Assembly: GCA_030524585.1 (NCBI GenBank) | Contig: JAUNGJ010000034.1 | Location: 1-32,620 of the forward strand | Length of the DNA stretch: 32,620 nt | Direction of reading: 5' to 3' | DNA from: Eubacteriales bacterium | GTDB lineage: Bacteria > Bacillota > Clostridia > Lachnospirales > Lachnospiraceae | Part shown: piece after piece, positions 1 to 32,620 of the stretch | Layout: every line of letters begins with the position of its first letter | Numbering within the stretch: the first letter of the stretch is position 1 | Program-made: the position numbers and the translations under genes | The notes under the pieces: model-generated | Told to the model about the DNA's origin: nothing | Database searches by the model: none | Seen by the model: the letters and a program-made list of their open reading frames with translations, nothing else

Positions 1-2063
1 ATATTGATGCTGGTAAGACTACACTGACAGAGCGTATTCTTTACTATACCGGTGTAAATTATAAAATTGGTGATACTCACGAGGGTACTGCTACCATGGA
101 CTGGATGGAACAGGAGCAGGAAAGAGGTATCACGATCACTTCAGCCGCTACCACATGTCACTGGACTCTGCAGGAGAACTGCAAGAGCAAACCGGGTGCT
201 CTGGAGCATCGTATCAACATCATCGATACTCCGGGACACGTTGACTTTACAGTAGAGGTTGAACGTTCGCTTCGTGTTCTGGACGGCGCTGTTGGTGTAT
301 TCTGTGCTAAGGGTGGTGTTGAGCCACAGTCAGAGAACGTATGGCGTCAGGCAGACACATATAACGTACCAAGAATGGCATTCATCAATAAGATGGATAT
401 CCTTGGTGCTGATTTCTACAATGCAGTAGAACAGATTAAGACAAGATTAGGAAAGAATGCTATCGTTCTTCAGCTTCCAATTGGAAAAGAAGATGATTTC
501 AAGGGAATCATTGACCTGATGGAGATGAAAGCCTACATCTATAACGATGAGAAGGGTGATGACATTTCTATTACAGATATTCCGGAAGATATGGCAGACG
601 ATGCGGAGCTGTACCGTGGAGAGCTCATTGAGAAGATCTGTGAGCTGGATGACGAACTGATGATGATGTATCTGGAAGATGAAATTCCGGAAATTGATCA
701 GTTAAAGGCAGCTCTTCGTAAGGCTACCTGTGAATGTACGGCAGTTCCTGTATGCTGCGGCAGCGCTTACAGAAACAAAGGTGTACAGAAGCTTCTGGAT
801 GCAATCCTTGAGTATATGCCGGCTCCAACAGACATCCCGGCTATTAAGGGTGTTGACATGGATGGAAACGAGATTGAGAGACATTCTTCAGATGAAGAGC
901 CGTTCTCAGCTCTGGCTTTCAAGATCATGGCCGATCCATTTGTTGGTAAGCTTGCATTCTTCCGAGTATATTCAGGAACTATGAATTCAGGTTCCTATGT
1001 ATATAACTCAACAAAAGACAAGAAGGAGCGTGTAGGACGTATCCTTCAGATGCACGCAAATAAGCGTCAGGAACTTAGCAAGGTATATTCCGGAGATATT
1101 GCAGCAGCAGTTGGATTTAAGATCACTACAACAGGTGATACCATCTGTGACGAGCAGCATCCGGTAATCCTTGAGTCTATGGAGTTCCCGGAACCAGTTA
1201 TCGAGCTGGCTATTGAGCCTAAGACAAAGGCTTCCCAGGGTAAACTTGGCGAGTCTCTTGCGAAGCTGGCAGAAGAGGACCCGACATTCCGTGCTCATAC
1301 CGATCAGGAGACTGGTCAGACAATTATTGCAGGTATGGGTGAGCTTCACCTTGAGATTATCGTAGACAGACTTCTTCGTGAGTTCAAGGTAGAGGCTAAC
1401 GTAGGCGCTCCGCAGGTTGCTTACAAAGAGGCATTTACCAAGGCGGTTGATGTTGACAGCAAGTATGCGAAGCAGTCAGGTGGACGTGGACAGTACGGAC
1501 ACTGTAAAGTTAAGTTTGAGCCTATGGATGCCAATGGTGAAGAGCTGTTCAAGTTTGAGTCTACCGTAGTCGGCGGTGCGATTCCGAAGGAATATATCCC
1601 GGCAGTAGGCGAAGGTATTGAAGAGGCTATGAAGTCCGGTATTCTTGGTGGATTCCCGGTAGTTGGCGTTTATGCTAACGTATATGACGGATCTTACCAT
1701 GAGGTCGACTCCAGTGAGATGGCATTCCACATTGCAGGTTCCCTTGCATTCAAGGACGCGATGAAGAAGGCATCCCCGGTACTTCTTGAGCCAATCATGA
1801 AGGTCGAGGTAACAATGCCTGAGGAATACATGGGAGATATCATCGGTGATATCAACTCCCGTCGTGGACGTATCGAAGGTATGGATGATCTGGGCGGCGG
1901 AAAGATTGTACGTGGATATGTACCGCTTTCTGAGATGTTTGGATACTCTACCGACTTGCGTTCCAGAACACAGGGACGTGGTAACTACTCAATGTTCTTT
2001 GAGAAATATGAGCCGGTACCGAAGTCTGTTCAGGAAAAAGTGTTATCAGGAAAAGATAAATAA
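1..2063 (+). CDS. fusA: Elongation factor G, 5'-truncated by window edge
   Basis: Translational GTPase that moves tRNA and mRNA through the ribosome and helps recycle it; cytoplasmic. The reading frame is open from base 3, where the first residues ([17 protein letters not shown]) are the end of the G1/P-loop, so about 19 N-terminal residues lie outside the window and the ATG at 96 is internal. Further along are switch I (RGITI), G3 (DTPGHVDF), G4 (NKMD) and the EF-G domain IV/V region with [10 protein letters not shown] and SRRGRIEGM. The frame ends at TAA 2061-2063. Directly followed by tuf, as in the str operon. Sequence after the stop is T-rich, but I see no convincing hairpin there, so read-through into tuf is possible. 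Family assignment is secure; nothing unusual seen. Confidence 0.98.
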
Positions 2064-2104
2064 TAAAACGGGGCTTTTTTGTGCTGAAAATGTATGAAAA
2101 AGGC

Positions 2105-2133
2105 TTGAAAAACTGGGCATTATGAAATATAAT
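2105..2133 (+). promoter_or_regulatory. Sigma-A promoter of tuf
   Basis: TTGAAA at 2105-2110, a 17-bp spacer, and a perfect TATAAT at 2128-2133. Transcription would start near 2140, giving a leader of about 65 nt before the tuf ATG. It lies in the fusA-tuf gap, so tuf can be expressed on its own as well as from the upstream operon. Confidence 0.8.
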
Positions 2134-2204
2134 CAGAAATAGCCGAGTAAACTTGAAAAATAAAATTTGCCTTTAAGGGCGCTTGAATAAGGAGGATATT
2201 CAAA

Positions 2205-3398
2205 ATGGCAAAAGCTAAATTTGAAAGAACAAAACCACATTGTAATATCGGTACCATTGGTCACGTTGACCATGGTAAAACTACTCTTACAGCAGCAATC
2301 ACAAAGGTTCTGTCTGAGAGAGTAGCAGGTAACGCAGCTGTAGCTTTCGATAACATCGATAAGGCTCCAGAAGAGAGAGAGCGTGGAATCACAATTTCTA
2401 CAGCACACGTTGAGTATGAGACAGAGAAGCGTCACTATGCACACGTTGACTGCCCAGGACATGCTGACTACGTTAAGAACATGATCACTGGTGCTGCTCA
2501 GATGGACGGCGCTATCCTGGTTGTTGCTGCAACTGATGGTGTTATGGCTCAGACAAAGGAGCACATCCTTCTGTCCCGTCAGGTAGGTGTACCGTACATC
2601 GTAGTATTCATGAACAAGTGCGATATGGTAGACGATGAAGAGCTTCTTGAGCTGGTAGATATGGAGATCCGTGAGCTCCTGAACGAGTATGAGTTCCCGG
2701 GAGATGACACACCGATCATTCAGGGTTCTGCTCTGAAGGCTCTGGAAGATCCGAGCGGTGAGTGGGGCGACAAGGTTATGGAGCTTATGGCAGCTGTAGA
2801 CAGCTGGGTTCCGGATCCGCAGCGTGCAACAGATCAGCCGTTCCTGATGCCGGTAGAGGACGTATTCACAATCACAGGTCGTGGTACTGTTGCTACAGGC
2901 CGTGTTGAGCGTGGTGTTCTTCATCTGAACGAGGAAGTTGAAATCGTTGGTGTTAAGGAAGAGATCCAGAAGACAACAGTTACTGGTATCGAGATGTTCC
3001 GTAAGCTTCTTGATGAGGCTCAGGCTGGTGATAACATCGGTGCTCTTCTTCGTGGTGTTCAGAGAACAGAGATCGAAAGAGGACAGTGCCTTGTTAAACC
3101 AGGTTCTGTAACATGCCATACAAAGTTCACAGGTCAGGTTTACGTTCTGACAAAAGATGAAGGTGGACGTCATACTCCATTCTTCAACAACTATCGTCCA
3201 CAGTTCTACTTCAGAACAACAGACGTTACAGGTGTCTGCAACCTTCCAGAGGGTGTAGAGATGTGTATGCCTGGCGATAACGTAGAGATGACAGTAGAGC
3301 TGATTCATCCAGTAGCTATGGAGCAGGGACTTCGTTTCGCTATCCGTGAGGGTGGTAGAACAGTAGGTTCAGGCCGTGTTGCTAAGATTATTGAGTAA
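2205..3398 (+). CDS. tuf: Elongation factor Tu
   Basis: GTPase that delivers aminoacyl-tRNA to the ribosomal A site; cytoplasmic and normally among the most abundant proteins. The 397-residue length is typical. Motifs: P-loop GHVDHGKT at residues 19-26, effector region [16 protein letters not shown] for G3, NKCD for G4 and GSALKALE for G5, followed by the two beta-barrel domains ending [14 protein letters not shown]. The start is fixed by AAGGAGG at 2189-2195. It has its own sigma-A promoter and a hairpin terminator just after the stop. Codon use looks highly biased, which also creates a long spurious antisense open frame (see rejected items). No anomalies. Confidence 0.99.
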
Positions 3399-3418
3399 TC
3401 AGAGAATACAGTAAAACA

Positions 3419-3450
3419 GGGCGTTTCCGTAATGGAAGCGCCCTTAATTT
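3419..3450 (+). terminator. Terminator after tuf
   Basis: Ten-base arms GGGCGTTTCC (3419-3428) and GGAAGCGCCC (3434-3443) pair with one G-U around a 5-nt loop, followed by a short T-rich stretch (TTAATTT). The tail is weak but the stem is strong and sits 20 bp after the tuf stop. Confidence 0.7.
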
Positions 3451-3533
3451 ATGGAGAGATATGAACAAAGTGATGTGTTACACAAAAGAAGCTTTTAAAT
3501 TATATTTTTGAGAGTATTTTAGTATGGATATTA

Positions 3534-3562
3534 TTGATTTGCAATAAAATAGTCGATATAAT
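3534..3562 (+). promoter_or_regulatory. Sigma-A promoter of the GH3 gene
   Basis: TTGATT at 3534-3539, 17-bp spacer, perfect TATAAT at 3557-3562. The predicted start near 3569 leaves a leader of about 67 nt to the ATG at 3636. No other good promoter was found in the tuf to GH3 gap (3451-3635). Confidence 0.6.
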
Positions 3563-3635
3563 AAATGCGATGCGGTTTTAGAGGCAGATGTATCTGTACT
3601 GGGTGCACCTGTTGCGGATAAAAAGATAGAATAAA

Positions 3636-4895
3636 ATGAGAAAATTGTATACAGTAATTGTGGCACTGGCAGCTGTTGTGCTCACAGCTACCGCGGCAGG
3701 GATATGGTGCCACCGAATAATAGAACAAAATAAAATGCAGACAGAAGACAGAGAGTCGTCCGATTTAGAAGAGGCGAAGCAAAAAGATGATCAGGACGAG
3801 GACAATCAGGAGCTTCGGCAACTGTCTGAAGAAGAGGAAAGAAAAAGCAGGTCAGAAGAAATCTTAGCTTCTATGACATTGGAAGAGAAGGTGGCACAGC
3901 TTTTTATTGTGACGCCGGAAGGGCTTACTGGTTTTAGTACTGTAACAGAAGCAGGAACTGCCACCCAAAATGCGATAAATCAGTATCCTATTGGTGGATT
4001 CATCTATATGGAACAGAATCTCCAGACTCCGGAGCAGGTCCGTAAAATGATAGAGAATGCGCAGGCGTATTCTCATGAAAGAGTAGGGCTTCCATTGTTT
4101 ATCAATGTGGACGAAGAAGGAGGAACCGTAACACGTTTCGGAAATAATCCGAATTTTAGTCTTGGGAAAATTAGTACTATGCAGGAGATTGGCGCAACAG
4201 GGGATGCGAAAAACGCATACGACGTGGGCATAAGAATTGGCAGCTTCCTGCATGAACTTGGATTTAATATGAATAACGCGCCAGATGCAGATGTTCTGAC
4301 AAATCCAGCGAATACAGTAATTGGTTCAAGATCGTTTGGCACAGACTGCAATTTGGTGTCGGATATGGTTCTTTCTGAAATGAATGGGCTTGAGGAACAG
4401 ATGGTGATCCCTGTGCTGAAGCATTTTCCTGGACATGGTGCTACAGAGGCAGATACGCATCAAGGTTATGCTTACACGACGAAAACATTAGATGAACTGA
4501 TGTCCAATGAACTGATTCCATTTATAAATGGGATCAATGCCGGGGCAGAAGTAATTATGGCAGCACACATTTCCTGTCCGAATATTATAGGAGATGATAC
4601 GCCGACATCATTATCAAAGATAATGCTTACCGACATTTTGAGAGGGCAATTGGGATATCAGGGAATTATTATTACGGATGCATTAAATATGGGAGCGATT
4701 GCAGAAGAATATACATCGGCTCAGGCAACGGTTCTGGCACTTCAGGCGGGAGCGGATATTCTGTTGATGCCTGAGAGCTTTCAGGAAAGCTATGCGGGTA
4801 TTTTAGAAGCGGTAAATAGCGGAACACTGACGGAAGACAGAATCAATGAGTCAGTGAAAAGAATTATTGATTTAAAATTGAGTATAGAGGAGTAG
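3636..4895 (+). CDS. Membrane-anchored GH3 beta-N-acetylhexosaminidase (NagZ-like)
   Basis: Probable exo-acting glycosidase releasing N-acetylglucosamine from peptidoglycan fragments or glycans. The 419 residues start with a signal or signal-anchor segment (about 4-24), then a highly charged linker rich in Glu/Asp/Lys (34-75), then a GH3 catalytic barrel. Visible motifs are NVDEEGG (157-163), KHFPGHG (262-268), the Asp-x-His dyad D273/H275 that serves as general acid/base in NagZ enzymes, and ITDALNMGAI with probable nucleophile D348. There is no C-terminal GH3 sandwich domain, as usual for NagZ. An in-frame stop (TAG 3627-3629) rules out an upstream start, although the ribosome binding site before 3636 is poor. 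A single-gene unit, with a promoter at 3534 and a terminator at 4944. Family is sure; the exact substrate is inferred. Confidence 0.9.
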   Translation: MRKLYTVIVALAAVVLTATAAGIWCHRIIEQNKMQTEDRESSDLEEAKQKDDQDEDNQELRQLSEEEERKSRSEEILASMTLEEKVAQLFIVTPEGLTGFSTVTEAGTATQNAINQYPIGGFIYMEQNLQTPEQVRKMIENAQAYSHERVGLPLFINVDEEGGTVTRFGNNPNFSLGKISTMQEIGATGDAKNAYDVGIRIGSFLHELGFNMNNAPDADVLTNPANTVIGSRSFGTDCNLVSDMVLSEMNGLEEQMVIPVLKHFPGHGATEADTHQGYAYTTKTLDELMSNELIPFINGINAGAEVIMAAHISCPNIIGDDTPTSLSKIMLTDILRGQLGYQGIIITDALNMGAIAEEYTSAQATVLALQAGADILLMPESFQESYAGILEAVNSGTLTEDRINESVKRIIDLKLSIEE

Positions 4896-4943
4896 AGGGA
4901 TTCCCTTATTAATGGATGTAATATCGCAGGACAAGGCGAAAAT

Positions 4944-4974
4944 GGAGAACGGCGTATGACCGTTCTCTATTTTT
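4944..4974. terminator. Bidirectional terminator between GH3 gene and BglG-type regulator
   Basis: GAGAACGG (4945-4952) and CCGTTCTC (4960-4967) form a perfect 8-bp stem with a 7-nt loop, followed on the plus strand by TATTTTTAT. On the minus strand the hairpin is followed by CATTTTCG, so it can also end the convergent regulator gene. Confidence 0.75.
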
Positions 4975-5028
4975 ATAAGGATTAAAGATTTCTGCTATAT
5001 CCAAAGGAGTCTCCGCAGTATGTGATAA

Positions 5029-7017
5029 TTATTCAAAATAGTCTAATATTTCCTGCGGTGTTTTTGCGGCCATGGCAGTGGACAGAAAATTGGGTTTCAG
5101 GATGGTTCGCATAAGTTTCAATAAGATATTCGCGTTGTCTGTAGTGTCCAAAAATGAACATGCGACTACGACTTTTACAGGGTCCAATTTTTCTTTCCCG
5201 AATTTTACCGGCTCTTTTAAACGAACAATAGAAACGCCGGAATCCTTTGCACCGTCAGAAGGTGCGGCATGTGCCAGTGCAATATGCGGAGCAATTACGA
5301 TATATGCTCCGTATTTTACGACGAGATCAATCATTGTATGCAGATAGTTGACGGAAATCAGCCTGTCCCATAGTAACAATTCTCCGGCAGAAATAATGGC
5401 TTCTTTCCAATCTAATACTTCTTTGTCCAATACAATCCGATCCAAAGAAAGCAGGGCGCGCAAAGATAGAAGCGAGTGGTCGCTTGCCGTATCTGGAGGG
5501 ATGTGTGATTGATTCGCTTGGTGCTTCTGAATCTGAGATAGTTTTTCATGCAGATTATAAATGTCTTCTTCCATTAATAAAGCATTCACCACAACCGTAG
5601 GAATATCGAATTCCTTGATCGGCATAGTTGAGATAATCAAATCAATCGGATATTCTTCAATAATAGATTTGGCATTATGAATAGAGCAGGTAGCCATAAT
5701 ATTTAGCCGGAAGTGATGATTTAGTTGTGTGGATAGATAGTTGCTGGTAGCGATTCCGCCGTGGCAAATGACAACGACATTCGGGGAATCCATATTGTTT
5801 CTGTCCTTTTCCAGAGTGGCCAGAATATGCATTAAAATATAAGCAATTTCACCATCATTGAATGAAATATGCAAAGCATTTTCCAGAATGTAAATATGCT
5901 CTTTTAAGAACTGAAAATCCTGACGGTATTTTCGTTTTATCTCTGATAAATAAGGATTTTCTATGACAATATTCTTTTTTAACCGATTATAGCAGACGGA
6001 AATGTGAGCATTCAAATATTCGCTCAATGCAGTATCGCCAAGTAAATCATATTTGTAAAATTTAGAAACGGTGGTTAAAAACTCTTTGATGACCAGCGAA
6101 AATAATACTTCATTATAGGTGTTAGAAGGCTTTTCTGACACGATTTTATAATGCTGCATCCGATTCACAAAATAGAGAGACTCTGCATAGGATGCTGTTA
6201 ATAAAGTACCTAGTTTGTGAAAGATGCATTCCGTAAAAAGCGTCAACTGTCCGTATGATTTAGTGTTTGTATTTTCTTCTGTATATAAAATCGGGAAGTC
6301 TGCCTGATTCCGCACAGTTATAATTAGCAGGATAATCACTACTTTATAAAAATCATAGTCTGTCATATGAATGTTTATTTTATCTTCTGCTTCCTCAACA
6401 ATGGATTCAATCATATAACGGTATTTTTCTAATTTCATGTAGTTACATATATAACTGATGCATGGATTAGAAGGTGTGTTGATAAAATAGTCATGGATAA
6501 TGTTCTGATCATCAAAAATTTTGAGCAGAAGATTACGCCGGTCTGTTTCAGAACATTTGACGGCAAAACCGTGGTATTTGTTTTCATGGAACTGTATATG
6601 AAAAGAATCTAAAAGTTTCTTGACTTCCTTCAAATCGGTGATGATAGTATTCTGGCTTACGCACAGGATATCATTAAAGTCAGAGGATCTAATGGGAGCA
6701 TTGGAAATTAAAAAAATGACCGACATGATGGCCTGCCGCTCGGAACTGGATAATTTGTATTCGTAAAAAGACATGGTACGCAAAGATGTAATCAGATATT
6801 GTTTCATTTCTTCATTTATTCTGCATTTGAACTCTTTTCCGTCAAAAGAAAAATGTTCCCTTAAATCTAGTTTTATTAGATAATCACAGATTTCATCCCA
6901 GTAATTATACAGGGTTCGTGTTCCTACATGGAAAAAAGCAGACATATCATCCAGCTGCAGTGGTTTGCTGTCACTTAAGATTAGTTTCTTGAACAAATGA
7001 AATGTTTTTTTATTCAT
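5029..7017 (-). CDS. PRD-containing PTS regulator, BglG/MtlR type
   Basis: Transcription regulator whose activity is set by PTS phosphorylation; it probably controls the divergent PTS operon. In the 662-residue form the order is helix-turn-helix (about 25-43), a second Mga-like helix-turn-helix (112-132), two PTS regulation domains (about 185-290 and 300-405, the second with H338 and the segment ending YILMH at H397), a galactitol-type IIB-like domain with Cys418 in ICHGGIATS, and a C-terminal IIA domain with probable active His583 in IALAHAAP. This layout fits DNA-binding activators (MtlR, LicR) rather than short RNA-binding antiterminators. Start: an ATG at 7041 would add eight residues, but AGGAGG at 7024-7029 lies six bases before the ATG at 7017, so I chose 7017. 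An inverted repeat at 7074-7103 is a candidate target. Confidence 0.9.
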   Translation of the reverse strand: MNKKTFHLFKKLILSDSKPLQLDDMSAFFHVGTRTLYNYWDEICDYLIKLDLREHFSFDGKEFKCRINEEMKQYLITSLRTMSFYEYKLSSSERQAIMSVIFLISNAPIRSSDFNDILCVSQNTIITDLKEVKKLLDSFHIQFHENKYHGFAVKCSETDRRNLLLKIFDDQNIIHDYFINTPSNPCISYICNYMKLEKYRYMIESIVEEAEDKINIHMTDYDFYKVVIILLIITVRNQADFPILYTEENTNTKSYGQLTLFTECIFHKLGTLLTASYAESLYFVNRMQHYKIVSEKPSNTYNEVLFSLVIKEFLTTVSKFYKYDLLGDTALSEYLNAHISVCYNRLKKNIVIENPYLSEIKRKYRQDFQFLKEHIYILENALHISFNDGEIAYILMHILATLEKDRNNMDSPNVVVICHGGIATSNYLSTQLNHHFRLNIMATCSIHNAKSIIEEYPIDLIISTMPIKEFDIPTVVVNALLMEEDIYNLHEKLSQIQKHQANQSHIPPDTASDHSLLSLRALLSLDRIVLDKEVLDWKEAIISAGELLLWDRLISVNYLHTMIDLVVKYGAYIVIAPHIALAHAAPSDGAKDSGVSIVRLKEPVKFGKEKLDPVKVVVACSFLDTTDNANILLKLMRTILKPNFLSTAMAAKTPQEILDYFE

Positions 7018-7073
7018 ACGGTGCCTCCTCTGCTTTTTCATTATTATAACATTTATAAAAAATTCGTATGCAC

Positions 7074-7103
7074 AAAATGTTTCAACAAAAATTGAAGCAT
7101 TTT
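7074..7103. promoter_or_regulatory. Inverted repeat, candidate operator for the BglG/MtlR-type regulator
   Basis: AAAATGTTTCAA (7074-7085) and TTGAAGCATTTT (7092-7103) are 12-base arms matching at 11 positions, with a 6-base A-rich centre. A further copy of the half-site ATGTTTCA occurs at 7134-7141, directly over a possible -35 (TTGACA 7129-7134) for the downstream operon. The position between divergent regulator and target suggests a regulator binding site. No long T-run follows, so I do not read it as a terminator. Confidence 0.5.
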
Positions 7104-7128
7104 GGGCATGCGGCTGTATTTACAATCA

Positions 7129-7156
7129 TTGACATGTTTCATAAAATTAAGAAAAT
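7129..7156 (+). promoter_or_regulatory. Possible promoter of PTS operon 1
   Basis: Perfect -35 TTGACA at 7129-7134 followed after 16 bp by a mediocre -10, GAAAAT (7151-7156). A weak -10 is what an activator-dependent promoter would show. A TACAAT at 7187-7192 is an alternative -10 without a good -35. No -24/-12 (sigma-54) element was seen here. Confidence 0.35.
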
Positions 7157-7242
7157 AACTGGGCTTAATCTGCCCGATATTCCAGATACAATAGAACTAC
7201 AATGAATGTCGACATTATTTAGAATTACAGGAGGTATAAGTC

Positions 7243-7548
7243 ATGAGAAAAGTGAAAGCACTAGTGGCCTGCGGCGGTGGGATAGCCACTTCAACATTTG
7301 CAGCGGCAGAGATTGAGAAAATTGCAAAAGGAGTTGGAGTTGACGTTGCAATAACAAAGCATCCGCTGGCAGATGTTCCGGCTATTGCAAAAGAATATGA
7401 TATTTGCTTTGTAACATCAAAATACGCGCAGGATATAGGAACTCCCATTATTCAGGTAAATGGATTGATTACCGGAATTGGAGAGGAAGAGGCGATAGAG
7501 CGTATTGAAAAATCATTGAAGGAAGTAAATGCGCAGATTAATGGTTAG
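7243..7548 (+). CDS. PTS galactitol-family IIB component (SgcB-like)
   Basis: Cytoplasmic phosphocarrier that takes phosphate from IIA and passes it to the sugar carried by IIC. The 101 residues begin KVKALVACGGGIATS, where Cys10 is the phosphorylated residue and the following loop is typical of galactitol-family IIB proteins. Ribosome binding site AGGAGG sits upstream of the ATG. First gene of a same-strand operon with IIC starting 27 bp later. By neighbourhood (IIB, IIC, IIA, BtpA family, epimerase) it matches the Escherichia coli sgc cluster more than gat. Substrate unknown. Confidence 0.93.
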   Translation: MRKVKALVACGGGIATSTFAAAEIEKIAKGVGVDVAITKHPLADVPAIAKEYDICFVTSKYAQDIGTPIIQVNGLITGIGEEEAIERIEKSLKEVNAQING

Positions 7549-7575
7549 GTTTTCTAAAAGTTAGGAGGATAAAGT

Positions 7576-8859
7576 ATGTCGATTATTAACAGTATCGTTC
7601 AATTTGTTATGGATATAGGCGGGGGAATATTTTTACCATTTACAATTACAGTTCTTGGATTGATTTTTAAGATCAAACCGTTTGATTCATTGAGAAATGG
7701 ATTGCGTGTAGGCGCAGGTTTCCTGGGAATCAACGTAATTCTTAATATGTTAGTATCCGGATTGCAGCCGGCAATTGATTATTATTCTACAAAGGGCAGT
7801 GGATTTACCGTTGTAGATATTGGATGGGAAGGTCTGTCTGCGGTTGCCTGGTCAACGTCCTTTGCCCTGCTGATTGTTCCGCTGGGAATGATTTTAAATT
7901 ATGTATTGATTAAGATTCGATTTACAAAAACAATGGATATTGATATATGGAATTATTTTCATATGATACTTGGAGCATCTATGATGTATTACGTATTAAA
8001 ACTTGCGGGAGTAGCAGCTGTTCCGGCTTATACTATTTCCGTTATCTTTGGATTGCTGACTTTGGTAGTTGTATTGAAATATGCTGATTGGATTGCGCCC
8101 AGATGGCAGGAATACTATGACCTGCCGGGAACGACCTGTTGTAACAACGATGCGATTTATATTTGGGTGATTAATCAGATCACATGTTTTGTACTGGATA
8201 AGATTCCGGGAATTAATAAAATCAAGATTAAAGGGAAATGGCATTCAGACAGATTGGGAGCTGTTGGTGAGTCTTCTGTATTGACATTTTTTGTAGGTAT
8301 TATTTTATCGTTGATCACACATCAGAATCTGGCAAATACTTTGAGCATGTCGGTTACTTTATCGGCGGCAGTTATTTTAATGCCGAAGGTTGTTGGCCTG
8401 CTGATGGAAGGTATGCTGCCGATTACAAAGGCTGCACGTGCATATTTTAAAGGTAAACTTGGCGATGACTATGATATTTATATCGGTATGGATGAGGCTC
8501 TGTGTCTGGGAGATGAAACTGGTATTCAGCTGGTTGGCATCATGATTCCGATTACGATTGCCATTGCATTTTTACCGGGAATCTCCATGTTTCCACTGTC
8601 TTCTTTGGGCTCCATGATTTATTTTACCTGTGGATGTGCTCTGTTTGCGAAGGGAGATATGTTTAAGACACTGGTATCTACAATTATGGTAATGATTTAT
8701 AGATGTTATATTAATAGCTGGATTGCACCGGTTGTTACACAGCTTGCATTAAGTGCAGGATTTGTTTCTACAACAGCGACGCTCGTTTCGGGCAGCAGCT
8801 CTGCGGAATTCAACTGCGTATTGGTAGGTATTTTAGGTAAGATTCTGAATGTATGGTAG
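7576..8859 (+). CDS. PTS galactitol-family IIC permease (SgcC-like)
   Basis: Integral membrane sugar channel of the PTS; couples transport of its substrate to phosphorylation by IIB. The 427 residues are mostly hydrophobic, with many membrane segments and the family-typical opening FVMDIGGGIFLPFTITVLGL and a later segment GMDEALCLGDETG. Strong ribosome binding site TAGGAGG before the ATG at 7576. The 3' end overlaps the following membrane-protein frame by 11 bp. It is about 28 residues shorter than the second IIC in this window and clearly diverged from it, so the two systems are not recent duplicates. Confidence 0.92.
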   Translation: MSIINSIVQFVMDIGGGIFLPFTITVLGLIFKIKPFDSLRNGLRVGAGFLGINVILNMLVSGLQPAIDYYSTKGSGFTVVDIGWEGLSAVAWSTSFALLIVPLGMILNYVLIKIRFTKTMDIDIWNYFHMILGASMMYYVLKLAGVAAVPAYTISVIFGLLTLVVVLKYADWIAPRWQEYYDLPGTTCCNNDAIYIWVINQITCFVLDKIPGINKIKIKGKWHSDRLGAVGESSVLTFFVGIILSLITHQNLANTLSMSVTLSAAVILMPKVVGLLMEGMLPITKAARAYFKGKLGDDYDIYIGMDEALCLGDETGIQLVGIMIPITIAIAFLPGISMFPLSSLGSMIYFTCGCALFAKGDMFKTLVSTIMVMIYRCYINSWIAPVVTQLALSAGFVSTTATLVSGSSSAEFNCVLVGILGKILNVW

Positions 8860-9340
8860 AAAGCAAAACGTTATGAAAGTTTATCATGTAAGTGAAAAAG
8901 TGAAAAAAATATATATTGCAACAGGAATTTTCTTTCTGATGCTTGCGGCAGCAGTGTTGATCTTGAGACCGGTACCATATGCGAAAACAAATTTAAATAT
9001 TACATTTTATATATTTGTAATTGGTCTGGCTTACCTGCATATAACGAGGCACCGTACTTTTCAACTGTATGTGGATGATTCCGAGATATATTGTTATAAC
9101 GGCTTATTGAATGTAAAGCATATTCCACTGAGCATTATTGAAAAAATTGAATATAGACCTAATGCAAGAATACTGATTTACACGAACATAAAGAATCGTA
9201 CATATAGACTTTTAAATGTGATAACAGAGGATGATCTGATTGAATTTCTGGCCTGTATTAAGAGAAAAAAGAAAACGATTCAGATTATATGTTTAGATGA
9301 ACCAGTTAGAGAGAAAGAAGAGGTGCGGGAAAGTGAGTAA
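8849..9340 (+). CDS. Small membrane protein of unknown function in PTS operon 1
   Basis: Not recognised as a named family. The 163-residue frame has two membrane segments (about 21-40 and 49-66) followed by an alternating hydrophobic/polar soluble part (70-145) with a beta-rich look, reminiscent of bacterial PH-like domains (inference), and a charged Lys/Glu tail. The ATG at 8849 overlaps the IIC gene by 11 bp, which would allow translational coupling; a second ATG at 8873 gives 155 residues and is equally possible, as neither has a strong ribosome binding site. Its stop overlaps the IIA start by 8 bp (GTGAGTAA). E. coli sgc has no equivalent gene as far as I recall. Confidence 0.7.
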   Translation: MYGRKQNVMKVYHVSEKVKKIYIATGIFFLMLAAAVLILRPVPYAKTNLNITFYIFVIGLAYLHITRHRTFQLYVDDSEIYCYNGLLNVKHIPLSIIEKIEYRPNARILIYTNIKNRTYRLLNVITEDDLIEFLACIKRKKKTIQIICLDEPVREKEEVRESE

Positions 9341-9776
9341 ATTGTTTGTTATTGAGGGCAGTGCTGAAACATGGCAGGAAGCATTGCGAATCACATCTGG
9401 TATTCTGATGGAACAGGGCTGTGTCTGCGATGATTTCTATGAAAGCTGTGTAGAGCGTGAAATAAATTATCCTACAGGGTTGACAGAGCTTTGTCCGATT
9501 GCCATTCCGCATACCTCAAAGGAGTATGTGAAACAGGAAGCTGTATGTGCCTTGAAGCTGGCTGGTCCGGTAGAATTTCGTCGAATGGATGACAGTGAAG
9601 GCATTGTACAGGTGAAATATGTTTTGAATTTAGCCTTTCTGGATGATAATGAACACCTCGAACTGATTTCAAGAATTATTCACTGCATTAAGGATACAGA
9701 GTTTGTTGAAAAGATGGACCGCATGTCAATCGAAGAATTAGAAGTGTTTTTAAAAGATAAGTTTTTAAAAAAATAA
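9333..9776 (+). CDS. PTS fructose/mannitol/galactitol-type IIA component (SgcA-like)
   Basis: Phosphocarrier between HPr and IIB of PTS operon 1. Active-site His60 lies in PIAIPH, preceded by the family motif REINYPTGL. An ATG at 9297 is in frame but has no ribosome binding site. The GTG at 9333 is preceded by a GAGGTG stretch and overlaps the stop of the previous gene in GTGAGTAA, a common coupling arrangement, and gives 147 residues, normal for IIA domains. The next gene follows after 13 bp with AAGGAG. Family sure; start moderately sure. Confidence 0.9.
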   Translation: MSKLFVIEGSAETWQEALRITSGILMEQGCVCDDFYESCVEREINYPTGLTELCPIAIPHTSKEYVKQEAVCALKLAGPVEFRRMDDSEGIVQVKYVLNLAFLDDNEHLELISRIIHCIKDTEFVEKMDRMSIEELEVFLKDKFLKK

Positions 9777-9789
9777 GGAGATTTTAATT

Positions 9790-10596
9790 ATGTGGACAGA
9801 AGAGTTATTTCATACAGGGAAACCAGTAATTGGCATGATTCACTTGTTGGGAATGCCTACGGATCCGAAGTATGATCCTGACGGAGGAATTCAGAAAATT
9901 TTAGATACGGCGAGAAGAGATCTGCACGCATTGCAGGATGGCGGCATTGATGGAGTACTGTTCTGCAATGAATTCTCCATTCCATATACGGATAATGTAA
10001 AGCCTGTTACGATTGCGGTTATGGCCAGGATTATTGGTGAACTTATGGAGGAGATTAAGGTCCCACACGGAGTGTGCGTCGCCATGGATCCGTTGAAAGG
10101 ATACGATCTTGCAGCAGCCGTAGAAGCAAAATTTATCCGGCAGACTATCCATGGAACAACGGCTGGTGTGTACGGTATCACAAATGTTCAGCCGGGAGAA
10201 GTAGAAAGACACAAGGTAGAAGTGGGATGTAAGGATATTAAGACATTAACTCCGGTGATCCCGGAGGGAACAGAGCAGGTTGCCAAGAGACCTATTGAGG
10301 AGGTGGCGAAAACATTGTGCTTTAATGTGAATCCAAGTGCATTGTTGATTTACAGCAATACGCCTGGTTCCAGCATTGATGTTGCTCAGGTTTCCAAGGT
10401 GAAAGGCGTTACGGATACTCCTGTGTTTGCAAGCAATGGAGTAAAACCGGAAACCGTGAAGGATATTCTGGCAGTGGCGGACGGATGTATTGTGGGAACA
10501 GGAATCAAAGTGGATGGTAAATTTGAGAATCCGGTAGACCCTGAGCGGACAAAAGAATTAATGGCAAATGCAAGAGAAGCCAGAGGAGAGAGTTAA
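9790..10596 (+). CDS. BtpA/SgcQ-family protein
   Basis: A 268-residue TIM-barrel-like protein of the BtpA family. The cyanobacterial BtpA namesake affects photosystem I accumulation; in enterobacteria the relative SgcQ sits in a PTS cluster, and its reaction is unknown to me. Visible landmarks are PVIGMIHLLGMP (13-24), GGIDGVLFCNEFSIPY, GVCVAMDPLKGYD and the phosphate-site-like end VFASNGVKPETV ... DGCIVGTGIKVDG, which resembles the phosphate-binding strands of barrel enzymes acting on phosphorylated substrates. It lies between IIA and the epimerase, and its stop overlaps the next start by one base (TAATG). A role on the PTS product is inferred from context only. Confidence 0.85.
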   Translation: MWTEELFHTGKPVIGMIHLLGMPTDPKYDPDGGIQKILDTARRDLHALQDGGIDGVLFCNEFSIPYTDNVKPVTIAVMARIIGELMEEIKVPHGVCVAMDPLKGYDLAAAVEAKFIRQTIHGTTAGVYGITNVQPGEVERHKVEVGCKDIKTLTPVIPEGTEQVAKRPIEEVAKTLCFNVNPSALLIYSNTPGSSIDVAQVSKVKGVTDTPVFASNGVKPETVKDILAVADGCIVGTGIKVDGKFENPVDPERTKELMANAREARGES

Positions 10597-11225
10597 TGAA
10601 GATTAGTCCATCGATTGCATCGGCAGATATTTTGAGAATTGCAGATGAGGTGCAGTTTACGAATCAGTATTTTGATGATATTCATCTGGATGTGGCAGAT
10701 GGGATTGCTGTGGGAGAGATTTCATTTGGAATTCAGATGTGCCGAAGAATCTGTGAGATTGCAACGCTGCCTATATCCCTTCATCTGGAAGTAAGCAATC
10801 CGCTTCAGTATGTGGAGCAGGTGAAGCAGGGCAATTTTGACATGGTATTTATTCAGGTGGATTGTCTGATGAATGCAAAAGAAGTCGTTGGCATCTATCG
10901 GGCAAATGCAATACCTGTCGGTATTAATCTCAGTAACCTTGATCTGGAGCGGGAGGACTTGAGGGAATTGTTGGAGATGACAGGGCATGTGCTGATAAAT
11001 ACTACCTATCATAACGATATTCGCCAGAGCCTGAGACGGGAGATGCTGGATTATGCAATCCGTTTAGCTAATGAAACAGAGCATAAAGTATGGATTGACG
11101 GAGCGATAAATTGGGATATCATAAAAGAAATCCAGAATTCTAATATTTATGCGGCTGTTATGGGAAGAGCAGTATTTTCAGATAAGGCAAATGCAGTCAG
11201 GGAAAAGAAGAATTTGTTTGGATAG
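10596..11225 (+). CDS. Ribulose-phosphate 3-epimerase-family enzyme (SgcE-like), divergent
   Basis: TIM-barrel ketose-phosphate 3-epimerase relative, 209 residues. The metal and catalytic set of the family is kept: H30 and D32 (DIHLDVADG), H63 (SLHLEV) and D168 (WIDGA), as is the opening PSIASAD and the GRAVF phosphate site near 190. Two family hallmarks are altered: the DVMDG methionine is Ala34, and the NPGFGGQ lid/phosphate loop is replaced by a different segment around residues 134-145 (INTTYHNDIRQS). This suggests an epimerase for a substrate other than ribulose-5-phosphate. Last gene of PTS operon 1, ending before a GC-rich hairpin. Confidence 0.85.
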   Translation: MKISPSIASADILRIADEVQFTNQYFDDIHLDVADGIAVGEISFGIQMCRRICEIATLPISLHLEVSNPLQYVEQVKQGNFDMVFIQVDCLMNAKEVVGIYRANAIPVGINLSNLDLEREDLRELLEMTGHVLINTTYHNDIRQSLRREMLDYAIRLANETEHKVWIDGAINWDIIKEIQNSNIYAAVMGRAVFSDKANAVREKKNLFG

Positions 11226-11268
11226 AGTGATAAATAAATTATATAACACAAATCCAGGCAGATAAGGT

Positions 11269-11303
11269 GAAACCGGCTTCCACTGTGGGGCCGGTTTCGT
11301 TAC
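11269..11303. terminator. Terminator of PTS operon 1 / aroE convergent region
   Basis: Perfect 9-bp stem GAAACCGGC (11269-11277) and GCCGGTTTC (11290-11298) around a 12-nt loop. The 3' side is only moderately T-rich (TTTCGTT). It lies between two convergent genes and can act on both strands. Confidence 0.6.
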
Positions 11304-11328
11304 AGGTAATATGTCTTTACAGGTGAGA

Positions 11329-12210
11329 TTACAGTTTGATATCAAGATGGAAGTATTTTTCATTGACGATCTCAACGGGCATCTTTCTGCCTGTCCATAA
11401 TTCGAAGGAGGCAGCACCCTGAAACAGCTGCATATATAAGCCGCCTACAACCGGGCAGCCATATTCTTTTGCCATCTGAATCAGTTTCGTTTCATATGGA
11501 TGGTAGATCGCATCGGTTACAATGAGACCCGGATGAAAATAGGATGGATCAGCTATCAGGCATTTGTCTGTATCAGGGGCCATTCCCACATTGGTTGCAT
11601 TAGATAATATATCACTGTTCTGTATAGATGTCCTGAGTGCAGAATCATCTTCCAGCGGATGCACGGTAATCCTGCAATCTGTACGTTGATTCAGAACCTC
11701 AGCCGTCTTTTCCACATGAGTATAAAATTCATCTGCACGGTTAAAGACATGAATTTCCGATGCCCCGTCGTAAGCTGCCTGGGCCAGAATGGCGGTTGCC
11801 GCTCCACCTGCTCCAAGGAGTGTAATGACTTTATCTTTGATATCGTATCCGGAAGCGCGAATGCCTTCCACATAGCCGATTCCGTCGGTGGTGTGTCCAG
11901 TAAGGACGCCGTTGTCATTGACGATAGTATTTACGGCACCACAGATTTGGGCGACGGGGGAAAGTTTATCCGCGAGCTGACACATCCGGTTCTTGTCAGG
12001 CATGGTAATATTCCAGCCGCGTACATTCATTGCTTTGAAGCCTTCGATCGTCTGCTCTAAAGTTTCTAATCCTACATTAAATGCTACATATACATAGTCA
12101 AGTCCTGCCTGTGCCAGTGCTTCATTCTGCATGGAAGGGGAAATGCTGTGTTCAATGGGGCTGCCGATTAATCCGATCAGCTTTGTTTTGGCTGTGATTT
12201 CTTTTTTCAT
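11329..12210 (-). CDS. aroE: Shikimate dehydrogenase
   Basis: NADP-dependent reduction of 3-dehydroshikimate to shikimate in aromatic amino-acid synthesis; quinate/shikimate dehydrogenase is an alternative because the two are hard to tell apart by eye. Motifs (293-residue form): GSPIEHSISPSMQN for substrate binding near the N-terminus, NITMPDK with catalytic Lys73, HTTDGIG with Asp109, and the nucleotide loop GAGGA (133-137). The usual NVTxPHK motif reads PDK here. Start: the ATG at 12219 immediately follows AAGGAG with no spacing, whereas the ATG at 12210 lies nine bases from it, so 12210 is chosen. It stands alone, convergent with PTS operon 1 and divergent from deoD. Confidence 0.93.
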   Translation of the reverse strand: MKKEITAKTKLIGLIGSPIEHSISPSMQNEALAQAGLDYVYVAFNVGLETLEQTIEGFKAMNVRGWNITMPDKNRMCQLADKLSPVAQICGAVNTIVNDNGVLTGHTTDGIGYVEGIRASGYDIKDKVITLLGAGGAATAILAQAAYDGASEIHVFNRADEFYTHVEKTAEVLNQRTDCRITVHPLEDDSALRTSIQNSDILSNATNVGMAPDTDKCLIADPSYFHPGLIVTDAIYHPYETKLIQMAKEYGCPVVGGLYMQLFQGAASFELWTGRKMPVEIVNEKYFHLDIKL

Positions 12211-12233
12211 CTGTTTCATCTCCTTATGCTTTT

Positions 12234-12261
12234 ATTATAACCATTCCCCATATTTTTGCAA
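12234..12261 (-). promoter_or_regulatory. Sigma-A promoter of aroE
   Basis: On the minus strand TTGCAA (12256-12261), 16-bp spacer and a perfect TATAAT (12234-12239). The predicted start near 12227 gives a short leader that just includes the AAGGAG at 12220-12225. Confidence 0.55.
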
Positions 12262-12415
12262 ATTCTATCTTGGAATGAAATGGAAGAAAGACAGATATTT
12301 ATTGATAAAAGGCTGGGAATTTTCGGTAAAAAAGGGTATACTGGTAATACAATAGTCAGGTCTGAAAATTTTTTGAAATTTTCGATGACAAGATGAAAAA
12401 TAGGAGGATTTTATT

Positions 12416-13123
12416 ATGGCTACACCGCATAATGCTGCCAAGATGGGCGATATTGCAGAGACCATTCTTTTACCGGGAGATCCGCTTCGCGCGAAGGTGA
12501 TTGCGGAGACTTATCTGGAGGATGTGGTACAATTTAATAGTGTGAGAAATATGTTCGGATATACAGGAACATATAAGGGAAAGAAAGTGTCCGTGATGGG
12601 TACGGGTATGGGTATTCCATCTATCGGAATCTACAGCCATGAGCTGATTCATTTTTATGGGGTAAAGAACCTGATCCGTGTTGGCTCCTGTGGCGGCACT
12701 GTAGAGAAGGCTAAGGTTGGAGATGTTATCATGGCTCAGGGAGCGTGTACTAACAGCAGCTATGCACATCATTATCAGCTTCCGGGAACGATGTGCGCAA
12801 TTGCGGATTATGGTCTGCTCAAGACTGCCCAGGAGATCGCGGAGGAGAATGGAGTAAGATGGCATGTGGGCAACATCCTGTCTTCCGATGTATTCTATAC
12901 GGAGACTCCTGAGTGGAAGAGCTGGGCGAAAATGGGCGTGCTCGGCATTGAGATGGAGAGCTTTGCACTGTACTGTGAAGCAGCGCGTGCAGGAGTGAAA
13001 GCGCTGGGTATTTTTACCGTATCTGATTCCATGATAACCGGAGAAGAAACTACTGCTGAGCAGAGACAGAATGATTTTAAACAGATGATGGAAGTTGCTC
13101 TTGAGACAGCAATCCGAGCATAG
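12416..13123 (+). CDS. deoD: Purine nucleoside phosphorylase, DeoD type
   Basis: Phosphorolysis of purine (deoxy)nucleosides to base and (deoxy)ribose-1-phosphate; hexameric cytoplasmic enzyme of purine salvage. The 235-residue length is typical. Active-site residues fall where the bacterial family has them: His5, Gly21/Arg25 in PGDPLRAK, Arg44 in VRNMFGYTG, Arg88 in RVGSCGG, Glu179-Met180-Glu181 and Asp204 in TVSDS. TAGGAGG lies upstream of the ATG. Preceded by an AT-rich gap (12262-12415) in which I could not settle on a promoter. Followed 20 bp later by the next gene on the same strand, so it may lead the vWA/MoxR transcript. Confidence 0.97.
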   Translation: MATPHNAAKMGDIAETILLPGDPLRAKVIAETYLEDVVQFNSVRNMFGYTGTYKGKKVSVMGTGMGIPSIGIYSHELIHFYGVKNLIRVGSCGGTVEKAKVGDVIMAQGACTNSSYAHHYQLPGTMCAIADYGLLKTAQEIAEENGVRWHVGNILSSDVFYTETPEWKSWAKMGVLGIEMESFALYCEAARAGVKALGIFTVSDSMITGEETTAEQRQNDFKQMMEVALETAIRA

Positions 13124-13143
13124 GCTTTTAAAGGAGAAGACAG

Positions 13144-13566
13144 ATGGCATTGAAACCAACCGTATTGCTTTACAATTTTACAGACAAAAGACGAAGGAAT
13201 AAGGTAAGTACGTACTGTGCCATGCATGGAATCCGTGTAAGAGCGGTGGAGAGGACAAGCTATGAAAAACCGCTTCTGACGCTGGTTGATAAAGAAGCGG
13301 AGGTATTGTTTGAAGGAACCGCTGCGCTGACAGTGGGCGAAGAAGGAGAGAGGGAACAGGCGCCGGAGCAGATGGATTTTGCAGATGAGATGCTTGTCAT
13401 GTGCAATGTAGGCAGCCAGATGAATCCGTTCCTGTCCTATCTCCGAAAGGAGAAGGTCATTGTTCCGCTGAAAGCTGTGCTGACGCCAACCAATCAGTTC
13501 TGGAACTCAGTGGAGCTGTATACGGAGATCAGGCAGGAACATGAACAGATGGCAGGGCAGAGATAG
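13144..13566 (+). CDS. DUF3783-like small protein
   Basis: A 140-residue soluble protein resembling the DUF3783 family of Firmicutes; function unknown. It begins KPTVLLYNFTDKRRRNKV, a short Rossmann-like first strand followed by a basic stretch, and ends with a segment rich in aromatic residues and Glu (PTNQFWNSVELYTEI). The middle (about 62-80) is acidic and looks flexible. AAAGGAGA upstream of the ATG. Its stop overlaps the GTG of the next gene by one base. It sits between deoD and a vWA/MoxR pair, but nothing in the sequence says whether it works with either. Confidence 0.75.
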   Translation: MALKPTVLLYNFTDKRRRNKVSTYCAMHGIRVRAVERTSYEKPLLTLVDKEAEVLFEGTAALTVGEEGEREQAPEQMDFADEMLVMCNVGSQMNPFLSYLRKEKVIVPLKAVLTPTNQFWNSVELYTEIRQEHEQMAGQR

Positions 13567-14486
13567 TGGAGCAGATGAAAGAGAGTAACGAAGAATATCA
13601 ATTGAATGGAATCCGCTATATCTTACAGGAATCTCAGCAGGTACAGGTAGCTGGCTGCGAGGAGCTGACGGGAGATGTGGTGATTCCCAAAGAGGTAGAA
13701 GGGCATCCGGTGACAGGTATGGCGCCGTATGCCTTTTCTGCGGGAAAAATAAGCAGCCTGCGCCTTCCAAAATCTATGGAGAAGGCTGGGAAATATGTGT
13801 TTTACCGCTGCTTTTCGCTGAAGAAGCTGTGCTTTAGCGATGCCTTTATGGATATTGGAGCAGGGGCATTTACCGGCTGCAGGCTGCAGGAGCTTGAGAT
13901 TGATTTCTACCGGGGAGAGAGGTCCTGCCTAAAGTTCATTGCAGATGAGATACGGTATGCACTTTGGGTAACGATGCGTTATCATCGTCCGGATGGCCGG
14001 ATAGATATAGCGAAGGTGGTCTTTCCGGAGCATTATGAAGAGGCGGTGGAGAATACACCGGCAAGAATTGTAGAGACTCACTATCACGGAGTGGGTGGTT
14101 ACTATAGACAGAGTTTCTATAATAAGGAACTGAATTATAAAGAATATGATTCTTTGTTTCCATTAGCATTGGCTCAGGAAGAAGAGGACATACTGATTGA
14201 TATAGCCGCATACCGGCTTCAGTTTCCTTACCAGCTTAAGCAGGCTGCAGAAGAAGCGTACAGGGATTACCTGATGAAGCATATGGAGAAGGCGGGGCAG
14301 CAGTATGTGGTTCGTGAGGATATGTCTATGCTGCGATTTTTCGGGCAGGAGAAGCTGTGGAACGAAGAAGCGATGGACCAGGCGATCGAAAAGGCCTCCG
14401 AAGAAAAGAAGCTGGAAGCCCTGAGTCTTCTGATGGATGAAAAACGGAGATTATTTCCGAAAAAACGAAAAATATTTGATTTGTAG
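13566..14486 (+). CDS. Leucine-rich-repeat (BspA type) protein, cytoplasmic
   Basis: A 306-residue protein with an N-terminal BspA-like LRR_5 section (about 30-115: a first repeat VVIPKEVEGHPVTGMAPYAF, then SSLRLPKSMEKAGKYVFYRC, then KKLCFSDAFMDIGAGAFTGC). It is followed by an unrecognised alpha-helical region (150-306) rich in Glu, Lys and Tyr. BspA-type repeats are usually on secreted proteins, but there is no signal peptide here. The GTG at 13566 overlaps the previous stop; an ATG at 13575 is the alternative start. It lies directly upstream of the vWA gene (12 bp gap), so a role as interaction partner of the vWA/MoxR pair is plausible (inference). Confidence 0.75.
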   Translation: MEQMKESNEEYQLNGIRYILQESQQVQVAGCEELTGDVVIPKEVEGHPVTGMAPYAFSAGKISSLRLPKSMEKAGKYVFYRCFSLKKLCFSDAFMDIGAGAFTGCRLQELEIDFYRGERSCLKFIADEIRYALWVTMRYHRPDGRIDIAKVVFPEHYEEAVENTPARIVETHYHGVGGYYRQSFYNKELNYKEYDSLFPLALAQEEEDILIDIAAYRLQFPYQLKQAAEEAYRDYLMKHMEKAGQQYVVREDMSMLRFFGQEKLWNEEAMDQAIEKASEEKKLEALSLLMDEKRRLFPKKRKIFDL

Positions 14487-14498
14487 GGATGTAAATAG

Positions 14499-15815
14499 AT
14501 GACAGATGTACAGGAGAATCTGGAAGCAGTCTGCAGGGAGATTCTGGTAAATGCAAGAAATGAACTGTATCTGCGGATGCGTTTTATGGATGTGGCGCTG
14601 TCAGGCTTTGTCTATGCGCCGGATATGAATATAAATAGAATCGGAACGGATGGTTTTTGCATGTATTATCAGCCACAGGAAATTGGGGGGTTATACCGCA
14701 CGGACCGGATCATGGTCAACCGACTTTATCTCCATACGGTACTTCACTGCATTTTCCGGCATTTAATCCGACGAAACGGAAGAGAGAAATGGCTGTGGAA
14801 TCTATCCTGTGATATTGCGGCAGAGTCCATGATCGACAGTATGCAGCACCGGGCAGTCAGGCGGCCCCAGGCCTGGATTAGGCAGGATATTTACCGGCGT
14901 CTGCGAAAAGAGATGCAGGTTTTGACGGCGGAGAAGATTTACGGGGCATTTACAAGATGGGAGCTTCCGGAGCGGAAGCTTCAGCAGGTTATGGCGGAAT
15001 TCTGTGTCGATGACCATAATCGCTGGCCGGAGGATGATGATCAGAATAAAAAGAACCAGATTGAGAATCAGAGGAAGAATCAATCCGAGCAGATAGAAAC
15101 GGATATGGAGACATTTTCCAAAGAGGGCTCTTCAGATTCAGGAGATCTGCTTAAGCAGGTGAAGGTGGAGAATAAGGAGCGGTTTGACTATCGGCAGTTT
15201 CTGAGGAAATTTTCTGTGCTGAAGGAAGAGATGACCATTGATGAGGACAGCTTCGATTATGGCTTTTACAGCTACGGATTGCGCTTATATGGAAATTTGC
15301 CTTTAATTGAGCCTCAGGAGTGGAAGGAAGTGCAGAAGATAGAGGAATTTGCCATTGTCATAGATACCTCCATGTCCTGTTCCGGTGAGCTGGTGAAGAA
15401 GTTTCTGGAAGAAACCTATGCGGTACTTGGAGAGAACAACAGCTTTTTCAGAAAGGTCAATATCCACATTATTCAGTGCGACGAGACGGTAAAAGAGGAC
15501 AGGCTGATTACCGGTGAGGAAGAGCTGAAGGCATATATGGAGGATCTGACGCTAAAGGGTGAGGGCGGGACAGACTTTCGGCCGGCATTTGAGTATGTGA
15601 ACAGGCTGATAGAAGAGAAGAAATTTATCGGGCTGAAGGGCCTGATTTATTTTACCGACGGTCAGGGCATATATCCGGCAAAAAAGCCGCCTTACGAGAC
15701 CGCATTTGTATTTATGAAGGAAGATTATGAGGATGTAAATGTTCCGGTATGGGCCATGAAGCTGATACTGGAGGAGGAAGAAGTAGGAAGCAGGAGGGAT
15801 GGATATGGATATTAA
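14499..15815 (+). CDS. VWA-like protein with degenerate metallopeptidase-like N-terminal domain (DUF2201 type)
   Basis: The 438 residues fall into two domains. The N-terminal one (about 1-160) resembles the putative metallopeptidase domain of DUF2201 proteins, but the expected HExxH motif reads H79-T-V-L-H83 with H88 following, so the catalytic Glu is missing; D105 in NLSCDIAAE fits the third conserved block. A low-complexity Asn/Gln/Glu linker spans 175-225. The C-terminal von Willebrand A domain has a full MIDAS: D289-x-S291-x-S293, T358 (GGTDFRP) and D387 (FTDG). Such proteins partner with MoxR-type AAA ATPases as metal-dependent adaptors; the MoxR gene follows with overlapping ends. No membrane segment or signal peptide is seen. 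Confidence 0.88.
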   Translation: MTDVQENLEAVCREILVNARNELYLRMRFMDVALSGFVYAPDMNINRIGTDGFCMYYQPQEIGGLYRTDRIMVNRLYLHTVLHCIFRHLIRRNGREKWLWNLSCDIAAESMIDSMQHRAVRRPQAWIRQDIYRRLRKEMQVLTAEKIYGAFTRWELPERKLQQVMAEFCVDDHNRWPEDDDQNKKNQIENQRKNQSEQIETDMETFSKEGSSDSGDLLKQVKVENKERFDYRQFLRKFSVLKEEMTIDEDSFDYGFYSYGLRLYGNLPLIEPQEWKEVQKIEEFAIVIDTSMSCSGELVKKFLEETYAVLGENNSFFRKVNIHIIQCDETVKEDRLITGEEELKAYMEDLTLKGEGGTDFRPAFEYVNRLIEEKKFIGLKGLIYFTDGQGIYPAKKPPYETAFVFMKEDYEDVNVPVWAMKLILEEEEVGSRRDGYGY

Positions 15816-17310
15816 GCGTGCAAAGCAGGAGATTAAAGATGCCATCAGGGCATATCTTATTAAGGATGAGAGCGGAGAATATCTGATTCCGGCAATCCGT
15901 CAGCGTCCAATCCTTCTGATGGGACCTCCGGGCATTGGAAAGACCCAAATTATGGAACAGATTGCCAGAGAGTGCGGCATTGGGCTGGTGGCATATACTA
16001 TTACACATCATACCAGACAGAGTGCGGTGGGATTGCCATTTATCCGGGAAAAGCAGTATGGTGGGAAGACTTATTCGGTTACAGAGTACACCATGAGTGA
16101 GATCATAGCCTCTGTTTATGAGAAAATGGAGCAGACGGGGCTGAAGGAGGGAATCCTGTTCATCGATGAGATCAACTGCGTGTCAGAGACCCTTGCGCCG
16201 ACCATGCTGCAGTTCTTGCAGGGCAAGACCTTCGGAAATCAGAGAGTGCCGGAAGGATGGATCATTGTGGCTGCAGGCAATCCGCCGGAATATAATAAGT
16301 CTGTGCGGGAGTTTGATACAGTAACGCTGGATCGTATTAAAATGATGAATGTGGAGGAAAATTATCTGGTGTGGAAGGAGTATGCCTACCAGGCAGAGAT
16401 TCATCCGGCAATACTGTCTTATTTAGAAATCCGCAGAGATTATTTCTACCGTATGGAGACGACGGTGGATGGAAAAATGTTTGTGACGGCCAGGGGCTGG
16501 GAGGATCTGTCGCAGTTTCTGTATGCCTGTGAAATGATTGGAAAGAAGGCTGACAGAGAGGTGGTGCATCAATATCTGCAGCACTGGAAGATTGCTAAAG
16601 ATTTTGCAAATTATCTGGAGCTGTACGAGAAATACAAGAAAGATTACGGGCTTGACCGAATTGTGGACGGAGTCTATACAAAGGCGGCAGTAGAACGGGT
16701 GAAGTGCGCGTCCTTCGACGAGCGGCTTAGCGTTGTGGGAATGCTGATCGGCAGGCTGAACGAACGGTTTCGGAGCGCCTATGTGGAGGATGTATTTACC
16801 ACCAGACTTTTTGGTTATTTAAAGCAATATAAGACCTGCCGGAATCTGGAGAAGGTGGCCGAACAGGAGCAGGCGGACTATGAAAAGCTCAGGAAGGCAG
16901 AGCAGCTTTCCAGGCTGGACAATCAGATATGGAACAGAGTGACAGAGACTCTGGAGCAGTATCAACTGCTGATTCAAAAGGAAGGTCTGAACGGAGACGA
17001 AGCATTTGACCGGGTACGGGAAGAATTTCAGAAGACGGCACAGTGCCGGGAAGAGTTGGAAGAGCGGGCAGCAGAAGGATTGGAGCACGGTTTTGATTTT
17101 ATGGAGGATGCCTTTGGCGATAGTCAGGAGATGGTGTCTTTTATAACCGAGCTTAATACCGGATATTACAGTATCTGGTTTTTACGGGAAAATGATTGCG
17201 GCCGGTATTATAAATATAATAAAGGCCTCCTGTTTGATGAGAGACAGGAAGCCATATTAGAGCAGCTTGACGCAATTGAGGATAACCTGAACACAGGAAT
17301 TAAAGGATAG
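15805..17310 (+). CDS. MoxR-type AAA+ ATPase with C-terminal extension
   Basis: ATPase likely acting as chaperone or remodelling factor together with the upstream vWA protein. In the 501-residue form: Walker A GPPGIGKT at 40-47, Walker B ILFIDEIN at about 117-124, and sensor-1-like AAGNPPEYN near 155. The AAA+ core occupies roughly the first 270 residues. The rest is a charged, probably coiled extension (350-501), longer than a minimal MoxR protein of about 320. Start: the ATG at 15799 is only one base from AGGAGG (15792-15797), while the ATG at 15805 is seven bases away, so 15805 is preferred; either way the gene overlaps the vWA gene. Its 3' end overlaps the convergent permease by 11 bp. 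Confidence 0.9.
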   Translation: MDIKRAKQEIKDAIRAYLIKDESGEYLIPAIRQRPILLMGPPGIGKTQIMEQIARECGIGLVAYTITHHTRQSAVGLPFIREKQYGGKTYSVTEYTMSEIIASVYEKMEQTGLKEGILFIDEINCVSETLAPTMLQFLQGKTFGNQRVPEGWIIVAAGNPPEYNKSVREFDTVTLDRIKMMNVEENYLVWKEYAYQAEIHPAILSYLEIRRDYFYRMETTVDGKMFVTARGWEDLSQFLYACEMIGKKADREVVHQYLQHWKIAKDFANYLELYEKYKKDYGLDRIVDGVYTKAAVERVKCASFDERLSVVGMLIGRLNERFRSAYVEDVFTTRLFGYLKQYKTCRNLEKVAEQEQADYEKLRKAEQLSRLDNQIWNRVTETLEQYQLLIQKEGLNGDEAFDRVREEFQKTAQCREELEERAAEGLEHGFDFMEDAFGDSQEMVSFITELNTGYYSIWFLRENDCGRYYKYNKGLLFDERQEAILEQLDAIEDNLNTGIKG

Positions 17311-18142
17311 AGAGAATTAGTCCTGCTATAACGGAAACAGCATAAAGAAGACCTACGATGGACAGGTTTTCTCTTTGATTCTTATTGACCTTAAACAGTA
17401 CGATTAATCCTATGCCGGCATTTGTGCAGAGACCAGTGGTGACGGAGGCAAATGACAGCGCCCCGTTTAAGTACAGCTCGGTCAAGAGCACGGATGCGGC
17501 ACAGTTGGGAATGAAGCCTATAATGCCGGTGAGAAATGGCTGAAGGATACTGCCGCTTAACAGGAAGGTGGAAACCGTATCCAATCCTGCCAGGGAGATC
17601 AGGAGATTTAAAATTCCTGAGAAAATAAAAATGTATCCCAACAGCTTGAGCGTATGATTCAATGCAGGCTTTAGAATCCCGTGATGGTCATGGCATCCGC
17701 AGTGGTCGCACAGATCGCCGATATGCTTTGCTGAAGAAATCTGTTTCGCAAAGAAGAAATCTGCCACGTAGCCGGCAATCACGGCAATAATCAGCTTTGT
17801 GACCAATAAGCGCCAGATGGCTGCCGCATTGCCGGGATGTCCCAGCAGGATAATAACAGCTTCGTCTGAGGTTGCTAAGAATACAGCAAGCAGAGTTCCC
17901 AGAGAAACGACTCCGCTGGAGTACAGATTGGCAGTCATAACCGAGAATCCGCACTGCGGTATACAGCCGAAGATGGCGCCGACGACCGGACCTGCTTTAT
18001 TAAGTTTTGTAAGGGTATTATTAACAAACGCCGTTGAATAATGCTCCAGAGCCTCAATCAGAAGGAATGCCGCGAACAGAAAGGGCAGCATACGCACGCT
18101 GTCCAGAACAGTATCCAAAAGCACATCTAAGAATAAGTCCAT
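17300..18142 (-). CDS. Putative heavy-metal/manganese permease (ArsP_2-like)
   Basis: Integral membrane protein of about eight to ten segments, resembling the putative manganese transporter / arsenic-efflux group. Two halves are related: GCIPQCGFSV early and GFIPNCAASV late, each followed by a hydrophobic segment. Between them is a cytosolic-type loop rich in metal ligands (C145, H147, C148, C150, H151, H153, H154 in the 280-residue form). Start: a GTG at 18178 extends the frame by 12 residues, but a minus-strand promoter at 18188-18216 would start transcription near 18181, leaving no leader. The ATG at 18142 has AGCAGG five bases upstream and about 39 nt of leader, so it is chosen. Substrate metal not determinable. 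Confidence 0.8.
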   Translation of the reverse strand: MDLFLDVLLDTVLDSVRMLPFLFAAFLLIEALEHYSTAFVNNTLTKLNKAGPVVGAIFGCIPQCGFSVMTANLYSSGVVSLGTLLAVFLATSDEAVIILLGHPGNAAAIWRLLVTKLIIAVIAGYVADFFFAKQISSAKHIGDLCDHCGCHDHHGILKPALNHTLKLLGYIFIFSGILNLLISLAGLDTVSTFLLSGSILQPFLTGIIGFIPNCAASVLLTELYLNGALSFASVTTGLCTNAGIGLIVLFKVNKNQRENLSIVGLLYAVSVIAGLILSIL

Positions 18143-18187
18143 AATAACCTGCTTTCTGTAATTTTTATATTTAAACACGTACCAAAT

Positions 18188-18216
18188 ATCTTAACAATTT
18201 ACCGAATGAATGTCAA
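18188..18216 (-). promoter_or_regulatory. Sigma-A promoter of the metal permease
   Basis: On the minus strand a perfect TTGACA (18211-18216), 17-bp spacer and TAAGAT (18188-18193). Its position decides in favour of the ATG at 18142 as the permease start. Confidence 0.6.
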
Positions 18217-18327
18217 ATGAAATATATGACAGTGTTCTATAATTCTTTTAGTATATAAAGATAGCTTTTCATATACTCTTATGATATACTGTCATTATGT
18301 GAAATTTATCGAAAAGGAGAGGAAGAG

Positions 18328-19737
18328 ATGGGCATCAATGATATACTTACAAAGATTAATGATGTGATGTATACCTATATACTCATCATAATGCTGGTGG
18401 GAGCCGGTGTTTATTTTACGATCAGAACCAGAGTGGTACAGCTTCGCCTGTTAAAGGACGGAGTGAAATCTATGCTTGAGAGGTCGGATGAAGTAGGAGA
18501 GGATGGTAAGAAGAAGGTATCCTCTTTTCAGGCGCTGATGATATCTACGGCATCCCGGGTCGGCACAGGTAATATTGCGGGTATTGCAACGGCAATTGCG
18601 GCAGGAGGACCGGGAGCGGTATTCTGGATGTGGCTGATGGCAGTTCTGGGAGGTGCATCTGCATTTGTAGAGAGTACACTGGCGCAGATTTATAAGGTTA
18701 AGAAGGACGGGCAGTTCCGCGGAGGTCCTTCCTACTATATGGAGAAGGCGCTTGGCAAACGGTGGATGGGAGTTCTGTTCTCGATACTGCTGATTATCTG
18801 TTTTGCCTATGGATTCAATGGATTACAGTCTTATAATATGTCTTCGGCGATGGAGTATTATATTACAAATTATACAGAGACCAGAGTGCCGATGATTTTG
18901 GGATTGATACTCGCAGTGCTGACGGGCCTGATTATCTGGGGCGGAGTTCACCGAATCGGCTTTATCACTTCTGTTATCGTTCCGATCATGGCCTGTTTTT
19001 ATATCCTGATTGGGATTGTAACTATGATTCTGCATGTCACAGAGCTGCCGGGAGTTTTTGCCGTGATTTTTAAAAATGCATTTGATTTCCGGGCAATGGC
19101 AGGGGGCATGGCGGGAAGCGCCGTGGTCATTGGTATTAAGAGAGGTCTGTTCTCCAATGAAGCAGGTATGGGTAGCGCTCCGAATGCATCTGCTTCTGCA
19201 GAAGTTGACCATCCGGTTACTCAGGGATTGGTGCAGGTTATATCCGTATTCATTGATACGCTGCTGATCTGCTCCAGCACAGCCATGATGCTTTTGGTGT
19301 CAGGAGTTCAGGGAGAGAGCGGTGTGCTGGACGGTATTCCGTATGTGCAGGCAGCAATCAGTGCGAACGTCGGAAAATGGGGAATCCACTTTATTACCTT
19401 CTCCATATTTGCCTTTGCATTCAGCAGTGTGATCGGTAATTACTATTATGCGGAATCCAATATCCTGTTTATCAAAGACAGCAAAGTGCTGCTGAACATA
19501 TTCCGCGTAACCTGCTGCATTGTAGTATTTTTTGGAGCGCAGGCAGATTTTACTCTGGTATGGAATATTGCGGACATTACTATGGGAGCAATGGCAATCG
19601 TCAACATCATTGCAATCTTTTTGCTGAGTGGAATTGCGATGAAGGCATTGAAGAATTATGAAGCTCAGAGAAAGACCGGCAGAAAGCCGACTTTTAAGGG
19701 CGAAGATATTGGTGTGAAAGACACAGTGTGGAAATAG
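18328..19737 (+). CDS. Alanine/glycine:cation symporter (AGCS family)
   Basis: Secondary transporter taking up alanine or glycine with Na+ or H+. The 469-residue length and pattern of about 10-11 membrane segments fit the family. The family signature is clear: GTGNIAGIATAIAAGGPGA followed by FWMW near residues 78-103, then GGPSYYMEK, and later RGLFSNEAGMGSAPNASA. AAAGGAGAGG lies upstream of the ATG. It stands alone between a divergent permease and a strong bidirectional terminator. The exact amino acid is not determinable. Confidence 0.94.
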   Translation: MGINDILTKINDVMYTYILIIMLVGAGVYFTIRTRVVQLRLLKDGVKSMLERSDEVGEDGKKKVSSFQALMISTASRVGTGNIAGIATAIAAGGPGAVFWMWLMAVLGGASAFVESTLAQIYKVKKDGQFRGGPSYYMEKALGKRWMGVLFSILLIICFAYGFNGLQSYNMSSAMEYYITNYTETRVPMILGLILAVLTGLIIWGGVHRIGFITSVIVPIMACFYILIGIVTMILHVTELPGVFAVIFKNAFDFRAMAGGMAGSAVVIGIKRGLFSNEAGMGSAPNASASAEVDHPVTQGLVQVISVFIDTLLICSSTAMMLLVSGVQGESGVLDGIPYVQAAISANVGKWGIHFITFSIFAFAFSSVIGNYYYAESNILFIKDSKVLLNIFRVTCCIVVFFGAQADFTLVWNIADITMGAMAIVNIIAIFLLSGIAMKALKNYEAQRKTGRKPTFKGEDIGVKDTVWK

Positions 19738-19778
19738 AACCTGGCTGTAATAGAATCTGGATGTGACTAAACGGATAT

Positions 19779-19816
19779 AAAAATGGGACGCTGCAGAGAA
19801 TGCACGTCCCATTTTT
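19779..19816. terminator. Strong bidirectional terminator between symporter and rubredoxin
   Basis: AAAAATGGGACG (19779-19790) and CGTCCCATTTTT (19805-19816) are perfectly complementary 12-base arms with a 14-nt loop, A-run before and T-run after, so it works on both strands for two convergent genes. Confidence 0.9.
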
Positions 19817-19824
19817 GTTAAGCC

Positions 19825-19983
19825 TTAAAGCTCCACAAATACTTCTTTGCCCAAACCACAGATCGGGCATACCCAATCATCCGGAATATCTTCAAATGCC
19901 GTGCCGGGCTCAATACCGCCGTCAGGGTCTCCCAGCTCCGGATCATAGATATAGCCACATGGCTCACATAGGTATTTTTTCAT
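19825..19983 (-). CDS. Rubredoxin
   Basis: Small iron electron carrier, 52 residues, common in anaerobes for reductive oxygen and peroxide detoxification. The four iron ligands are Cys6 and Cys9 ([10 protein letters not shown]) and Cys39 and Cys42 (CPICGLGK), with the usual GDPDGGI and PDDWVCP segments. A longer in-frame start at 20058 adds 25 unrelated residues; the true start is fixed by AGGAGGTG five bases before the ATG at 19983. Monocistronic as far as visible; it ends before the terminator at 19779. Confidence 0.97.
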
Positions 19984-20050
19984 AGCTGCACCTCCTCGAG
20001 ATAAAATTATTATGCTCGGTTGCAGGGAAAATATTTGTGTAAGCTGAAAA

Positions 20051-20078
20051 CCTGCCAAATAATTTAGTGTTTAGCAGG
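20051..20078 (-). terminator. Weak terminator after the LevR-type regulator
   Basis: On the minus strand CCTGC (20074-20078) pairs with GCAGG (20051-20055) and is followed by TTTT. The stem is only 5 bp and the loop 18 nt, so this is a tentative call. The loop contains an 11-bp copy of a motif also found in the sigma-54 control region. Confidence 0.3.
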
Positions 20079-20104
20079 GGTTTAAATTAAAGAAGGAATG
20101 ACAG

Positions 20105-22945
20105 TTAAGTATTTTCATCTGTTGCAGGCGGCGTCGGATATTGAACCAGTGTCAGGATAATATAGCATAATTCCGCATCGTTTACTGATATTTCAAAAGG
20201 TTCTGTTAATATGGATATATGTTCTCTTAATAGTGTGAACATAGACTGATTCTGTTTTATATATTCTTTCTCATTGTCAAAAACAACTTTTTGGTCACAG
20301 ATACAGCGTTCCAGCATGAAGCCAAGATGCAGGAGCAAAGACAGATGGAGTTCTCTGTTATCGGCAATCTGTGGCAGGTTTAATGAGATTAAAAATTTTT
20401 CTGAATACTGGACAGAAGCAGCGGGGTTCAGATGTAGTACGCTCCTGGACAGGAACTTTAAGCATTCATCCTGTACCGTATCTGTCGCATCGTCTTTTGT
20501 GACAATGCTGGTATACTCGGTAAGTGATTTGTTCAAAAAATCAATAAAATTTTTTTTGCCTGGCGCTGAAATCAGGCTGGATATGTGAAAGAACGGAATA
20601 TCCAGTGAAATCTCCATGTTGCCTATGCATGCCAGCAAATAAAACTGGGAACGGATTTCCTGATACTGAGGCGAGTTGTCTATAATATCGGAAATGGATA
20701 CTGCCAAAACCTGAATTCCGCTGATATTATTCTGAAACAGCTCCTGCTCGATCATCGCCTGAAAGGCGATACTCGTACCCAGACCAGAAGCACACATTGT
20801 AAGTATGGCAGGAGTCTTGGACGTGTTTTCGCCACGGGGCAGTTCCGTAGGTTTGTTGACCATATAGTTGTTGTACACGGAATTGATGTTGGCATCCCGG
20901 CTGAGAAATGTATGTGTAATATCTAGGGCCATCAATGTTGTTACATTGGGAATTGCCCGTACAGGAATGCCCGTCTCAAGGGTAAGCTTCTCGTCAAATG
21001 TTGTCAGAGATCCCATGTCTACCAGGAGAAGCACTCCTTTTTCACGATTGGACGTGAGCACTTCTCTGCGAACATTCTGGTAGGTTTCCGGAATTCCCTG
21101 TTCCAAAGGGACATCTACGGCCTTGACCAGATTGCATTCCATCAGACGGTTGCATACATTCGCAATACTGGAGGCAGTACTCTCTCCGTGTGCGACAATA
21201 ATAAGGCCTGGCCGTTCCTGATAGGATGTATCCCGCATATTGGAAAGAATCAGCGCGATCAGATATTCTTCATCTTCCGAAATGTGAATATTAAAATGAT
21301 TTTCAAAGCGGGAAACCATCTTTTGTGCAGCCGCAATTTCTTTGGACGCAGTTTGCTTGAGCGTGGAAATTTCTATTTCCGTAATACGCTTATGTGAGGC
21401 CATGCGTTCGAGCAGGAATTTAAAATGAAATGAAAGAACCAGGATATTTTTCTGATTCACTTCCAATCCGAGCTCTGCAAAGGCAGTTTGGGCAACATCA
21501 GTAGTAAAATCGACCACCTCCCGCCCGACGACTTTGTACATTTCCTCTCTGTGCAGATTCTGGTCGTAGAAGCGTTTCAGGATATCATCACAGTATGCCT
21601 GGATATCATCGGATAATTCTTCGTTCATCTGTTGACTGCTATAGCCATTGGAGGCAAAGCTGTCGATACGTTTCATCAGGTTGCGGTAGGCCTCTTCATC
21701 GTATAGCTTGTTGTAATGACAGGGCTTTCTGTCGGCTGAAAAGATCGTATATTTGGTGTTATATCGGCTTGGATAGGACAGGGTCTCTTCAGAAATGTTC
21801 TGATGATAGTAATTTCTGACTGCAGGTGACAGAAGATCAAAAGAAACCATGAGCTCTTCCTGGTTGCTGGTGTTGTTTAAATAAGATCTTGCGCACAGAA
21901 CCTTGATTTCCGAGGACAGCTGTCCGATATTTTCCGTAAATGGATAAATACAAAGTGCTTTAATAATTTTGGTATTAACAACATAGGATTTTAAAGTTGC
22001 GCTGGATTCCCGGACAAAGATATGTTCAATGATAGCAAGCTTCTCATCCATACTTTTTTCACGGTAGGGAGGAAGCGTGATCGTCAGAGGAATCCTTCGG
22101 GTAAATGTTTTGAGTAAAACATTTTTGGGATCTTCTGTCGTGGCGCCGATAATGCGTACGGAAGCCTTCCGCATATTAGAGCTTTCTCCAAGCTTCCGAT
22201 AACAGCCGGTATCCATCAGATAAAAAAGCAGTTCCTGGCCTTCTGGAGGAAGTCGGTGAATCTCGTCAAGAAAAAGAATGCCTCCGCTGGCCTGTTCTAC
22301 TAGTCCTGCGCTTTCCTGAAGGGCACCTGTAAAAGCCCCCTTTACATGTCCAAATAAATGGGACATCAAAAGCTGTGGATTATGGTAATAATCGGAACAG
22401 TTGAACTCTACAAAAGGGAAATCCTTCTTTTTCTTTTTTAATTTTTCCAATCCGAAATTATACATTGTACGGGCAAAGAGTGTTTTGCCGGTTCCGCTCT
22501 CGCCGATGAGAAGCGTATGCAATCCGTTGGGAGGATATACAATGGCAGCTTTTGCTTTTTCTATTTGAGTTTTCAGGCTCCCATCATGACCAATCAATCC
22601 ATCAAAAGCGCATATGGGATCATCTGATTGGTCTGCGGGTGTAACTGCGGCAAAAAAATCATCGACGGAGTAGACGTATCTGAAATTATTTTTTGAAACA
22701 CGGGAACGTATTAAATCCGCAGGCATAAAGTGAACGGGACGGCTGTCAATTTTAATGAGCTTTTTTTGAGAGACTAATTTATTGAGATATGCACTGGCAT
22801 TGGCACGGTTAATATCAAAACGCTTTTCAATCTCAGATGCGGTTACGCCACAGAGACGATGATCGGTCAACATCTCGGCCAGCCGGGCATCGTCAATGGT
22901 TTGCAGGACATATTCAAGTATCTTAGTTTCATTCATATTATTCAC
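20105..22945 (-). CDS. LevR-family sigma-54-dependent activator with PTS regulation domains
   Basis: Enhancer-binding protein that opens sigma-54 promoters in response to PTS phosphorylation. Order over 946 residues: winged helix-turn-helix (about 1-70); AAA+ domain (115-355) with Walker A GESGTGKT 148-155, the sigma-54-contacting loop GAFTGA 203-208 and Walker B GGILFLDEIH 221-230; PRD1 (about 415-570, H507); mannose-type IIA-like domain with H586 in VAHGEST; galactitol-type IIB-like domain with C718 in TMCASGLGTS; PRD2 (about 825-935, H873). This is the full LevR arrangement with all regulatory residues present. It starts 7 bp after the IIA gene, so the two are co-transcribed, probably from the minus-strand -24/-12 promoter at 23495. 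The likely targets are that promoter and the one at 23692. Confidence 0.95.
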   Translation of the reverse strand: MNNMNETKILEYVLQTIDDARLAEMLTDHRLCGVTASEIEKRFDINRANASAYLNKLVSQKKLIKIDSRPVHFMPADLIRSRVSKNNFRYVYSVDDFFAAVTPADQSDDPICAFDGLIGHDGSLKTQIEKAKAAIVYPPNGLHTLLIGESGTGKTLFARTMYNFGLEKLKKKKKDFPFVEFNCSDYYHNPQLLMSHLFGHVKGAFTGALQESAGLVEQASGGILFLDEIHRLPPEGQELLFYLMDTGCYRKLGESSNMRKASVRIIGATTEDPKNVLLKTFTRRIPLTITLPPYREKSMDEKLAIIEHIFVRESSATLKSYVVNTKIIKALCIYPFTENIGQLSSEIKVLCARSYLNNTSNQEELMVSFDLLSPAVRNYYHQNISEETLSYPSRYNTKYTIFSADRKPCHYNKLYDEEAYRNLMKRIDSFASNGYSSQQMNEELSDDIQAYCDDILKRFYDQNLHREEMYKVVGREVVDFTTDVAQTAFAELGLEVNQKNILVLSFHFKFLLERMASHKRITEIEISTLKQTASKEIAAAQKMVSRFENHFNIHISEDEEYLIALILSNMRDTSYQERPGLIIVAHGESTASSIANVCNRLMECNLVKAVDVPLEQGIPETYQNVRREVLTSNREKGVLLLVDMGSLTTFDEKLTLETGIPVRAIPNVTTLMALDITHTFLSRDANINSVYNNYMVNKPTELPRGENTSKTPAILTMCASGLGTSIAFQAMIEQELFQNNISGIQVLAVSISDIIDNSPQYQEIRSQFYLLACIGNMEISLDIPFFHISSLISAPGKKNFIDFLNKSLTEYTSIVTKDDATDTVQDECLKFLSRSVLHLNPAASVQYSEKFLISLNLPQIADNRELHLSLLLHLGFMLERCICDQKVVFDNEKEYIKQNQSMFTLLREHISILTEPFEISVNDAELCYIILTLVQYPTPPATDENT

Positions 22946-22952
22946 AAGCCTT

Positions 22953-23432
22953 TCAATCAGATAAGTGTTTTTTCAGTATCTGGTAAAGAGAAGTACGGTT
23001 CTCTGCCTGCCTGATTTCGGACAGTGCATCGGTATCAGAAAACAGACCGACAATTTTCTGGAGAATCGTTAACTGATCATTAGAACCGCAAACGGCCAGC
23101 AGGAATACAATATCTACCATAACATCGCGCTCGCCGTCTCCCATTTCTTTAAAAGCAACCGGGTTTTTTAGTGTGGCGACCAAAACCCGCGGCTCTAAAA
23201 CATAGTCCCGTTCTATTGCATGTGGAACTGCAACTTTCATAATATTGGTTGGGAGACCGGTCGGATAAATCCGTTCCCTGCGAATAACGGCGTCGCCATA
23301 GCCCTGCTTTACATATCCCCGGGAGTGCAGCTCATCTGAAAGTGAATGGAGAAGGGTCTCTGAATCGGGGGCCTCTACATCCATAAAAATCAAACCTTCA
23401 TCCAGTAAGTCTTCAATTTTAAATTTGTCCAT
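22953..23432 (-). CDS. PTS galactitol/fructose-type IIA component
   Basis: Phosphocarrier for PTS system 2, 159 residues. Active-site His71 lies in VAVPHAIERDY, preceded by RRERIYPTGLP, the same family pattern as the first IIA of this window. It is not next to its IIB/IIC genes but on the opposite strand, forming a two-gene unit with the activator. AGGAGAG lies before the ATG at 23432. Having IIA in the regulator's transcript means its level rises with the regulator if that promoter is self-activated (inference). Confidence 0.93.
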   Translation of the reverse strand: MDKFKIEDLLDEGLIFMDVEAPDSETLLHSLSDELHSRGYVKQGYGDAVIRRERIYPTGLPTNIMKVAVPHAIERDYVLEPRVLVATLKNPVAFKEMGDGERDVMVDIVFLLAVCGSNDQLTILQKIVGLFSDTDALSEIRQAENRTSLYQILKKHLSD

Positions 23433-23494
23433 AATACTCTCCTTTATTCATTGTTTTTTACCCAGAGGTAATGATACATATTGATCTATTACAG

Positions 23495-23510
23495 AGCAAA
23501 AATCATGCCA
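23495..23510 (-). promoter_or_regulatory. Sigma-54 (-24/-12) promoter of the IIA-activator operon
   Basis: On the minus strand TGGCAT (23505-23510), 5-bp spacer, TTGCT (23495-23499). Only one base departs from the consensus TGGCAC-N5-TTGCW, and the invariant GG and GC are correctly spaced. Transcription would start near 23484, about 50 nt before the IIA ATG. It points away from the plus-strand sigma-54 promoter at 23692. Confidence 0.75.
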
Positions 23511-23526
23511 AAAAGTGTTTGGAATC

Positions 23527-23554
23527 TTGAAATGGATAAAGTTTTACGTATTAT
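23527..23554 (+). promoter_or_regulatory. Possible sigma-A promoter within the sigma-54 control region
   Basis: TTGAAA (23527-23532), 16-bp spacer, TATTAT (23549-23554), facing the IIB gene with a leader of about 230 nt. It could give basal expression; in such AT-rich DNA a chance match is also possible. Confidence 0.25.
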
Positions 23555-23584
23555 AGCATAAAACAGATTTGGTTTCAGTGAATC

Positions 23585-23637
23585 TAAACACTAATTAAAC
23601 ACTATCCCGGCTAAAATATACCGTTTCAAAATAGTGT
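23585..23637. promoter_or_regulatory. Candidate enhancer (upstream activating sequence) for the LevR-type activator
   Basis: TAAACACTA occurs twice as a direct repeat (23585-23593 and 23596-23604), 11 bp apart, about one helical turn. ACACTAT (23599-23605) is repeated in inverted form as ATAGTGT (23631-23637). A further related AAGTGTTT lies at 23513-23520. All lie between the two divergent -24/-12 promoters, about 55-110 bp upstream of each, where enhancer-binding proteins normally bind. Confidence 0.5.
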
Positions 23638-23691
23638 ATATCGTATGTGAAATACTGTCAAAATGGGGCGTTTTGAGGAGATACAGAAAAT

Positions 23692-23706
23692 TGGCACGGC
23701 TTTTGC
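23692..23706 (+). promoter_or_regulatory. Sigma-54 (-24/-12) promoter of the PTS-2 catabolic operon
   Basis: TGGCAC (23692-23697), 5-bp spacer GGCTT, TTGC (23703-23706): an exact match to the sigma-54 consensus. The expected start near 23718 leaves a leader of about 70 nt to the IIB ATG at 23789. No good sigma-A promoter lies closer to the gene. Confidence 0.88.
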
Positions 23707-23788
23707 TGTATTGATAGGCATCAGGACTGAATGCCTAAAAATGGTGAAAGGGCAGATCAGAAGTATATTTTAGGAAGGAGAAACGTGT

Positions 23789-24082
23789 ATGAAAACAATT
23801 ATTGTAGCGTGTGGCGGAGGCATTGCAACATCAGCAACTACAGCTACGAAAATCAACGGGCGTCTGGAGGACATGGGGTTATCCGGAAAAGCAAAGGCAG
23901 AAGCGGTCGATATTAAGTCTCTGGATATGTTTATTAACAATGCAGATCTTTATGTTTCGATCACGCCTATGGCACGTGGAATGCAGGAATACCCGATTCC
24001 GACCGTCAGCGGAATCCCGTTTCTGACCGGCATCGGTGCAGATCAGGCAATGCAGCAGATCGTTGAGCTTTTGAAGCTGTAG
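23789..24082 (+). CDS. PTS galactitol-family IIB component
   Basis: Phosphocarrier of PTS system 2, 97 residues, with phosphorylated Cys8 in TIIVACGGGIATSATTA. Ribosome binding site AGGAAGGAG before the ATG. First gene of an operon of eight same-strand genes running to about 30001 and driven by the -24/-12 promoter at 23692. It shares the CGGGIATS loop with the first IIB here but differs clearly elsewhere. Confidence 0.93.
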   Translation: MKTIIVACGGGIATSATTATKINGRLEDMGLSGKAKAEAVDIKSLDMFINNADLYVSITPMARGMQEYPIPTVSGIPFLTGIGADQAMQQIVELLKL

Positions 24083-24129
24083 AAAACCAAGTTAATTCAA
24101 CATAAGAAAAAGAAAGGAATAAGAGAATT

Positions 24130-25497
24130 ATGGAAGCATTACAAATTGTATTTCAAAGCATTCTTGACATGGGCGCAGCCGTGTTTCTGCCGATTGTCAT
24201 TTTTATCATTGGTCTGGTTGTAGGTCTTAAACCGGGCAAAGCAATTTCAGCAGGATTGACGCTGGGCGTTGCCCTGACAGGTATCAATCTGGTAATCAGC
24301 TACATGAGTGAAACGGTTGGTGTTGCCGCGCAGAGCTTTGTAGAGAGCACAGGGGTTCAGCTTACTGCACTGGATATGGGATGGGCGCCGGCCCTGGGAC
24401 TTTGCTGGTCATGGAAGTATGCGTTCGTAATGTTCCCGGTTCAGATTGGCATCAACGTGCTTATGCTGGTACTCGGCTGGACAAAGACACTGAATGTGGA
24501 TATGTGGAACGTTGCAAATAAAATTTTCACAGCATTCATCGTATCCTCTGTAACAGGAAGTTCAATCATAGGATTTGCCGTGGCCATTGTGCAGATTGTT
24601 CTTGAGCTGAAAAATGCAGATGCCACAAAGAATCAGATTACAGAGCTTACAGGCGTTCCGGGTGTTGCGATGCCTCATCCGATGTTCCTGAGTAATATTT
24701 TCTTCTATCCATTTGCACAGCTTTTGGACAAGATTCCATTCTTCCGCTATGAGCTGAATGCGGCAACTTTGAAGCAGAAGATTGGTATTTTTGGAGAGAA
24801 TCATGTGCTTGGGTTTATTGTAGGAACCATTGTCGGTCTGGTCGGCGGACAGGGAGTTGGAGCATTGCTTACCGGTGTACAGGCAGGTACTGCGCTCACC
24901 TTGTTCCCAATGGTTTCCAAGCTGTTTATGACAGCTCTGACACCTATTTCAGATGCTGCCAATGAATTTATTAAGAAGAAATTCCCTGGCAGAGAGATGG
25001 CGATCGGTTTGGATTGGCCTATCCTTGCCGGCAATCCGGAAATTTGGGTTGCAATTATCTTTACAATTCCGGTTGCGCTGATTGTTGCATTGGTTCTTCC
25101 GGGAAATACGACACTTCCATTTGGTAATTTGATGAACGTATGTGTCTGCGCGGCAGCATTTGTAGCATGCAAGGGCAATATGTTAAAAATGATTGCTACT
25201 TCATGGATCATGGTTCCGGTTCTCTGCTGGTCAGCTTCTGACTTCGCACCAATGCTGACAGAGCTTGCTATCTCTACCGGTTCTGCGGATATCCTTGTTG
25301 AAGGACAGCAGCTTGCATGGTGGGGAATGGATATCGCTGAAATCCGGTGGATGATCGTAGAAGTTCTCAGAGGAAATATCGGCGGTATTGCAGTATTGAT
25401 CGCATTCATCGCGCTTGCAGTATATTATTTCAAGGCGCAGAAGAAGGAAGAGCATGCGGCCGCAGTACGTATGGGATGGATTTCAGAAGAAAAATAA
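24130..25497 (+). CDS. PTS galactitol-family IIC permease
   Basis: Membrane channel of PTS system 2, 455 residues with many hydrophobic segments. The opening segment FQSILDMGAAVFLPIVIFIIGLVVGLKPG and the later GLDWPILAGNPEIW are family-typical; the C-terminus is a short charged cytosolic tail (KKEEHAAAVRMGWISEEK). AAAGGA lies about 12 bases before the ATG. The product would be a phosphorylated polyol or sugar. Galactitol is the family's reference substrate, but the neighbouring enzymes are not the gat set. Confidence 0.92.
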   Translation: MEALQIVFQSILDMGAAVFLPIVIFIIGLVVGLKPGKAISAGLTLGVALTGINLVISYMSETVGVAAQSFVESTGVQLTALDMGWAPALGLCWSWKYAFVMFPVQIGINVLMLVLGWTKTLNVDMWNVANKIFTAFIVSSVTGSSIIGFAVAIVQIVLELKNADATKNQITELTGVPGVAMPHPMFLSNIFFYPFAQLLDKIPFFRYELNAATLKQKIGIFGENHVLGFIVGTIVGLVGGQGVGALLTGVQAGTALTLFPMVSKLFMTALTPISDAANEFIKKKFPGREMAIGLDWPILAGNPEIWVAIIFTIPVALIVALVLPGNTTLPFGNLMNVCVCAAAFVACKGNMLKMIATSWIMVPVLCWSASDFAPMLTELAISTGSADILVEGQQLAWWGMDIAEIRWMIVEVLRGNIGGIAVLIAFIALAVYYFKAQKKEEHAAAVRMGWISEEK

Positions 25498-25519
25498 TCG
25501 GGCGAAAGGAGAAAGTTCT

Positions 25520-26167
25520 ATGCTGGAGGAATTAAAAAAAGAAGTACTCAGGGTATCCAGATTGGCTGAAGAGACAGGGCTCTGCCATCATGGCGGCGGG
25601 AATTTCAGTCAGATTGACCGGGAGAGTGGATTGGTGGTAATCACGCCTCATGCGGAGTCCCGTTATAATTTCAATGCAGAAGATATGCTTGTGATTGACC
25701 TGGAAGGAAATATTGTTGAAAATAAGAAGAATTTTACGCCCAGCAGTGAGACGCCGATGCATCTGCTGATCTACAAAGAGAGACCGGACGCAACAGCAGT
25801 CTGCCATACGCACGCACACAATGCAGCAGCCTTTGCCTGCCTGGGTGTGCCGGTAAAGCCGGTAATTTTTGAGTCGATGATGTATGGAGGATATTGCAGA
25901 GTTGTACCTTTTGAAGAACCAGGAAGCATTGAACTCGGCTGGTCTGCAGTGAAAGGTCTGGAGGGTACATATGCCACAATCCTTGGCAGGCACGGTCTGA
26001 TTTCTATTGGAGAAAATATTTATGACGCATATTTAAAGACAGTATATGTTGAGGATGTCTGCGATGTAAATATACGTGCAGCATCTGTAGTTGGATATGA
26101 TAATCTGGATTGCCTAAGTGACGAACAGATTGTATACTTCCGCGACGTATTAGGATTAAAAGCTTAA
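25520..26167 (+). CDS. Class II (FucA/AraD-type) aldolase
   Basis: Zinc-dependent aldolase/epimerase-superfamily enzyme of 215 residues, predicted to cleave a ketose phosphate. Catalytic Glu77 (SSETPMH) and zinc ligands His96, His98 (HTHAHN) and His158 (GRHGL) have almost the spacing of L-fuculose-1-phosphate aldolase (E73, H92, H94, H155). An in-frame start at 25415 lies inside the IIC gene and adds unrelated Arg-rich sequence; the ATG at 25520 has AAAGGAG eight bases upstream and is chosen. The following DhaK/DhaL pair suggests it may release dihydroxyacetone rather than DHAP (inference). A ribulose-5-phosphate 4-epimerase role is the main alternative. Confidence 0.9.
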   Translation: MLEELKKEVLRVSRLAEETGLCHHGGGNFSQIDRESGLVVITPHAESRYNFNAEDMLVIDLEGNIVENKKNFTPSSETPMHLLIYKERPDATAVCHTHAHNAAAFACLGVPVKPVIFESMMYGGYCRVVPFEEPGSIELGWSAVKGLEGTYATILGRHGLISIGENIYDAYLKTVYVEDVCDVNIRAASVVGYDNLDCLSDEQIVYFRDVLGLKA

Positions 26168-26188
26168 GGTCAGGCAGAAGTGAGAAGC

Positions 26189-26243
26189 GGGAGCGCTGTA
26201 CTTTAACGCAGAAAGAGAGATTGCGGTCAGAAGCAGCGCTTCC
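26189..26243 (+). repeat. Intercistronic inverted repeat (stem-loop) in PTS-2 operon
   Basis: GGGAGCGCTG (26189-26198) and CAGCGCTTCC (26234-26243) form a 10-bp stem with one G-U pair and a 35-nt loop, which can itself pair CGCA with TGCG. No T-run follows, so it is not a standard terminator. It fills most of the 99-bp gap between the aldolase and the small membrane protein and may stabilise or segment the transcript. Confidence 0.4.
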
Positions 26244-26266
26244 GAAGATCTGAAAGGGGAAGACCG

Positions 26267-26500
26267 ATGAAACGAAAAAATATTTTGTGGTATTTGGGGA
26301 TTGTAATTGCTTCGGTTTTGCTGGCATTTGGGATTTTTCTGAGAAACTGGCCGTTGAGTCTGGTTGGATTTGCAATTGCTTTAATATTGAAAGCGACTAA
26401 TAAATACATACCTTTGCCCCAAATATATAGGGACATGGGCATCGATAACGAGGTTTTTGAAGGAAGGGCAAAGCAGAATGATGAAGAAAATAATGAATGA
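26267..26500 (+). CDS. Small two-segment membrane protein of unknown function in PTS-2 operon
   Basis: Not recognised. 77 residues: a basic start (MKRKN), two membrane segments (about 7-24 and 28-42), then a soluble acidic tail ending DEENNE. AAAGGGGA lies before the ATG at a good distance, supporting real translation. The end overlaps the DhaK gene by about 20 bp, a coupling arrangement. Its place inside a catabolic PTS operon parallels the unexplained membrane protein in PTS operon 1, but the two are not visibly related. Confidence 0.65.
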   Translation: MKRKNILWYLGIVIASVLLAFGIFLRNWPLSLVGFAIALILKATNKYIPLPQIYRDMGIDNEVFEGRAKQNDEENNE

Positions 26501-27470
26501 TTCAAGTCATGTTGTCAGCGATATGCTTGCTGGCATTGCGGCGGTAAATCCCAAAGTGTGTTATGACCGTGAAGGCGAGGTGATTTACCGGAGCGAAAAA
26601 AGGAAAAAGGTAGGGCTTGTGTCAGGCGGCGGAAGTGGGCATGAACCGGCCCATGCAGGATATGTGGGAACAGGAATGCTGGATGCGGCGGTGGCAGGCA
26701 ATGTATTTGCCTCTCCGGACCCTGCGAGAATCCTAAAGGGCATTGAGTATGCCGACAGCGGAGAAGGGGTACTTCTGATTATTAAGAATTACTCCGGAGA
26801 TATTATGAATTTTGAGATGGCCGGAGATCTGGCCCAGGATATGGATGTTAAAGTAAAAAGTGTGATCGTTAAGGACGATGTTGCGGTAAAGGAAAGCACA
26901 TTTTCAACGGGGAGAAGAGGAATATCCGGAACCGTATTTGTCCATAAGATTGCCGGAGCAAAGGCAGAGGCGGGCGGCTCTCTGGAGGAAGTGGCAGAGC
27001 TTGCGCAAAGGACAGCGGATAATGTACGGTCCTTTGGAGTGTCTTTATCAAGCTGTATTCTGCCGGGGGTTGGGACGCCGGGATTTGTCATTGAAGACGG
27101 GCAGATGGAGCTTGGCATGGGAATTCACGGCGAACCAGGTATTGAGAAAACAACAATGAAGAGTGCAGCAGAGATTGCGGAGATTATGGTGGATAAGATT
27201 ACGGCAGATCTTAACTATTCCGGCAGAGAGACAGCGGTTATGGTAAACGGTCTGGGCGGGACACCACTGATGGAGCTGTATATCCTGGCTGGGGAGATAG
27301 ATAAACAGATTCGTTCCAGAAATATCACACCGGTGAAATATCTGGTGGGGAACTATATGACTTCATTAGAGATGGCCGGAGCTTCTGTGTCAATGCTCCG
27401 CCTGGATGATGAAATGAAAGAATACCTAATGGCGCCCTGCAGCACGATGGCCTGGAAGGAAGGTGTATAA
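26481..27470 (+). CDS. dhaK: Dihydroxyacetone kinase subunit DhaK
   Basis: Substrate-binding subunit of dihydroxyacetone kinase; binds the ketone covalently through a histidine as a hemiaminal. The 329 residues match the family throughout: SGGGSGHEPAHAGYVGTGML (48-67), GVLLIIKNYSGDIMNFE (96-112), and GIHGEPG with the covalent His216. The open frame extends to a TTG upstream; the family's usual N-terminus (MKKIINDP-like) points to the ATG at 26481, with AAGGAAGGG upstream; 26478 is equally possible. It overlaps the small membrane protein gene. The substrate could be dihydroxyacetone or a related short ketose such as erythrulose. Confidence 0.94.
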   Translation: MKKIMNDSSHVVSDMLAGIAAVNPKVCYDREGEVIYRSEKRKKVGLVSGGGSGHEPAHAGYVGTGMLDAAVAGNVFASPDPARILKGIEYADSGEGVLLIIKNYSGDIMNFEMAGDLAQDMDVKVKSVIVKDDVAVKESTFSTGRRGISGTVFVHKIAGAKAEAGGSLEEVAELAQRTADNVRSFGVSLSSCILPGVGTPGFVIEDGQMELGMGIHGEPGIEKTTMKSAAEIAEIMVDKITADLNYSGRETAVMVNGLGGTPLMELYILAGEIDKQIRSRNITPVKYLVGNYMTSLEMAGASVSMLRLDDEMKEYLMAPCSTMAWKEGV

Positions 27471-27472
27471 TC

Positions 27473-28120
27473 ATGGGATTTACAATGACGCCGGCAGAGT
27501 ATGTGGACTACATAGTTCTGACAGCAGATGAGATTGAAAAGAATGGCGAATATGTAACAGCATTGGATGCAAAGACGGGAGACGGCGATCACTGGGTAAA
27601 TTTAAACGCAGGATTTCAGAAGCTGATATCCATACAGGATGAACTTAAGAGTCTGGAGCTGGCGCCTATGCTTCGGAAGATTGGTATGACCCTGATGTCA
27701 GCGATCGGCGGTTCGTCAGGGGTTCTGTACGGAAGCGGTTATATTGCCGCATCAAAAGCATTAAACGGTGTGGAGACATTGGATATCCGAACACTGGGTA
27801 CACTGCTTTGGGCAGAGCTCGATGCGATTATGGAGCGCGGAAAAGCGCAGCCTGGATGGAAGACAATGATTGACAGCTTATATGAAGGGCTGGAAAGCTA
27901 TCAGGCGGCGTTGGAATCAGAAAGAGATGAAAGGGCAGTTATGGAAGCGCTGAAGGAAGGCGCCCGGCAGGGAAGAGACCATACACGAGAGATGGAGGCA
28001 GTAAAAGGACGCGCCAGCTATCAGACCAATAAAGGTGTGGGGGAACTGGATCCGGGAGCAGTAACCATGTGTATCCAGCTGGAATGCCTGAGTGATTATG
28101 TGATCAATAATAAATTATAA
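27473..28120 (+). CDS. dhaL: Dihydroxyacetone kinase nucleotide subunit DhaL
   Basis: Nucleotide-binding partner of DhaK, 215 residues. The three magnesium-binding aspartates D32, D37 and D39 (DAKTGDGDH) have the same spacing as D30/D35/D37 of E. coli DhaL; GGSSGVLYGSG and GRASYQTNKGVGELDPGA follow. In the usual motif a Gly follows GDGDH; here it is Trp40. In the PTS-linked form DhaL keeps ADP bound and is re-phosphorylated by DhaM, but no dhaM lies in this window. Starts two bases after the dhaK stop with GGAAGGTG as ribosome binding site. Confidence 0.93.
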   Translation: MGFTMTPAEYVDYIVLTADEIEKNGEYVTALDAKTGDGDHWVNLNAGFQKLISIQDELKSLELAPMLRKIGMTLMSAIGGSSGVLYGSGYIAASKALNGVETLDIRTLGTLLWAELDAIMERGKAQPGWKTMIDSLYEGLESYQAALESERDERAVMEALKEGARQGRDHTREMEAVKGRASYQTNKGVGELDPGAVTMCIQLECLSDYVINNKL

Positions 28121-28139
28121 TACAAAAAGGAGAACAGCC

Positions 28140-29177
28140 ATGAAGAAAGTAAGTTTTTATGCACCAGAAGATATTCGTGTTGAGGAGGCGCCGGTACCGG
28201 TGCCAGGGCCTGGAGAAGTGGTAGTAAAGAACAAAGTAACACTGACCTGTGGTACAGATGTTAAAACCTATAAAAGAGGATACCGCTATGAGCCGCCATT
28301 TTCAATGGGACACGAGGCAGCAGGAATTGTAGAAGCTATAGGTGAGGGCGTTACCAAATTCAAAGTGGGTGACCGCGTAGTAGCTCATAACAGTGCACCT
28401 TGCGGAAAATGCTATTACTGTAAGAAGGGACTCCAATCTATGTGTCCGGATTTGATTCAGAATCAGTTTCAAAATGGCGCCTATGCACAGTATCAGTTGA
28501 TTCCGGCGCCGATCGTTGAGCAGAATATGTTCCATATGCCTGATTCGATGAGCTATAAGCAGGCAGCGCTGCTGGAGCCGCTTTCCTGCGCGCTATACGG
28601 AACCGCCAACGTACCAATTGAGCTGGGAGATACGGTGTGTGTAAATGGCTGCGGACCAATTGGCCTGATGTTTATCCGTATGTGCTATCTGCGTGGAGCA
28701 AGAGTGATTGCATGTGACCTTTCGGATGTTCGTCTTGATCTGGCAAAGAAACTCGGAGCACAGGAAATTATCAATATTAAAAATGTAGAAGACCAGGCAC
28801 AGGCAGTCAGGGATCTGACAGAGGATGGCAGAGGTGTAGATGCGGCAATCGAAGCAGCAGGCATCCCGGAGGTTTGGTCCATTGCCATAAACATGGCCCG
28901 TCCGGGTGGATTTGTTCTTTGCTTTGGCGGTACAAAGAAGGGACTTAGCGTACCGGTAGATACAACCAAACTTCACTATGAGCAGATTACAATTAAAGGC
29001 GTGTTCCACACAACTCCTGTCCATGTGAATGCAGCATTTGAGATGCTGAAGATGAATGCAATTACGGCAGAGGATTTTGTACAGAACGAATATGAAATTG
29101 AGGACATTGAGAAGGCAATTCTGGAGCATGCATCCGGAGCGGTTATTAAGAATGCAATCGTTTATCCAGAGGATTAA
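28140..29177 (+). CDS. Zinc-dependent medium-chain alcohol/polyol dehydrogenase
   Basis: NAD(P)-dependent dehydrogenase, 345 residues, of the sorbitol/galactitol-phosphate dehydrogenase type. Catalytic zinc ligands Cys37 and His58-Glu59 (GHEAAG), with Glu146 as a further candidate; structural zinc cysteines C88, C91, C94 and C102; nucleotide loop GCGPIG 170-175 followed by Asp193, which favours NAD over NADP. AAAGGAG precedes the ATG. In this operon it most likely oxidises the polyol phosphate delivered by the PTS to a ketose phosphate (inference, by analogy with GatD). Confidence 0.92.
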   Translation: MKKVSFYAPEDIRVEEAPVPVPGPGEVVVKNKVTLTCGTDVKTYKRGYRYEPPFSMGHEAAGIVEAIGEGVTKFKVGDRVVAHNSAPCGKCYYCKKGLQSMCPDLIQNQFQNGAYAQYQLIPAPIVEQNMFHMPDSMSYKQAALLEPLSCALYGTANVPIELGDTVCVNGCGPIGLMFIRMCYLRGARVIACDLSDVRLDLAKKLGAQEIINIKNVEDQAQAVRDLTEDGRGVDAAIEAAGIPEVWSIAINMARPGGFVLCFGGTKKGLSVPVDTTKLHYEQITIKGVFHTTPVHVNAAFEMLKMNAITAEDFVQNEYEIEDIEKAILEHASGAVIKNAIVYPED

Positions 29178-29179
29178 TT

Positions 29180-30001
29180 ATGAAAATAGGACTAATTGCA
29201 TTGGATGTAGATGGAACGCTGGTAGATGACAGTCATCTTCGGATTTCGGAGCGCAATAAAGAGGCTTTGCGGGAATGCGCTGCACGGGGGATTCATATTG
29301 TGCTTGCCAGCGGCCGGCCCATGTCTATGATGCGTCCGGTGGCGGAAGAGCTTGAATGTGTGCGGTATGTGATTTCAGCAAACGGAAGCGCTGTATGGGA
29401 TTTGCAGAATGACAGGAAGATAATAAGCAGGGAAATTCCGGCGGGGCTGTCCGGGCAAATTATGGAAATCCTTCTGGATTATCCCATCGCACTGGAGGTG
29501 TACAGTGATGGCTATGCCTGTGTGAATAAGGGATGGCATTTGGAGAACTTTGACAAAATGCCGGCAGAATATCTGGAATTTAGAAGAGCTGGTAACCGGT
29601 TCTGTGATGACCTTTCCCGGGAGTTGGCCGGGAAATCTGTGGAGAAGTTCAATGTGGATGATATGTCACAGGAAATTCTCAAGGAAGTGCTTGCACGGCT
29701 AGAGCCGATGAAGGCACAGCTTGCAATGCAGTTTATTCAGTGCTATGATAATCTGGAGATTAATAGTCAAAAGGCCACCAAAGGAGCGGCGCTGGCAAAA
29801 TTATGTGAGCAGCTTGAGATTACGCCTGCACAGGTTATGGCATTTGGCGACAGTGATAATGATGTGACGATGCTTATCTTCGCTGGAGAGTCCTTTGCGA
29901 TGGCGAATGGAGAAGCGGCTGCTAAGAAGGCAGCAAAATATATGGCAAAGGCAAATACGGAAGACGGAGTTGCTGAAATGATTGAAACGTATGTGCTATA
30001 A
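29180..30001 (+). CDS. HAD-superfamily Cof-type phosphatase
   Basis: Phosphatase of the Cof/YidA group, 273 residues. Nucleophile Asp9 and acid Asp11 in LDVDGTLVD, motif II LASGRP, Lys201 in ATKGAAL, and the acidic motif GDSDND at 223-228. A large cap domain lies between motifs II and III. It starts two bases after the dehydrogenase stop, so it belongs to the same operon, and it is followed by a terminator. It could dephosphorylate a pathway intermediate or a toxic side product; specificity cannot be read from sequence. Confidence 0.92.
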   Translation: MKIGLIALDVDGTLVDDSHLRISERNKEALRECAARGIHIVLASGRPMSMMRPVAEELECVRYVISANGSAVWDLQNDRKIISREIPAGLSGQIMEILLDYPIALEVYSDGYACVNKGWHLENFDKMPAEYLEFRRAGNRFCDDLSRELAGKSVEKFNVDDMSQEILKEVLARLEPMKAQLAMQFIQCYDNLEINSQKATKGAALAKLCEQLEITPAQVMAFGDSDNDVTMLIFAGESFAMANGEAAAKKAAKYMAKANTEDGVAEMIETYVL

Positions 30002-30028
30002 GCCTGATTCTTGTATAAATGTTTGGGG

Positions 30029-30067
30029 AAAGAGATTTGCAGGTAGGGACTGTGAATCTCTTTTCTT
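30029..30067 (+). terminator. Terminator of the PTS-2 operon, upstream of rpoN
   Basis: AAAGAGATT (30029-30037) and AATCTCTTT (30055-30063) are perfect 9-base arms with a 17-nt loop that can pair further (CAG/CTG), followed by TCTTC within a T-rich stretch. It separates the operon from rpoN. Confidence 0.65.
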
Positions 30068-30100
30068 CATTGCACGCCTAAGATGAGGGAGGGTGAGAGG

Positions 30101-31420
30101 ATGGACCTTGAGATGAAAAATGCTTTACAGCAAAAACAGGTATTGTCCCAGAAAATGATTCAGTCAGTTCAGATCCTGGAAATGGGAGCGGATGAGATAG
30201 ATAATTTTTTAAAAGATATGGCAGAGAAAAATCCGCTGGTTGACCTGGAGGATGCTCCTACAGAAGAAAGAAAAGATCTGAAAAGCAGGCTGGAATGGGA
30301 AAGACAGAATGATTATCAGAATGCGTCCTATTATTCAGCGGACGGCGAGCAGGAGGGGAGAGAAGATTACGCCCGTAAGTCTGAGGGGGAGACTCTTGAG
30401 GAGTACCTGATGGCACAGCTCACACCTTTGTGTGGAGAGAGATATCAAAAAAGTATATTTTACTACCTGGTAAAATCTTTGAATAGTCAGGGGTATCTTG
30501 ATATGGAACCTGTTGAAATGGCGGAAGAGCTTGAAGAATACCTAGAGGTGCTGCAATCCTGCGAACCGGCAGGAATCGGTGCAAGAGATCTGAAAGAATG
30601 TCTGCGGATTCAGGTGATGCGGATGCATCCGAAGGAAGAACTGCCGCTCCGGATGATAGAAGAGTGTTTGGAACTTCTCGGAGAACGACGATTATCGGTA
30701 ATCGCAAAGAAGATGGAATGTTCTCTGGATGAGGTAAAGGAAGCTGCGAAGATCATCTATAGTCTTAATCCCAAGCCGGGGAACGGATTTTCTGATAAAG
30801 AGAACCTGCAGTATGTATATCCTGATGTGTTCGTGATCCGGCATAGAGATGGCTTCGATGTGGTTGTAAATGAATCGGCCGCTGTAAGAATGAATATAAA
30901 TCCCTATTATCTGACGCTTCTGGAGAATGAGGGGATTGGACAGGAAACGGTCGATTATATCAAGAAGAAGCTGGAACAGGTGAAGTGGGCGACAAAGTGT
31001 GTAGACCAGAGAAATCAGACGCTGCGAAAGGTAGCGGGTGCCGTGGTTGATTGGCAGCATGGATTTTTTGAAAAAGGAGCAGGGAAGCTCATCCCGATGC
31101 GTCTGACAGATATTGCACAGAAGACCGGAATGCATACTTCGACAGTGAGCAGGGCGGTGAGAAATAAATATCTGCAATGCGCTTATGGAATTTTCCCAAT
31201 CAGTTATTTTTTCTCAAAGACGATCGGAGAAAGTACACCGGAGGAAGTAAAGGACTGTCTCAGAGGAATCATAGAAGAAGAGGATAAGAAAAAACCAAAA
31301 AGCGACCAGAAGCTGGCAGAATTATTGGAGAAGAAAGGATATTCGATATCCCGCAGGACTGTTGCAAAATACCGTACGGAAATGGGAATTCCGGGAACCA
31401 GCAGACGAAAAGAATACTGA
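30101..31420 (+). CDS. rpoN: RNA polymerase sigma-54 factor
   Basis: Alternative sigma factor recognising -24/-12 promoters and needing an AAA+ activator. In the 439-residue form: Gln- and Leu-rich activator-responsive region I (about 1-45, ALQQKQVLSQKMIQSVQIL), an acidic region II, core-binding region (about 100-270, with EPAGIGARDLKECL), helix-turn-helix near 333-356 (LTDIAQKTGMHTSTVSRAV) and the RpoN box SRRTVAKYR at 417-425. Start: an ATG at 30083 adds six residues; GGGAGGGTGAGAGG directly precedes the ATG at 30101, so I prefer the latter. The RpoN box is intact. It sits immediately after a sigma-54-dependent operon in this window. Confidence 0.96.
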   Translation: MDLEMKNALQQKQVLSQKMIQSVQILEMGADEIDNFLKDMAEKNPLVDLEDAPTEERKDLKSRLEWERQNDYQNASYYSADGEQEGREDYARKSEGETLEEYLMAQLTPLCGERYQKSIFYYLVKSLNSQGYLDMEPVEMAEELEEYLEVLQSCEPAGIGARDLKECLRIQVMRMHPKEELPLRMIEECLELLGERRLSVIAKKMECSLDEVKEAAKIIYSLNPKPGNGFSDKENLQYVYPDVFVIRHRDGFDVVVNESAAVRMNINPYYLTLLENEGIGQETVDYIKKKLEQVKWATKCVDQRNQTLRKVAGAVVDWQHGFFEKGAGKLIPMRLTDIAQKTGMHTSTVSRAVRNKYLQCAYGIFPISYFFSKTIGESTPEEVKDCLRGIIEEEDKKKPKSDQKLAELLEKKGYSISRRTVAKYRTEMGIPGTSRRKEY

Positions 31421-31440
31421 TATTCGCCGGGACCAAAAAG

Positions 31441-31470
31441 AAGGGAACTGTAAGCTCAGTTCCTTTTATT
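31441..31470 (+). terminator. Terminator after rpoN
   Basis: AAGGGAACTG (31441-31450) pairs with CAGTTCCTTT (31457-31466) around a 6-nt loop, the core GGAACTG/CAGTTCC being perfect, followed by TTTATT. An A-run lies before the stem. Confidence 0.75.
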
Positions 31471-31527
31471 GATCGTAATGGAAATTTTCTCCAGTAATTC
31501 AAAGAAATTCCTTCCAGACCCGTAAGA

Positions 31528-31638
31528 TTACATGTGCTTTGTAACAAAGCCGTCTTTTTCAAGACGCATCAGCATCTTGGCTACGATGCTCATATTCATT
31601 TTTCGATATAGGGTTGAAATATTTTTTGGGGTGTCCAT
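31528..31638 (-). pseudogene. Possible remnant of a winged helix-turn-helix (MarR-like) regulator
   Basis: A 36-codon minus-strand frame reads NISTLYRKMNMSIVAKMLMR then LEKDGFVTKHM and stop. The pattern (helix, turn, recognition helix, LEKDGFV entering a wing) resembles the DNA-binding part of MarR-type regulators but lacks the rest of the protein. Beyond the stop the same frame continues with FFELLEKISITINKRN, similar in kind to a regulator's C-terminal helix. A weak AGAGGTC lies before the ATG. It reads as a decayed gene rather than a working one, but it is short enough to be chance. Confidence 0.3.
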
Positions 31639-31980
31639 CGTTTGACCTCTGTTCTGGAAATAGTTGGTATATATAACTGATGTTATATCTTTTCATATGC
31701 TTTGCCAGGTTCTATAACTTATGCGAAGGATTATAGCCGAATTATTATTATCGGCCTGCTATTTGCCGCGCTTTATTGAAATCCTGATCCGGTACAGAGA
31801 GGAAATGTTCTGGTCCCGGATTGGGATTTTGTTTTTCCGGAATTGCGTAAAAAATTATAATACCAGTACCGATGAGATCATGCGGGATAAATGTAGCAGA
31901 CAGATAGGGCTCTGACCCTTGAATTTTCCAGTTATTTGTGTTAAAACTTTCCATAGGGAATTATAGAAGGAGTGATATAT
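31639..31980. other. Gap between rpoN region and CobW-like gene
   Basis: About 340 bp with no convincing gene. Two short open frames (31721-31915 plus and 31748-31954 minus) lack ribosome binding sites and recognisable content. A TTGAAT at 31919-31924 is a possible -35 for the GTPase gene but no good -10 follows (TAAAAC at 17 bp). AGAAGGAG at about 31966-31973 is the ribosome binding site of the next gene. Confidence 0.5.
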
Positions 31981-32620
31981 ATGACAAAGATAGATATTAT
32001 CAGCGGCTTTCTTGGAGCCGGAAAGACTACATTAATTAAGAAGCTTTTAAAAGAAGCATTTCAGAATGAGCAGGTAGTGCTGATTGAGAATGAATTTGGA
32101 GAGATCGGTATTGACGGTGGTTTCCTGAAAGAGGCGGGAATTGAGATTCGTGAGATGAATTCCGGATGTATCTGCTGCTCGCTGGTGGGAGACTTTGGCG
32201 CATCTCTGAAAGAAGTAATCGAGACCTACCATCCGGACCGTATTCTGATTGAGCCATCCGGAGTAGGCAAGCTTTCGGATGTCATCAAAGCTGTGGAGAA
32301 TGTAAAGGACAGTGTAGAGATTCATCTGAACAGCTACACGACCGTAGTCGATGTGAATAAATGTAAAATGTATCTAAAGAACTTCGGGGAGTTCTACAGC
32401 AATCAGGTGGAGACTGCCGGAGCGATTATTTTAAGCAGAACGGATGTGGCGAAGGAAGGCAAGGCAGAAGAAGCAGTAAAGATGCTGCGGGAGATGAACG
32501 CGGATGCAGCAATTATTACGACGCCGATCGATCAGCTGGATGGCGCAAAGATTTTAGAGACGATGGAGCATGTAGATTCTCTTGAGAAGCAGATGCTGGA
32601 AGAGGCGATGCATGATCACC
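31981..32620 (+). CDS. COG0523 (CobW/YjiA-like) GTPase, 3'-truncated by window edge
   Basis: G3E-family P-loop GTPase thought to insert or hand over metal ions (zinc, cobalt, iron or nickel depending on subgroup). The frame opens at ATG 31981 after AGAAGGAG and stays open to the last base, giving 213 codons; the C-terminal domain lies outside the window. Visible: Walker A GFLGAGKTT (residues 9-17), ENEFGEIGIDG, the metal-binding CxCC motif in NSGCICCSL (about 60-68), IEPSGVG, and a base-recognition segment around ILSRTDVAK, where NKxD would normally occur. Which subgroup it is cannot be decided without the C-terminus and neighbours. Confidence 0.92.
   Translation, partial: MTKIDIISGFLGAGKTTLIKKLLKEAFQNEQVVLIENEFGEIGIDGGFLKEAGIEIREMNSGCICCSLVGDFGASLKEVIETYHPDRILIEPSGVGKLSDVIKAVENVKDSVEIHLNSYTTVVDVNKCKMYLKNFGEFYSNQVETAGAIILSRTDVAKEGKAEEAVKMLREMNADAAIITTPIDQLDGAKILETMEHVDSLEKQMLEEAMHDH

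Follow-up and report, generated by a model that had tools for sequence, protein, structure and literature searches.

Gene content of the locus

The window analysed here, the whole 32,620-nucleotide stretch from a gut bacterium of the Lachnospiraceae (Eubacteriales), contains two divergent gene runs built around a galactitol-type phosphotransferase system (PTS). The original prediction had assigned IIA and a sigma-54 activator to the minus strand and IIB and IIC to the plus strand, and domain searches bore this out. The genes of the two runs and the structures around rpoN are as follows:

20105..22945, minus strand: LevR/DagR-like sigma-54 activator of the PRD type (listed ORF of 946 aa with GTG start; in-frame ATG 3 codons in)
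22953..23432, minus strand: PTS EIIA of the fructose/galactitol type, opening the activator operon (PTS_EIIA_2, 4.1e-30)
23789..24082, plus strand: PTS EIIB, galactitol-like (domain/family profiles)
24130..25497, plus strand: PTS EIIC, galactitol family (EIIC-GAT, 1.9e-64)
25520..26167, plus strand: class II aldolase, fuculose-phosphate type (domain/family profiles)
26267..26500, plus strand: small ORF, 77 aa, membrane-protein-like by eye (58% identity in G009)
26457..27470, plus strand: dihydroxyacetone kinase DhaK (TIGR02363 above cutoff; listed ORF with TTG, ATG at 26478)
27473..28120, plus strand: dihydroxyacetone kinase DhaL (TIGR02365 above cutoff)
28140..29177, plus strand: zinc alcohol/polyol-phosphate dehydrogenase (domain/family profiles)
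29180..30001, plus strand: Cof-type HAD phosphatase (no tblastn match in the G009 copy of the locus)
30025..30070, plus strand: hairpin before rpoN that may attenuate or leakily terminate transcription (fold z -3.5 in the window, -3.9 in G009)
30101..31420, plus strand: rpoN, sigma-54, closing the plus-strand run (listed ORF starts at 30083)
31444..31475, plus strand: hairpin and T-rich tail after rpoN, likely transcription-unit end (fold of 31430-31475, z -3.5)

The activator was matched by the Pfam profiles Sigma54_activat (1.8e-41), PRD (5.3e-17, in two stretches) and EIIA-man (8.2e-8), with the GAFTGA motif carried by the AAA sigma-54 interaction domain and the PRD and EIIA-type regulatory domains lying behind it. 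Against the NCBIfam DagR equivalog it scored 506 bits and did not reach the cutoff of 1400, and the protein is therefore a relative of DagR and not DagR itself. The gene at 30101-31420, overlooked in the original prediction, encodes sigma-54, as its product scored 391 bits against the TIGR02395 cutoff of 277 and contains all three of the Pfam AID, CBD and DBD domains. The substrate of the cassette can be placed no closer than a polyol-like PTS sugar. Another galactitol-type PTS region is found at 5029-10596 of the window, where a PRD/EIIA regulator is divergent from an EIIC-GAT gene with a BtpA-family gene downstream.

From the promoter box described below to rpoN, the plus-strand genes form one same-strand run, also in G009, a genome of the same genus, with the hairpin standing before rpoN. 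This hairpin has a U-rich 3' arm in both genomes and is absent from the list returned by the terminator scan; as a terminator-like structure kept in G009, it may shield rpoN from transcription started at the operon promoter, or rpoN may have its own promoter. A candidate sigma-54 box directly before rpoN (30026-30041, GGGAAAGAGATTTGCA) was rejected, as its GG-N10-GC spacing is lost in G009 when read by eye. For the stem at 31444-31475, the terminator scan gave a minus-strand entry only. Past this hairpin, approximately 440 bp (31476-31917) hold no nameable gene, and the G009 counterpart of this stretch is much shorter.

Divergent sigma-54 promoter candidates and the elements between them

The intergenic region between the IIA and IIB genes holds the following elements:

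23495..23511, minus strand: sigma-54 promoter candidate for IIA-activator, TTGGCATGATTTTTGCT (read 23511-23495)
23550..23558, minus strand: extended -10 of sigma-A-like form, TGCTATAAT, that may act as a basal promoter of IIA-activator (CTGAAA-17-TATAAT with TG)
23585..23604, plus strand: tandem pair of activator half-sites TAAACACTA set 11 bp apart, candidate upstream activating sequence (UAS; 17 of 20 columns invariant at 23586-23605)
23631..23640, minus strand: inverted half-site of the UAS candidate (plus strand ATAGTGTATA; 10 of 11 columns invariant at 23631-23641)
23691..23707, plus strand: sigma-54 promoter candidate for the plus-strand run from IIB-IIC onwards, TTGGCACGGCTTTTGCT

A scan recovered the two -24/-12 boxes at the predicted coordinates and in the predicted orientations, divergent and about 180 bp apart. 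As had been proposed, one of these conserved boxes is faced by an operon encoding a LevR-type activator (AAA with GAFTGA, PRD and EIIA domains), and the other faces IIB-IIC. The minus-strand site had been described as one base off; it is in fact a full match to TTGGCAYN5TTGCT, and both boxes contain the GG-N10-GC core within this pattern. The Clostridiales sigma-54 consensus given by Nie 2019 (PMC6615313) is TTGGCATNNNNNTTGCT, with T at the Y position, so that the minus box is an exact match to the published clostridial consensus and the plus box is one base off.

We reject a chance origin of the two boxes as highly improbable. Searching the window with the shorter pattern of the original prediction and at most one mismatch does yield three matches, the third at 23970-23984 within IIB, versus 1.93 expected, and as 32 of 100 shuffles reach three, this test is unconvincing on its own. 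With the 17-base TTGGCAYN5TTGCT, however, the two boxes are the sole full-score sites in the 32.6-kb window, and under a first-order Markov model the exact matches expected in the 356-bp intergenic region are 5.7e-5 (plus strand) and 8.2e-5 (minus strand), below 1e-4 for either strand; spacing and orientation are correct, and the boxes are conserved. Across the genome, TGGCAYN5TTGCW has 12 matches, versus two for the backward control. Two of the 12 are the window pair and two lie in a second rpoN locus, one of them (L133) inside a 94-aa opposite-strand ORF that was called by script and is probably spurious; the other eight comprise seven within genes and one intergenic site. This lone extra intergenic site (L129, G000:C20:85397-85412) has just a 78-aa ORF downstream and no clear gene close by.

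The core of the half-site pair, the activator-binding-like CACTAATTAAACACTA, has a single occurrence in the genome, and with up to three mismatches allowed the other nine matches all carry three (28 for the backward control). The tandem half-sites are present in G009 and in a further genome of the genus, G007, with the CACTA cores kept and the flank of the first copy differing. The extended -10 before IIA makes basal sigma-A transcription possible; it has the same bases in G007 and is degenerate in G009, with seven of nine columns invariant, not above background, and the sigma-A-like promoter scan that listed such sites returned 32 overall versus 23 in shuffles. Adjoining the minus -24 box, an AGTGT at 23511-23520 looks like a half-site for the activator and is found in all three genomes. 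A role for this element as a brake was considered and rejected, with 7 of 10 columns invariant and conservation not above background.

Conservation and block-wise presence within the genus

Eleven genomes of the genus were sampled, including the window's own (G000). Orthologs of the activator were detected in three, the window's own, G007 (77%) and G009 (76%), and a fourth genome, G006, gave just a weak partial match. The original prediction had named conservation of the -24/-12 elements in related species as a check, and both boxes are kept in the two same-genus genomes with the locus, as are the CACTA half-sites between them. In a three-genome alignment of the intergenic region, 28 of 32 box columns are invariant versus 107 of the 237 columns that belong to neither box nor half-site (Fisher 3.3e-6), rising to 55 of 63 (4.6e-10) for boxes and half-sites together, the half-sites having been picked after the alignment was viewed. 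The minus box (23495-23510) has 15 of 16 invariant columns and ranks in the top 11 of 285 equal-width windows by invariance; the plus box (23692-23707) has 13 of 16 and ranks in the top 37, making its conservation less outstanding.

Gene order is kept in G009, where rpoN follows the dehydrogenase and holds the same place even though no HAD match was found there. G007 retains an intact activator, IIA and both boxes, and its promoter leader is followed by a C-terminal remnant of rpoN (L057, 3540-4200), with no plus operon in between. No rpoN other than this remnant was found in G007, which is listed as 94% complete, so its boxes record descent and not present use.

Sequences of rpoN were detected in three of the 11 genomes, the same three that hold the locus, and none was found in the other eight. 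Stretches of 8-16 kb from these eight locus-less genomes were searched by tblastn with the window genes (E 1e-10, more than 30% of the query), and there were zero matches to the activator, IIA, IIB, IIC or rpoN. Weak matches (25-44% identity) to the aldolase, dehydrogenase, DhaK, DhaL and HAD families occurred in some of the stretches, several kilobases off and outside the gap. The CobW neighbour lies close to the rubredoxin gene in six of the eight, and in G004 and G006 it lies close to the next gene on the rubredoxin side instead. Break points in the BLAST alignments fell at approximately 20015 and 31918 in G008 and at approximately 19985 and 31968 in the four other genomes tested with the rubredoxin side present. 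With the flanks joined in eight of 11 genomes and break points at these positions, about 12 kb with sigma-54, its activator and their targets forms a block that a genome either has or lacks. The GC content of this block (0.448 versus 0.434) does not stand out.

Further rpoN loci in the genus and family

Two rpoN genes were found in the window's genome, which is 91.8% complete. Its eight matches to Pfam Sigma54_activat include just two with GAFTGA, and by gene linkage each cassette contains one rpoN and one GAFTGA activator. The second cassette (L011, G000:C71:40000-58000; rpoN at 7680-8957 and activator at 9942-11390, both on the minus strand) is an eight-gene run behind the box TGGCACAGAATTTGCT, starting with three molybdenum-hydroxylase subunits, a diaminopentanoate-dehydrogenase-like protein and a symporter, and ending with a PAS-AAA-Fis activator, an XdhC protein and rpoN, the last 16 bp after the XdhC gene. 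An identical 16-base box is found downstream of this rpoN, before an antiporter gene. The two RpoN proteins fall in well separated parts of an RpoN tree, built by a quick method and with several long branches, and are therefore not recent copies of one another.

Three rpoN genes were found in G009. At one of these loci (L059, 3769-11052), the rpoN ORF as called begins 50 bp behind the box TGGCACGATTTTTGCT, which stands back to back with TGGCACGTCTTTTGCT, the latter before transketolase genes, an alcohol dehydrogenase and a LevR-type activator; this activator is 30% identical to that of the window, and the locus is a distantly related one. A third -24/-12 box at L059 precedes a mannose-type PTS. 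Another G009 rpoN lies on a 6-kb contig (L140) on which no site above 10/12 was found. In total, a sigma-54 box precedes rpoN within its own run in four of the five intact cases found in the genus, three of them identified by script (the window, L059 and L011) and one, L058, by synteny, as it was unlisted by the script.

Family-wide, rpoN was detected in 62 of 397 sampled genomes (E 1e-20). Of the 70 rpoN places considered (67 in those 62 genomes and three in G009, the G007 remnant being excluded), 33 lie within 15 kb of an activator, versus 1.7 expected from random placement of the 166 activators (E 1e-25 or better, leaving out the one of G007). Where a genome has one rpoN and one activator, the two are linked in 12 of 19 cases, and contig ends hide some such links, as 26 of 65 fetched stretches are shorter than 18.9 kb.

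Two broader generalisations were tried and rejected. A family-wide rule that rpoN lies behind sigma-54 boxes is not supported, as boxes at 11/12 or better occur in eight of 69 rpoN runs and four of 32 activator runs, compared with 113 of the 694 remaining runs at these loci (at 12/12, four of 69, two of 32 and 63 of 694), so that neither rpoN runs nor activator runs are richer in boxes. Genes were called by a simple method for these counts, and L058, a known positive, escaped it. A single ancient pairing of LevR with rpoN likewise lacks support: linkage to LevR-type activators is scattered across the RpoN tree, requiring eight changes for nine rows on this quick tree with several long branches, versus a shuffled mean of 8.7, with 143 of 500 shuffles as low.

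Discussion

Taken together, this locus is probably a sigma-54 switch that is complete in itself, serves a galactitol-type PTS and can be gained or lost as a unit. Two promoters, the activator that they require and the sigma-54 that they require all lie in one cassette, which thus looks both self-contained and self-reinforcing, and by supplying its own sigma-54 it could work where, as in most sampled genomes of the genus, this factor is otherwise lacking. The original interpretation points the right way but is incomplete, the possible loop being larger than predicted with rpoN in the locus.

LevR-type regulators are switched off when the PTS phosphorylates them. Applied to this locus, phosphorylated PTS proteins would hold the activator off when substrate is lacking, and substrate uptake would drain the phosphate and allow the activator to work. 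Bound at the central half-sites, the activator would then open both back-to-back sigma-54 promoters, the minus promoter yielding IIA and more activator, and the plus promoter yielding IIB, IIC, the catabolic enzymes and, by read-through, the RpoN needed by both promoters. Activator, transporter and probably sigma factor would increase together, a positive feedback from which we infer switch-like behaviour, and the loop would need seeding by a basal sigma-A promoter or by leak.

Whether sigma-54 belongs to this loop depends on how rpoN is transcribed. Constitutive expression from a sigma-A promoter of its own near the hairpin, leaving only the activator and PTS autoregulated and sigma-54 outside the loop, appears unlikely. 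The U-rich hairpin before rpoN in the window and G009 would suit such a promoter, as would a TATAAT read by eye between hairpin and rpoN in G009 and the weak constitutive promoter that rpoN of Rhodobacter capsulatus has besides its autoactivated one (PMC6925177). However, this TATAAT is missing from the window, where just 30-37 nt or so separate the hairpin from the start codon with no sigma-70-like site listed by the scan, and the terminator scan, which also misses the hairpin, places no terminator on the plus strand between the genes of this run; in the related cassettes, rpoN either follows XdhC closely (L011) or stands directly behind a sigma-54 box (L059). For the minus operon, it is quite unlikely that IIA-activator is mainly transcribed by sigma-A, with the minus box weak or restraining. 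This box is the better conserved of the two and matches the clostridial consensus exactly, which argues for its use against an extended -10 about 40 bp upstream of it, shared base for base with G007, and the half-site-like AGTGT in three genomes, neither of them conserved above background. SoxR of Bacillus thuringiensis does repress its own gene (PMC4941409), but soxR, as described there, has no typical -12/-24 motif, so this case differs.

The two RpoN proteins of the window's genome might also be interchangeable, their linkage to activators reflecting joint transfer only and not private partnerships, a reading that we take seriously without favouring it and that is compatible with a self-contained switch except for exclusivity. 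The boxes of both cassettes share the TGGCAY-N5-TTGCT core, as interchangeable factors would have it, although the two RpoN are well separated in the quick tree, each beside its own activator, and the pairs of Cereibacter sphaeroides are functionally specific (PMC11999139), the situation here being known from linkage.

Extending the self-contained switch to the family, we tentatively suggest, as close to an even call, that sigma-54 in Lachnospiraceae is often accessory and spreads in self-sufficient cassettes, and that one genome may hold two independent, private sigma-54 systems, each kept on by a positive loop of its own. Sigma-54 is commonly regarded as one chromosomal factor serving many activators. 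If our reading is true, a sigma factor placed in its own target run beside its own activator, and missing from most sampled genomes of its genus, would help explain why the occurrence of sigma-54 in Clostridiales does not obviously follow phylogeny, and such cassettes would offer small natural modules for probing bistability and insulation between sigma-54/activator pairs.

Comparison with known systems

The lev operon of Bacillus subtilis combines the LevR activator, a PTS target, a -24/-12 promoter and upstream half-sites. The window locus has this same architecture of activator, target, promoter and half-sites, and differs in its split, galactitol-type PTS, in a box directed at the activator operon as well, and in the presence of rpoN. 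LevR is treated as a reference enhancer-binding protein (EBP) by Nie 2019 (PMC6615313), where mopR is listed among the MopR targets, so that predicted autoregulated activators are not new in Clostridia. According to the same study, the 57 Clostridiales genomes with sigL carry one copy each, and the presence of sigma-54 in Clostridiales does not obviously correlate with phylogeny.

The closest parallels for rpoN are from Proteobacteria. In R. capsulatus, nifU2-rpoN is an autoactivated superoperon (PMC6925177), in which rpoN stands at the end of a run behind a promoter of the sigma-54/activator-dependent type, as is predicted for the window. That system serves nitrogen fixation in a Proteobacterium with one rpoN for NifA and AnfA, whereas the window holds a sugar cassette with the activator in a divergent operon behind its own box. 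The prxS-rpoN2 genes of Rhizobium etli and Mesorhizobium loti place a second rpoN in a NifA-activated operon, carried in M. loti on an integrative conjugative element (PMC3538637); these hosts also have a chromosomal rpoN1, and nifA2 is described as not autoregulated, in contrast to a genus in which most sampled genomes have no rpoN. In C. sphaeroides, each RpoN studied so far has its own bEBP (PMC11999139), much as the several RpoN of the window's genome each have an activator alongside by gene linkage; specificity rests on genetics in the former and the Lachnospiraceae case is known from linkage alone.

Sigma-54 control of rpoN has been predicted in several classes including Clostridia, with rpoN enriched among genes behind predicted sigma-54 promoters (PMC12316311), an enrichment presented in the excerpt of that source at class level, without a cassette, activator pairing or transfer. 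Glycolysis genes and yhbJ are conserved rpoN neighbours in Firmicutes (PMC3162934). No report of a Lachnospiraceae sigma-54 cassette of this kind was found in the open-licence literature searched. Autoactivated rpoN genes and rpoN-activator pairs are already known in Proteobacteria; new here are the rpoN within the locus and the block-wise presence and absence of sigma-54.
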